NCBI GenBank assembly: GCA_017552965.1
Contig: JAFZNQ010000112.1
Location: 1 to 45,652, forward strand
From: Abditibacteriota bacterium
Lineage (GTDB): Bacteria > Armatimonadota > UBA5829
Direction of reading: 5' to 3'
DNA: 45,652 bases
Shown here: positions 1 to 45,652 of the stretch, in pieces
How positions within the stretch are numbered: position 1 is the stretch's first letter
Layout of the letters: every line of letters begins with the position of its first letter
Position numbers and translations under genes: made by a program
The notes under the pieces: generated by a model
What the model saw: only the letters and a program-made list of their open reading frames with translations
Told to the model about the DNA's origin: nothing
The model's database searches: none

Positions 1-150
1 CCCCCCAATGCCTGCGGCATCGGTCCCCCCGTAGATCTCTTACCGGTGAGGGCATGAGTAGCCCTCACCGCCGAGATGACGCGGGGTTTGGCGCTGCCGC
101 CGAGATGACGCGGGGTTTGGCGCTGCCGCCGAAGTGACGTTGTGTTTGAA
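1..150. repeat. Intergenic repeat element, copy 1 (tandem 29-bp units plus hairpin)
   Basis: A GTAGATCTCTTACC segment (31-44) is followed by a perfect hairpin (GGTGAGGGC 45-53, loop 54-60, GCCCTCACC 61-69). Next comes a 29-bp unit starting CCGCCGAGATGACGCGGGG at 68 and repeated exactly at 97, with a degraded third unit at 126. The same words (GTAGATCTCTTACC, CCGAGATGACG) occur in the opposite orientation at 44559-44664, so this is a dispersed non-coding repeat. It lies just outside the terminator of the neighbouring secreted-protein gene. No open reading frame here is credible. Confidence 0.75.
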
Positions 151-187
151 CGGGACAGAGCGCGCTCCGCGGACCGGGCCGGGGGAC

Positions 188-216
188 AAAAAAACAGCGC
201 CCCCGCGAGGGGGCGC
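188..216 (-). terminator. Rho-independent terminator of the first secreted repeat-protein gene
   Basis: On the minus strand an 8-bp GC stem (GCGCCCCC 197-204 paired with GGGGGCGC 209-216, loop GCGA) is followed by seven T residues (188-194). It lies 27 bases after the stop codon of the gene ending at 243. Its paralogue has nearly the same terminator at 3100-3124, so the duplication included the 3' flank. Confidence 0.85.
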
Positions 217-242
217 GAAATGCCGTTTGCGCTGTTGCGCGC

Positions 243-3020
243 TTACATAGTGGCGCTCTTGATATCCGAATAGGCTATCTTTTCCACGCCGTTGGTGTCT
301 CTGTAAACCACGAAGGCTCTGCCGTACCAGACGTCGCCGTCCGCTACGTTCTTCTTGTTGATGATGAAGGTCTTGCTCACGGCGGAGTAGCCGGAGGACT
401 TGCCGACTATGACGCCGGGGGTGTCGATGACCAGATCCGTGACGGGCGCGTCGGACCTCAGGAGCAGCACGCCGTGCATGATCTCGGAGGCAAAGTCGTC
501 GCCCTCGACTACCTGGCCGGTGAAGGCTATCTTGCCGGAGGACACTATGGGAGTCTGCAGAATGGCGAGGGTGACGCTGTTAGCGGCTTCCCCGTAAACT
601 GCTTCCACATTCATGTCCGAATACACGGATACCTTCAGCTCTGCGTTATAGCTGAGCACGCAGCCCGAGTCGCTGTCCTTCCAGCAGGAGAAGGCGCTGC
701 CCTCGTATTCGTCGGGAGCGGTCCTGGTAAAGAGAGCGGCCAGCTTCAGGTTAGCCGTTTCCTCTTCGCCTGCCACGTTGGAAGTCACCCGATAGGTGGT
801 GGAGGTCTTGGTCAGGGACGCGGTGAAGGTCACGTTGCCGGTGACTTCGCCGGAGGCGGGCAGGCCGCCCTCATAGTCGTTGGTCCAGCCGCTGACGGCA
901 TAGCCGGTCCTGAGGCCGGTGGAACCTACCTCTGCGGGATAGGCCACTTCGCTGTAGTCGGTGACGGGCTGGATCTTGTAGATCTTGCCGTAGGTGTCCT
1001 TGTATATGAAGTCGTAACTGTTTTCGGGAGCCACCACGGCCGTAAGGGTAGTGGTCCTGTTCACGGTGTAGGTGAACTCGGCGTCCTCGGAGAGCTTGTT
1101 GCCGGCGGAGTCGGCCCAGTAAAGGAACCTGTAGCCTTCATCGGGCACCGCTTTGAGGGAGAGCTCGTCGCCGAATATGCGGTATTCGCCGTCGGTCTCG
1201 AACCAGTCCTCATCGGGCTCGAACCAGTAATATATGGAGGAGTTTTCGTTGTCAAAGATAACGGTATAGAGGAACTTGTCATGCTCTATGGAGAGGAGAG
1301 ACAGTATCAGCCGGTCGGCGTCGTCCCAGGTCATGAAGAGATAGCGGTCGTCCAGCTCTTCCTGAGCGTCGTCTATGGCGGCCTTGAGCTCCGCTCTGCT
1401 GGCGGCGCTGTAATACCTGGCCGACTCCCGGTATATCCTGTTGGCTTCCTCGATAGTGGGTATCACGCCGTATTTGCTGGCGCAGTTGTCCACCACGGCG
1501 GAGAAGGTGAGCGTGTCAAAGTCGCCGGCGGTGACGGTCTCCGTCATTTCCTGTCCGTTCAGGGTGACGTATTCCACCTCCAGGTCCAGGCCGCCCTCGT
1601 CGGGTCCCACGATATAGAACAGGTCGGGGTCAAACTCGGCGGCCGGGTCCGCCAGGCCCATGGCGGCTACGTCCTCGCCGTCGTAATAGAGTCTGTAATC
1701 GGTTGCGGGCAGATAGTCCCCGCCTCTGTGCAGCCTGGCAAAGGAAACGGGCACCCGGTCGGTCCACAGGGGATAGCCCTCGGGGCCGTAGTTGGTCCAG
1801 CCTTCGCCCAGATTGTCGGCTGCCCAGCCCTCCGCTGTCATGGCGCTCTTGGCTACGCCGGCGCAGCCTGCAAAATTGGTGTCCGCAGCGTTGCCGCCGG
1901 ACGTGCAGTAAAGCTCGGTGACGTCGGTGAAATCGGTGCAGAAGAAGCAGTTGGAGAATTTGACCTCGCCGTCAGAGGCGTCGTAGGTGCCCACTATGCC
2001 GCCGGCTTCGGAGGTGCTCCCGTACTGCATGCCCCGGCTGACGGCTCCCGCCCAGTAGCAGCTCTCGCAGGCGGCCGGCTCGTCTGCCGTGTCGGTAAAC
2101 TGGCCGAACAGGCCGCCGATGGCGCAGTAGTAATTGCCGGAGTGGACGATGTCCACGTAGTTGATCCGGCAGTCCGTGACCACACAGCCCTGGGCAGAGC
2201 CGGCAATGCCGCCCACAAAGCCGCCTTTCGTTGACGTCAGTGAGCAGTTCGTGGCAGTGCAGAGATCCACCTCTGCCGGCAAAAAATAACCACCGGAAAA
2301 GGCCGAGCTTTCAATGGACCCGGCAATGGCGCCGCACCAGGAAGAGTCGTAGTTGCGGATCTCTACGCTTACGTTGTTGACGGCGCAGTTCTGCAGCGCC
2401 GTCTCGCCGATCTGGCCTACGTGTCGGCCTGCAATGCCTCCTGCGCAGCAGTAAAGGGCTGTTGTGACAATGGATATGCCGCTTACGCTGCAGTCTGCTA
2501 TGACGCCTTCGTTCCAGCCTGCAATGCCTCCGGCGCAGGAGTTACTGGCTGTGGCTTTGATGGTCACGCCCTCCTCCGCGCTGCCGTAAACCCGGCAGTT
2601 TAAGATATCGCCCGTGTTGTATGCGGCCACTGCTCCGAAATACTGTTTGACCTCGGCGTCTGTGTCGAGCTCGATGTTCAGATCCTCCACAGTGCCATTG
2701 TTGATGGAAATAAAGCCGTGACAGTTGCCCGAAATACCCGCAACGCTGCGGTTATATCTGCTCATGTTCAGACCCTTGATCACGGCTCCGTTGCCGTTGA
2801 ATACACCATTCATACAAATGATGGGCTGCCAGGAATTGGCGCCGGTACTGTAGGGGGACATGTCATAAACCTCGCCGGTGAGATTGACGTCCTCATTTAT
2901 TTCGGCGCCGCTGCAGTATTCATACAGCTCCTGGGCGGTGGCTATGTCAACTGCTGCCGCAGCTAAGGGAAGCAGAGCCAGCAGGGCGGCAAACAGCCAC
3001 AGTCCGGTAAATCGTTTCAT
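243..3020 (-). CDS. Secreted GLUG-repeat / InlB-repeat protein, paralogue 1
   Basis: A 925-residue exported protein of unknown exact role, probably surface-exposed or released. It begins with a signal peptide (MKR, then a Leu/Ala-rich core to about residue 23), preceded by AAGGAG. Residues of roughly 60-420 hold repeated glycine-rich blocks of the type GGIAGxxxG-x-I-x-x-C, which is the GLUG pattern and suggests a right-handed beta-helix. Around residues 590-660 there is an InlB-type/bacterial-repeat block (EGYRFLYWADSAG, then TTTLTAVV), and a further similar unit follows. There is no LPXTG motif, no obvious sorting domain and no catalytic signature. The tandem neighbour at 3151-5901 is a paralogue whose last roughly 300 residues are nearly identical, while the N-terminal halves have diverged. 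It could be an adhesin or carbohydrate-binding surface protein; this is inferred from architecture only. Confidence 0.85.
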   Translation of the reverse strand: MKRFTGLWLFAALLALLPLAAAAVDIATAQELYEYCSGAEINEDVNLTGEVYDMSPYSTGANSWQPIICMNGVFNGNGAVIKGLNMSRYNRSVAGISGNCHGFISINNGTVEDLNIELDTDAEVKQYFGAVAAYNTGDILNCRVYGSAEEGVTIKATASNSCAGGIAGWNEGVIADCSVSGISIVTTALYCCAGGIAGRHVGQIGETALQNCAVNNVSVEIRNYDSSWCGAIAGSIESSAFSGGYFLPAEVDLCTATNCSLTSTKGGFVGGIAGSAQGCVVTDCRINYVDIVHSGNYYCAIGGLFGQFTDTADEPAACESCYWAGAVSRGMQYGSTSEAGGIVGTYDASDGEVKFSNCFFCTDFTDVTELYCTSGGNAADTNFAGCAGVAKSAMTAEGWAADNLGEGWTNYGPEGYPLWTDRVPVSFARLHRGGDYLPATDYRLYYDGEDVAAMGLADPAAEFDPDLFYIVGPDEGGLDLEVEYVTLNGQEMTETVTAGDFDTLTFSAVVDNCASKYGVIPTIEEANRIYRESARYYSAASRAELKAAIDDAQEELDDRYLFMTWDDADRLILSLLSIEHDKFLYTVIFDNENSSIYYWFEPDEDWFETDGEYRIFGDELSLKAVPDEGYRFLYWADSAGNKLSEDAEFTYTVNRTTTLTAVVAPENSYDFIYKDTYGKIYKIQPVTDYSEVAYPAEVGSTGLRTGYAVSGWTNDYEGGLPASGEVTGNVTFTASLTKTSTTYRVTSNVAGEEETANLKLAALFTRTAPDEYEGSAFSCWKDSDSGCVLSYNAELKVSVYSDMNVEAVYGEAANSVTLAILQTPIVSSGKIAFTGQVVEGDDFASEIMHGVLLLRSDAPVTDLVIDTPGVIVGKSSGYSAVSKTFIINKKNVADGDVWYGRAFVVYRDTNGVEKIAYSDIKSATM

Positions 3021-3089
3021 TTGTTACTCCTTTTGCGACCCCGGCCCTGCGGGCCGGAGAGGCAGAAATATCAGAATTCATCCAAGTAT

Positions 3090-3098
3090 ATTATAGCA
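3090..3098 (-). promoter_or_regulatory. Extended -10 promoter (TGC-TATAAT) for paralogue 1
   Basis: Minus-strand TATAAT (3095-3090) is directly preceded by TGC. No good -35 is visible because the upstream bases are the terminator of the neighbouring gene. The site lies about 70 bases before the start codon at 3020. Confidence 0.55.
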
Positions 3099-3099
3099 G

Positions 3100-3124
3100 A
3101 AAAAAGCGCCCCGCGAGGGGGCGC
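3100..3124 (-). terminator. Rho-independent terminator of paralogue 2
   Basis: The stem GCGCCCC (3106-3112) pairs with GGGGCGC (3118-3124), with six T residues following on the minus strand (3105-3100). It separates the two tandem paralogues and almost touches the extended -10 promoter of paralogue 1. Confidence 0.85.
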
Positions 3125-3150
3125 GAAAACATCTTGCGCCGGCGGCGCGC

Positions 3151-5901
3151 TTACATAGTGGCGCTCTTGATATCCGAATAGGCTATCTTTTCCACGCCGT
3201 TGGTGTCTCTGTAAACCACGAAGGCTCTGCCGTACCAGGTGTCGCCCTCGGCCACGTTCTTCTTGTTGATGATGAAGGTCTTGCTCACGGCGGAGTAGCC
3301 GGAGGACTTGCCCACAATGACGCCGGGGGTGTCGATCACCAGGTCGGTGATGGCACTGTCGGACCTCAGGAGCAGCACGCCGTGCATGATCTCGGAGGCA
3401 AAGTCGTCGCCCTCGACTACCTGGCCGGTGAAGGCTATCTTGCCGGAGGACACGATGGGAGTCTGCAATACGGCCAGGGTGACGCTGTTAGCGGCTTCCC
3501 CGTATACGGCCTCCACGTTCATATCCGAATACACGGATACGGACAGGGTCTTGGCGTAGCTGAGCACGCAGCCCGAGTCGCTGTCCTTCCAGTAAGAGAA
3601 GGCGCTGCCCTCGTATTCGTCGGGAGCGGTCTTGGTAAAGAGAGCGGCCAGCTTCAGGTTAGCCGTTTCCTCTTCGCCTGCCACGCTGGAAGTCACCCGA
3701 TAGGTGGTGGAGGTCTTGGTCAGGGACGCGGTAAAGGTCACGTTGCCGGTGACTTCGCCGGAGGCGGGCAGGCCGCCGTCATAGTCGTTGGTCCAGCCGC
3801 TGACGGCATAGCCGGTCCTGAGGCCGGTGGAGCCCACCTCTGCGGGATAGGCCACTTCGCTGTAGTCGGTGACGGGCTGGATCTTGTAGATCTTGCCGTA
3901 GGTGTCCTTGTATATGAAGTCGTAACTGTTTTCGGGGGCCACCACGGCCGTAAGAGTAGTGGTCCTGTTCACGGTGTAGGTGAACTCGGGATCTTCGGAG
4001 AGCTTGTTGCCGGCGGAGTCGGCCCAGTAAAGGAACCTGTAGCCATCATTGGGCACAGCCTTCAGGCCGACTTCCTCGCCGAACAGGCGGTATTCGCCCT
4101 CGGTCTCGAACCAGTCGCAGTCGATAGTGGACCAGTAATATACGGTGGAATCGGGGTGCTCAAAATCAATTCCGTAAGAGAATTTATCCATCTCTATCTC
4201 CATGAGCCTGGCGATGAGCTCGTCGCACCGGTCCCAGGTCATAAAGAGATATTCTTCGTTCAGGGCCGTCGTGGTGTCGTTTATGATAGCCGCAAACTCC
4301 GCCCTGCTGGCGGGGTTGTAGATGCCTTCAGTCTTGGCATACATTTCTACGGCTTCTTCCAGGACGGGTATCACGCCGTATCTGCTGGCGCAGTTGTCCA
4401 CCACGGCGGAGAAGGTGAGCTCGCCGAAGTCGCCGGCGGTGATGGTGTCCGTCATCCGCTGTCCGTTGACGGTGACGTATTCCAGCTCCAGATCCAGGCT
4501 GCTGTCCTCGGGTCCCACTATGTAGAACAGGTAGGGGTCAAACTCGGTGTCCCGGTCAACCAGGCCCAAGGAGGCTACGTCAACGCCGTCGTAATAGAGC
4601 CTGTAACCTATGGGCAGATACTGGGTGAGTCTGTGCAGTCTGTCAAAGGAAACGGGTACCCCGTCGGAAAACACGGGATAGTTGTCGGGACCGTAGTTGA
4701 ACCAGCTGCTGCCCATGTTCTGGGGGGCCCAGTTGGGAGCGGTCATGTCATCCTTGGTCAGGCCCGCGCAGTTGACAAAATTGTCGTCGGAGGCGTTGCC
4801 GGTGCGTTCGCCGTAGAGAATTTTGACGTCGGTGAAATCGGTGCAGAAGTAGCATTTTTCGAATATGGTGGCGGCGCTGTCGTCGGCGTAGTAGGAGCCC
4901 ACTATGCCGCCGGCATTGTCTGTGGTCTTGTACTGCATACCACGGGCGATGCCTTCCGCATAATAGCATCTCTCGGCAGTGGAGGGCGTGTCAATTTCAC
5001 TTTCAAACTCGCCGAACAGGCCGCCCACGTTGCAGTCCAGGCTTCCGGAGTGGATGATGTCCACGAAGTTGACGCGGCAGTCGGTGATCTCGCAGGCCTT
5101 GGCGAAGCCGGCGATGCCGCCCAGATAGCCTCCGTCCGTGACCAGGGAGCTGTAAATGGCGGAGCACTCCGTCACAGTGACCGGGACATAGGGATCGAAC
5201 TCATAGCCTTCCACGCGTCCGACGATGCCGCCCACGGTGCAGGAGTTGCTGGCAGCGATGGCCACATTGTACACGGTGCAGCCACCTATCTCGCCCCCTT
5301 CACTGCAGAGGCCGGCGATGCCGCCTCCGTAGGACAGGTTGACGGCCAGATCAAAGCAGACGTCGTTCACGATGCAGTTCTGTATCAGACCGAAGTTATC
5401 TCCGGCGATGCCGCCGGCGAAGCCGGCTTTGCCCACGCTGATGACCACGTCATCGTCAGCGTCGCCGAAGACCCGGCAGCCGAGGATGCTGCCCTCGTTA
5501 TGGGCGACCACGGGGCCCAGGTAAAACGCCGAGGTGTTGGAGCTGGAGCCCAGCTGTATGGTCAGGTCAGCTACGATGCCATAGTTTTTGGCGATAAAGC
5601 CGCTGTAGCCTTTGGAGCCTTCGTTATATCTTTTGGACAGGTCCAGTCCCTTGATCACGGCTCCGTTGCCGTAAAAGCCGACCCCGGGGCCGACCTGGGT
5701 GATGGGCTTCCAGGGATTCGAGCCGCTCATGTAGGGGGACAGGTCGTACTCCTCGCCTGTGAGGTTGATCTCCTCAGTCAATACAGCGCCGCTGCAGAAC
5801 TCGTACAGCTCCTCCGCGGTGGCTATGTTCCTGGCAGCGGCAGCTACAGAAAACAGAGCCAGAAGGACCGCGAAAAGCCACAATCTGGTGATTATTTTCA
5901 T
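3151..5901 (-). CDS. Secreted GLUG-repeat / InlB-repeat protein, paralogue 2
   Basis: A 916-residue exported protein built like its neighbour: signal peptide (MKIITRLWLF, then a Leu/Ala core), then GLUG-type blocks (GGIAGDNFG, GGIAGLCSEG, GGIVGRVEG, GGIAGFA), then InlB-type repeats and a conserved C-terminal block ending SDIKSATM. I chose the ATG at 5901 because CAGGAG lies just before it and a signal peptide begins there. The longer open frame to 6081 would run through the promoter. The C-terminal part matches paralogue 1 at both protein and DNA level with only scattered differences, whereas the beta-helix part has many substitutions and length changes. The role is probably at the cell surface; the substrate or partner is unknown. 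Confidence 0.85.
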   Translation of the reverse strand: MKIITRLWLFAVLLALFSVAAAARNIATAEELYEFCSGAVLTEEINLTGEEYDLSPYMSGSNPWKPITQVGPGVGFYGNGAVIKGLDLSKRYNEGSKGYSGFIAKNYGIVADLTIQLGSSSNTSAFYLGPVVAHNEGSILGCRVFGDADDDVVISVGKAGFAGGIAGDNFGLIQNCIVNDVCFDLAVNLSYGGGIAGLCSEGGEIGGCTVYNVAIAASNSCTVGGIVGRVEGYEFDPYVPVTVTECSAIYSSLVTDGGYLGGIAGFAKACEITDCRVNFVDIIHSGSLDCNVGGLFGEFESEIDTPSTAERCYYAEGIARGMQYKTTDNAGGIVGSYYADDSAATIFEKCYFCTDFTDVKILYGERTGNASDDNFVNCAGLTKDDMTAPNWAPQNMGSSWFNYGPDNYPVFSDGVPVSFDRLHRLTQYLPIGYRLYYDGVDVASLGLVDRDTEFDPYLFYIVGPEDSSLDLELEYVTVNGQRMTDTITAGDFGELTFSAVVDNCASRYGVIPVLEEAVEMYAKTEGIYNPASRAEFAAIINDTTTALNEEYLFMTWDRCDELIARLMEIEMDKFSYGIDFEHPDSTVYYWSTIDCDWFETEGEYRLFGEEVGLKAVPNDGYRFLYWADSAGNKLSEDPEFTYTVNRTTTLTAVVAPENSYDFIYKDTYGKIYKIQPVTDYSEVAYPAEVGSTGLRTGYAVSGWTNDYDGGLPASGEVTGNVTFTASLTKTSTTYRVTSSVAGEEETANLKLAALFTKTAPDEYEGSAFSYWKDSDSGCVLSYAKTLSVSVYSDMNVEAVYGEAANSVTLAVLQTPIVSSGKIAFTGQVVEGDDFASEIMHGVLLLRSDSAITDLVIDTPGVIVGKSSGYSAVSKTFIINKKNVAEGDTWYGRAFVVYRDTNGVEKIAYSDIKSATM

Positions 5902-5940
5902 ACTGTACTCCTGAAAAAAAGTGCAATTTTCTATACTAAT

Positions 5941-5970
5941 ATTATAATCTCCGGCGAGGTGATTTGTCAA
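5941..5970 (-). promoter_or_regulatory. Sigma70-type promoter TTGACA-18-TATAAT for paralogue 2
   Basis: The minus strand reads TTGACA (5970-5965), an 18-base spacer and TATAAT (5946-5941). The expected transcript start is near 5934, giving a leader of about 30 bases before the AGGAG and ATG at 5901. It is one of the closest matches to the full consensus in the window. Confidence 0.8.
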
Positions 5971-6034
5971 GGGCCGGCGGATTTTTTGCCTGAAAAAAGG
6001 GCGTTTTTCGTCCCTTGCGCCCCGGGCCGGGGGC

Positions 6035-6064
6035 TTGCCTTCCGGAGCCGGCTTGTGGTATAAT
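6035..6064 (+). promoter_or_regulatory. Promoter TTGCCT-18-TATAAT with TGG extended -10
   Basis: TTGCCT at 6035-6040, an 18-base spacer ending TGG, and TATAAT at 6059-6064. A transcript start near 6071 would place the TTG codon at 6069 at the 5' end of the RNA. That argues for the downstream start at 6096 for the wall hydrolase gene. Confidence 0.75.
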
Positions 6065-6095
6065 ATAATTGAATAAATCAAGGAAGGTATGCTTT

Positions 6096-6917
6096 TTGAT
6101 TTGCAAAAAGATAAGGCTCTTGCTGCCGTTTGTGGTGTGCTCGCTGGCTGTCTCCGTTCACGCTTATAAGGTGGAAAAGGGAGACTCGCTCTACAAGATA
6201 GCCAAGAAGCACGGCACCACCGCCGCGCAGCTGGCCAGGCTCAACGGCATTGAGGAGGATGCGGTCCTTACGGTGGGGCAGGAGATCCGGCTCCCCGGCG
6301 CTGCCGACAGCCCCAGGAACAGAGTGCTGAACCGCGCCGACAGCGCAGCGCTGTCCTCGGTGTATGTGGTGGAGCAGGGCGACACCCTGTCCGGCATTGC
6401 CAAAAAAACGGGCGTGACCATAGCGGCCCTGCTGAAGGCCAACGGCTTTGACGAAAAGGCCGTGCTCAAGCCCGGACAAAAGATAGATCTTCCCAAGGGC
6501 GCCGAATATACTCCGCCCAAGGTCAAGTTTGCCGAAAAGCCCCCCGCGCAGGGCAGAAGCGATATGGCCGGCCTGGCTCTTTCGCTGGTGGGAGGCCGAT
6601 ACGTCAGCGGAGGCACCTCCAGAGGCGGCTTTGACTGCTCCGGTCTGGTGAGCTACGTGTATTCCAACTTTGGCATCAAGGTCCCCCGCACTTCCCGCGA
6701 GCAGGCCACCTTTGGCAAGGCCGTGGACAAGGCCAATCTGCAAAAGGGCGACATCCTGCTCTTTTCCATCCACCGCTCCGGTGTGGACCACGTGGGCATT
6801 TACGTGGGCGGCGGCGAGTTCGTCCATGCGGCAAACAGCAAAAAGGGCGTTGCCAAGGACAAGCTCGGCTCCGATTTCTACTCGAAGCATTACGTGGGAG
6901 CCAGGAGAGCGCAGTAG
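6096..6917 (+). CDS. Secreted LysM-LysM-NlpC/P60 peptidoglycan hydrolase
   Basis: A 273-residue exported cell-wall hydrolase, probably a gamma-D-Glu-diaminopimelate or related cysteine endopeptidase acting on peptide stems. The start is the TTG at 6096, eight bases after AGGAAGG (6081-6087). It gives a compact signal peptide ending SVHA, cleaved before YKVEKGDS. The ATG at 6089 is out of frame, and the TTG at 6069 lies at the predicted transcript start. Two LysM domains (about residues 24-67 and 89-132; GDSLYKIAKKHGT and GDTLSGIAKKTGV) should bind glycan. The NlpC/P60 domain has the catalytic Cys in FDCSGLVSYVY (near residue 181) and His in VDHVGIYVGGG (near 232). It has its own promoter and is followed by a weak hairpin. 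Confidence 0.92.
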   Translation: MICKKIRLLLPFVVCSLAVSVHAYKVEKGDSLYKIAKKHGTTAAQLARLNGIEEDAVLTVGQEIRLPGAADSPRNRVLNRADSAALSSVYVVEQGDTLSGIAKKTGVTIAALLKANGFDEKAVLKPGQKIDLPKGAEYTPPKVKFAEKPPAQGRSDMAGLALSLVGGRYVSGGTSRGGFDCSGLVSYVYSNFGIKVPRTSREQATFGKAVDKANLQKGDILLFSIHRSGVDHVGIYVGGGEFVHAANSKKGVAKDKLGSDFYSKHYVGARRAQ

Positions 6918-6924
6918 TTGACAA

Positions 6925-6951
6925 CAGCGGGCCCCGGGCCCGCGGCTTTTG
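6925..6951 (+). terminator. GC hairpin after the wall hydrolase gene (weak terminator or attenuator)
   Basis: The palindrome GCGGGCCC-C-GGGCCCGC (6927-6943) is followed by GGCTTTT. The T-run is short, so read-through into the FKBP gene at 6962 is likely. No separate promoter is obvious for that gene. Confidence 0.5.
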
Positions 6952-6961
6952 TGAGGAGCGT

Positions 6962-7501
6962 ATGAGAACACTATTTTTGATCGCTCTTTGCGTTCTGACG
7001 GTCTGTATGACGGGCTGCCGGAACAACAAGGTGGAGAGCGTCGAGATCAATAAAGGCGAGACAGAAGTGACCCGCACCGAGGACGCCCTGTACGAGCAGG
7101 CCGGCGAAAATCCTTTCCAGAGCGATTTTCGCGAAAAGCAGGAAGAAATAAACAACAGGCTGGCTGTCGGCAAGGCAGAGACCGGGCTGAAGATAGAGGA
7201 TCTGAAGCTGGGCACCGGCGACATGGTAGAGGACGGCGACACTGTCAGCGTCCACTACAAGGGCACCCTCGAAAACGGCGAGGAGTTTGACTCCTCTTAC
7301 AAGCACGGCAAGCCCTTTGGCTTTACAGTCGGCAAAGACAGCGTGATACAGGGCTGGGAACAGGGCATAAAAGGTATGCAGGTGGGCGGCAAGCGCAAGC
7401 TCACGATACCTCCCTCCCTGGGCTACGGCGATGCGGATATGCCCGGCATACCGCCCAACTCTACTCTGATATTTGAGATAGAGCTGCTCGGCAAAGAATA
7501 G
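6962..7501 (+). CDS. Lipoprotein FKBP-type peptidyl-prolyl cis-trans isomerase
   Basis: A 179-residue extracytoplasmic folding factor. The N-terminus is a lipoprotein signal with lipobox MTGC (Cys near residue 19), so the protein should be membrane-anchored on the outer face of the inner membrane or in the outer membrane. After a charged linker, the FKBP domain occupies about residues 80-179, with the family motifs VSVHYKGTLENGEEFDSS, GWEQGIKGMQVGGKRKLTIP, GYGD and IFEIELL. These include the usual Tyr, Asp, Trp and Phe pocket residues. GAGGAG precedes the ATG. It follows the wall hydrolase by 44 bases, and a terminator lies 20 bases downstream. It probably assists folding of secreted proteins. 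Confidence 0.93.
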   Translation: MRTLFLIALCVLTVCMTGCRNNKVESVEINKGETEVTRTEDALYEQAGENPFQSDFREKQEEINNRLAVGKAETGLKIEDLKLGTGDMVEDGDTVSVHYKGTLENGEEFDSSYKHGKPFGFTVGKDSVIQGWEQGIKGMQVGGKRKLTIPPSLGYGDADMPGIPPNSTLIFEIELLGKE

Positions 7502-7520
7502 TCTCTTTCGTATATTGTGC

Positions 7521-7562
7521 AAAAGGCGTGACTTGACTCATGCCTTTTGTTTGTTTTGTTTG
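7521..7562 (+). terminator. Rho-independent terminator after the FKBP gene
   Basis: An 11-bp stem with one G-T pair (7521-7531 with 7538-7548, loop CTTGAC) is followed by a T-rich tract (GTTTGTTTTGTTT). An ATG at 7540 lies inside the stem. This is the main reason to start the next gene at 7570 instead. Confidence 0.8.
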
Positions 7563-7569
7563 GTGGCAA

Positions 7570-8187
7570 ATGATGAAAAAACCCTTTGACGATTATCCCG
7601 AGATGCTGTACCTGGAGCCGGCGCTGGACGAGGCCTGCCGGCTGCTCGTTGACTCCGTCACAGGCGGCGGCCGCATACTGGTGTGCGGCAACGGCGGCAG
7701 CGCCGCCGACAGCGAGCATATAGCCGGCGAGCTGCTGAAAGGCTTTCTCAAGCGCCGCCCCATAGCTGCGGACATGAGGGAGGCCCTGCGGCGTTATGGC
7801 GGAGAGGCGCTGGCCGACGGGCTGCAGCAGGGGATAGACTGCGTCAGCCTGGTGAGCCACAGCGCCCTGCTGAGCGCCGTGATCAACGACAACGGCGCGG
7901 AATATATGTATGCCCAGCAGGTGTGCGCTCTGGGCAGGAAGGGCGACGTGCTCATAGGCCTGACCACCTCGGGCAACGCCGTCAACGTGGTCAACGCCGC
8001 CGTCTGCGCCAAGGCCATGGGCATGCGCGTCATAGGCATGACCGGCTCCGGGGGCGGCAGGCTGAAGCCTCTCTGCGACGCCCTGCTCAACGCGCCTTCG
8101 GACGTGACCTACAGGGTGCAGGAATACCATATCCCCCTGTATCACTATCTCTGCGGCGCTCTGGAAGAAAAAATCTTCGGAGCCTGA
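7570..8187 (+). CDS. gmhA: SIS-domain D-sedoheptulose 7-phosphate isomerase (GmhA-like)
   Basis: A 205-residue cytoplasmic isomerase converting sedoheptulose 7-phosphate to D-glycero-manno-heptose 7-phosphate, the first step of ADP- or GDP-heptose synthesis for lipopolysaccharide core or S-layer glycans. Family motifs are clear: CGNGGSAADSEHIAGEL, LTTSGNAVNVVNA, GMTGSGGGRL and a C-terminal VQEYHI with the His expected in the active site. I start at the ATG at 7570, after GGTGG. The earlier ATG at 7540 sits within the terminator stem and would add an atypical N-terminus (MPFVCFVWW). No other heptose genes are nearby, so the pathway assignment rests on the family alone. The stop codon overlaps the -35 of the ftsH promoter. 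Confidence 0.88.
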   Translation: MMKKPFDDYPEMLYLEPALDEACRLLVDSVTGGGRILVCGNGGSAADSEHIAGELLKGFLKRRPIAADMREALRRYGGEALADGLQQGIDCVSLVSHSALLSAVINDNGAEYMYAQQVCALGRKGDVLIGLTTSGNAVNVVNAAVCAKAMGMRVIGMTGSGGGRLKPLCDALLNAPSDVTYRVQEYHIPLYHYLCGALEEKIFGA

Positions 8188-8216
8188 TGACATTTTCGGG
8201 CTGATATCCGTATAAT
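8187..8216 (+). promoter_or_regulatory. Promoter ATGACA-18-TATAAT for the ftsH operon
   Basis: ATGACA at 8187-8192, an 18-base spacer and TATAAT at 8211-8216. The -35 begins at the last base of the gmhA stop codon. It should drive ftsH, pfkA, the serpin-like gene and the acetyltransferase. Confidence 0.7.
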
Positions 8217-8246
8217 ATATAGTGGCAGACATGCCAAGTATGAAGT

Positions 8247-8252
8247 GGAGGA
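8247..8252 (+). promoter_or_regulatory. Shine-Dalgarno site pointing to an AUA start for ftsH
   Basis: GGAGGA at 8247-8252 is the only strong ribosome site before ftsH. The frame has a stop at 8241-8243. Between this stop and the TTG at 8280, the only possible initiators are ATC (8256) and ATA codons (8259, 8268, 8274). ATA at 8259 has a spacing of 7 bases from GGAGG and starts a normal FtsH N-terminus ([12 protein letters not shown]). Confidence 0.6.
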
Positions 8253-8258
8253 AGCATC

Positions 8259-10295
8259 ATAAAAAAGATATTCATATTTTTGCTGGTGGCCGCGGGGCTT
8301 TTGCTGATATTCAAAGGCGACGCCATCTTCGGCGGGATGGGAGCGCCCAGCAAGAACATATCATATTCCCGCGCTCTGGACATCATTGAGTCCGGAGCGG
8401 TGTCCGGCGCCGCGTTCAAAAAGGATACGCTGGTGCTGGAGACCACCAAGGGGGACAAATACACTGCCAATATGGATGCGGCGGCGCCCGAGGAGAGGGC
8501 CCGCCTGCATACGCTGCTGCAAAAGCAGAAGGTGAGCTACAAGATAGAAAAGCCTCCCATCACCGACATGATATGGACCATAGTGGTGTCGGTGATACTG
8601 CCTGTGGCCATGCTGCTGTTTTTCTGGATGTTCATCATCAGAAGCCAGCAGGGCGGCGGCTCTGCCATGAACTTCGGCAGGAGCAAAGCCAAAAAGATAG
8701 AGGACAACGGCCAAAAGGTCACCTTCAGCGACGTGGCCGGCATAGACGAGGCCAAGACCGAGCTGGGCGAGGTGGTGGACTTCCTGAGAGACGCCAAGAA
8801 GTATCAGAAGCTGGGCGCCAGGATCCCCAAGGGCATACTGCTCCTGGGACCTCCGGGCTGCGGCAAGACCCTGCTGGCCCGGGCCATAGCCGGCGAGGCC
8901 AAGGTGCCCTTTTTCTACATATCGGGCTCCGATTTTGTGGAGATGTTCGTGGGCGTAGGCGCCAGCCGCGTGAGGGACCTCTTCAACAATGCCAAGGAGA
9001 GCAGGCCCTGCCTGGTGTTTATCGACGAGATAGACGCGGTGGGCAGGCACAGAGGCACCGGCATAGGCGGCGGCAATGACGAAAGGGAGCAGACTCTCAA
9101 TCAGCTGCTCATAGAGATGGACGGCTTTGAGACCAATTCCGGCGTCATCCTGGTGGCCGCCACCAACCGCCCGGACGTGCTGGACCCCGCCCTGCTCCGC
9201 CCCGGCCGTTTTGACCGGCAGATCACGGTGGATCTGCCCGACGTGAAGGGCAGGGAAAAGATACTGCTGGTCCACGCCAAGAACAAGCCCCTGGGAGATG
9301 ACGTGGATTTCAAGACTCTGGCAGCCAGGACCGCCGGCTTTTCCGGCGCGGAGCTGGCCAACCTGGTCAACGAGGCGGCCCTGCTGGCAGCCCGTCTCGA
9401 TCAGAAGGAGGTCACCGCCGCCAACTTCAGCGAGGCCATCGACAAGGTGCTGGCGGGACCGGAGCGCAAGAGCATGACCCTCAACCCGGAGGAAAAGAAG
9501 ATGACTGCCTATCACGAGGCGGGCCACGCCATAGTCATAGAGACTCTGGCCGCCGGGGACAAGGTGCAGAAGGTGTCCATCATGCCCAGAGGAAGGGCGC
9601 TGGGCCTGACCTGGCATACTCCTCAGGAGGACCGCTACACCCAGACCCGCTCCGAGCTGCTGAACCGGGTGTGCGGCCTGCTGGGCGGCAGGGTCACCGA
9701 GGCCATGGTCTATGACGAGATCACCACGGGAGCCGCCAACGATCTGGAAAGGGCTTCCGGCATCGTCCGGACCATGATATGCGAGCTGGGCATGAGCGAG
9801 AACCTGGGGCCCATAGTCTTTGGCAAGCATTCCGGCAACCCGTTCCTGGGCAAGGACATCTACGAAAGCCGCAACTATTCGGAGAGCGTGGCCCAGGCCA
9901 TAGACGCGGAGATCAAGCGGATCATAGAGGAGTGCTACGCCCGCACCGAGGAGATACTGCTGGCGCGCAGAGACGCGCTGGACAGGCTGGCCGGCATATT
10001 GGAAGAAAAGGAGACCATAGAGAGGGACGAGTTCCTCTCGGTGGCCTTCCCCGACAGGTATGAGCAGGAATACGGCCGGCCGGGCGACGGCGAGGCCGAA
10101 GCCCCCGCCGCCGGCGAAGCAGAGGCTGCTCCGGAGGAGACGCCTGATGAGGCCGGATGCGGGGCCGCAGAGGTTCCCGAAGAGGCGCAGCCGGCGGACA
10201 GTGACAACGATACAAGCGAGGCCGGATGCGGGGCCGCAGAGGTTCCCGAAGAAGAGCAGCCGGCGGACAATGACAACGATACAAGCGAGGAATGA
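8259..10295 (+). CDS. ftsH: ATP-dependent zinc metalloprotease FtsH
   Basis: A membrane-anchored AAA+ protease of about 678 residues that degrades misfolded membrane and regulatory proteins as a hexamer. Visible features, in order: first membrane helix at the N-terminus, a short periplasmic domain, a second helix (about 104-127, [19 protein letters not shown]), Walker A GPPGCGKT (near 197-204), Walker [10 protein letters not shown] (near 252), second region of homology [20 protein letters not shown], and the zinc-protease site HEAGH (near 419-423). The start is uncertain. A conventional choice is TTG at 8280, but this has no ribosome site and truncates the first helix; the best-placed codon is ATA at 8259. 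The C-terminus carries an acidic tail with a duplicated 23-residue unit. It is followed after one base by pfkA. Confidence 0.95.
10149..10286 (+). repeat. Two tandem 69-bp units encoding the FtsH acidic tail
   Basis: The units start at 10149 and 10218 (GAGGCCGGATGCGGGGCC) and differ at only a few bases. Each encodes 23 residues beginning [12 protein letters not shown]. The unit length is a multiple of three, so copy number can change without loss of frame. Confidence 0.9.
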
Positions 10296-10296
10296 C

Positions 10297-11283
10297 ATGA
10301 AAAAGATAGCAGTTCTGACCAGCGGAGGCGACGCCCCCGGTATGAACGCCGCCGTCCGGGCGGTGGTGCGAGTGGGTATATCCTTTGGGGCCGACGTCTA
10401 TGGGATATACAACGGCTACAAGGGCCTGATGGAAGGAGACCTGCGGCAGTTCTCGGCCAAGGACGTTTCGGACCTTTCGCGCAAGGGCGGCACCATCCTG
10501 GGCTCTGCCCGGAGCAAGGAATTCATGACCGAGGAGGGCTTCAAAGAGGCTCTGCGGATCATCAAGGGCTATGAGCTGGACGGTCTGGTGGTGGTAGGCG
10601 GCGACGGTTCGCTGCACGGGGCCCAGCGCCTGTCGGAAAGCGGCGTGAACACCATGGGCATACCCGCTTCCATCGACAACGATCTGGCCTTTACCGATTA
10701 TTCCATAGGCGTGGATACGGCCCAGGATACCATCATAGAGGCCATAGACAAGATCAAGGACACCGCTTCTTCTCACAGGCGGGGCTTTGTGATAGAGGTC
10801 ATGGGCAGGGCCCACGGCTTTTTGGCTCTGTCCACGGCAGTCGCCTGCGGAGCGGAAATGGTCATCCTCCCCGGCGACGACCTGACAAACCCTCAGCGTC
10901 AGGAGCAGATCGTGGACGAAGTCAACAGATACTACGTCCGCAAGAAGCCCAACTTCATCTGTGTGCTGGCGGAGGGAGCCTCCGGGCCGGACTGCAACGC
11001 GGTGGATATCCTGGCTGACCTTATCAGCCGGGCCGGCTATGACTGCCGCAAGACTATACTCGGTCACGTCCAGAGGGGCGGGACCCCTACCTGCAACGAC
11101 AGGAACCTGGCCACCATCATGGGCTTTGCCGCCACGAAGGCTCTGCTGAACGGAGATACCGGGAAGATGGTGGGCCTGAAGGGAAGAGAGGTGCTGCTGA
11201 CCCCCTATGAGGAGGTCTTTGCCGCCTCCATGGACCTGCCTGCGGAAATGCTGGACAAGGTGCGGCTCCTGTCGGTCTATTAG
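10297..11283 (+). CDS. pfkA: ATP-dependent 6-phosphofructokinase
   Basis: A 328-residue cytoplasmic glycolytic enzyme phosphorylating fructose 6-phosphate. Family motifs: TSGGDAPGMNAA at the N-terminus (nucleotide site), VVGGDGS, PASIDND (catalytic Asp region; E. coli has TIDND), MGRAHGFLA and HVQRGG. The Gly in GGDGS and the absence of the GGDD/PKTIDND pair favour ATP rather than pyrophosphate as donor. The ATG at 10297 is one base after the ftsH stop, with GAGG overlapping the end of ftsH. An open frame continues upstream to 10060 but is only the shadow of ftsH. Confidence 0.95.
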   Translation: MKKIAVLTSGGDAPGMNAAVRAVVRVGISFGADVYGIYNGYKGLMEGDLRQFSAKDVSDLSRKGGTILGSARSKEFMTEEGFKEALRIIKGYELDGLVVVGGDGSLHGAQRLSESGVNTMGIPASIDNDLAFTDYSIGVDTAQDTIIEAIDKIKDTASSHRRGFVIEVMGRAHGFLALSTAVACGAEMVILPGDDLTNPQRQEQIVDEVNRYYVRKKPNFICVLAEGASGPDCNAVDILADLISRAGYDCRKTILGHVQRGGTPTCNDRNLATIMGFAATKALLNGDTGKMVGLKGREVLLTPYEEVFAASMDLPAEMLDKVRLLSVY

Positions 11284-11288
11284 GGCCC

Positions 11289-12359
11289 ATGAAGACTCTG
11301 CCCTGTGTCATAATCATGCTGCTGATCCCCGCCGCACTGTGCGCGGCGGGTTTCTTTGATCCCGATTACGTGGGCGCCCTCTACCGGGACGCCTCCGAGC
11401 AGCTCCTGAGTCTGGAGGGCGAAAGGAACACGGTCTATACGCCTGCCGGCGCCGCCCTGTGCGGCGCCCTGCTGTGCGTGGGAGCCTCCGAGGAGGAAGC
11501 GGCAGCCTGCGCCGCCGCCTTTGGCCTCGGCAGCGATGCTCTCATAGAAAACAGCGTCAAGGCGCTCTCTTATCTGGACAAGCCGTCCCTCAAAAAGCAG
11601 CAGGTCTTTTTCTCCGGCGCCCTGTGGTACCGGAAGGGAGCCCGGCTGTCTCCGGATTACGCAAAGGCCCTGGAGAGCTTTTTCGGGCCCAGGGCCCTCG
11701 CCTATGAAGCGGGAGAGGAACTGAGCCGGTTTTTTGAGGAGCTGTCTTTGCGGGGAGGCGAGGAGGCCGACGCCGTGAGCCTGCTGGCCTGCGGCGCAGC
11801 GGCAAAGCCCCGGTGGACCACCCCTGCCGGCGCCTCGCGGGTGGACTATTTCCTGCCTTATATAGGCGAGCGGAGAGCGCTGGTGTATTTTGCCGCCGCA
11901 GTGAGGGCCCGGTATTATGAGACGGAGCGCAGCTTCTTTGTGTCTATGCCCTTTGCGGGAGACGCCATGCGGCTGGATATATACTGCTCCGAGTCACGCC
12001 TGCAGCTGCTGGAGGCGGTCAGAAGCCTGGGCAAGGGAGGGCTCCCGTCGGACAACACTTCGGAGAGGGACCTCCTGGTCTATATGCCCGGCACGGTCAT
12101 CGAAAGCCGGGAGGAGCCCCTGGAGAGGCTGGGCGCAAAGGGCCTCAGGACTCTGGGCTACAGCCATATACTGGGCAAAAGGCCCATGCCGGTGGACGAT
12201 CTCATAGCCAAGGGGGCCCTGACCCTGGAGCCCGGGGAAGACGGGGAGGCCCCGGCGGCAGCCGCCGAGCTGTCTCTTTGCCGGCCCTTTGTGTTCGTGG
12301 TAAGAGACGAAAAATACGGCCTGCCGCTGATGGCGGGCGTGTGCGCGTCGTGCAAATAG
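11289..12359 (+). CDS. Exported degenerate serpin-like protein
   Basis: A 356-residue protein with a signal peptide (MKTLPCVIIMLLIPAALCAAG). Serpin-family traces: YTPAGAALCGALLCVGASEEEAAACAAAFG near the N-terminus (serpin 'SP-S-I-ALAML-GA..ET' region), and near the C-terminus a hinge-like EAPAAAAELS followed by RPFVFVVRDEKYGLPLMAGV, which matches the serpin signature PFLFxIRDxxTGxxLFMGR. Only a few residues separate the hinge alanines from RPF, where active serpins have about 15-20 residues of reactive-centre loop. The bait loop therefore appears shortened or lost, and inhibitory activity is doubtful. It lies 5 bases after pfkA within the operon and has a weak ribosome site. The family call rests on the two ends and the length. 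Confidence 0.65.
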   Translation: MKTLPCVIIMLLIPAALCAAGFFDPDYVGALYRDASEQLLSLEGERNTVYTPAGAALCGALLCVGASEEEAAACAAAFGLGSDALIENSVKALSYLDKPSLKKQQVFFSGALWYRKGARLSPDYAKALESFFGPRALAYEAGEELSRFFEELSLRGGEEADAVSLLACGAAAKPRWTTPAGASRVDYFLPYIGERRALVYFAAAVRARYYETERSFFVSMPFAGDAMRLDIYCSESRLQLLEAVRSLGKGGLPSDNTSERDLLVYMPGTVIESREEPLERLGAKGLRTLGYSHILGKRPMPVDDLIAKGALTLEPGEDGEAPAAAAELSLCRPFVFVVRDEKYGLPLMAGVCASCK

Positions 12360-12369
12360 AGGAGGACCC

Positions 12370-12987
12370 ATGATATCAAAAGACGTGATCCACGGAGGGA
12401 TGCTGTATGATCCCACCGACAAGGAGCTGATGGAAGAGCAGCTCAGGTATCTGGACAGGCTGTATGACTTCAATCACACCCGGCCTTCCCAGATGGAGGA
12501 GCGCATAAGGTTTATGAAGGAGCAGTTTGCCGAGTGCGGCGAGGACTGCTATATAGAGCCTCCCTTTTACGCCAACTGGGGAGGCAAGAACGTCCATTTT
12601 GGCAACGTGGTCTATTGCAACTTTGGCTGCACCTTCGTGGACGACACCCATATATACGTGGGGGACTACACCAAGCTGGGACCCGGAGTGGTGCTGTCCT
12701 CGGCAGGGCATCCCATACTGCCGGAGCTGAGGGAGAGATCTCTGCAATACAACTTTCCCGTACGCATAGGCCGCTGCTGCTGGCTGGGGGCGGGAGTCAT
12801 CGTGGTCCCCGGGGTCACCATAGGGGACAACTGCGTCATAGGCGCAGGCGCTGTGGTCACCAGGGATATACCCGCCGGCAGCGTGGCTGCGGGAGTGCCC
12901 TGCCGGGTGCAGAGGCCCATCGGAGACAAGGACAGGGAGGTCTATTTCAGAGACAGGAAGATAGACTGGGACAGTCTGAAGCTCTGA
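12370..12987 (+). CDS. Maltose/galactoside-type O-acetyltransferase (hexapeptide repeat)
   Basis: A 205-residue cytoplasmic acetyl-CoA-dependent sugar O-acetyltransferase of the Maa/LacA/NodL group. The N-terminal Mac domain (about 5-60) is followed by left-handed beta-helix hexapeptides (IGDNCVIGAGAVVTRDIPAGSVAAGVPCR). The catalytic His lies in LSSAGHP. The length is typical of the family. GAGGAGG precedes the ATG. It is the last gene of the ftsH operon, 10 bases after the serpin-like gene, and is followed by a strong hairpin. The sugar acceptor cannot be told from sequence. Confidence 0.92.
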   Translation: MISKDVIHGGMLYDPTDKELMEEQLRYLDRLYDFNHTRPSQMEERIRFMKEQFAECGEDCYIEPPFYANWGGKNVHFGNVVYCNFGCTFVDDTHIYVGDYTKLGPGVVLSSAGHPILPELRERSLQYNFPVRIGRCCWLGAGVIVVPGVTIGDNCVIGAGAVVTRDIPAGSVAAGVPCRVQRPIGDKDREVYFRDRKIDWDSLKL

Positions 12988-13001
12988 CACCGCCGCAAAA
13001 C

Positions 13002-13036
13002 ACAGCGGGCCTCGTGTGAGGCCCGCTGTTATTATT
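13002..13036. terminator. Bidirectional terminator between convergent operons
   Basis: A perfect 12-bp stem (ACAGCGGGCCTC 13002-13013, loop GTGT, GAGGCCCGCTGT 13018-13029) lies between the plus-strand acetyltransferase and the minus-strand gene ending at 13046. The plus side continues with GTTATTATTTT and the minus side with TGTTTTGC. Confidence 0.85.
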
Positions 13037-13045
13037 TTCGGAGTG

Positions 13046-14314
13046 TTATTTTACCCGGACCCGGATGACGGGTCTGATCCCCGCCAGAGCCGTGGCTGTG
13101 TTGGCTGATGCCAGGGCTGTTTTTTCCACTCTGCCGTCCTTGGTGACGGCGCAGGCCCTCATGTCGCCCATGCCTTCGGATCTGAGCCACCAGGGGCAGG
13201 TCTGAGGAGCGCCCTGCTTTCTGGCGTATTCGGAAGGGCGGCAGACCCGGGCGTCGTACCTGTTGAAGAAGGACTTGGCTTCGGCTTCCGACAGCAGGGT
13301 GACCCGGTCCTCCGTGTCCTTGATGTCGAGGATGGCGCTGCGCTCCCTGGGTGAAAACGCTGCAAAAAAGAATTCCGCGTTGAGAAAGCCCCGGAGAGTG
13401 CTGTCTTCCCAGGTCACGGGAGGGTAGGCGTTGTGTTCTGCCTTGTAGGCCTTCAGCTCTTCCACGGACTCCTTGTAGGCGTGAAACTTGCCGTAGCCCA
13501 GGGCCTGCTCGCTGAGGAGCAGGGCTTCGGAGCCCTCCTTCTTCAGCACCTGCCAGGTGATGGGCTTGTCCATATAGGCGCCGAAAACGGCTTTGCCGCC
13601 CTTGAGCTCCACGGCTGCCTCTTCTTCCTCTTCTTCCGCGTCTTCTTCGGACCCGTCTTCCCCGTCCTCTTCATAGGTGTTTTCCCGGGGCTTCAGATTG
13701 TCCAGGCATTCCGATATCCCGGCGGCTATGTCGTCCGGGTCCGTGATATATATCACCGGGTTGCCGCCCGCTTCGTACACGTAGCCTGCCACTGCTCCGC
13801 TTTTGAACACGGGGCCGCCGCAGTAAAAGTCCTCCAGAGGCGCTGTCAGGACGGCGCTGTCTTTTGTGACTGCGCCGAGAGTGACGCTCACTGTGACAGG
13901 CTTGCCTTTTTCGGGGTCAAAGCCGGCCGCCGTCAGCACGTCGCCGGTCTTGAGAGACACGCTGCCAAGCTGCAGGGGGCTTTCGAAAGCGCCGGTCAGC
14001 AGGATGGTGTGGCCGCTGTCGGTGAAATTGTAATTGGAGACAGGCCGGCTCTCCTGCCCGATGCGGGCAGTCATCTTCATGTCCTCAAAGCCCACGGCCA
14101 TCTCTCCGTCACCGGAAAAGTCGAGCCATACGCTGTCGGAGGTGACCAGACAGCCGCCGGTCCCCACGAAAAAGCCGCTGACGTCCGTCTTCAGGCCTTC
14201 CTCGTTTTCTATGTGTATCCCCGCAACTGACTTATCAACGTCTGCGTTCAGGTCTGCCATACAGGCTGCCGCAGACAGAATAACAAGCAGGATGCATACA
14301 GTAAATGTTCTCAT
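13046..14314 (-). CDS. Exported pseudo-trypsin-like protein fused to a DUF6273-like domain
   Basis: A 422-residue protein with a signal peptide (MRTFTVCILLVILSAAACMA). Residues of about 25-210 resemble an HtrA/trypsin fold (VSGFFVGTGGCLVTSDSVW, later CGGPVF). The catalytic His position reads Ser (TSDSVW for TNNHVV) and the GNSGGP nucleophile region reads FYCGGP, so normal serine-protease activity is not expected. A Glu-rich linker (about 215-235) leads to a C-terminal DUF6273-like region: ITWQVLKKEGSEALLLSEQAL, TLRGFLNAEFF, TLLSEAEA, WWLRS, GIRPVIRV. It starts within the stop of the AlkD-like gene (ATGA overlap) with CAGGAGAC upstream. Function is unknown, possibly a surface sensor or binding protein. 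Confidence 0.7.
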   Translation of the reverse strand: MRTFTVCILLVILSAAACMADLNADVDKSVAGIHIENEEGLKTDVSGFFVGTGGCLVTSDSVWLDFSGDGEMAVGFEDMKMTARIGQESRPVSNYNFTDSGHTILLTGAFESPLQLGSVSLKTGDVLTAAGFDPEKGKPVTVSVTLGAVTKDSAVLTAPLEDFYCGGPVFKSGAVAGYVYEAGGNPVIYITDPDDIAAGISECLDNLKPRENTYEEDGEDGSEEDAEEEEEEAAVELKGGKAVFGAYMDKPITWQVLKKEGSEALLLSEQALGYGKFHAYKESVEELKAYKAEHNAYPPVTWEDSTLRGFLNAEFFFAAFSPRERSAILDIKDTEDRVTLLSEAEAKSFFNRYDARVCRPSEYARKQGAPQTCPWWLRSEGMGDMRACAVTKDGRVEKTALASANTATALAGIRPVIRVRVK

Positions 14315-15018
14315 TTTTGTCTCCTGTTCTTAAGTGTTCTCAGATATTGTTTTTGCTCCTGGGTTATCCGCCGGCTTTCCAGAGCCTTTTGGATGGCCGC
14401 ATTGTGGACCCGGGGGTCCAGGAGCCTGTCCTCCAGATAGCAGAGGACCGCCCGGTACTGCTTGGCCAGAGCCGTGGCGAAATACCAGGCCGACATCATA
14501 TTTACGTAATATTCCCCGGATCTTATCCCGGCCACCAGGCCGGGGTATTCCGGCAGGAAGGCCTCGTCCAGATAGTGCTGCATCAGCATGCCTATGCCGA
14601 AGCGCACCGTATAGGTCTGGCCGGAGCCCAGCCAGCCCCTGATATGCTCCAAGAGCTCAGGCCTGTGTTTGGCAAAGCATTTGGGCGACAGCTGGTCGCA
14701 GGTGGCCCAGTTGTCTATAAAGGGCAGGAAGCGGCAGGTCCGGGACATGCACAGGCCGTAGTCCCTGGTCTCCGATATGATAAAGGCGTGGAGCTGGTTC
14801 TCGTCAAAATAAGCGTGGGGCAGGGCCTCCAGAAACTCCGCCAGGTCCCCGCGCCCCACAAGCTCCTTTGCCAGGCTCCTCAGCTCAGGGGTCCGGACGC
14901 CTATGATACTTGCCGGCGCCACGGCGGGGATCAGCTTTTGCTGGAAGGCTCCGTAATCCGGGTCTCTCCTCCGGGAGAGCTCCTGCCTTATATAGCCTGT
15001 GATACCGTCTTCTGCCAT
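14311..15018 (-). CDS. AlkD-like HEAT-repeat DNA alkylation repair protein
   Basis: A 235-residue all-helical protein of the AlkD/AlkC-like DNA glycosylase superfamily, which excises bulky or cationic alkylated bases. Family hallmarks: GVRTPELRSLAKEL, FIDNWATCDQLSPKCF, and SGEYYVNMMSAWYFATALAK with the conserved Trp. The ATG at 15018 is one base after the stop of the upstream glycoside hydrolase-like gene; the longer frame only reads into that gene. It overlaps the next gene by ATGA. The DNA-repair function is out of keeping with its secreted neighbours and probably reflects operon packing. Confidence 0.85.
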   Translation of the reverse strand: MAEDGITGYIRQELSRRRDPDYGAFQQKLIPAVAPASIIGVRTPELRSLAKELVGRGDLAEFLEALPHAYFDENQLHAFIISETRDYGLCMSRTCRFLPFIDNWATCDQLSPKCFAKHRPELLEHIRGWLGSGQTYTVRFGIGMLMQHYLDEAFLPEYPGLVAGIRSGEYYVNMMSAWYFATALAKQYRAVLCYLEDRLLDPRVHNAAIQKALESRRITQEQKQYLRTLKNRRQK

Positions 15019-15019
15019 G

Positions 15020-18000
15020 TTATTGCTGCCAGAGGAGCTCCAGCTCCGCTTCCTCGCCAAAGGCGCCTATGCCGTCGGCCACAAGGCGCAGCCTTATGGC
15101 GGAGGGCTGCTCCTTCAGGGTAAAGGAGGCCCGGGCCGTGGCCAGATAGCCTGCCGGCCTGTCCAGAGGGTAAAAGGCCTCGCCTCCGTCCCAGGAGACC
15201 CTCAGCCGGACCCTGCCTGCCCCTTCGTTTTCCCACAGGCAGTCGTCGATATTCGCCATGGTGACGGTGAAGCGGGCGCCGGGCCGGGGCCTCAGGACGC
15301 CGGACTCAATGAGGGTCTCGGCGCCGCAGACGATGCTGTCTATCTCGCTGTCCAGATATTTCACGGGGCCCACGCCTCTGTAGGGTATATTTCCCACTCC
15401 CTCGGGCTTCAGGGTCCGGGTGGTGAGGCCGGTGCCGGGAGTCACCAGCCGGGTGTACTTGCCCTCCTGCAGGCGCTCCGAAACATGCATGGCGTATTGT
15501 TCGAAGAAATCGCCGTAGCCTCTGGCATACAGGTCTCTGTCATACACCAGAGTCTCGTCGGCCTCCCGGGGCCACAGGTCTCCCTTGAGCTGGTCCGCCG
15601 CCCTGTCGGAGAGGGCCAGCAGGGCTCCTCTGGGGGTGAGATCGGGCTCCGCAATGCCGTAGTCCGACCTTTCGTCTATCCTGTAGCCTCCCGGATACCA
15701 CCAGGCAAAGGAGCCGGTAGCGGAGCTGCGGGCCACAAAATCGGCCATGGTCCTGTAGTAGTTTGTCTGATACTGCAGCTTTTTCAGGGCGTCTTCCTGC
15801 CTGTAGCCCAGCTGAGCGGCGCCGATAAACAGGTGGACGCCGTATTCGATCCACACCACGGGCTTGCCTCCGGACACCAGCCGGCACTGGAGATTGGTCA
15901 GCTCTCCCATACCCATATATAAAGACGTGGCTCCCAGGTTGTATCCTTCGGGGCACAGAATGTCCAGATGGCGGGCGCCGGCCTTCATGTCGTAGGGGAA
16001 AATGTGGGCATATACCACCGTGCCGTTGCCGCCGGCCCCGTTCCGGAGCCCCATACAGGTCCAGGGATCGTATTTTCTCAGGTTGCGGACGGACCTCTGC
16101 AGGCCCTTGCCTATCAGGTCGTCCAAAAAGCGGCGGTAGGCGGCTATGAAGGGCAGGCTCTTTGTGTCCGGCTGCCTGATCTGCATGTCGGTGGGGCCGC
16201 CATAGGCCCCGTCGGTGATGGAAGGCGTCCAGCCCAGCAGGGTCAGGGCCGTTTCGGCCGAGCCGTATTCCCGCATGAGCCACCGGTTCCATTTGCCGTC
16301 GAGATGCCTGCGGCTTGCTTCGTCTCCCAGGCTCACTTCCCAGCCCAGATCGTAGCAAAACATGGCTCTGGCCTGTCCCAGGCAGGCCGCCCGGACGAGA
16401 GCCGCTGCCGTTTCTTCACGGACGTCCAGAGGATGGCAGCCCTCCAGAAACAGGTGCGCCTTGATGCCGTATTTTTCGCAGCGCTCCAAAAAGTCTCTGA
16501 TCTGGGGCGCCTCGCTCAGCCTGAGATACTGGGTGCTGACCACGTTGACGTTCATGTCGCTGAGGAGCCGGAGGTCCGCCTCGATCCTGTCGGGGAGATA
16601 CTCGTCGGCAGCCAGCCAGGCGCCTCCTCCCTCCGCCGTTCTCAAAGGCACTCCCGTGGCATACATGGGCCAATAATTGACCCCCACCGGCACCCATTTT
16701 TCATCGCCCTTCCACAGGTGGCCCTCCTCGGACCGGATGATGTGGTCCCAGGCGCGGGACCGGGAGTCAAACACCGAAAAATCCTGGGTGATGCGGTCGG
16801 TCACCTGCCCGTCCTTTTCCAGAGTGATCTCGGCAGTGTAAAAGCCGGGCTCCGACAGGGTGAGAGACGCCGTCTCTCCCGGCTTCACCGTCCGGGTGAA
16901 CACGGGTGTCCAGGGCTCGTCTTTGATGAGTATGCGGACCGAGGCGCCCTCGGCATTGACCGTCCGGGCTCCCACGGTGATCCGTTCCCCGGGCATGTAG
17001 GAAAACCGGGAGGTCCCGGCGCAGAGGAAGCGGGGCCGGTCGGTGAAGCAGTCGGCCAGCCGGTCAACAAGGGCCGGAGCCCCTGCGAGAGCGTCCGGGT
17101 CTATGCCGGCAAAGACCCAGGTCCCGCCGTGAAAGGCGGAGTCTTCCCTGTGAAAGACCGCCTGGGCTGCCATGCCCTTTTCTCTGCCCTTTTCCACGCA
17201 CATGGCCAGGGGCACCTGCCGAAAGGCGCCCCGGTTGTCCAGGCCGTAGCCCTGATTTCTGTAAAAAGGCATGACGGCTTCGCTGACCTCAATGCTGCCG
17301 CCTTCAAAGGTCACGGTGTCGGCGGAGCAGCGATACATATGGACTGCCGGGAAAAAGGCGGGCATTTCCATGGGCTCCCTGATCTCCGGCAGGGAGCCGC
17401 CGGGGATCAGCCTGAGGGCGCCGATATATATATCCTGAGGCTTGCCCGTGGGGGTGGTGGCGGGATAGTCTTCCTCTTCCTGAACGGCGCTCATAATGGC
17501 AAATTCAAAGGAGGCCATGTTGCCCGGGTCCAGCCTGTCTCCCGCGCCGCCTCTCTTGCCGTCTCTGCTGTTGTCCCACATGCCGAAGTCCCGGGGGCTG
17601 ATGACGTAGGTCTTCCATTCTTCGGATAGGGAAATATGGCTGAACCAGCGGGAGCCGTCCTTTTCCCTGATACCCAGAGAAAGGGAGGGGGAATAGCGGC
17701 TGCCCCTGATGCTGACGGCAAACAGAGGGCGCTCCGGCACTTCAAGCTCCGGGAGAGACCCGGTGTAGCTCTCCCAGGTGTCGGCGCCGTCATTGGTGAT
17801 GTGAAAGGCGGGCCTGCCCTCAGGGGAGGCTGTCTCGAAATGGCGTCCGGGAAGGCTGTTGCAGGAAGTGACGGTGAAGCGGGAGATGCTCCCGGGCAAG
17901 GCCGGGTCCGCCAGGGTCACGCCCCCTTCGGAGGAAGCCTTCTGAGCGAGCCCTCCGGCGGGAACGTCCTCATTGCCCAGCCGGACCGTCATTTCCGAAA

Positions 18001-18283
18001 AGGGGATGCCGCCTGCGGCCAGCAGGCTGCCGCCATTTTGTATAAAGGCGTTCAGGGCGTCCACTCCCTCGGAGGGAAAGCGGCTGCAGTCGGTCAGCAC
18101 CAGCACGTCGTCCCTGCCGCCCCGGAAGTCGGCCATGGAGCCCAGCTCCGCCGTGGCAAAGCCTCTGGAGGCCAGGGCGTCCATAAGGACCGGGTCGGCA
18201 GCCGTGCCGCCCCGGAACCAGGCTGTCTTTGCGCAGACGGGCAAAGCGCAAAGAAGGATAAGCGCGATCAGTGTGTGTCTCAT
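15020..18283 (-). CDS. Large secreted glycoside hydrolase-like protein (GH-A clan TIM barrel)
   Basis: A 1087-residue exported protein with a signal peptide (MRHTLIALILLCALPVCA). Residues of about 20-125 resemble a glutamine-amidotransferase/ThuA-like region (DVLVLTDCSRFP, NGGSLLAAGG). The middle section has beta-sandwich character. A TIM barrel starts near residue 531 (VPVGVNYWPMY) and continues to about 870. Candidate acid residues are Glu in YDLGWEVSLG and in PVVWIEYGVHL, typical placements for the acid/base and nucleophile of clan GH-A. A C-terminal beta domain follows. I cannot assign a CAZy family or substrate. GGGGAG precedes the ATG and an extended -10 promoter lies just upstream. Confidence 0.75.
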   Translation of the reverse strand: MRHTLIALILLCALPVCAKTAWFRGGTAADPVLMDALASRGFATAELGSMADFRGGRDDVLVLTDCSRFPSEGVDALNAFIQNGGSLLAAGGIPFSEMTVRLGNEDVPAGGLAQKASSEGGVTLADPALPGSISRFTVTSCNSLPGRHFETASPEGRPAFHITNDGADTWESYTGSLPELEVPERPLFAVSIRGSRYSPSLSLGIREKDGSRWFSHISLSEEWKTYVISPRDFGMWDNSRDGKRGGAGDRLDPGNMASFEFAIMSAVQEEEDYPATTPTGKPQDIYIGALRLIPGGSLPEIREPMEMPAFFPAVHMYRCSADTVTFEGGSIEVSEAVMPFYRNQGYGLDNRGAFRQVPLAMCVEKGREKGMAAQAVFHREDSAFHGGTWVFAGIDPDALAGAPALVDRLADCFTDRPRFLCAGTSRFSYMPGERITVGARTVNAEGASVRILIKDEPWTPVFTRTVKPGETASLTLSEPGFYTAEITLEKDGQVTDRITQDFSVFDSRSRAWDHIIRSEEGHLWKGDEKWVPVGVNYWPMYATGVPLRTAEGGGAWLAADEYLPDRIEADLRLLSDMNVNVVSTQYLRLSEAPQIRDFLERCEKYGIKAHLFLEGCHPLDVREETAAALVRAACLGQARAMFCYDLGWEVSLGDEASRRHLDGKWNRWLMREYGSAETALTLLGWTPSITDGAYGGPTDMQIRQPDTKSLPFIAAYRRFLDDLIGKGLQRSVRNLRKYDPWTCMGLRNGAGGNGTVVYAHIFPYDMKAGARHLDILCPEGYNLGATSLYMGMGELTNLQCRLVSGGKPVVWIEYGVHLFIGAAQLGYRQEDALKKLQYQTNYYRTMADFVARSSATGSFAWWYPGGYRIDERSDYGIAEPDLTPRGALLALSDRAADQLKGDLWPREADETLVYDRDLYARGYGDFFEQYAMHVSERLQEGKYTRLVTPGTGLTTRTLKPEGVGNIPYRGVGPVKYLDSEIDSIVCGAETLIESGVLRPRPGARFTVTMANIDDCLWENEGAGRVRLRVSWDGGEAFYPLDRPAGYLATARASFTLKEQPSAIRLRLVADGIGAFGEEAELELLWQQ

Positions 18284-18309
18284 ATATTGCTCCCCTTGTC
18301 GTCAGTATT

Positions 18310-18318
18310 ATTATAGCA
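18310..18318 (-). promoter_or_regulatory. Extended -10 promoter (TGC-TATAAT) before the large hydrolase gene
   Basis: Minus-strand TATAAT (18315-18310) is directly preceded by TGC. No -35 match is seen. It lies 27 bases before the ATG at 18283, in the only gap of the minus-strand run 22053-13046, so it probably starts a second transcript. Confidence 0.6.
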
Positions 18319-18350
18319 CAAAAGGATGCTGCCCGCGCCGGCCGCAGCCT

Positions 18351-19148
18351 TCAGACCAGCGAACGGATATATCCGAGGGAGGCCAGAGCCTTGTCCAAAA
18401 ACTCTTCCGGCGGCAGAGAGCTGTATTCCGGGGAGTTGTCTGCGTTGACCTCCAGATGCAGGGAGCCCTCATAGGGGGACGCCTTGACAGCGCCCATGAC
18501 CTTCTGCCAGTCGGCAGACCCGCTGCCGGGCAGGGCGTGCTTGTCCCGGTCGCCCTCATTGTCGTGGAGATGCAGCGCCAGCAGTCTGCCTGCATAGCGC
18601 GCGAGGGGGTCTGCGTCCGTCTTTTGGAAGCATAGGGAGTGGCCCGAATCGTAGCAAAAGCCCAGATAAGGGGAGTCTATCCGGTCCAGGATCTCCAGGG
18701 CAAAGGTGTGTCGGATGTTCTCGGCGGCCAGGCGCACCTTTTTGCTCTCCGCCAGCCGGGTCAGAGCCTCCAGCCTTTCTCTCCCCTTGGCGGTGATCTC
18801 TTTCGGATGATGCCAGCTGGTGATGTGGACCACGCATACGGGAACGCCCAGGTCCGAGCAGAGGCCTACGTTCTTTTCGATGACGCTATAGGCCTGCTCG
18901 CCCTTGGGGCCGTATTCGAATATATAGCCCGTCACGTCAAAGGGGGTGTGGATGAATTCTTTTTCCAGGCCCAGAGTGTCCGCCAGCGCGGACAGCCTGC
19001 GCAGCTCCTCCTCGTCGGTCCATTCGTGGTCTATCCCCCACAGGGACACCGCGTCAAAGCCGGCGGCCTTGATGAGCCTCATCTTGTCTTCGAGAGACAG
19101 GCCGAGATAGCCGAAAAAGTTGTATATACCGTTTTTGGGACTCAGCAT
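18351..19148 (-). CDS. Sugar phosphate isomerase/epimerase-family TIM-barrel protein
   Basis: A 265-residue cytoplasmic protein of the xylose isomerase-like/AP endonuclease 2 superfamily. Metal-ligand motifs are visible: RLAAENIRH, FCYDSGHSLCF, LLALHLHDNEGDRDKH, SLHLEVN. The family interconverts ketoses or inositols and has many functions, so the substrate is not assigned. The start ATG overlaps the stop of the U32-family gene by one base (TGATG), indicating coupling. Confidence 0.85.
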   Translation of the reverse strand: MLSPKNGIYNFFGYLGLSLEDKMRLIKAAGFDAVSLWGIDHEWTDEEELRRLSALADTLGLEKEFIHTPFDVTGYIFEYGPKGEQAYSVIEKNVGLCSDLGVPVCVVHITSWHHPKEITAKGRERLEALTRLAESKKVRLAAENIRHTFALEILDRIDSPYLGFCYDSGHSLCFQKTDADPLARYAGRLLALHLHDNEGDRDKHALPGSGSADWQKVMGAVKASPYEGSLHLEVNADNSPEYSSLPPEEFLDKALASLGYIRSLV

Positions 19149-20314
19149 CAGTCTATGATCCTTCTCAATATAGAATATGGCGGCAGGTCTGTCACCAGCA
19201 GGTGATCGTTGTTGGCTTTGGTGAGGACCCGGCCCTCCGTGTCGGTGAAGGTCTCCGGGAGAGTGACGGTCCTGACTCCGGCGGGGGTGAGCAGCTCTGC
19301 CTCTTCGCCGCCCTCAAACGAATTGTTGACCCGCAGCAGGCCGTCGGCGCCTGTGTGCCCCAGCAGCCTGGAGGTGAACAGGTAGGAGGAAGACCCGGTC
19401 TTGTAGTCCTCCGGGCCGATCTGTCCCTTCATAAAGCCTTCGGTGTAGCCCCGGTTGCTCACCCGGGACAGCAGAGTCTCTGTCTCTTCCCCGTCCATGG
19501 GCTCTCCGTCCAGCAGCCTCCTGTAAACGTTTACCACCGAGGCTATGTAGTGGACCGTCTTCATGCGGCCCTCTATCTTCAGGGAATCTATGCCTATGTC
19601 CGCCAGCCTGCCTGCATAGCGCCAGAGGGCCAGATCCCGGGTGTTGAAGAGATAGAGGCCCCGGGAGTCTTCAAAGACGGGCAGCAGGGAGCCGGGGCGC
19701 TTTTCTTCCACGAGATGATAGCTCCAGCGGCAGGGCTGGGCGCACTCGCCCCGGTTGGCGCGCCGGCCCGTCAGATAGTCGCTGATGGCGCAGCGGCCGG
19801 AGTAGGAAAAGCACACGGAGCCGTGGACGAACACCTCCAGCTCTATCTTTCCGTAAGTCAGCTCCCTGATCTCCGCTATTTGTTCAAAGGACAGCTCCCG
19901 GGCCAGGTTGACCCTGGCGCAGCCCAGGTCGGCGTAAAAGAGAGCCGTCTGGGCGCTCATGGTGTTTGCCTGGGTGGATACGTGTATGGGGGTCCGGACG
20001 TCTGCCTTCGTGAGAGCCGCCATGAGGCCCGGGTCCGCCACGATGAACCCGTCCGCCCCATCGAGGGACCCCGCCAGGTCAAGGATGGCTCCGTATTCCC
20101 CCGTAAAGGGATACACGTTCAGTGTGACATAGGCCTTTTTGCCCCGGTCATGCAGATACCGGAACGCCCGGGAAGCCTGGTCGGGGGTGAAGTTGCCCGC
20201 ATAGGAACGGAGAGAATACTCCCCGAGCCCGAAATATACCGCGTCGGCTCCGTATTCGGCGGCCCAGATCAGCTTTTCCGGGTCGCCGGCAGGGGCCAGC
20301 AGCTCGGGCTTCAT
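19148..20314 (-). CDS. U32 peptidase-family protein (tRNA/rRNA hydroxylation-type)
   Basis: A 388-residue protein of the U32 family; characterised relatives (TrhP, RlhA) take part in hydroxylation of tRNA uridine-34 or 23S rRNA rather than proteolysis. The N-terminus KPELLAPAGDPEKL and ADAVYFGLGEYSLR are typical. The U32 signature E-x-F-x-x-G-S-x-C-x(4)-G-x-C-x-I-S is complete (EVFVHGSVCFSYSGRCAIS), followed by RGECAQPCR. ATG at 20314 overlaps the proS stop (TAATG). The longer open frame to 20497 lies inside proS and is not used. Co-transcription with proS fits a translation-related role. Confidence 0.9.
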   Translation of the reverse strand: MKPELLAPAGDPEKLIWAAEYGADAVYFGLGEYSLRSYAGNFTPDQASRAFRYLHDRGKKAYVTLNVYPFTGEYGAILDLAGSLDGADGFIVADPGLMAALTKADVRTPIHVSTQANTMSAQTALFYADLGCARVNLARELSFEQIAEIRELTYGKIELEVFVHGSVCFSYSGRCAISDYLTGRRANRGECAQPCRWSYHLVEEKRPGSLLPVFEDSRGLYLFNTRDLALWRYAGRLADIGIDSLKIEGRMKTVHYIASVVNVYRRLLDGEPMDGEETETLLSRVSNRGYTEGFMKGQIGPEDYKTGSSSYLFTSRLLGHTGADGLLRVNNSFEGGEEAELLTPAGVRTVTLPETFTDTEGRVLTKANNDHLLVTDLPPYSILRRIID

Positions 20315-22053
20315 TATCTGACCTCGCCGGCCCTGAGGCTGAGCTCCTCGTAAAGTCTGCCCCTGAGGTCCAGCACGGCGGCGGAAGCCTCGCCGATGGG
20401 GACAGACTCCTTGCGCTGCTTGTCCCTTCTCAGGGACAGCTCCGCCTTGCCCTCGGCGGCTCCCTTGCCTACCACTACCTGAATGGGAATGCCCCACAGG
20501 TCATTGTCCTTGAACTTGACGCCGGGCCTCTCGTCCCGGTCGTCCAGGAGCACGTCCGCGCCGGCCATGGACAGCTCCTCGTAGAGCCGGGTGGCCATGG
20601 CGCACTGGGTCTCGTCGGCGGGGTTCACCAGGATGACCGACACCTCAAAGGGAGCGACGGACACGGGCAGGATCATGCCGTCCTTGTCATTGCTGACCTC
20701 GATGATGGCGGACATGAGCCGGCTGACGCCCATGCCGTAGCAGCCCATGATAAAGGGCTTCTCGGCGCCGTCCTCTGCCAGAAAGCCGGCGTTCATCTTG
20801 TCGGAATAGAGGGTGCCCAGCTTGAAGATGTGGCCTACCTCCATGCCCTTTTCGGTCTGGAGCTTGCCGTGACAGCGGGGGCAGGGGTCTCCCTTTACAG
20901 CGATACGCAGGTCGGCATATTCGGGCTCGGGAAAGTCTCTCCCGGTGTTGACGTTGATGATGTGCACGTCGGTCTCGCAGCCTCCCACGGCGTAGTTGAC
21001 CATGTTGCGGATCTCGTTGTCCGCTATGAGCCGGTCCACCTTGCCCAGCCCCACGGGGCCGGCAAAGCCGGTGTCGGCCCCTGTGACCCGCATCACGGTG
21101 TCGGGCTCCGCCATCTCCAGGCTCTTGGTTCCCACTGCCCGGGCGGCCTTGCTCTCGTTCAGGTCTCTGTCTCCCCGGAGAAGGAAGGCATACACCTTGC
21201 CCTCGTGCTCATAGATGAGGGTCTTCACCAGCTTTTTGGGGCTGATCTTCAAAAAGGAAGCCACCTGGTCTATGGTCTTGGCCCCGGGGGTAGCCACCCT
21301 TTCCATGGGAGCGGGCTCCTCGGAGGAGGGGCGGTCACTGTGGGCGATCTCGCATTTTTCGGCGTTGGCGCTGTAGCCGCACTGAGGGCACACGAGTATG
21401 GTGTCCTCGCCCGAGTCGCAGATCACCATATATTCCTGATTTTCCTTGCCGCCTATGGCGCCTGAGTCTGCGTCCACCACCTGCGGAGCGATGCCGCAGC
21501 GGCGGAAGGTCCTGCCAAAGGCTATGAACATCTTGTGATACGACCGGTCCAGGCCCTCCCAGGAGCTGTCAAAGGAATAGGCGTCCATCATGATGAACTC
21601 TCTGCCTCTCACCAGGCCGGCTCTGGGCCGCGCTTCGTCTCTGCCCTTGGTCTGTATCTGATAGAGATTGAGGGGCAGCTGCCTGTAGCTGCGGACGTCC
21701 CGGCGGACTATGTCCGTCACCACTTCCTCATGGGTAAAGCCGATGGCGTAGTCGGCGTTTTTGCGGTCCTTGAGCTTGAAGAGCACGTCCAGGTCCCACC
21801 TGCCGGTCTCCTTGTAGAGATCGCCGCTGACCAGGGCGGGCATGAGTATCTCCTGGGCTCCCTGCCGGGCCAGCTCCTCCCGCAGGATGCGCTGTATCTT
21901 GCAGAGCACCTTGTAGCCCAGGGGCAGATAGTCGTAGATGCCAGCGGAGACCTTGCGTATAAAGCCGGCCCGCAGCAGCAGCTTGTGGCTGATGATCTCA
22001 GCCTCGGCGGGGATCTCTCTCAGAGTGGGTGAAAACATATTTGAAGCGCGCAT
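20314..22053 (-). CDS. proS: Prolyl-tRNA synthetase, bacterial type with editing domain
   Basis: A 579-residue class II aminoacyl-tRNA synthetase charging tRNA-Pro. Visible parts: N-terminal catalytic core (VSAGIYDYLPLGYKVL, GFTHEEVVTDIV), motif 2 VRGREFIMMDAYSFD, an inserted YbaK-like editing domain at about residues 225-385 (KTLIYEHEGKVYAFLLRGDRDLNESK), motif 3 GCYGMGVSRLMSAIIE, and a C-terminal anticodon-binding domain. The length is that of the standard ProS of Bacteria. GAGG precedes the ATG, with an extended -10 promoter 38 bases upstream of the start codon. Confidence 0.97.
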   Translation of the reverse strand: MRASNMFSPTLREIPAEAEIISHKLLLRAGFIRKVSAGIYDYLPLGYKVLCKIQRILREELARQGAQEILMPALVSGDLYKETGRWDLDVLFKLKDRKNADYAIGFTHEEVVTDIVRRDVRSYRQLPLNLYQIQTKGRDEARPRAGLVRGREFIMMDAYSFDSSWEGLDRSYHKMFIAFGRTFRRCGIAPQVVDADSGAIGGKENQEYMVICDSGEDTILVCPQCGYSANAEKCEIAHSDRPSSEEPAPMERVATPGAKTIDQVASFLKISPKKLVKTLIYEHEGKVYAFLLRGDRDLNESKAARAVGTKSLEMAEPDTVMRVTGADTGFAGPVGLGKVDRLIADNEIRNMVNYAVGGCETDVHIINVNTGRDFPEPEYADLRIAVKGDPCPRCHGKLQTEKGMEVGHIFKLGTLYSDKMNAGFLAEDGAEKPFIMGCYGMGVSRLMSAIIEVSNDKDGMILPVSVAPFEVSVILVNPADETQCAMATRLYEELSMAGADVLLDDRDERPGVKFKDNDLWGIPIQVVVGKGAAEGKAELSLRRDKQRKESVPIGEASAAVLDLRGRLYEELSLRAGEVR

Positions 22054-22090
22054 AAAATGACCTCGGAAAACTATGGAATACTACACACTT

Positions 22091-22099
22091 ATTATAGCA
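22091..22099 (-). promoter_or_regulatory. Extended -10 promoter (TGC-TATAAT) for the proS operon
   Basis: Minus-strand TATAAT (22096-22091) preceded by TGC. A convincing -35 is not visible at 16-18 bases. The transcript would cover proS, the U32-family gene and the TIM-barrel isomerase gene. Confidence 0.6.
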
Positions 22100-22165
22100 T
22101 ATCGGCCCGGCAAATAAAAGAACGGGGCTCCGGCAAGGGCCGCCGCCCGCCGGGGCCGGGCCGGC

Positions 22166-22198
22166 AAGAAAAAGGCCGGAAGGAGCTTCCTTCCGGCC
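22166..22198 (-). terminator. Rho-independent terminator of the seven-gene metX-glycosidase operon
   Basis: An 11-bp perfect stem (22174-22184 with 22188-22198, loop of three) is followed on the minus strand by TTTTTCTT (22173-22166). It lies 10 bases after the GH127-like gene. Confidence 0.88.
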
Positions 22199-22207
22199 GT
22201 ATGCCGT

Positions 22208-24514
22208 CTATTTGTCGAGCCTGAAGGGGTTCCCCTTTTCGTAGGGCATATCCTTTTGGCCTGTCCCCTTGATCCAGGTGGCGAAAAAGGAGCCGGTCTC
22301 GGCGGCGCTGTCATAGTCCGTGAGGGTGACTGTGTTCCCATCCGTGTCTCTGAGCTGCACCGCGATCCCCAGAGTGCCCTCCGGATCATCCTTGACCACA
22401 GCGTTTTTGAGGGCGCTGACGTCTATGACCGGGGCGGAGCGCCGGTCCAGGAACTCTATGACGTTCACCGCGCAGTCCAGGGAGGCCTCCTGCTTTTGGC
22501 CTGTCACCTCTATCTCCAGAGTGTGCCTGCCGGGGCCCAGGCCCTCCTTTTCCCACACTGTGGAGAGAAACAGGTCCTTGCGGCCCTGGTTGTAGCCGAA
22601 CAGGTCTCCGGCATCGACCCCTTCCCTGTAGAGGTCCACCGTGTCCGCCAATTTGCCGTCTATATACACGTCGGCGATACCGGCGTCGTTGAACCTGTTG
22701 TAGGTCCAGGCGCAGTAGTCTCCTTCAAACTCATATCTGATGCGGCTGCCTGGCTTCACCGAGCGCAGGCCGTGGAAATAGGGCAGGTGTCTGGCTCTCA
22801 GCCATTCCTGCCAGTCTTCCCCGTATCGGGCGTAGTCGGCGGGGCTTTTTTTCTGCAGGGCCAGGAGCACGGGGCCTCTGTATATGCACACCTTGCCCTC
22901 GGACTCCTCATGGCCCGTCTGATATCTGAGGCTCATGTCAAAGCCGATGTCGATGCGGTCGCCCTTTTGCCAGTCTCTTTTTATCTTCAGATACCCGCCG
23001 CTTTTGACTCCCTTCACGCTGCGGCCGTTCACCGACACGGAGGTCTCCCGGCTCCAGCTCGGGATCCTGAGGGAGAGGGTAAAGGAGGCCTCGCTGCCGG
23101 GGCTCACGGCTATGGAAACGCTGCCGTTCCGGGGATATCCGCCGGAGACCTCAAGGGTCACGGGCATATCCTTGTAATAGCCCGTGAGGACGCTGTCCCC
23201 GTACCAGTTGAGGGCCGGGCCTTCCTTGCCGGACATCAGGGCCCAGTCGGTGACTATGGCCAGCCCCCTGATGGCGTTCACCGTGCAGCAGTCTATGCCG
23301 TTGTTGCGGGCGGCCTCCCACAGGTTGGGGTCGGAGGGCACCACCATGCCGTCCATGGGGGTGTTGTAGCTGGTCCACCGGCCGTCCCGGGACAAAAAGC
23401 CCAGAGCCGCGTTGCAGACTGTCACCTCCAGCTCGTCGGCGTAAAGGGAATTGCCGGTGGCCCGCAGAGCCTCCACTCCCAGAGCCTCCCAGGCTATGGT
23501 GCAGCAGGTCTCCTCGCTGCGCACGTCCCAGGGGTTGCCGTTGGCCTGCTCCATGCTGGTCCAGGCGCCGTTGTTGTGCCGGTCATACCGGGCTATGCCG
23601 TGGAAGATGTTTTCAGTGGCGGTCCTGTAGTCCTCGTTGCCCGTGAGGAAATACATCTCCGGGATGATGAGGGCTGAGTGCAGGGCCTCCCAGCGGATGC
23701 CTCCCGCTCCGTTGTTCTGATACCAGGCTTCGCCGGCCAGGGCGCGGTTGAGAAAATTCAGGTTGAAGTGGGGGTCCGGGAACACCTTGTCGATCATATT
23801 TTGGCAGAACTTCAGGTATTTCTCGTCCCCGGTGATCTTATACAGATACGCCATGGAGTGGCCTATGGCCCAGTTGCAGTAGCCGGAGTCCGTCCAGGCC
23901 AGGCGGATGGGGTCGTCGAGAAACTTCTCGCACACCAAGTCGGCCATTTTCACGGCGCAGTCGAGGGCCCTTTGGTCCCCGGTGTCCTCGTACCACAGCA
24001 GCATGCCGTGCATGATGTGGTAGTGGTTCCACAGGTCCCAGCTCACCTTGCCGCATATGGACTTGTGGCCTATGCCGGTGAGCTGATAGGGCTTGGACCA
24101 GACTCCCAGATAGCCGTTGTCCGCCTGCAGGTCTATGATCCTGCCCACGAAGCCGTAGATGTATTCCCTCAGCTCCTCGTCTCCCGCCATGCGCCGGAGA
24201 TACACCAGGCTCCGGAGGAACTTGCCGGGAAACTCGCCGGACCAGGGCAGGACCTCGGGGCATTCCTCTCTCTTGCGGAACAGCTCCAGCATGGAGGGAT
24301 TTTGCTTCTCCAGAGTGGCTGCCCAGTTGTCCTTCAGGTTCTCGGCCTGCTCGCCGAAAAAGCCTCTGAATTCGCAGGCCGTCCGCCAGTCTCTCGTCAA
24401 GACCGGCTCCTGCTTGTAGTCCAGTGTGTGTCGGGGGTTTTTCATATTTGCATCCTTTGCAAAAAGGCATACGGAGCATGCCAGTATAAGTAATATCAAT
24501 ACAGAGCTTTTCAT
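22208..24514 (-). CDS. Secreted GH127-type beta-L-arabinofuranosidase-like protein
   Basis: A 768-residue exported enzyme of the former DUF1680 family, which releases beta-L-arabinofuranose from plant hydroxyproline-rich glycoproteins or related glycans. Signal peptide MKSSVLILLILACSVCLFA. The (alpha/alpha)6 barrel follows. The family's zinc-cysteine site is visible as SEETCCT (Glu and Cys ligands) and GIDCCTVNAIRG (Cys pair including the nucleophile Cys). C-terminal beta domains complete the protein. I start at 24514 because a signal peptide begins there; the frame to 24598 reads into the preceding gene. It follows the GH32-like gene by four bases and ends the operon. Confidence 0.85.
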   Translation of the reverse strand: MKSSVLILLILACSVCLFAKDANMKNPRHTLDYKQEPVLTRDWRTACEFRGFFGEQAENLKDNWAATLEKQNPSMLELFRKREECPEVLPWSGEFPGKFLRSLVYLRRMAGDEELREYIYGFVGRIIDLQADNGYLGVWSKPYQLTGIGHKSICGKVSWDLWNHYHIMHGMLLWYEDTGDQRALDCAVKMADLVCEKFLDDPIRLAWTDSGYCNWAIGHSMAYLYKITGDEKYLKFCQNMIDKVFPDPHFNLNFLNRALAGEAWYQNNGAGGIRWEALHSALIIPEMYFLTGNEDYRTATENIFHGIARYDRHNNGAWTSMEQANGNPWDVRSEETCCTIAWEALGVEALRATGNSLYADELEVTVCNAALGFLSRDGRWTSYNTPMDGMVVPSDPNLWEAARNNGIDCCTVNAIRGLAIVTDWALMSGKEGPALNWYGDSVLTGYYKDMPVTLEVSGGYPRNGSVSIAVSPGSEASFTLSLRIPSWSRETSVSVNGRSVKGVKSGGYLKIKRDWQKGDRIDIGFDMSLRYQTGHEESEGKVCIYRGPVLLALQKKSPADYARYGEDWQEWLRARHLPYFHGLRSVKPGSRIRYEFEGDYCAWTYNRFNDAGIADVYIDGKLADTVDLYREGVDAGDLFGYNQGRKDLFLSTVWEKEGLGPGRHTLEIEVTGQKQEASLDCAVNVIEFLDRRSAPVIDVSALKNAVVKDDPEGTLGIAVQLRDTDGNTVTLTDYDSAAETGSFFATWIKGTGQKDMPYEKGNPFRLDK

Positions 24515-24518
24515 GTTA

Positions 24519-26774
24519 TCACCTGTCAGAAAGCGGGACGCCTGAGAGCGCGCTGCCGGACAGCTGCCATACTGTGGCCGACAGCGGAGCTGTGTCATCG
24601 GAGAATATCCTGATCTCCCTTATGCCGCTGTTGAGGGATGTGGTGCAGGTCTGCCCGTTCACAAACACCTCCAGCAGCTGTCTGTCAACAAATATCCTGA
24701 GGTCGGCTCTGTCTCCCGCAGAAAAATAACCCGGGCCGGAGCCGGTCATGGAGGCGGCGCCGGCGATACCGACGGAGCCGTCGGCAGGGTCCAGCCCGGC
24801 AACCGCTTCCGAGCCGTCTTCAAGGAGAAACCTGAGGCCGGCCCTGCCTTTGAGGCTGTGAAAGCTGACTGACATTTCCAGGGCCTTGCACTCCGTTGCC
24901 GCCGTATATTCCCCCCGCAGAGTCAGGGTCCCGGTGTCTGTTGCCGGTCCTCTGAGGGCTTCGAATTCCGGCGCCGGCTCCTGGCAGAGCCGCTCTCCGT
25001 TGAAGGTCAGCACCCGGGGCATGGCGTGGCAGCAGGCCCAGGGCAGCAGTCCCGGCCCGGAGTTGTTCAGCCCCGGAAACAGGGCCATTATCAGCCGGCG
25101 CTCCGAGCCGCCGGGTCCCTTGTCGTCCACGCACAGGGGGTTGAAGCAGTGAAAGCTGCTTACAACGTCCAGCAGCATGCCCTCCTCATGCTCGGGTATA
25201 AATTTCAGGGTCTCCCAGTCAAAGCGGCCCACCCAGTATTTTACGGGATGTCCCCCCAGTATGAGCACGTCCCTGTCTCCGTAAAAGAGCAGGTAGGGGA
25301 ATTCCATAAAGCCTCCCGTGCCGTTGTCCTTCCGGGCGCAGAATATCTCGCCCTCCTCCCGCCAGTTCTCCAGGTCCGGGGAGGACCACAGCATGACAGG
25401 GTCTCCCAGATTGCCCGGCCGCATGCCCTTGCTCAGCCTGGAGGTGATGGTGTACCAGACGCCGTTGTGCCGGAACACGTGTCCGTCGTGGTGGTATTTG
25501 CCGATGACCGTGTGCTTGTCCGTGTAGGACAGCATGCCGTCGTCGGACCGGGCCAGGACTCCGGTCTTGCCGTTCTTGCCCTGGGCGGTGTAAAGGGCCC
25601 TCAGGTCTCCCTTATCGTCGATGAAGTGATTCAGCAGGTATATGCAGAACACGTCGCAGTCCGCATCCGTCATGGGGGCTATGGGCAAGCCGGTCCAGTG
25701 CAGCAGGTCCGGCGAGGCGTAGTGGTCCAGAGACGAATATTTCAGGGTGTAGCGTATGCTGTGATACGAAAACACGTGATACCGTCCGCCGTAATAAAAG
25801 GCGCCGCAGGGGTCGAAGATGGTCCCGAAGGGCTGGGTCAGGTGCCAGAGGGGCCTGGCCGGGTCCTCCGCCGCCAGGTCTGCCATCACCTTCCAGGCGT
25901 CCCGGCAATCTGCTTCGGATCTGCGGCAGGAGGCGTCGTAAAAAGCGTTGCAGGCGGCCACTGCTTTGTCAAAACGGTCCGGGGACTTGACGGAAAGCCG
26001 CTTGCCGCCGCACAGGGCGGATATGCGGGCCGGCTCCAGGACCCTGTGCCACAGGGCCGCGGTGTCAATGGCGGCCTCGCGAAAACGGGCAAAGGGCTCG
26101 CCGGTCTCATAGGTGTCCGGCTTGAGGCACCTGAAGCCTCCCAGCACCAGATCGTCATCGAAGGGGGCCGCGAGGCCGTGGGTGAGAGGAAAACAGGCCA
26201 GCCTGACTCCGTCCTGCCAAAAAGCGATGCTGCCATTCCCCGCGGTAAGCGTCAGGTCGGTCCAGCCCTCGCCTCTCAGGAGCGCCAGGGGCACCTCGCG
26301 GTAGTTTTTGCCCCCGGGGACCCGGGCTCCGATAAAGGCCACGGCCAGATTTTTGGTCCCGCAGGGATAGACCCCCAGGCTGAGAAAGTCCGAATAGAAG
26401 AAGGTGCCCTCCTGGGGCGGGCCTTCAAGCCGGGCCCGGACGTATAAGGTCAGCTCATCCCCGTCGGGTCTGAAGCGGCGGGCCCTGTAGGTATTCAGAA
26501 GCAGGTATCCGCCCTGCAGGAGGGCGGCGTTGCCGTCGCCGCCTCTTTTGCGGGACTCCTCCGCTTCGCCGGCGGGCAGGGGATAAAACTCCACGCCGCC
26601 GGATATCTCGTGGTCAAAGGGGGTCGTCACGCTGCCCGCTCCGCCGGCAAAGTGCCACAGGCCGGCGGCTCCCTCCAGGGGATCGGCGTTCTCTGCAGGG
26701 GCGGCGCAGACCTGCCCGGCAAAAAGCGTCAGGACGACGCACAGGAAAAGCAAATAAAAGGCGTTATAAAACAT
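24519..26774 (-). CDS. Secreted GH32-like protein with N-terminal LamG-like domain
   Basis: A 751-residue exported protein (signal peptide MFYNAFYLLFLCVVLTLFAGQVCA). Residues of about 35-260 look like a concanavalin/LamG sandwich. From about 315 there is a five-bladed propeller of the GH32 (fructan hydrolase/invertase) type: IFDPCGAFYYGGRYHVF corresponds to the nucleophile motif NDPNG, HHDGHVF to the RDP motif (Asp kept, Arg and Pro changed), and GFMEFPYLLF to the acid/base EC motif (Glu kept). A C-terminal beta-sandwich ends with LRIFVDRQLLEVFVNG, typical of GH32 proteins. The altered RDP motif suggests a substrate other than simple sucrose or fructan. The start overlaps the upstream gene by 11 bases. 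Confidence 0.82.
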   Translation of the reverse strand: MFYNAFYLLFLCVVLTLFAGQVCAAPAENADPLEGAAGLWHFAGGAGSVTTPFDHEISGGVEFYPLPAGEAEESRKRGGDGNAALLQGGYLLLNTYRARRFRPDGDELTLYVRARLEGPPQEGTFFYSDFLSLGVYPCGTKNLAVAFIGARVPGGKNYREVPLALLRGEGWTDLTLTAGNGSIAFWQDGVRLACFPLTHGLAAPFDDDLVLGGFRCLKPDTYETGEPFARFREAAIDTAALWHRVLEPARISALCGGKRLSVKSPDRFDKAVAACNAFYDASCRRSEADCRDAWKVMADLAAEDPARPLWHLTQPFGTIFDPCGAFYYGGRYHVFSYHSIRYTLKYSSLDHYASPDLLHWTGLPIAPMTDADCDVFCIYLLNHFIDDKGDLRALYTAQGKNGKTGVLARSDDGMLSYTDKHTVIGKYHHDGHVFRHNGVWYTITSRLSKGMRPGNLGDPVMLWSSPDLENWREEGEIFCARKDNGTGGFMEFPYLLFYGDRDVLILGGHPVKYWVGRFDWETLKFIPEHEEGMLLDVVSSFHCFNPLCVDDKGPGGSERRLIMALFPGLNNSGPGLLPWACCHAMPRVLTFNGERLCQEPAPEFEALRGPATDTGTLTLRGEYTAATECKALEMSVSFHSLKGRAGLRFLLEDGSEAVAGLDPADGSVGIAGAASMTGSGPGYFSAGDRADLRIFVDRQLLEVFVNGQTCTTSLNSGIREIRIFSDDTAPLSATVWQLSGSALSGVPLSDR

Positions 26775-28446
26775 AGTCGGTTATAGCCCCCGCCCTGGCG
26801 CAGACGGTCTGCATGAGCCAGTTTTTGTATAGAAATACCACCTTGTCGGCGGACGACGGGTTGAATATGAGATACCTGCCGGGCTCGATCTGTGTCAGAT
26901 ACACGCCGTTGTCCGTCACGGCGTGCCAGCAGGTCTGTGTCTCGGACAAAAGCTTTTCCAAAGGCCCGGCCAGGTCTTCAAAGCCGCTCACCCGGACGGC
27001 GTCCCTGAAGACGACGGCCCTGCCCTCCACGGTCCGGGAAAACTCCCTGCCTATCCACAGCAGGCGGCCGCCCTTTTCCGTCCATTCGGTGATGGCCCGT
27101 GCGGTCTCTTCTTCCATCCAGGGCTCGTCGAAAGCGATGAGTATCCGGTATTTCTCCAGAGCGCCGTCGGCGATGAGGGTCTCGCAGAGCATGTCATAGT
27201 CGGTAAAGCCTCTGAGCCTGGCGGCCCTTTGATACCAGTCCGAGGGGGATATGGCCAGGCTGACGGAGGGGTAAAACACCGCCGCCGGCGCCGCGGGGCT
27301 GCGCTTCTGCAGGGCGCCTATGCTCTGCCGCTGGGCCTTTTGCATGCTCTTGGCGCTCATGTTGTAGGCGTAGTCGTGGAGCTGGTCCGCTCCGGAGGCG
27401 GCCGCGTTGTAAATGCGGGCGGCGACTCCCGTCTCGTTTTCGACGCTGGCGGGCTCAAAGCCGAAATATGCGCCGTAATACCTGCCTGCCGTGGCCACCT
27501 GGCGGGTGACCGTGAAGTTGGAGGCGTAGTCCGAGCCCTCGTTGGTGATGCGCACTCCGCCGCCGTATCGGGCCGCTGTTCTGCTCTGAGCGCTGAAGTC
27601 GGAGCCCATTTCCGGCAGGGATATGCCGCCGGTGCACAGATATATCTGCCTGTCCGGAAACGCCCGGCGGGCGGCCTCCATCCATTTGCCGGCATATTCG
27701 GTCATGGAGAGGCGGTACCATGCCACAAAGTCCAGCCAGCGCCGGCGGAGATGAGGGTCTCCGGGGAGCCTGCGCATCAGGTCTGCCTTGCTCTCCTCGC
27801 TGTCAAAGGGGTAGGCGATGCCGCTCTCGTCGGTGAAGGAGGTCTTCCAGGCCTTGTTGACCGCGGCAAGAGTCCCGTATTTTGAGACTATATGCCGGCG
27901 GAAGGCTTCCCGGGCCGGCTCCTCGCCGCACCAGAAGCCCAGGTGGTTGTGGTATTCGCCGGGCAGTTCGAAGGTCCAGCCTCCTCCCGACACGGAGTAG
28001 ATGGCTTCGCCGTAGTCGCCCTGTATGCCCAGGAGCACCGATTCTATGAGGCCGCCGGTGTCGTATCTCCCGGCAAAGGCCTTCATAAAACGCTCCGCGT
28101 ATTCCATTATCCGCGGGGACCACAGGCTCTCTATCTTGCTGTCTGTGCCGTGCTCCGCGCAGCGGCAGGGGGTCCCCAACGACTCCCGGTACCAGGCGGG
28201 GGTGGCGTAGGCGGGGCCGGCTATGAGGAAGGGCACCCACCCAAGGCCCGCTGCCTTCAGGGTCTCCGCCACGGAGTCCCACACGGACCAGTCCCACCGG
28301 TCCCTGCCGGCGTCCTCTGCGGACTGCCAGGTGACGTAGCTTTCCACGGAGGTGGCGCCCAGAGACTTCCAGAGACGCGCTTCCTCCGGCGTTATCTTCG
28401 GGTCCGTGCCTCCTCCCTGTCCGAGACAATAGCTCATGTCTTTCAT
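26764..28446 (-). CDS. GH42-like (clan GH-A) glycoside hydrolase, no signal peptide
   Basis: A 560-residue protein resembling bacterial beta-galactosidase/GH42-like enzymes. The barrel begins near the N-terminus (LWKSLGATSVESYVTW), a Glu at the acid/base position appears in LLGIQGDYGEAIYS, and GTLAAVNKAWKTSF is typical of the GH42 region after strand 4. A second candidate Glu lies in VRITNEGSDYASNF. The C-terminal part (ILIAFDEPWM, EWTEKGGRLLWIG) resembles the amidotransferase-like trimerisation domain. The lack of a signal peptide suggests cytoplasmic action on imported oligosaccharides, unlike its two secreted operon partners. GAGGAACG precedes the ATG, which overlaps the previous stop (ATGA). 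Confidence 0.75.
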   Translation of the reverse strand: MKDMSYCLGQGGGTDPKITPEEARLWKSLGATSVESYVTWQSAEDAGRDRWDWSVWDSVAETLKAAGLGWVPFLIAGPAYATPAWYRESLGTPCRCAEHGTDSKIESLWSPRIMEYAERFMKAFAGRYDTGGLIESVLLGIQGDYGEAIYSVSGGGWTFELPGEYHNHLGFWCGEEPAREAFRRHIVSKYGTLAAVNKAWKTSFTDESGIAYPFDSEESKADLMRRLPGDPHLRRRWLDFVAWYRLSMTEYAGKWMEAARRAFPDRQIYLCTGGISLPEMGSDFSAQSRTAARYGGGVRITNEGSDYASNFTVTRQVATAGRYYGAYFGFEPASVENETGVAARIYNAAASGADQLHDYAYNMSAKSMQKAQRQSIGALQKRSPAAPAAVFYPSVSLAISPSDWYQRAARLRGFTDYDMLCETLIADGALEKYRILIAFDEPWMEEETARAITEWTEKGGRLLWIGREFSRTVEGRAVVFRDAVRVSGFEDLAGPLEKLLSETQTCWHAVTDNGVYLTQIEPGRYLIFNPSSADKVVFLYKNWLMQTVCARAGAITDYVL

Positions 28447-29006
28447 TGTCGTTCCTCGGTTTTCTGCTGCTTTTGCTCCGGCAGCGGCGGTATGTCAACC
28501 CCCAGGTTCTCCCGGGCAAAGCCTTTGACGAAGTCCCGGGCCGTCTCTCCGTGCTCCCTGAACCAGCTCTCGTCAAACACGCCCACCAGGTGCCACAAAG
28601 AGCGGGGGCCGGCGATGACGTATTCCGTCGCTCTGGCCTCCTTGCGGCTGTCCTTCGCCGTGTAGGTGCAGAGCCACAGATCCCGGGCCGTCTTTTCCCG
28701 GTAGTCCTTTTTGGCGGTCTTCTCCTGATCCTTGGTGTTTTGGTCCACGTAGCCCTTCAGGTCCGCCCCGGGGATGTTTTTGGCGGTGATGAAGCCCGCG
28801 GGCTCCGCCAGCCGCTTGCCGGGGATGATGAGCTGAAAGGCGTAGTCCTCGGTGCCTCCCGAATAGATCCAGTTTGCCGGGACGCGCACCGTCACCCGGG
28901 AGGGGCCGGAGCCGGCGTGGCGGGGAAACATCTGGTTGTGAAACTTGCCGAATATGATGATGAGCGCCAGCAATACCAACAGGCCTATGGTGGCGGGCTT
29001 ATTCAT
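28443..29006 (-). CDS. Single-pass membrane protein of unknown function
   Basis: A 187-residue protein with one N-terminal membrane helix (about 7-21, IGLLVLLALIIIFG) and an outward-facing soluble domain. Its pattern (VRVPANWIYSG..DYAFQLIIPG, then WHLVGVFDESWFREHGETARDFVKGF) is weakly reminiscent of the PsbP/DcrB-like fold. It ends with a Gln/Lys-rich tail. It overlaps metW by 8 bases and the GH42-like gene by 4, so it is an integral member of the operon. Function not assigned. Confidence 0.75.
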   Translation of the reverse strand: MNKPATIGLLVLLALIIIFGKFHNQMFPRHAGSGPSRVTVRVPANWIYSGGTEDYAFQLIIPGKRLAEPAGFITAKNIPGADLKGYVDQNTKDQEKTAKKDYREKTARDLWLCTYTAKDSRKEARATEYVIAGPRSLWHLVGVFDESWFREHGETARDFVKGFARENLGVDIPPLPEQKQQKTEERQ

Positions 29007-29640
29007 CCCGGGCCTCTCTGGATACCACGTATATGGCGGTGTTGCCCCTCAGATTGGGCAGCACCCGGAGCATCTTCTGGCTGCCCCCCTGCTCGGCCAG
29101 ATAAAAGGCCTTTTCGATCGTGATGTCGTTGTTTTTGCACAGCTCCATAAAGTCCGCAAAGGAGGAAAAATGTATGTTCGGCGTGTTGTACCACTCATAG
29201 GGCATGCTCTTGTTCTTGGGCATCTTGCCGGTGAACAGCAGCTGCAGACGGACGAATATGTTGCCGAAGTTGGGCGTGGTGACTATCACCCTGCGGCCCA
29301 CCCGGGCGGCCTCCAGCAGAGTCTTGCGGCAGTCCGGCAGGGTCTGCAATACGTCGGAGAGGATCACGTAGTCAAAGCGCTTGTCCGGATAGTCCGCCAG
29401 GCCCGTGTTCAGGTCGTCGTTATATACGAAAAGGCCCTTTTTCACACATTCGTTCACGTGGTTGGAGTTCAGCTCCACTCCCTGACAGTGGCAGTGCCGC
29501 ACGTCCTGCAGCAGCTGCATAAGGTGGCCTTCGCCGCAGCCCAGATCCAGGATCTTGGAGCCCTCGTTGACCAATTCGAGTATATAGGGGTAGGTGCCCC
29601 GTATGACCTCAAAGCGTTGTTTTTCCAGGCTGTTCATCAT
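28999..29640 (-). CDS. metW: MetW-family methyltransferase-like protein
   Basis: A 213-residue class I methyltransferase-fold protein of the MetW family, known to partner MetX in methionine biosynthesis in many bacteria. Motifs: KILDLGCGEGHLMQLL (SAM-binding glycine motif), GVELNSNHV, FDYVILSDVLQTL, RVIVTTPNFG. Two ATG codons are available (29640, 29637), both overlapping the metX stop. Adjacency to metX strongly supports the name. Confidence 0.93.
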   Translation of the reverse strand: MMNSLEKQRFEVIRGTYPYILELVNEGSKILDLGCGEGHLMQLLQDVRHCHCQGVELNSNHVNECVKKGLFVYNDDLNTGLADYPDKRFDYVILSDVLQTLPDCRKTLLEAARVGRRVIVTTPNFGNIFVRLQLLFTGKMPKNKSMPYEWYNTPNIHFSSFADFMELCKNNDITIEKAFYLAEQGGSQKMLRVLPNLRGNTAIYVVSREARDE

Positions 29641-30782
29641 ATGGCGTGCTCCATAAAGTTGGAGAGAAGGCCCGTGAGTATCTCGGCTTCCTCCAGAAAT
29701 GCGTCGTGGCCCTTGTTGGTCTCCACTTCCGTGTAGCTGACGTCTCTGCCCGCCCGGCGGAGGGCGGAGACTATCTTTTTCATGGTGGCCGGCGGGAACA
29801 GCCAGTCCGAGGAGAAGGATATCACCAGGAACTTGCTCTCGGTCCGTTCAAAGGCCTTCCGCATGCTGCCGTAGTGGTGGTTCAGGTCAAAGTAGTCCAT
29901 GCCCTTGGTGATATACAGATAGGAATTGGGGTCGAAGCGGTCAAAAAACTTTTGGCCCGCATTGTATTCCAGAGTGCCCTCGATGGAAAACTCTATGTCC
30001 CAGTTGAAGTCCGGCTTTTCCTTCTTCTGAAAGTCCCTGCCGTAGCGCTCCCGCATGTATTCCTCGGAAAAATACTGTATGAGCCCGATCATCCTGGCGG
30101 TCTTGAGGCCCTGGACCGGCTGCTCTTCCCTGTCGTAGTAGTCCCCGTTGTTCCAGTTGGGGTCGTTCATGATGGCGTTGCGGGCCACGCAGTCAAAGGC
30201 TATCTCTCTGGGGTCCACCGAAGCGGTGGCCGCCAGCAGTATATTCAGATCCATCATGTCGGGATAGTCGGCGGCAAATTGCAGCAGCTGCATGCCTCCG
30301 AAGGAGCCTCCGGCCGTGGCAAACAGCTTCTCTATGCCCAGAAAGTCCAGCAGCCTTTTCTGGGCGGCCACCATATCCCTGATGGTGACTATGGGAAATC
30401 TCATGCCGTAGGGCCTGCCCGTGGCCGGGTCTATGGACGAAGGGCCGCTGGAGCCCTGGCAGCCGCCTATGATGTTGGTGCAGATCACGAAGTATTTGTT
30501 GGTGTCAAAGGCCTTGCCCGGGCCTATCATCTCGTCCCACCAGCCCGGGTCCCGGTCCTGAGGGGAATGGTAGCCGGCGGCGTGGGCGTCGCCCGTCAGG
30601 GCGTGAAATATCAGTATGCCGTTGTCCTTCTGATCGTTCAGCCTGCCGTAGGTCTCGTAGGCCACCGTCACGGGGCCGAAGACCTCCCCCGATTCGAGGG
30701 TGAGGCTGTCAAAGGTGAATTGCTTTAGCTTGACCAGTCCTACCGTGGTAGGGTCCTGGGGGTCGTAGGGCTTGTGAGCCAT
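29637..30782 (-). CDS. metX: Homoserine O-acetyltransferase (or succinyltransferase) MetX
   Basis: A 381-residue alpha/beta-hydrolase acylating L-homoserine for methionine synthesis. Nucleophile elbow GGSFGGMQLL, an acid residue in SSDWLFPP and His in NKGHDAFLEE form the catalytic triad. VTVAYETYGRLN and HALTGDAHAAG are typical of MetX. The acyl donor (acetyl or succinyl) cannot be settled by eye. The ATG at 30782 overlaps the stop of the exporter gene (TAATG) and follows GGGAGG. The upstream extension of the frame to 31415 only shadows the exporter gene. Confidence 0.94.
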   Translation of the reverse strand: MAHKPYDPQDPTTVGLVKLKQFTFDSLTLESGEVFGPVTVAYETYGRLNDQKDNGILIFHALTGDAHAAGYHSPQDRDPGWWDEMIGPGKAFDTNKYFVICTNIIGGCQGSSGPSSIDPATGRPYGMRFPIVTIRDMVAAQKRLLDFLGIEKLFATAGGSFGGMQLLQFAADYPDMMDLNILLAATASVDPREIAFDCVARNAIMNDPNWNNGDYYDREEQPVQGLKTARMIGLIQYFSEEYMRERYGRDFQKKEKPDFNWDIEFSIEGTLEYNAGQKFFDRFDPNSYLYITKGMDYFDLNHHYGSMRKAFERTESKFLVISFSSDWLFPPATMKKIVSALRRAGRDVSYTEVETNKGHDAFLEEAEILTGLLSNFMEHAI

Positions 30783-31564
30783 TAAGAACCTCCCTGTTTG
30801 TGAACAAGAGTTTTTATCATAAGTCCTGTGACTATGAGCAGAAATATCCCGAAAATGATGCGCAGGGCCTTGTAGTCGGCCAGGGCCGCCAGGTCGGAGC
30901 CGGCAAGGGAACAGACGCCCGCCGCAGCTCCGGCTATGAGGCCCGCCGCGAGATCCACGTTGCCCCAGCGGGACTGGAGTATGACTCCGGTGACCGAGGT
31001 GGGGATGATGCACAGCAGGCTGATGCCCTGAGCCGTTCTTTGCTCCACTCCCAGAAGGAGCATGCAGGGGACCAGCACAATGCCGCCGCCTATGCCCAGC
31101 AGCCCGGACAGGATGCCGCTCGCGACCCCCAGCAGGACCAGCAGGGCATACAGGGCCGGGTTTGCCTCGGGAGCGGGGCGCAGGCCGAAAAGGCCCTGCC
31201 CGGTGACCCCGGAGTAGATGATGTTTGCCGCCGTCAGAAACAGCAGGCAGATAAACAGCAGCCTCAGAAGGCGGGTGTCGATACGCTTCACTATCCAGGA
31301 CCCGACGAAAGACCCGGCTATCCCGCCGGCTATGATGAACATGCCGAAGGACCAGCTCACGTGGCCGTGAAAGGCGTAGCGGGTCAGGGCAAATACAGCG
31401 ATAAGGCAGGCGCACACCAGGCTGATGCCCTGAGCCTTTTTTTGCGGCTTGCCCAGAAGCAGCACCAGCATGGGCACTATCACCGTGCCTCCGCCTATGC
31501 CAAGTAGTCCGCCCAGAAGTCCGGCGGCGGCGCCGGAGGCGGCGAGTATCAAGGTTTTTTTCAT
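30782..31564 (-). CDS. TauE/SafE (TSUP) family sulfite/sulfonate exporter-like membrane protein
   Basis: A 260-residue integral membrane protein with about eight hydrophobic segments and two copies of the TSUP hallmark GGLLGIGGGTVIVPM and SGLLGIGGGIVLVP. The family moves sulfite, thiosulfate, sulfonates or organic acids across the inner membrane. Being first in an operon with metX and metW suggests a link to sulfur supply for methionine. It starts at ATG 31564 and the ribosome site is weak. A possible -10 (TATAAT, 31611-31606) lies upstream, without a clear -35. Confidence 0.9.
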   Translation of the reverse strand: MKKTLILAASGAAAGLLGGLLGIGGGTVIVPMLVLLLGKPQKKAQGISLVCACLIAVFALTRYAFHGHVSWSFGMFIIAGGIAGSFVGSWIVKRIDTRLLRLLFICLLFLTAANIIYSGVTGQGLFGLRPAPEANPALYALLVLLGVASGILSGLLGIGGGIVLVPCMLLLGVEQRTAQGISLLCIIPTSVTGVILQSRWGNVDLAAGLIAGAAAGVCSLAGSDLAALADYKALRIIFGIFLLIVTGLMIKTLVHKQGGS

Positions 31565-31735
31565 GATAAAGCTGTGTATGCCTGTGGATGTGATTTTTGG
31601 CTGCTATTATATTTTATCATAGAAAAAGGTTTTTGGCAAACCCGGGACGGGAGGGGCCCGGCGGCGCCGGCGCAGATTGCCAAAAACGCCGGGAAATGGT
31701 ATCATTTAGATGGAGTAGCAAAAGGAGATACAGAC
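31565..31735. promoter_or_regulatory. Divergent promoter region between the TSUP operon and a secreted-protein gene
   Basis: The gap holds a minus-strand TATAAT (31611-31606) for the TSUP-metX operon and, facing the other way, a good plus-strand promoter at 31677-31705. Between them lies a GC-rich stretch (GGCGGCGCCGGCGC). No SAM riboswitch or S-box pattern could be recognised by eye before the TSUP gene. Confidence 0.5.
31677..31705 (+). promoter_or_regulatory. Promoter TTGCCA-17-TATCAT with TGG extended -10
   Basis: TTGCCA at 31677-31682, a 17-base spacer ending in TGG, and TATCAT at 31700-31705. It lies 30 bases before the ATG at 31736, which has AAAGGAG upstream. Confidence 0.7.
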
Positions 31736-32644
31736 ATGAAAAAACTGCTTTTGATGTTGTTTGTGATAGGCCTGGCTGCGGGCGTGAGCGCCGCAGACAG
31801 CACGTTTATTCTTTTCGGGGTCCCCGACAGCGGCAAGCAGGGCTTTTGGGACGGATATCTGACCAACGTGAAGGCGGTCTTCAACTCGTCCTTTCCCTCG
31901 GTGCTCGCCAAGGGCTTCGGCTTTGAGTTCGCCGATCCGGACAAGGTCAAGTCCACCGCCTCCAGGCTGGGCTACAGCCCCGACTTTTACAACGCCATGG
32001 ACGACGACGATCTGGCAGCCCTGGGCGCCGGCGCCGGAGCCAGGTATATCATCATCCCCCGGATCGCCACCAACCGGTGGAACTCTTTTTCCGACGGCAG
32101 CGAGACCGTGGAGCTGGCGGTGGCCTTCAAGGTCTTTGACGCGCAGCAAAAGCGCTACGTCAGCGATTTTACCTCCCGGTACTACGATTCCAAGGCCGCT
32201 ACCCGCATCGTGACCGGCAAAAAGGACATAGACGAGCTGGTGCTGCTTATAGAGGCTCTCAGCGGCGACAAGGAGGACAAGAACACCTTTGCCACCGACA
32301 GCGTGTATGCCTTCATCAAGCAGGCGGCCGCAGATCTGGACAACTCTCTGGACGGCACCATTGCCATCAAGGTCAAGACCTCCCTGAAGCCGGGAGAGCT
32401 GACCATCACCAAGACCGACAAATGGAACTCCGTGAAGGCCGGCGACAAGGGCGTGATCTTTTTTGTCAAGGACGGCTCTCCCAAAAAGCTGGGCGCCGCC
32501 ACGGTCAGCTACACCAAAAAGAACGAGATACATCTGACCATCGACTCTCTGTCGGATGAAAAGGAAGCCAAAAACAAGAGGGAATACGCCTTCGTGTTCA
32601 CAGTCAGCGACCCCGTGGTGCGCACCGTGGCCTCCTTTGAATAA
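31736..32644 (+). CDS. Secreted protein of unknown function
   Basis: A 302-residue exported protein with signal peptide MKKLLLMLFVIGLAAGVSA cleaved before ADSTF. The mature part is soluble, Lys/Asp-rich, with no cysteine motif or membrane helix. The middle region alternates strands (ARYIIIPRIATN, ELAVAFKVFDAQQKRYV) in a way seen in periplasmic beta-rich proteins that bind cell-surface components, but I do not recognise the family. The start is fixed by AAAGGAG and by the signal peptide; the longer frame to 31574 runs through the promoter. Monocistronic: its own promoter and a strong terminator at 32658. Confidence 0.8.
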   Translation: MKKLLLMLFVIGLAAGVSAADSTFILFGVPDSGKQGFWDGYLTNVKAVFNSSFPSVLAKGFGFEFADPDKVKSTASRLGYSPDFYNAMDDDDLAALGAGAGARYIIIPRIATNRWNSFSDGSETVELAVAFKVFDAQQKRYVSDFTSRYYDSKAATRIVTGKKDIDELVLLIEALSGDKEDKNTFATDSVYAFIKQAAADLDNSLDGTIAIKVKTSLKPGELTITKTDKWNSVKAGDKGVIFFVKDGSPKKLGAATVSYTKKNEIHLTIDSLSDEKEAKNKREYAFVFTVSDPVVRTVASFE

Positions 32645-32657
32645 ACACACACATCCA

Positions 32658-32683
32658 CGCCGGCGGCAGCCGGCGTTTTTTTT
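32658..32683 (+). terminator. Rho-independent terminator of the secreted-protein gene
   Basis: The stem CGCCGGC (32658-32664) pairs with GCCGGCG (32669-32675), loop GGCA, followed by eight T residues. It sits back-to-back with the terminator of the convergent flavodoxin gene. Confidence 0.92.
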
Positions 32684-32697
32684 GCGCCGGGACGCCG

Positions 32698-32730
32698 CAA
32701 AAAAAGGCCCGGCGGACTCGTCCGCCGGGG
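32698..32730 (-). terminator. Rho-independent terminator of the flavodoxin gene
   Basis: A 10-bp stem CCCGGCGGAC/GTCCGCCGGG (32708-32717 with 32720-32729) is followed on the minus strand by CCTTTTTTT. It lies 18 bases after the flavodoxin stop codon. Confidence 0.9.
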
Positions 32731-32747
32731 CCCTATTGCCGCCGGGT

Positions 32748-33368
32748 TTACATTACGCTCTGTACCCACTCTCTGACGGCGCTCTCTTCGGGCTGCTCCT
32801 CAAACCGGATGCCCTCCTTCCAGTCGCCCTTGCCTGCGGCCCGCTCCAGAAGGCTGCCGCTTTGGCCCAGGCCCACGTGGGTGGAGGTGCAGAAGGGGAT
32901 GACTATCTTGCCTCCGAAGTCGTTGGCCTTCACAAAGGTGGTGACTGCCCAGGGGGCTTCGCCGTACCATATGGGATAGCCTATGAACACTGTGTCATAG
33001 CTGTCCCAGTCGGCTGCTGTCTTCTCCTTGAGCTCCATATCCTGCAGAGCGGGATCCTGGTGCTGCTTGTTCACCCGGCTCTCGGGGTCCCGCCAGTTCA
33101 GGTCCGCTTCGGTGTAGGGCTCGGAGACCTCTATCTCAAACAGAGCGCCGCCGGTCTCGCCGGCTATGAGCTCCGCCACTCTCCGGGTGTTGCCCGTGCA
33201 GGAAAAATATACAATGAGGGGCTTTTTCGCCTCCGCCGCCTTGTCAGACGGGAGGGGCTCAGGTTTGCCCGCAAGCTCGGGCGCGCCGTTAGGCTTTTCC
33301 TTGCCGTTGCAGGCGGAAAGTCCGATGAGTATCGCCAAAGCTGCCAGTATCGCCAAAAAGGTCTTCAT
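32748..33368 (-). CDS. Lipoprotein flavodoxin
   Basis: A 206-residue protein with a lipoprotein signal (lipobox LSAC, Cys near residue 20), a short charged linker and a flavodoxin domain. The FMN-phosphate loop is visible (YFSCTGNTRRVAELIA), followed by DTVFIGYPIWYGEAPW and a strand with PFCTSTH. An FMN electron carrier anchored outside the cytoplasm is unusual; it may serve extracytoplasmic reduction. AAGGAG precedes the ATG. It has its own promoter and terminator and so forms a single-gene unit. Confidence 0.9.
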   Translation of the reverse strand: MKTFLAILAALAILIGLSACNGKEKPNGAPELAGKPEPLPSDKAAEAKKPLIVYFSCTGNTRRVAELIAGETGGALFEIEVSEPYTEADLNWRDPESRVNKQHQDPALQDMELKEKTAADWDSYDTVFIGYPIWYGEAPWAVTTFVKANDFGGKIVIPFCTSTHVGLGQSGSLLERAAGKGDWKEGIRFEEQPEESAVREWVQSVM

Positions 33369-33415
33369 GGGGTGTACTCCTTGTCTCCGGCGCCTTGGCG
33401 CCGGGTGTTTTTCTC

Positions 33416-33444
33416 ATTATAACCCATTTGGCCGCCTTTTGCAA
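33416..33444 (-). promoter_or_regulatory. Promoter TTGCAA-17-TATAAT for the flavodoxin gene
   Basis: The minus strand shows TTGCAA (33444-33439), a 17-base spacer and TATAAT (33421-33416), about 48 bases before the ATG at 33368. Confidence 0.75.
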
Positions 33445-33469
33445 CAGGCCTGCCGGGCGCCGGCTCCCG

Positions 33470-34372
33470 TCAGGAGCCGCTCCTTTCGGGAAATGAGACG
33501 AAGAGGCTCCGGCCGAAGGCGTCCGTCACTGAGTGATATTCCATGCAGAGATAAAAGGTCCACTTGCCTGTCCACCGGGAATAAGCGGCGTTGAAGCCGG
33601 TGATGCGCCCTCTGACGGTCACCTGCTCATTGTTCGCGGCGTATCCGGACTCGGAGGGCCGGTCCGGCTCCCGGCATATGATAAGGACCTCTGTATTCGC
33701 GGGGACGCTGGCTACAGTCAGGCAAAACTCCCCGGATACGGGCAGGGCGGCGCCGCTGTCTTCGCCGAAGAGGTCACAGGACAACAGTATGCGTCCCGTG
33801 ACGGCTGTGTTCAGAGCCTCCGGCAGGATATACTCGTCATACCAGCGGGGCAGCAGCCGCCGCTCCGGGTTAAGCTCCGCAGCGCGGGCCTCCGGCACCA
33901 GCATGTCCAGTATTTTCCCGGCTTCGTCAGAGGTCAGAGGCTCCAAAAGCCCCGTCTTGTCCGTCTCGTCCCGCAGGGCCGGGTCCGTCAAATGTCGACT
34001 GAGGCGGCTCATGAAGTCCATATTTGCATCTTCCCACTCCGCTTCGGAGAGAGAAAAGTTGACCCAATGATCCGGGAGGACCAGACAATGGCTGTCGGAA
34101 AAAGCCTCTATATGCCCTATGGCGTTGATCCTGCCCGTGCCGTCTGCCATGAGCAGGCGCCCGGACTGCTGCAGCATACGGGCCAGCCGGACCATTTCGG
34201 CCCCGGAGGCCGGTCCGGCCTCCGGGTCTCTCAGCTTTGCCGCAAGGCGGTCGTCAAAGGGGCAGCGTATCTCGCCGGCCGGCCGGAGCGTCCGGACCAG
34301 AAACCAGACGATGCTGCCGTCGGCTTTCAGCCGCTCCAGCACCCGGGCGGTCAGGGGTGTGTTTCTCGTCAT
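33470..34372 (-). CDS. IGRIEA-module paralogue 1 (most divergent copy)
   Basis: A 300-residue soluble protein without signal or membrane segments, of unknown function. It has the layout of its neighbours: an N-terminal T-x(6)-L unit leading to WFLVRTLRPAGEIRCPFDD, the family core reading INAIGHIEAFSDSHCLVLPD near residues 83-102, and a C-terminal strand pattern VTVRGRITGF followed by WTFYLCMEY. That last part resembles an OB-like barrel. The core lacks the Tyr and Trp seen in other copies, so this is the least conserved member. Its ATG overlaps the preceding paralogue's stop (ATGA). It is the last gene of the downstream operon. Confidence 0.8.
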   Translation of the reverse strand: MTRNTPLTARVLERLKADGSIVWFLVRTLRPAGEIRCPFDDRLAAKLRDPEAGPASGAEMVRLARMLQQSGRLLMADGTGRINAIGHIEAFSDSHCLVLPDHWVNFSLSEAEWEDANMDFMSRLSRHLTDPALRDETDKTGLLEPLTSDEAGKILDMLVPEARAAELNPERRLLPRWYDEYILPEALNTAVTGRILLSCDLFGEDSGAALPVSGEFCLTVASVPANTEVLIICREPDRPSESGYAANNEQVTVRGRITGFNAAYSRWTGKWTFYLCMEYHSVTDAFGRSLFVSFPERSGS

Positions 34373-35202
34373 AGCCCTGTCCTCCCCCGGTCCAGATAAT
34401 CCAGGACCGCTGGCGGTCCCGGGGTGATGCGGGAGGGGGCTATATCCACGTCTATATGCACCACCAGCCTGGCGTCGGCGCTGTAGTGGTCGGAATAACG
34501 GCAGCCCGTGATCTGCCCCTCCACGGTCACAGAGTCGCCCACGGACAGGTCCCGGCCGCCGAGGTCCGCGTCGGAGCGGCAGGTGAGGGTGATGTTGACG
34601 CCTCTGTCCCTGGCGCAGGATACCCGCAGCAGGTCTCTCTCCGTGTCAAGGGATGTGACAAAGCCCCGGGCCCGGAAAGCCTCCCCCTTCAGCTCGTTGG
34701 CGCTGACCTGAAAGGCCCGGCACAGAAGGGAGGTGATGCCCCAGAAGGAAAAGTCGGCGTATTCGGCGCCGGCGGCGCTTTTGCGCAGCAGGGCTCCGGC
34801 AGTCCGGCGGGTGATAAGGCACACCCCGGACCTGTCAAAGCAGTCCAGGCGGAGACGGCCGGCGTGGGGATAGTGGTAGTCCAGCACCACCCAAATATAG
34901 CGGCAGGATACGGCTTCCACCCGCCCTATGCCGTACACCGAGCCGGACCTGTCCGCCATGAACACCCTGTATCCACGGTCTTCCAGAGTGACGCCCGTAT
35001 CCTCTATGATGGGGCCGCTTTCCGCGAGGGCGTAGAGGCTGTCTTCTTCCGGGCCGGCGGCCTGCTCCCGGCAAAAGGGGGCTGTGTTGGGGAGCCTCTG
35101 CTCCAGAGCCCCGTTGTCGCACCGCAGACACATCCATTTGAGGGCGGTGTCCGCCGCCAGCTCCGAGATGATCTCTCGTGTAATGGGTCGTACTTCTTTC
35201 AT
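34369..35202 (-). CDS. IGRIEA-module paralogue 2
   Basis: A 277-residue soluble protein of the same unrecognised family. N-terminal ITREIISELAAD and KWMCLRCDNG, family core RVFMADRSGSVYGIGRVEAV followed by RYIWVVLDYHY (about residues 78-114), then a helical middle and a C-terminal OB-like strand pattern (GDSVTVEGQITGC). It is separated from the upstream paralogue by a perfect 14-bp hairpin and overlaps the downstream one by four bases. AAGGAG-type sites precede its ATG. Confidence 0.8.
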   Translation of the reverse strand: MKEVRPITREIISELAADTALKWMCLRCDNGALEQRLPNTAPFCREQAAGPEEDSLYALAESGPIIEDTGVTLEDRGYRVFMADRSGSVYGIGRVEAVSCRYIWVVLDYHYPHAGRLRLDCFDRSGVCLITRRTAGALLRKSAAGAEYADFSFWGITSLLCRAFQVSANELKGEAFRARGFVTSLDTERDLLRVSCARDRGVNITLTCRSDADLGGRDLSVGDSVTVEGQITGCRYSDHYSADARLVVHIDVDIAPSRITPGPPAVLDYLDRGRTGL

Positions 35203-35233
35203 ATCTTCTCCTTTGACGCTCCTTTCAATGCGA

Positions 35234-35265
35234 CGGAAAGGGGCGGCAGACGCCGCCCCTTTCCG
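35234..35265 (-). terminator. Perfect 14-bp hairpin inside the paralogue operon (attenuator or RNA-processing site)
   Basis: CGGAAAGGGGCGGC (35234-35247) pairs perfectly with 35252-35265 around the loop AGAC. It lies between two paralogous genes. There is no T-run on the minus strand (TCGCATTG follows), so it is more likely a partial attenuator or a stabiliser of the upstream transcript than a full terminator. Confidence 0.6.
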
Positions 35266-35272
35266 CAGGCCT

Positions 35273-36127
35273 TTATTCCCCGGATCTGACCAGGTCGTGC
35301 AGGGTCAGCTCGAAGCGGGCCCGCCTGCCGAAGCTCAGGTCCGTCCCGGTCAGCAGCCCCGACACCTCCACCGGGTCTCCCCGGCGCAGAGCCCTTGCCT
35401 TGGCCAGCAGGGCGCTGTCCGAGGGGTCGAAGACGCAGGAAAAGACGGCGCCGGCGTCTTCGCCAAAGGCTTCGATCTCCAGCTGCGCAAAACTTCTGCG
35501 GTCGTCCCAGCCGGTGCGTTCCCGATAGTCTTCGGCTATGCCGCAGACTCTGATGAGCCTGTCTGCCGACAGATCGGGGACGTTTCCCAGGTCAAAGGCC
35601 ATATCGTCCGATACCCAGTCGTCTTCGAACCGGAGGGCGCTGCAGGCCTTTTCTTCGCAAAGGCTATCCGCTGCGTCAAGCAGCCTGCGGGCGGCGGCTT
35701 CGGATAATTCCATGAAGCCAGCCCCACTCAGATCGCGGTCCTCGTCTTCGGAGAAGGCGGAGCTCACGTCCGGACAGTCCTCGGTGAAGAAGTCCGGGAC
35801 AGCCCATATATAGCGGTCCGAGGCGGCTTCGATGCGGCCTATGGCGTAGAGGGCTGCTTTTCTCTCGGTGTCGCGCGTTTGCAGGGGACAGAGGAAAAAC
35901 ACCCGGCTGCCGGCCAGCTGCGGCGCGATGACGCTCCAGTCGGAGTCCGTCTCCTGCCCATAGCAGATGATCTCCGATATCCGGCGTCTGCGGAAGCCCC
36001 TGTCGTCAAGGGAAAGGCACACCTCTTTCAGAGGGGCGCTGCAAAAGACAGCGAAGCTGCGTTCGCTGCGTTCGTTTCTCAGCCGATCTATATCTTCGGC
36101 GGTGATGAAGGTGACGTTGCGTGTCAT
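35273..36127 (-). CDS. IGRIEA-module paralogue 3 (matches C-half of the fused gene)
   Basis: A 284-residue soluble protein. N-terminal FITAEDIDRLRNERSERSFAVFCSAPLKEVCLSL, core LAGSRVFFLC and LYAIGRIEAASDRYIWAVPDFF, helical middle, and a C-terminal OB-like pattern GDPVEVSGLLTG. The second half of the gene at 39920-41581 has the same order of motifs (RQFAVYSPAPLGEVCIPL, LVGSRVFMVC, LYAVGHIEAASDRYMWAIPDFY, GDPAEVRGELRQ), so the two are closer to each other than to other copies. The start at 36127 follows AAAGGAG; the longer frame to 36316 shadows the upstream gene. Confidence 0.82.
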   Translation of the reverse strand: MTRNVTFITAEDIDRLRNERSERSFAVFCSAPLKEVCLSLDDRGFRRRRISEIICYGQETDSDWSVIAPQLAGSRVFFLCPLQTRDTERKAALYAIGRIEAASDRYIWAVPDFFTEDCPDVSSAFSEDEDRDLSGAGFMELSEAAARRLLDAADSLCEEKACSALRFEDDWVSDDMAFDLGNVPDLSADRLIRVCGIAEDYRERTGWDDRRSFAQLEIEAFGEDAGAVFSCVFDPSDSALLAKARALRRGDPVEVSGLLTGTDLSFGRRARFELTLHDLVRSGE

Positions 36128-36137
36128 AGCATCTCCT

Positions 36138-36923
36138 TTATATAGTCTCATCCGCAGCCTCGCCGCAGGGGGTGACGCTGCAGTCCGCGAGCCGGATCTC
36201 CAGGGTCCGGCTCTCCTTGCCGTCTTCTTCCTCGCTGATGCGGGTCCGCATGCGGGCCAGCCGGCCTTCCACGACGACGCAGTCTCCCTCGGAGAGAGAC
36301 TGCCCGGGGTCAGCATGGAAAACGACCCTCATGTCCTCGCCGGCGATGACGCAGCGTCTCCCGTGTACGCCGGTGACGGCGCCTTCCACGCGGAAATGCT
36401 GAGGGGCCAGCCGGTCTGCGAGCCGGTTGTCCATGTCCGCAAGGCTTTCGGAGGTAAAGTCGGTATAGACGTGGACGCCGTCAAAGGGCTCTATGCAGTC
36501 CAGTATCTCCTCCGCCGCAGTCCTGGTGACAAAACCGTCGCGGGTCCAGAAGTCGGAAAAAGGCTTCTCGATATAATAATCCAGCACTACCCAGAAATAC
36601 CGGTCCGAAGCCGCCTCTATACGGCCTATGCCGTAGATGCCTTCCGAGCCGTCCATGAACACCCTGCAGGCAGGGTAGTCCCGGAGGAGCTCTGCCTTGA
36701 CGGCGTTCTTGTCGGGCTTGTTTACGCTGTCGCGCAGCAGGCCGCTCTCTATGAGGCTGTTCTGCTCTTCGCTCAGAGCGTCCGCTATGTCGCCCGCGAT
36801 CTCGTCCGTGTCAAAGCGGCATACGGCTTCGTTGTTGCGGCAGCCGAGCATAAGCCATTTGGCGCCGGACGCCAGCCGCAGGGCTGCCAGGTCTTCGGCA
36901 GTCAGGGATCTGAAGTTTATCAT
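36138..36923 (-). CDS. IGRIEA-module paralogue 4 (matches N-half of the fused gene)
   Basis: A 261-residue soluble protein, first gene of the downstream operon. N-terminal LTAEDLAALRLASGAKWLMLGCRNN, core CRVFMDGSEGIYGIGRIEAA then RYFWVVLDYY, a conserved VHVYTDFTSESLADM segment, and a C-terminal OB-like GDCVVVEGRLARM. The first half of the fused gene has the same series (LTAADAAALR, AKWLILRCED, YRVFMTNWCGVYAIGRIEAV, AHVYAELTPERLNDL, GDRAAAEGRL). GGAG precedes the ATG at 36923. A long leader of about 360 bases lies upstream and carries the conserved element. Confidence 0.82.
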   Translation of the reverse strand: MINFRSLTAEDLAALRLASGAKWLMLGCRNNEAVCRFDTDEIAGDIADALSEEQNSLIESGLLRDSVNKPDKNAVKAELLRDYPACRVFMDGSEGIYGIGRIEAASDRYFWVVLDYYIEKPFSDFWTRDGFVTRTAAEEILDCIEPFDGVHVYTDFTSESLADMDNRLADRLAPQHFRVEGAVTGVHGRRCVIAGEDMRVVFHADPGQSLSEGDCVVVEGRLARMRTRISEEEDGKESRTLEIRLADCSVTPCGEAADETI

Positions 36924-37283
36924 GTGATACTCCTTAAAAAGTTGTCGTTATTGCAGACGGGTCTGCAAAGGTGGGTGCCTGTAACTCGGTAGATGGTGTG
37001 TGTCTCGCTATAGGCGCGGCCTCCTGTATCCGTGGGCCCCGGTCAAAAGCGGTCCTCCTGCCGGGCGGCAAAGGCCGTCCGCAGCAGCGCCTGCCCGAAG
37101 GGCTCCGTAATTCTACTGTGACTGTGATGCTCCGATACGCAGACCAGAGTCCTGCGCACCGCAAAGAAAAGGGGATAAAGGGATCAAAAGGATGATCGGC
37201 AGCTTCTCTGCAGCCTGCGGCTGCAGACACCCCTATATTAGTTGGCTGGTCCGGGACAGTGCCCTCCGGCCGGCAGGCCGGAC
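36924..37283 (-). other. Long leader (~360 bases) of the downstream paralogue operon
   Basis: No credible gene lies in this stretch. If transcription starts near 37278 from the TATAAT at 37289-37284, the RNA has a 5' leader of about 355 bases. It opens with a small hairpin (CCGGCC 37266-37271 with GGCCGG 37276-37281), then the conserved element at 37161-37255. The rest (36930-37160) has mixed composition with no clear structure or ORF that I could support. Confidence 0.5.
37161..37255 (-). ncRNA. Conserved leader element, copy A (candidate structured RNA)
   Basis: On the minus strand: CCCGGACCAGCCAACTAATA (37255-37236), then GGGG and a perfect 9-bp stem-loop (37227-37219 with 37215-37207, stem TCTGCAGCC/GGCTGCAGA, loop of three), then AGAAG, and a pyrimidine-rich tail with ATCCC and TATCCCC words to about 37161. 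Copy B at 42756-42861 has the same flanks in the same order around a different stem. Conservation of flanks with a change of stem that keeps pairing is what a functional RNA would show, but two copies are few. Confidence 0.6.
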
Positions 37284-37294
37284 ATTATATTATA
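37284..37294 (-). promoter_or_regulatory. Overlapping TATAAT boxes before the downstream paralogue operon
   Basis: The minus strand has two overlapping TATAAT hexamers (37294-37289 and 37289-37284). No strong -35 is visible; a T-rich hexamer (TTTTTC) stands about 17 bases upstream. No clear terminator separates this promoter from the upstream operon ending at 37384, so read-through is possible. Confidence 0.5.
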
Positions 37295-37383
37295 CGCATG
37301 GGCGGGGAAAAATATACCCGGAAAATGCGTTTTTTTCGGCGGCGGGAGCTTTTTTTGCGCCGGCGGCCCCGATGCCTGCCGGG

Positions 37384-38478
37384 TCAAAAATAATAGCCGC
37401 CAAAAGAACCATAGAAATAGGCCTTGACCTTGTCCCCCAGATCAGCTGTGACCTCTCCGAAGGAGGCTCTGAAATCTATGACGGTCAGCCTGAGGGTCCC
37501 CGCTCCGGCAAGCCTGCGCAGGTCGTCGGGCACCAGGTCCTCCGCGGGCAAGCCCCGCTCTTCCAGCCTCCCCGCGATGTCGGCGAGGACCCTGGCCAAC
37601 ACCTCCACGCGCAGGTTCAGGCTGTCGGTGGTCAGGTTGAGCCGGTCCGCCCAGTCCTTGTAGTTCAGCCAGGCTTTGTCCGTGGTGTGCCTTTTGAAGG
37701 CTCCCACGTACACATGCGCTCCTCCGGCTATAAGGGCGTTGATCTCCTCTTCTTCCCGGGCGAGCCCGTTCGTTGTGTTGAGGGCGGGCCTGTCTATGAG
37801 CCTCAGCAGGACTCCGATATAACCGCATATAAAGGTCATGAGGACGGTCCTGCTGCCCTGCTTTATACCCGTGAGCCCGAGGATCTCCGGGACCAGCGGG
37901 TCGGCGTCTTCGGTGAAATAGCGTTTGCCCGCGTAGGCCGCGGGGCCTTCTTGGTCGCTGTCCGGCACGGCTATGAGGAAGACCACGGAGCTTTTGTTCC
38001 AGAGGACCACGTCCGCCATGCCGGTCTTTCCCCGGAAGGGAGAGGGGTTCCGGAAGCCGAAGGCCGTCTTGTCGGAGGTGAACCGGGTATTGAGTCTGTT
38101 CCTCTGATAAAGCTGCAGGCTATTAATGTCCCGATGAAAATACAGCAGCTCGTCCAAAGGGAGCGATTTGGCCTTTTCCAGGGCGGCGGCGTTTGCCGGG
38201 TCAGCCTGTATGAGCTGACAGTATTTGCGGACAAAGGCGTCCGTGTCTTCTATGTCGAACACTTGCGCCAGGCCCTTTGCCGCCTCCTGGTGGTCTCCCT
38301 CGGCGGCCCTGGCCAGATAAGGCTTGACGGCCTTCTTCAGGCTCTTGGTGGAACGGAAGGGGTCCAGCAGATCCAAAAGGTCCGGGATCACCGCTTGGGG
38401 ATAGGCCGCCCGCCTTCTTTTTTCTGCTTTCCACGCGTTAAACCGATCCCCCAATTCCCTGGGGCTGATGCTTGCCAT
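37384..38478 (-). CDS. FGFRNPS/EEEEINALIAGGA-family protein, copy 1
   Basis: A 364-residue soluble protein of unknown function. Shared landmarks with the gene at 41651-42712 appear in the same order: a helical N-terminal region, LPLDELLYFHRD, then FTSDKTAFGFRNPSPFRGKT and DVVLWNKSSVVFLIA, a C-terminal NTTNGLAREEEEINALIAGGAHVYVG, and a helical tail (LNLRVEVLARVLADIAGRLEERG, VPDDLRRL). The run of acidic residues and the GKT are not a recognisable Walker or nuclease site. GGGAGGAAAGC precedes the ATG. It is the last gene of the upstream operon, 53 bases after the gene ending at 38532. Confidence 0.8.
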   Translation of the reverse strand: MASISPRELGDRFNAWKAEKRRRAAYPQAVIPDLLDLLDPFRSTKSLKKAVKPYLARAAEGDHQEAAKGLAQVFDIEDTDAFVRKYCQLIQADPANAAALEKAKSLPLDELLYFHRDINSLQLYQRNRLNTRFTSDKTAFGFRNPSPFRGKTGMADVVLWNKSSVVFLIAVPDSDQEGPAAYAGKRYFTEDADPLVPEILGLTGIKQGSRTVLMTFICGYIGVLLRLIDRPALNTTNGLAREEEEINALIAGGAHVYVGAFKRHTTDKAWLNYKDWADRLNLTTDSLNLRVEVLARVLADIAGRLEERGLPAEDLVPDDLRRLAGAGTLRLTVIDFRASFGEVTADLGDKVKAYFYGSFGGYYF

Positions 38479-38531
38479 GCTTTCCTCCCTATACCAATTG
38501 CTTATGCGTAATCCGCAGCAGGATAATTCCG

Positions 38532-39923
38532 CTAACGGTAGTAATAAAACAGACCTTTCAGTTGCTTTACTGTCTCTGCGACTTGTTCCCGGGGCTGCCC
38601 CTTCATGCCCCTGAGCCTGTCGGGATTCAGTATCCAGAAAGCGCGGGAACGGTTATAGCCCCCTATGCACAGATCGGCAACGGAATCACTGTACCGCTCG
38701 TCTGCGGATATCCTGAAAAGCCTTTTCCCGGGGCGGGCCATAAAGGCCTGCAGCACCTTTTCCGGCTCTGTGCGCATATCGCCCGGGCAATATGAGGTCC
38801 CTTCGCTCACGGGAGCCCCTGAGGGGTCCGTGGCGTCCCGGGTGTAGTATATATGCGCCTTGCCCCGGCAGTCCGCCAGCAAGACCTTTTCCTGTCCGTA
38901 TCTCTCCGCCAGGCCTATGGCCAGACCGTGCAGATACTCTTCATCCTCTGGTCCGGAGCAGAGCGCGGTCACGATCTCCTTGTCAATATTATCCCGGCCG
39001 AATATCCGGGAGCCCACAGGGTCCAGCCGGCAGCTGTATGCCTCATCCAGCATCCATCTGCGCATGGCCTCCCGGTCTTCCGGTTCCCGAGGAGTCTCTC
39101 TGTCTCCGTCTTCTGCCCCGGAGTCATATGAGCCGAACAGGGAGAACGTGTCAAGGCGGGCAAAACCGGCCAGCATCTGCAGCTCTTTGGTCATCTGTCT
39201 GTTCCGGAGCTCCGGCCCCTGTCCCCAGGCGGACACCAGAGCCATAGGCTCCCCTTTTTCGAGATGCCCGGAGAGGGCTTTCAGGGCGCTGCCGCAGACG
39301 GGATATTGGGCAAACAGGCCGCAAAACGGGGCGTCGTTCCACAGAAACGTCTCTGCGGGGAATTCGTCGTCGCAGGCTCCGGAGATGAGCCCGGCAAACA
39401 GCCTCGGGTCCTCCAGAAAACGGTTCAGGTCATGATATACGTAAACTCCCCAGGAATTGGGGCTCTCGGCCCTTGCTTCATAGTTGTAATAATCCCGCTG
39501 CGTAAGCCCGAAATTGTCGCGCAGATACAGGCGGACCATTTCCGTGAGGATCTTCGCAGGAGCATCGCAGTCGAGACTGACCTTCATGCGGAGCACCCCC
39601 ATATCCGAGGGGATAAAGCCGCCCCTCTCTATACGGGCCTCCTTCAAGGGTTCCACGGAAAAGGTGAGGACCCTGTCCGCATAGAGCCTGTAGAGATCCC
39701 TCTCGTACTCGATACGGGTCCCGTCCGCAGCGTAAAACCACTCCCGGGGCAGTTCATCGGGAAAAAAGGGGAATTGCACCTCGCCCTTGAGCCCCATGAT
39801 GTGAAACCGTTTGCGCCTGTAGCGGCGGTCTATAGAGTCCCGCAGCATTTCCGTGTCGATCGCTTTGTGCTTCAGCAGTGTCAGAGCCTTCTCCGAAGCG
39901 TCTTCTGGTATAGTGTATATCAT
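38532..39923 (-). CDS. Unrecognised protein of the accessory cluster (single copy)
   Basis: A 463-residue soluble, acidic protein, with no signal peptide or membrane helix and no motif I recognise. The N-terminal third is rich in aromatic and charged residues (RRYRRKRFHIMGLKGEVQFPF). The C-terminal part has strand-like stretches (KVLLADCRGKAHIYYTRD, KRLFRISADERYSDSVADLC) and ends LKGLFYYYR. Unlike the other families here it has no paralogue in the window. The ATG overlaps the stop of the fused IGRIEA gene by four bases (ATGA), so the two are probably translated together. Confidence 0.75.
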   Translation of the reverse strand: MIYTIPEDASEKALTLLKHKAIDTEMLRDSIDRRYRRKRFHIMGLKGEVQFPFFPDELPREWFYAADGTRIEYERDLYRLYADRVLTFSVEPLKEARIERGGFIPSDMGVLRMKVSLDCDAPAKILTEMVRLYLRDNFGLTQRDYYNYEARAESPNSWGVYVYHDLNRFLEDPRLFAGLISGACDDEFPAETFLWNDAPFCGLFAQYPVCGSALKALSGHLEKGEPMALVSAWGQGPELRNRQMTKELQMLAGFARLDTFSLFGSYDSGAEDGDRETPREPEDREAMRRWMLDEAYSCRLDPVGSRIFGRDNIDKEIVTALCSGPEDEEYLHGLAIGLAERYGQEKVLLADCRGKAHIYYTRDATDPSGAPVSEGTSYCPGDMRTEPEKVLQAFMARPGKRLFRISADERYSDSVADLCIGGYNRSRAFWILNPDRLRGMKGQPREQVAETVKQLKGLFYYYR

Positions 39924-41581
39924 ATCCGCCCTCCTTTTGCCGCAGCATCGCCCTCCGCCTGTCCTTTGTCCGGCCGCAGGCCGTGGAGCTTCAGCTTCAG
40001 AGTGCGCAGACCGTCATGACCTACGGATATCTGCCGCAGCTCGCCCCTGACCTCAGCCGGATCTCCGGGCCGCAGTTCCCTGGCCAGGTCCAGCAGGTCC
40101 GTGTCGAAAGGGTCGAGGTCACAGCAAAGGCGGGTGCCGGATCCCCTCCAAAATGCATCCAGCGTCAGGGTCGCCTGCCCCGTCAGCGCGGAGCCCTTGC
40201 CCCATTTGGTCCGTTCGCCAAAGCCTGCGGCATAGCCCCGGACGCTCACCAGCCTCTCCGGCGGGCAGCCGGGGATATCGGCGATGTCAAAGAGCAGGTC
40301 GCAGGCGGCGTGCCGTCCGTTCTCCCGGACGGTGCTCACGGCCTTTTTGCCCGAATCGAGGGACAGCCGGTCAATAATTCTGCCTGCGGCAGCCCCGGAT
40401 ATTTCCGCAAAGCCGTATTCCCGCAGTACTGCTGATTCCCGGCGGTAATAATGGCGGGCCAACTTAAGCTTGCGCGTCGCGCGTTTGGGCAGCAGGTCGC
40501 CCACTTCGGGCATGCTGCCTGTGTAAAAGTCGGGGATCGCCCACATATACCGGTCGGAGGCTGCCTCTATGTGCCCGACGGCGTATAAGGGGTATTTCCT
40601 GCCGGCTCCGCCCTTGCAGACCATAAAGACGCGGCTGCCGACGAGCTGCTGCGCCACAAGGCCCAATTCGCCGTTTTCCTGGCAGCAGCGGCCTATCTTT
40701 ACCTGCAGGGGGATGCACACCTCGCCGAGGGGCGCCGGGCTGTAAACCGCGAACTGTCTGCCGCATTGTTCTGACCGCAGGCTTTTGACCGTTTCCCCGG
40801 AAATATGCTGATGGCGGGGGGCGGGGCTGTCTGCGAGATAAAAGGTGACAGTATTGTCTTCCGAGCCTGTGCTGATGGCTGTGCGGCTGGTTTTCAGAAG
40901 CATCAGACGGCCTTCCGCTGCCGCCCGGTCTCCGACGCGCGCTCCCGGCTCGAGGGCGCATTTCACTATCCATTTCGTCCCGAGGTCAAAGGGGACAGTC
41001 AGGGTAAGGGTCTCGTTCTCCGTGCTGCTGACGGTCCCCTCAAAGCGGAGCCAGCAGGGCTCCAGCTTTTCCGGGCGGAACACCGCCAGGTCATTCAGCC
41101 TCTCGGGGGTCAGCTCGGCGTAAACGTGAGCGCCTTCAAAGATTTTGCGGGAGTCGAGTATCCTGGCGGCGGAGGCGCCGGAGATGAGGCCGGTGTCGAA
41201 GGGCACGCAGGACGTCTCTTCGAGCCACAGCTCCGCTGTCACCCACACGTACCGTTCCGAAACAGCTTCTATGCGTCCTATGGCGTAAACGCCGCACCAG
41301 TTGGTCATAAACACTCTGTAGTTCCGGAAGTTCGCGGCGATATCTCTTTTGACGGCCTCTGCGTCAAAGCTGACGCGGTTCCTGAAGACTCCGTAATACG
41401 ACAGAGCCGTCTCCACTTCTTCCTGTTCGGCCAGTATGATGTTCGCCAGCTCGTCCATGTCAAAGCGTACCGAGGCGGGTTTGCCCTTGCAGTCTTCGCA
41501 GCGCAGGATCAGCCATTTGGCGCTGTGATCCTGTCTCAGAGCCGCAGCGTCTGCGGCTGTCAAAAAACTAAGACGTGTCAT
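39920..41581 (-). CDS. Two-module IGRIEA protein (fusion of paralogue 4-like and paralogue 3-like units)
   Basis: A 553-residue soluble protein made of two family units. Unit 1 (about 1-265): LTAADAAALR, AKWLILRCED, VFMTNWCGVYAIGRIEAVSERYVW, OB-like GDRAAAEGRL. Unit 2 (about 266-545): ISGETVKSLR, RQFAVYSPAPLGEVCIPL, LYAVGHIEAASDRYMWAIPDFY, GDPAEVRGELRQ. In the other operon the corresponding units are two separate adjacent genes (36138-36923 and 35273-36127) in the same order. The ATG at 41581 follows AAAGGAG; the small upstream extension (to 41608) has no ribosome site. Such fused and split forms suggest that the two polypeptides contact each other. Confidence 0.82.
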   Translation of the reverse strand: MTRLSFLTAADAAALRQDHSAKWLILRCEDCKGKPASVRFDMDELANIILAEQEEVETALSYYGVFRNRVSFDAEAVKRDIAANFRNYRVFMTNWCGVYAIGRIEAVSERYVWVTAELWLEETSCVPFDTGLISGASAARILDSRKIFEGAHVYAELTPERLNDLAVFRPEKLEPCWLRFEGTVSSTENETLTLTVPFDLGTKWIVKCALEPGARVGDRAAAEGRLMLLKTSRTAISTGSEDNTVTFYLADSPAPRHQHISGETVKSLRSEQCGRQFAVYSPAPLGEVCIPLQVKIGRCCQENGELGLVAQQLVGSRVFMVCKGGAGRKYPLYAVGHIEAASDRYMWAIPDFYTGSMPEVGDLLPKRATRKLKLARHYYRRESAVLREYGFAEISGAAAGRIIDRLSLDSGKKAVSTVRENGRHAACDLLFDIADIPGCPPERLVSVRGYAAGFGERTKWGKGSALTGQATLTLDAFWRGSGTRLCCDLDPFDTDLLDLARELRPGDPAEVRGELRQISVGHDGLRTLKLKLHGLRPDKGQAEGDAAAKGGRI

Positions 41582-41650
41582 GATATACTCCTTTGTATCC
41601 GTTGTCATTGCGGCAGAGCAGGCAGCCCGGCTCGCCGACCTTATCCCGGC

Positions 41651-42712
41651 CTATTGATAGCCCATTACTGCCGGGCAGACCTGCAGGTTGACGCCCCCGG
41701 GCAGGACCAGCCCTCTGAGCCCTGCGGGAAAGACCTCGTCCGGGTCTATATTGCGCTCTTTCAGCTTTTCGGACAGGCTGCGGTAAACCGCGGTGATATC
41801 CGCCGAGCGGCTCTGCAGGCGCTCCGCCTCTCTGTTGAGCCTGTTTGCCAGGCCGTTGTATTCGGCCTTGCGGGGAAAGCTGCGTGGGCCTGCGATGCCC
41901 AGATACACCTGCGCTCCGCCGGCGATAAGGGCGTTGATCTCTTCTTCCTCTTCTGCCAGACCGTTGTCCGTGTTCACCGCCGGACTGTCGAGTATCCTGT
42001 GGAGGACTCCCGCAAAAAGCAGCACGAACTGCCTGAAACGGGTCTTCTCATATTCCGGTCCCGTGTATTCCAGAGTATAGCGGAGCAGAGGGTCTGCGCT
42101 GTCTCCCGTCATACGTATGCCAAAGCTGCGGGGGGCGTCCGACACGCAGCCGCTGCCGCAGAGAAAGACGATCTGCTCCCGGTTCCGGAGCACCACGTCT
42201 ATGACGTCGGTCTTTCCCCGTAGCGCCGACGGGTTTCGGAAGCCGAAGACCGTCTTTTCCGAGGAAAACCCCGTGATGCCGGCAGTGGTTGACAGCCATC
42301 TGATATAGTCTGCCCTGTCGCGATAATAAAACAGCAGTTCATACAGCGGCAGGGACCCCTGCGGGTTTTCCATTGCCGCCGGCATGTCCGGATCCGACAG
42401 CATCAGCTGCCGGTATTTCCGGGCAAACAGCTCCCTGTCGGCGCCGATGCCGAACAGGTCCGCCAGGTCCAGGCCGTCGGAATAGTGATCCTGCGCGGCC
42501 TTTTGCGCCGCAGCCTGCAGCCCTTTTTCCTGCAGCAGCCCCGAGGGACAGAGAGAATCCAGCAGCGCAAGAAGCCCGCTGACAGCCTGCCTCCGGTCGC
42601 CCTTTTTCTTTCGGCCGATCCACTCTTCCAGGGCCCTGACAGTCTTCGGGGGAAGGGGCTGTCCCAGCTGGACGGCGTTCATGGTGTGGTATAGATGATC
42701 AAAGCTGGCCAT
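41651..42712 (-). CDS. FGFRNPS/EEEEINALIAGGA-family protein, copy 2
   Basis: A 353-residue soluble protein, paralogue of the gene at 37384-38478: LPLYELLFYYRDRADYI, FSSEKTVFGFRNPSALRGKT, DVVLRNREQIVFLCG, NTDNGLAEEEEEINALIAGGAQVYLG, and a helical tail with RSLSEKLKERNIDPDEVFPAGLRGL. The start at 42712 is chosen because GGAGG stands before it and the paralogue begins similarly; the open frame to 43105 runs back through the leader element. It is the first gene of the upstream operon. Function unknown. Confidence 0.8.
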   Translation of the reverse strand: MASFDHLYHTMNAVQLGQPLPPKTVRALEEWIGRKKKGDRRQAVSGLLALLDSLCPSGLLQEKGLQAAAQKAAQDHYSDGLDLADLFGIGADRELFARKYRQLMLSDPDMPAAMENPQGSLPLYELLFYYRDRADYIRWLSTTAGITGFSSEKTVFGFRNPSALRGKTDVIDVVLRNREQIVFLCGSGCVSDAPRSFGIRMTGDSADPLLRYTLEYTGPEYEKTRFRQFVLLFAGVLHRILDSPAVNTDNGLAEEEEEINALIAGGAQVYLGIAGPRSFPRKAEYNGLANRLNREAERLQSRSADITAVYRSLSEKLKERNIDPDEVFPAGLRGLVLPGGVNLQVCPAVMGYQ

Positions 42713-43045
42713 ATGCGCCTCCGCTGCCCGAGCTGAAAACAGGCTCGCGGGCATAAACGACAGGGGATACAAGAAGGGACCGAAGAAAATGGCGTCTTCT
42801 CCCGCTGCCGGCCTTCCGGACGACCGGCTGCGGGCTCCCCATATTAGTTGGCTGCTCCGGGATCTGAGGCCCGGACGGTCGGCGTCTATCGCCGAACGAT
42901 GTATGGACTGTGCGCCGGCAGGAGCTGCCTTTCGGAAATACCGCGCCTGTGTGAGCGCCTGACTGCGCCTGCGGATCAAGGGGCGATCTGTGTGAGGCCG
43001 AACACCTTGCGGCTCTCCGAAATGATCGGGCAAACAACCTCCGGC
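42713..43045 (-). other. Long leader (~330 bases) of the upstream accessory operon
   Basis: No supported gene. With a start near 43045 from the promoter at 43052-43081, the RNA leader is about 330 bases. The part nearest the gene (42756-42861) is the conserved element, copy B. The promoter-proximal part is GC-rich with short inverted repeats (for example GGCGTC with GACGCC-like words) that I cannot order into a firm structure. Confidence 0.5.
42756..42861 (-). ncRNA. Conserved leader element, copy B (candidate structured RNA)
   Basis: On the minus strand: CCCGGAGCAGCCAACTAATA (42861-42842), TGGGG, then a stem-loop (42834-42824 with 42811-42801, 11 positions with one A-A mismatch; the stem differs from copy A), then AGAAG, TCCCTT and TATCCCC words and a T-rich end. 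The shared words occur in the same order and at similar distances as in copy A, whereas the promoter and gene distances differ between the two copies. This suggests that the element, not the whole leader, is the conserved unit. Confidence 0.6.
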
Positions 43046-43051
43046 AATATT

Positions 43052-43081
43052 ATTATACCATAAAGACAAACAAGAAAACAA
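43052..43081 (-). promoter_or_regulatory. Promoter TTGTTT-18-TATAAT with TGG extended -10 for the upstream accessory operon
   Basis: The minus strand shows TTGTTT (43081-43076), an 18-base spacer ending TGG and TATAAT (43057-43052). A small AT-rich palindrome (CAAAAATA, loop of five, TATTTTTG) stands further upstream, between this promoter and the nuclease gene. Confidence 0.65.
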
Positions 43082-43164
43082 CTGCCTGAGGTGTAATTGT
43101 GCCAAAAATATTTGTTATTTTTGCAGACAGTCCCTTTTGTGACCTGTTTTCCGCAAGTAAGCGT

Positions 43165-44205
43165 TCACTCTGCGCTCCCGTCAGGGCTGCCGGTATCCGC
43201 TCCGTATCTCTTCATGAACTCCGAATATGCGGCCGGATCTTCCCGCTGCAGGAGCCCCGCGAGCCGGTCTGCTGGTATGGCGGCAAAGCCAAACCGGACG
43301 CCTTTTTCTCCGAACAGGTCAAACACCGAGGGAGAGCTGGCGGCCAGACGGTCCGTAAACAGGGCGCAGTCCCCGATGAGTTCCTCCCGGGCCGCCTCAT
43401 AATGCCGGGGGTCGATGTCTGTGCCGGCAAAGTATTCCGGCTCCGGAGCCCAATAGCAGAGCGCCAGGGTGATCCGGCTCAGGGTGCCGGGGAGCCCTCC
43501 CAGATAGCACCGCTCGTTGAAAATGCCGATGATATGCCTGTAGAGCTGGGCGGCGTCCAGGCGCCGGAAGTCTCGGGAGTTGACCCGCTTCCGGAGGGGC
43601 GCCAGAGCCTCGAACAGTCCGGCAGGATATCGGGACGGGTCGCCGTAGGCGTGATCGAGGACCTTGGGCGGGTCGCACAGCCACTCCGAGAGCTTGGTCT
43701 CCACAAAGACGCCATTTTTTCCGTCATACAGATAAGCGTCCAGATTGGCCGGCCTGTTGCTGCCCCATAAGACCCGCAGCTTTTTTTCGTATTCTATCCT
43801 GTAAGGGCCGCCTTCCGGCCCGGAGTCCGCTGCCGGCGGATATGAATGCGCGCTGCTCTCTCTGAGATCGCCGGCGAAGACAGCCTCGGGCCCGTTGCCG
43901 AATATATTGAAGGTCAGGGCAGACGAGCTGGCGACAGAGTGCAGCTTGGGCGGCTGCAGACTGCCGTGTTTATCGACGTATTCCTCCAGCTCCCCGCCGT
44001 CGCCTTCTCTGTAGGCGCGCTCCGTGTCCGGGGACATGCTTTGGAGCAGGTTGTCGTCCCGGCGGATGAAGTAGAAGTCTCTCATCCGGGTCTTGTAGGG
44101 GCAGTCCTCTGCGTCTCCCCGGAAAACCGGCCGCTCTGCGCCGGGATGCAGCCTGAGCCATCTGTCTTTGATGACTTTGTATAATGATAGTCGCGAAATG
44201 ATCAT
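43165..44205 (-). CDS. Putative PD-(D/E)XK restriction endonuclease-like protein (PGN_0703-type)
   Basis: A 346-residue soluble protein. The segment SSSALTFNIFGNG and the later RPANLDAYLYDGKNGVFVETKLSEWL have the order seen in PGN_0703-type putative restriction endonucleases: a nuclease fold with Asp (NLDAYL) and an E-x-K motif (VETKLSEW), the usual PD-(D/E)XK metal site. The role would be DNA cleavage, perhaps without a partner methylase, since none is visible here. GGAGGATCA precedes the ATG, overlapping the stop of a 20-codon hydrophobic ORF. No clear terminator follows, so it may be co-expressed with the accessory operon. Confidence 0.65.
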   Translation of the reverse strand: MIISRLSLYKVIKDRWLRLHPGAERPVFRGDAEDCPYKTRMRDFYFIRRDDNLLQSMSPDTERAYREGDGGELEEYVDKHGSLQPPKLHSVASSSALTFNIFGNGPEAVFAGDLRESSAHSYPPAADSGPEGGPYRIEYEKKLRVLWGSNRPANLDAYLYDGKNGVFVETKLSEWLCDPPKVLDHAYGDPSRYPAGLFEALAPLRKRVNSRDFRRLDAAQLYRHIIGIFNERCYLGGLPGTLSRITLALCYWAPEPEYFAGTDIDPRHYEAAREELIGDCALFTDRLAASSPSVFDLFGEKGVRFGFAAIPADRLAGLLQREDPAAYSEFMKRYGADTGSPDGSAE

Positions 44206-44214
44206 TGATCCTCC

Positions 44215-44277
44215 TTATTTGCTGCCCGGCATCCTGAAAATGCAGAACAGTATGAATATACAGAATATATAAAACAT
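44215..44277 (-). CDS. Tiny hydrophobic ORF (20 aa) upstream of the nuclease gene
   Basis: ATG at 44277 follows AAGGAAG at an ideal distance and encodes a 20-residue peptide, MFYIFCIFILFCIF then RMPGSK: a single membrane-spanning stretch with a basic end. Its stop codon (TAA) runs into the GGAGG of the nuclease gene 10 bases later. It could be a leader peptide coupling translation of the nuclease, or a small membrane peptide of its own. Confidence 0.5.
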   Translation of the reverse strand: MFYIFCIFILFCIFRMPGSK

Positions 44278-44554
44278 TACTTCCTTCATAGGGCGGGTGG
44301 AAAACGGGAACCTGCAGCCCGTGGGGCTGCGCTGCGGGAACAGCGGGGCAGCGGCTGCGGCAGCTGCCGGGGCTTTGTGAATAAACAAGCGTAAAAAAAA
44401 TACGCGGGCACATCCACACCTTCCTTTATATACATGGCAAAAAGCTGTTGAGACTCTTTGCCGGAGAACATGGTCCTCCATTTATAGCTGACGGCAAAGC
44501 AGCCAAAATTGTTCCCCGGCAGGCGACATCTTTTTGCCGGCCAGGGCAACACAC
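44278..44554. other. Intergenic stretch with GC-rich hairpins, no supported gene
   Basis: It contains GCAGCCC-GTG-GGGCTGC (44314-44330), the palindrome CGGCAGCTGCCG (44358-44369) and GCGTA-A7-TACGC near 44390. A reading frame with a fair ribosome site near 44419 continues into the nuclease gene in another frame and lacks protein-like composition. Confidence 0.5.
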
Positions 44555-44745
44555 CCCGCGTCATCCCGGCGGAACGGCGCCCGGCGGTCAAGTCAGAACG
44601 TCATCTCGGCGCCACACTCCGCGTCATCTCGGCGCCTCCGCAGGAGGCGGTAAGAGATCTACGGGGTCCCCGAAAAATCGTAAGATTTTTTGGGGTGGTT
44701 TGCGGACCCCACCGACGGCATTCGCCGTCGGTGTCTCCGGCTCCC
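44555..44745. repeat. Intergenic repeat element, copy 2 (inverted relative to copy 1)
   Basis: Three CGTCATCYCGGCG units (44559-44571, 44599-44611, 44622-44634) are followed by a 7-bp hairpin (CGCCTCC 44633-44639 with GGAGGCG 44643-44649) and GGTAAGAGATCTACGGGG. Two further stem-loops follow: CCCCGAAAAATC/GATTTTTTGGGG around 44668-44695, and ACCGACGGC-ATTC-GCCGTCGGT (44711-44732). The first half is the reverse complement of the left-edge element at 1-150. It is highly structured and non-coding. Confidence 0.75.
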
Positions 44746-44756
44746 CGGGATATCGT

Positions 44757-44876
44757 TTAACTGTCAAACATCAAGCTGCATATGACGTAAACATAGTAAA
44801 GAACAATACCCACAGGAGCCGTAATAATGCAAAAGAGCAGAATCAGTATAAAACTTATGGCGTCGTTGCTTTTCAT
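44757..44876 (-). CDS. Small membrane protein (39 aa)
   Basis: ATG at 44876, preceded by AGAGGTG, encodes MKSNDAISFILILLFCII then TAPVGIVLYYVYVICSLMFDS: a protein that is almost entirely two hydrophobic stretches with a break at TAPVG. An upstream extension to 44948 has no good ribosome site. It has no recognised family. Confidence 0.5.
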   Translation of the reverse strand: MKSNDAISFILILLFCIITAPVGIVLYYVYVICSLMFDS

Positions 44877-44919
44877 AATAACACCTCTTGTTAAACCGGA
44901 TCCTCCGCTGCAAACAAAC

Positions 44920-45006
44920 CTACTGTCCTTGTTTATTAGAATCTCCAAATCTACTCAGGAATCTATCTGTTCTCTCTAAGAGTTCCCAAATTCTTTCTGC
45001 GAGCAT
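44920..45006 (-). CDS. Possible small amphipathic ORF (28 aa)
   Basis: ATG at 45006, with TTAGGA seven bases upstream, encodes MLAERIWELLERTDRFLSRF followed by a polar tail. A GTG at 45030 would add eight residues (VIKKLGSL). It uses AGA, TTA and ATT codons that are rare in the GC-rich genes of the window, and it lies in an AT-richer stretch. The helix would be amphipathic. Support is modest. Confidence 0.35.
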   Translation of the reverse strand: MLAERIWELLERTDRFLSRFGDSNKQGQ

Positions 45007-45109
45007 TAAAGATCCTAACTTTTTGATCACCTCACTATAGAATTCAGAAGTCTTTTATGTCCTGCATTCTACTATACGATAAGGCGCCTGACCTTTGATA
45101 CTCCTTTTG

Positions 45110-45261
45110 TGATCGCGCGGCAGATAAAGCCGTCAGATACATGATCCCCGAGAGGAGCCTCCCTCATTTCTTCCCAAATAAAATACTCAAAGCCAGGCTG
45201 ACAATGGCTATGGTAACCAGCAGCTGCATCACACACCTCCTTTACTTACTGATCGCGCGGC
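45110..45261. repeat. 12-bp direct repeats TGATCGCGCGGC flanking a tiny ORF
   Basis: TGATCGCGCGGC occurs at 45110-45121 and again at 45250-45261, 140 bases apart, in the same orientation and just beyond the end of dnaB. The segment between them contains the 21-residue hydrophobic ORF. Confidence 0.6.
45164..45229 (-). CDS. Tiny hydrophobic ORF (21 aa) with strong Shine-Dalgarno
   Basis: ATG at 45229, preceded by AAAGGAGGTG, encodes MQLLVTIAIVSLALSILFGKK, one membrane helix with a Lys-Lys end. The length, helix and basic end resemble small hydrophobic peptides such as type I toxin or holin-like toxin peptides, but no antisense RNA promoter is identified here. It lies between dnaB and the other small ORFs, inside the 12-bp direct repeats. 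Confidence 0.5.
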   Translation of the reverse strand: MQLLVTIAIVSLALSILFGKK

Positions 45262-45263
45262 GT

Positions 45264-45652
45264 TTATATCTGACAGATGGCGGCATCCCGCTCCGGCGCG
45301 TTCCCGACTGCAGCCGGATCGCGAAAGGCGGCGTATTTTCTCATGAAATCCAGCGTCACCTCCCGGGTCCCGCCGTTTCTGTGTTTGGCGATGATCACCT
45401 TCGCCTCTTCCGCCGGGTCCTGCCCGGCGTCACCGGAGGCGCTGCCGTCATAATAGGAAGGCCTGTGCAGCATGAGTACCATATCCGCTTCCTGCTCTAT
45501 AGAGCCGCATCCTCTCAGATCGCTGAGCTGAGGCCTTTTGTCCGGGCGGTCCTCCAGCTTGCGGTTCACCTGAGACAGAGCCATCACCGGACAGTCCATT
45601 TCCTTGGCCAGGAGCTTGAGCCCCCGGACTATCTCGCTGATCTCCTGGTTCC
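45264..45652 (-). CDS. dnaB: Replicative DNA helicase DnaB, C-terminal part (cut by the window edge)
   Basis: The last about 129 codons of a RecA-fold replicative helicase that unwinds DNA at the fork. Visible: NQEISEIVRGLKLLAKEM, then CPVMALSQVNRKLEDRPDKRPQLSDLRGCGSIEQEADMV with the helicase motif H4-like region, VLMLHRPSYYD, and AKVIIAKHRNGGTREVTLDF with the conserved Arg finger-type KHRNG. The 5' part lies beyond 45652. The tail after the helicase core is about 20 residues and ends DAAICQI. Confidence 0.95.
   Translation of the reverse strand, partial: NQEISEIVRGLKLLAKEMDCPVMALSQVNRKLEDRPDKRPQLSDLRGCGSIEQEADMVLMLHRPSYYDGSASGDAGQDPAEEAKVIIAKHRNGGTREVTLDFMRKYAAFRDPAAVGNAPERDAAICQI

Follow-up and report, generated by a model that had tools for sequence, protein, structure and literature searches.

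We describe a cluster of two operons in the window (the whole analyzed stretch of 45,652 nucleotides), whose eight genes encode three protein families, A, B and C, without detected relatives in the collections searched. The core of the cluster is a pair of homologous modules, A and A′, which is present three times. Each module has a C-terminal part for which an OB fold is predicted, and both operons are preceded by a leader that is exclusive to them. Our preferred reading, which we hold tentatively, is that A:A′ pairs form the basis of a complex for nucleic-acid recognition in which B and C are partners; the locus encoding it would be lineage-restricted and is probably conflict-related.

Gene layout and the shared leader

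The eight genes lie on the minus strand between positions 33470 and 42712 (Table 1). Operon 1 is transcribed in the order P0008 (B), P0007 (A fused to A′), P0006 (C) and P0005 (B), and operon 2 in the order P0004 (A), P0003 (A′), P0002 (A) and P0001 (A′); the gap between the operons is 460 nt. An earlier, sequence-only reading of the window had outlined this cluster, and its coordinates and gene content proved correct. The four-base overlaps that it had claimed are real and were located at positions 39920-39923 (P0007/P0006) and 34369-34372 (P0002/P0001). The remaining intra-operon gaps measure 10-70 nt. The cluster genes have GC3 values of 0.71-0.79, and differences between paralogs are most common at codon position 3, as would be seen if real genes were constrained at the level of the protein. 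Thus, the genes look coding. All module copies are intact and have kept their motifs despite strong divergence, and the GC content of the cluster matches that of the genome.

Table 1. Genes and leader elements of the cluster and the neighboring gene P0009
Feature	Position	Strand	Observation
P0001, A′ module of 300 aa, the most diverged of the copies	33470..34372	-	Recovered at E 1.6e-8 by the leave-one-out HMM; joins P0003 and the C-terminal half of P0007 in one clade (98/95)
P0002, A module, 277 aa	34369..35202	-	Leave-one-out HMM E 4.1e-22; clusters with P0004 and the N-terminal half of P0007
P0003, A′ module, start put at the MTRNVTF methionine	35273..36127	-	36% identity to the C-terminal half of P0007
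P0004, A module, 261 aa, member modeled	36138..36923	-	AlphaFold mean pLDDT 72.6, pTM 0.52; C-terminal OB fold predicted
Leader element, operon 2	37231..37256	-	26 nt, 92% identity to the copy at 42837-42862
P0005, B family, 364 aa	37384..38478	-	39% identity to P0008 over 318 aa; all family matches below threshold
P0006, singleton C, 463 aa	38532..39923	-	No match in libraries, plasmids, phages, viral contigs or phylum genomes
P0007, A and A′ fused, 562 aa	39920..41608	-	N-terminal half clusters with A, C-terminal half with A′
P0008, B family, 353 aa, opens operon 1	41651..42712	-	39% identity to P0005 over 318 aa
Leader element, operon 1	42837..42862	-	92% identity to the operon-2 copy
P0009, PD-(D/E)xK restriction-endonuclease-like neighbor, membership in the system uncertain	43165..44205	-	PF22558 E 2.4e-6

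The sequence-only reading had also postulated shared leader elements, and this claim was borne out by the nearly identical stretches found ahead of the two operons (Table 1). Their 14-nt core, CAGCCAACTAATAT, has exactly two copies in the 2.78-Mb assembly, and these are located only at the two operons. That the operons are tied together is supported both by this exclusive leader and by the A/A′ pairing described below. In both leaders, the core can occupy the loop of a short stem, which is followed by a strong hairpin. The folding z-scores of approximately -0.2 (leader 2) and -1.9 (leader 1) are not clearly better than those of shuffled sequence, and the leader had no match in Rfam. A conserved RNA leader structure was therefore set aside. 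The leader may act as an operator or as an RNA element, or it may be left over from duplication.

The paired A and A′ modules and their predicted fold

The module occurs six times in five genes, namely in P0001, P0002, P0003, P0004 and both halves of P0007, as the sequence-only reading had counted. In leave-one-out HMM searches, in which five copies had to find the sixth, the E-values were 1.6e-8, 4.1e-22, 1.4e-33, 2.9e-24, 6.4e-30 and 8.2e-20. The best E-value in the control, 1200 shuffles per search, was never below 1.9. The hallmark proposed for the module, Y-x-I-G-R/H-I-E-A-x-S-x-R-Y-x-W-x-x-x-D, is present exactly in P0004 and P0003 and with one conservative change in P0002 and both halves of P0007, of which the C-terminal one uses the H that the pattern permits. 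In P0001, however, the hallmark is degenerate (NAIGHIEAFSDSHCLVLPD) and lacks both the W and the RY. The second proposed pattern, GDxxxVxGxL, is loosely retained in five of the six modules, whereas P0001 has NEQVTVRGRI.

A tree of the modules splits P0002, P0004 and the N-terminal half of P0007 (A) from P0001, P0003 and the C-terminal half of P0007 (A′) with a support of 98/95. P0001 and P0002 have long end branches, and their exact placement is therefore less sure. The modules alternate in the order A-A′-A-A′ in operon 2 and are fused once, as A-A′, in operon 1. Alternation, fusion and separate clades together indicate that the duplicated unit is the pair. Most simply, duplication affected the pair as a whole instead of one gene, and the two modules would work together. 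The fusion in P0007 lends support to a putative physical association of A and A′. The earlier description of the families as repeatedly duplicated fits A, but B has been duplicated only once. Neither the alternating A-A′ pairs nor the restriction-endonuclease-like gene adjacent to the cluster was part of the sequence-only reading.

P0004 was modeled with AlphaFold on the basis of a six-sequence alignment (Table 1). The OB strands of the C-terminal part comprise residues 176-187, 190-194, 198-203, 215-231 and 237-252. A Foldseek search with this part ranked a bacterial SSB first (E 1.5e-4, probability 1.0), and a second aligner, VIA, returned other OB domains with a Z of about 8 over 72 residues at 2.2 A. 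Thus, the C-terminal OB fold that had been suggested earlier is supported at the level of the predicted fold by the model and by both aligners, and the A module very probably ends in five OB strands. The likeness to bacterial SSB extends to this five-stranded fold. In contrast to SSB, A has a second, N-terminal domain and occurs in tandem A/A′ pairs, and the Pfam SSB profile PF00436 yielded 12.4 bits (E 0.17) at a cut-off of 26. Because this score is below the cut-off, the module was filed as OB-fold-like only and not as SSB. OB folds often bind DNA or RNA but also serve as protein-protein or sugar-binding domains. Superantigen OB domains were among the best OB structural matches.

The N-terminal part of the model (residues 1-158) shows an order of elements similar to that of the YTH/EVE domains of the PUA superfamily. 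VIA aligned it with YTHDF1, YTHDF2, YTHDF3, YTHDC1 and MRB1 at Z 7.3-8.5 over 104-115 residues, which is at the edge of noise, as the guidance of VIA itself assigns a best Z of 7-8 to the range of models without a clear match. Furthermore, the number of YTH matches is inflated by the many YTH entries in the PDB. Tests for YTH/EVE membership at the sequence level (Pfam, hhalign and HMM), for which the EVE and YTH query sequences had been checked against PDB chains, were negative for A. The positive control of hhalign, EVE versus YTH, failed too, so that the negative tests neither support nor exclude membership. Inspection of the sequences revealed that the W of RYxW could match one position of the YTH aromatic cage in five of the six modules; the A modules contain no second conserved cage aromatic and no clear third one. 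A YTH/EVE-like N-terminal half is possible in view of the model, and we propose it with reservation. As modeled, module A is a new arrangement that includes at least one known fold.

Search for relatives and proposed role of the locus

Searches of Pfam, NCBIfam, PADLOC, PHROGs and PDB sequences yielded no significant hit for proteins of the A, B and C types, in agreement with the sequence-only reading, which had recognized none of them as a known family. Both B proteins, P0005 and P0008, contain FGFRNPS, RGKT and EEEEINALIAGGA exactly as reported, and P0006 is indeed a third type, unrelated to A and B. The AlphaFold model of B was unusable (pLDDT 36). Motifs of nucleases, ATPases or toxins were found in none of A, B and C.

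Relatives of A and B were absent from 100 related genomes, and relatives of A, B and C from 291 phylum genomes, two of which belong to the same genus and are 84% and 91% complete. The cluster as a whole is likewise absent from the same-genus genomes, incomplete to this extent, and the same-family genomes with which the window was compared. Viral contigs queried for A, B and C, plasmids queried with P0005, P0006 and P0007 and a phage collection queried with P0005 and P0006 were empty. GTDB contigs, queried for B and, by means of a DNA pattern, for the A hallmark, contained no relative. Two matches to the hallmark pattern in the collection scans were dismissed as chance occurrences in unrelated frames. 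Such pattern-based scans are blind to distant relatives, and the absence of A, B and C refers to the sensitivity and coverage used and not to nature. Three sub-threshold profile matches were obtained in other genomes of the phylum, to RecG, an aspartyl-tRNA synthetase and a prepilin-like protein. Judged by reading of the sequences, the first two of the three are nucleic-acid-binding OB-fold proteins.

In the nucleic-acid-recognition complex that we propose, the core would consist of the related A and A′ proteins, each composed of an N-terminal alpha/beta domain and a C-terminal OB fold. The A/A′ pair arose three times, as the fused P0007, as P0004/P0003 and as P0002/P0001, which hints at as many A:A′ heterodimers whose binding preferences would have diverged. 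Operon 1 would provide, together with the fused pair, the two copies of B and the single C as scaffold or effector subunits, while operon 2 would supply two additional A:A′ pairs. Co-regulation of both operons would be ensured by the leader that they share. Defense or another conflict with mobile DNA would be the most likely use, and the complex would perhaps sense unusual or modified nucleic acid.

In favor of such a complex, we count the A/A′ clades with their alternation and fusion, the OB fold, the matches to RecG and aspartyl-tRNA synthetase, the YTH matches, the leader, the patchy presence of the cluster and the adjacent P0009. The versatility of OB folds, the noise-level Z of the YTH matches, the negative sequence tests, the single plausible counterpart of an aromatic-cage position, the lack of nuclease, ATPase and toxin motifs, the empty PADLOC search, the paralog of P0009 elsewhere in the genome and the incompleteness of the same-genus genomes count against it. 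If the proposal holds true, the locus combines folds that bind nucleic acid in a new way, in a bacterial lineage that is uncultured, and represents an additional candidate conflict or recognition system that is invisible to profile libraries; the pair architecture then predicts that A binds A′ and that each pair has its own specificity. We consider it doubtful that the locus encodes an undescribed multi-subunit nucleic-acid-sensing machine with triplicated A:A′ pairs (a new N-domain plus an OB fold) and the new families B and C, unrelated to described systems and so far confined to one genome.

Alternatively, the locus is not a system at all but a stretch of fast-evolving orphan genes that arose by local tandem duplication, with A, B and C lacking a common function. 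Orphan genes are common in metagenome-assembled genomes, no relatives were found elsewhere in the collections searched, and the sharing of the leader could be a by-product of duplication. However, every copy is intact, the motifs were maintained under strong divergence, and the genes show tight overlaps and an ordered A-A′ alternation. We regard a mere orphan expansion as unlikely; the interest of the locus would then be mainly evolutionary.

Borders of the cluster and the neighboring gene P0009

It is rather unlikely that an unknown mobile element left the cluster behind as its residue, with A, B and C serving functions of the element such as replication, ssDNA binding or packaging instead of defense. 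The occurrence in a single genome and the predicted OB/SSB-like fold of A would be compatible with such an origin, as would the right flank. The 3′ end of dnaB at the right end of the window (45264-45652, minus strand) and the start of contig C57 have exactly 141 bp in common before they diverge, with LRGCGSIEQEAD in the window copy versus LRESGSIEQDAD in G000:C57:1-371. This assembly fork suggests that a second copy of dnaB or a strain variant lies beside the cluster, and it could be the scar of an integration event. However, a dnaB remnant was not found at the left boundary, and no genes for an integrase, terminase, capsid or relaxase were recognized in the region from 33 to 45 kb. Searches of PHROGs, phages (P0005 and P0006), plasmids (P0005-P0007) and viral contigs returned no matches, and the GC content equals that of the genome.

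P0009 is located upstream of the operon-1 leader. It scored 27.8 bits against PF22558 (REase-ARP; cut-off 27), and a paralog at G000:C46:5010-6104 scored 30.1 bits. The paralog is 29% identical to P0009; it has a uracil-DNA glycosylase gene as its neighbor and is remote from all A, B and C genes. In the alignment of the two proteins, NLDAYL...FVETK pairs with FVDVYL...LFEIK, so that D...ExK is kept according to our reading of the sequences. Plasmids and viral contigs contained no match to P0009. Going by its name, PF22558 is likely the rapidly evolving REase of PMC9503650; the likeness is above the Pfam cut-off and concerns P0009 alone, not A, B or C. Because P0009 lies outside the operons and has a paralog elsewhere, it was not taken as a definite effector. 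It is a predicted nuclease that need not belong to the system.

In prokaryotes, EVE/YTH domains are tied to modification-dependent restriction (PMC7641849), and the CoCoNuT systems of type IV restriction combine OB folds with YTH-like domains (PMC11090510). Together with the YTH structural matches of the A model and the PF22558 membership of P0009, these precedents would fit A modules that act as YTH/EVE-like readers of modified bases and guide P0009 as a PD-(D/E)xK nuclease. We consider this explanation improbable. A has no YTH/EVE sequence signal and an incomplete aromatic cage with one possible tryptophan, P0009 is situated upstream of the leader of operon 1 and its paralog occurs without the cluster, and a GTPase or helicase partner is missing; unlike in CoCoNuT and McrBC systems, library scans of the nine proteins recognized neither an McrB GTPase nor McrC, and no coiled-coil or HEPN protein either.

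Several further features were observed on both sides of the cluster. In the nearest relative (G002), synteny with the window extends to about position 31135, where the contig of that genome ends. A flavodoxin-like gene left of the cluster (32748-33368, minus strand) belongs to a family with six matches in the source genome. The stretch between P0009 and dnaB (44500-45280) has a low GC content (0.52) and contains small open frames and short repeats, with GCGTCATC... at 44545 and 44608 and TGATCGCGCGGC at 45110 and 45250. Positions 243-6081 encode two large adjacent proteins of the secreted type, 925 and 976 aa in length, whose C-terminal parts are near-identical and which apparently arose by a recent tandem duplication.
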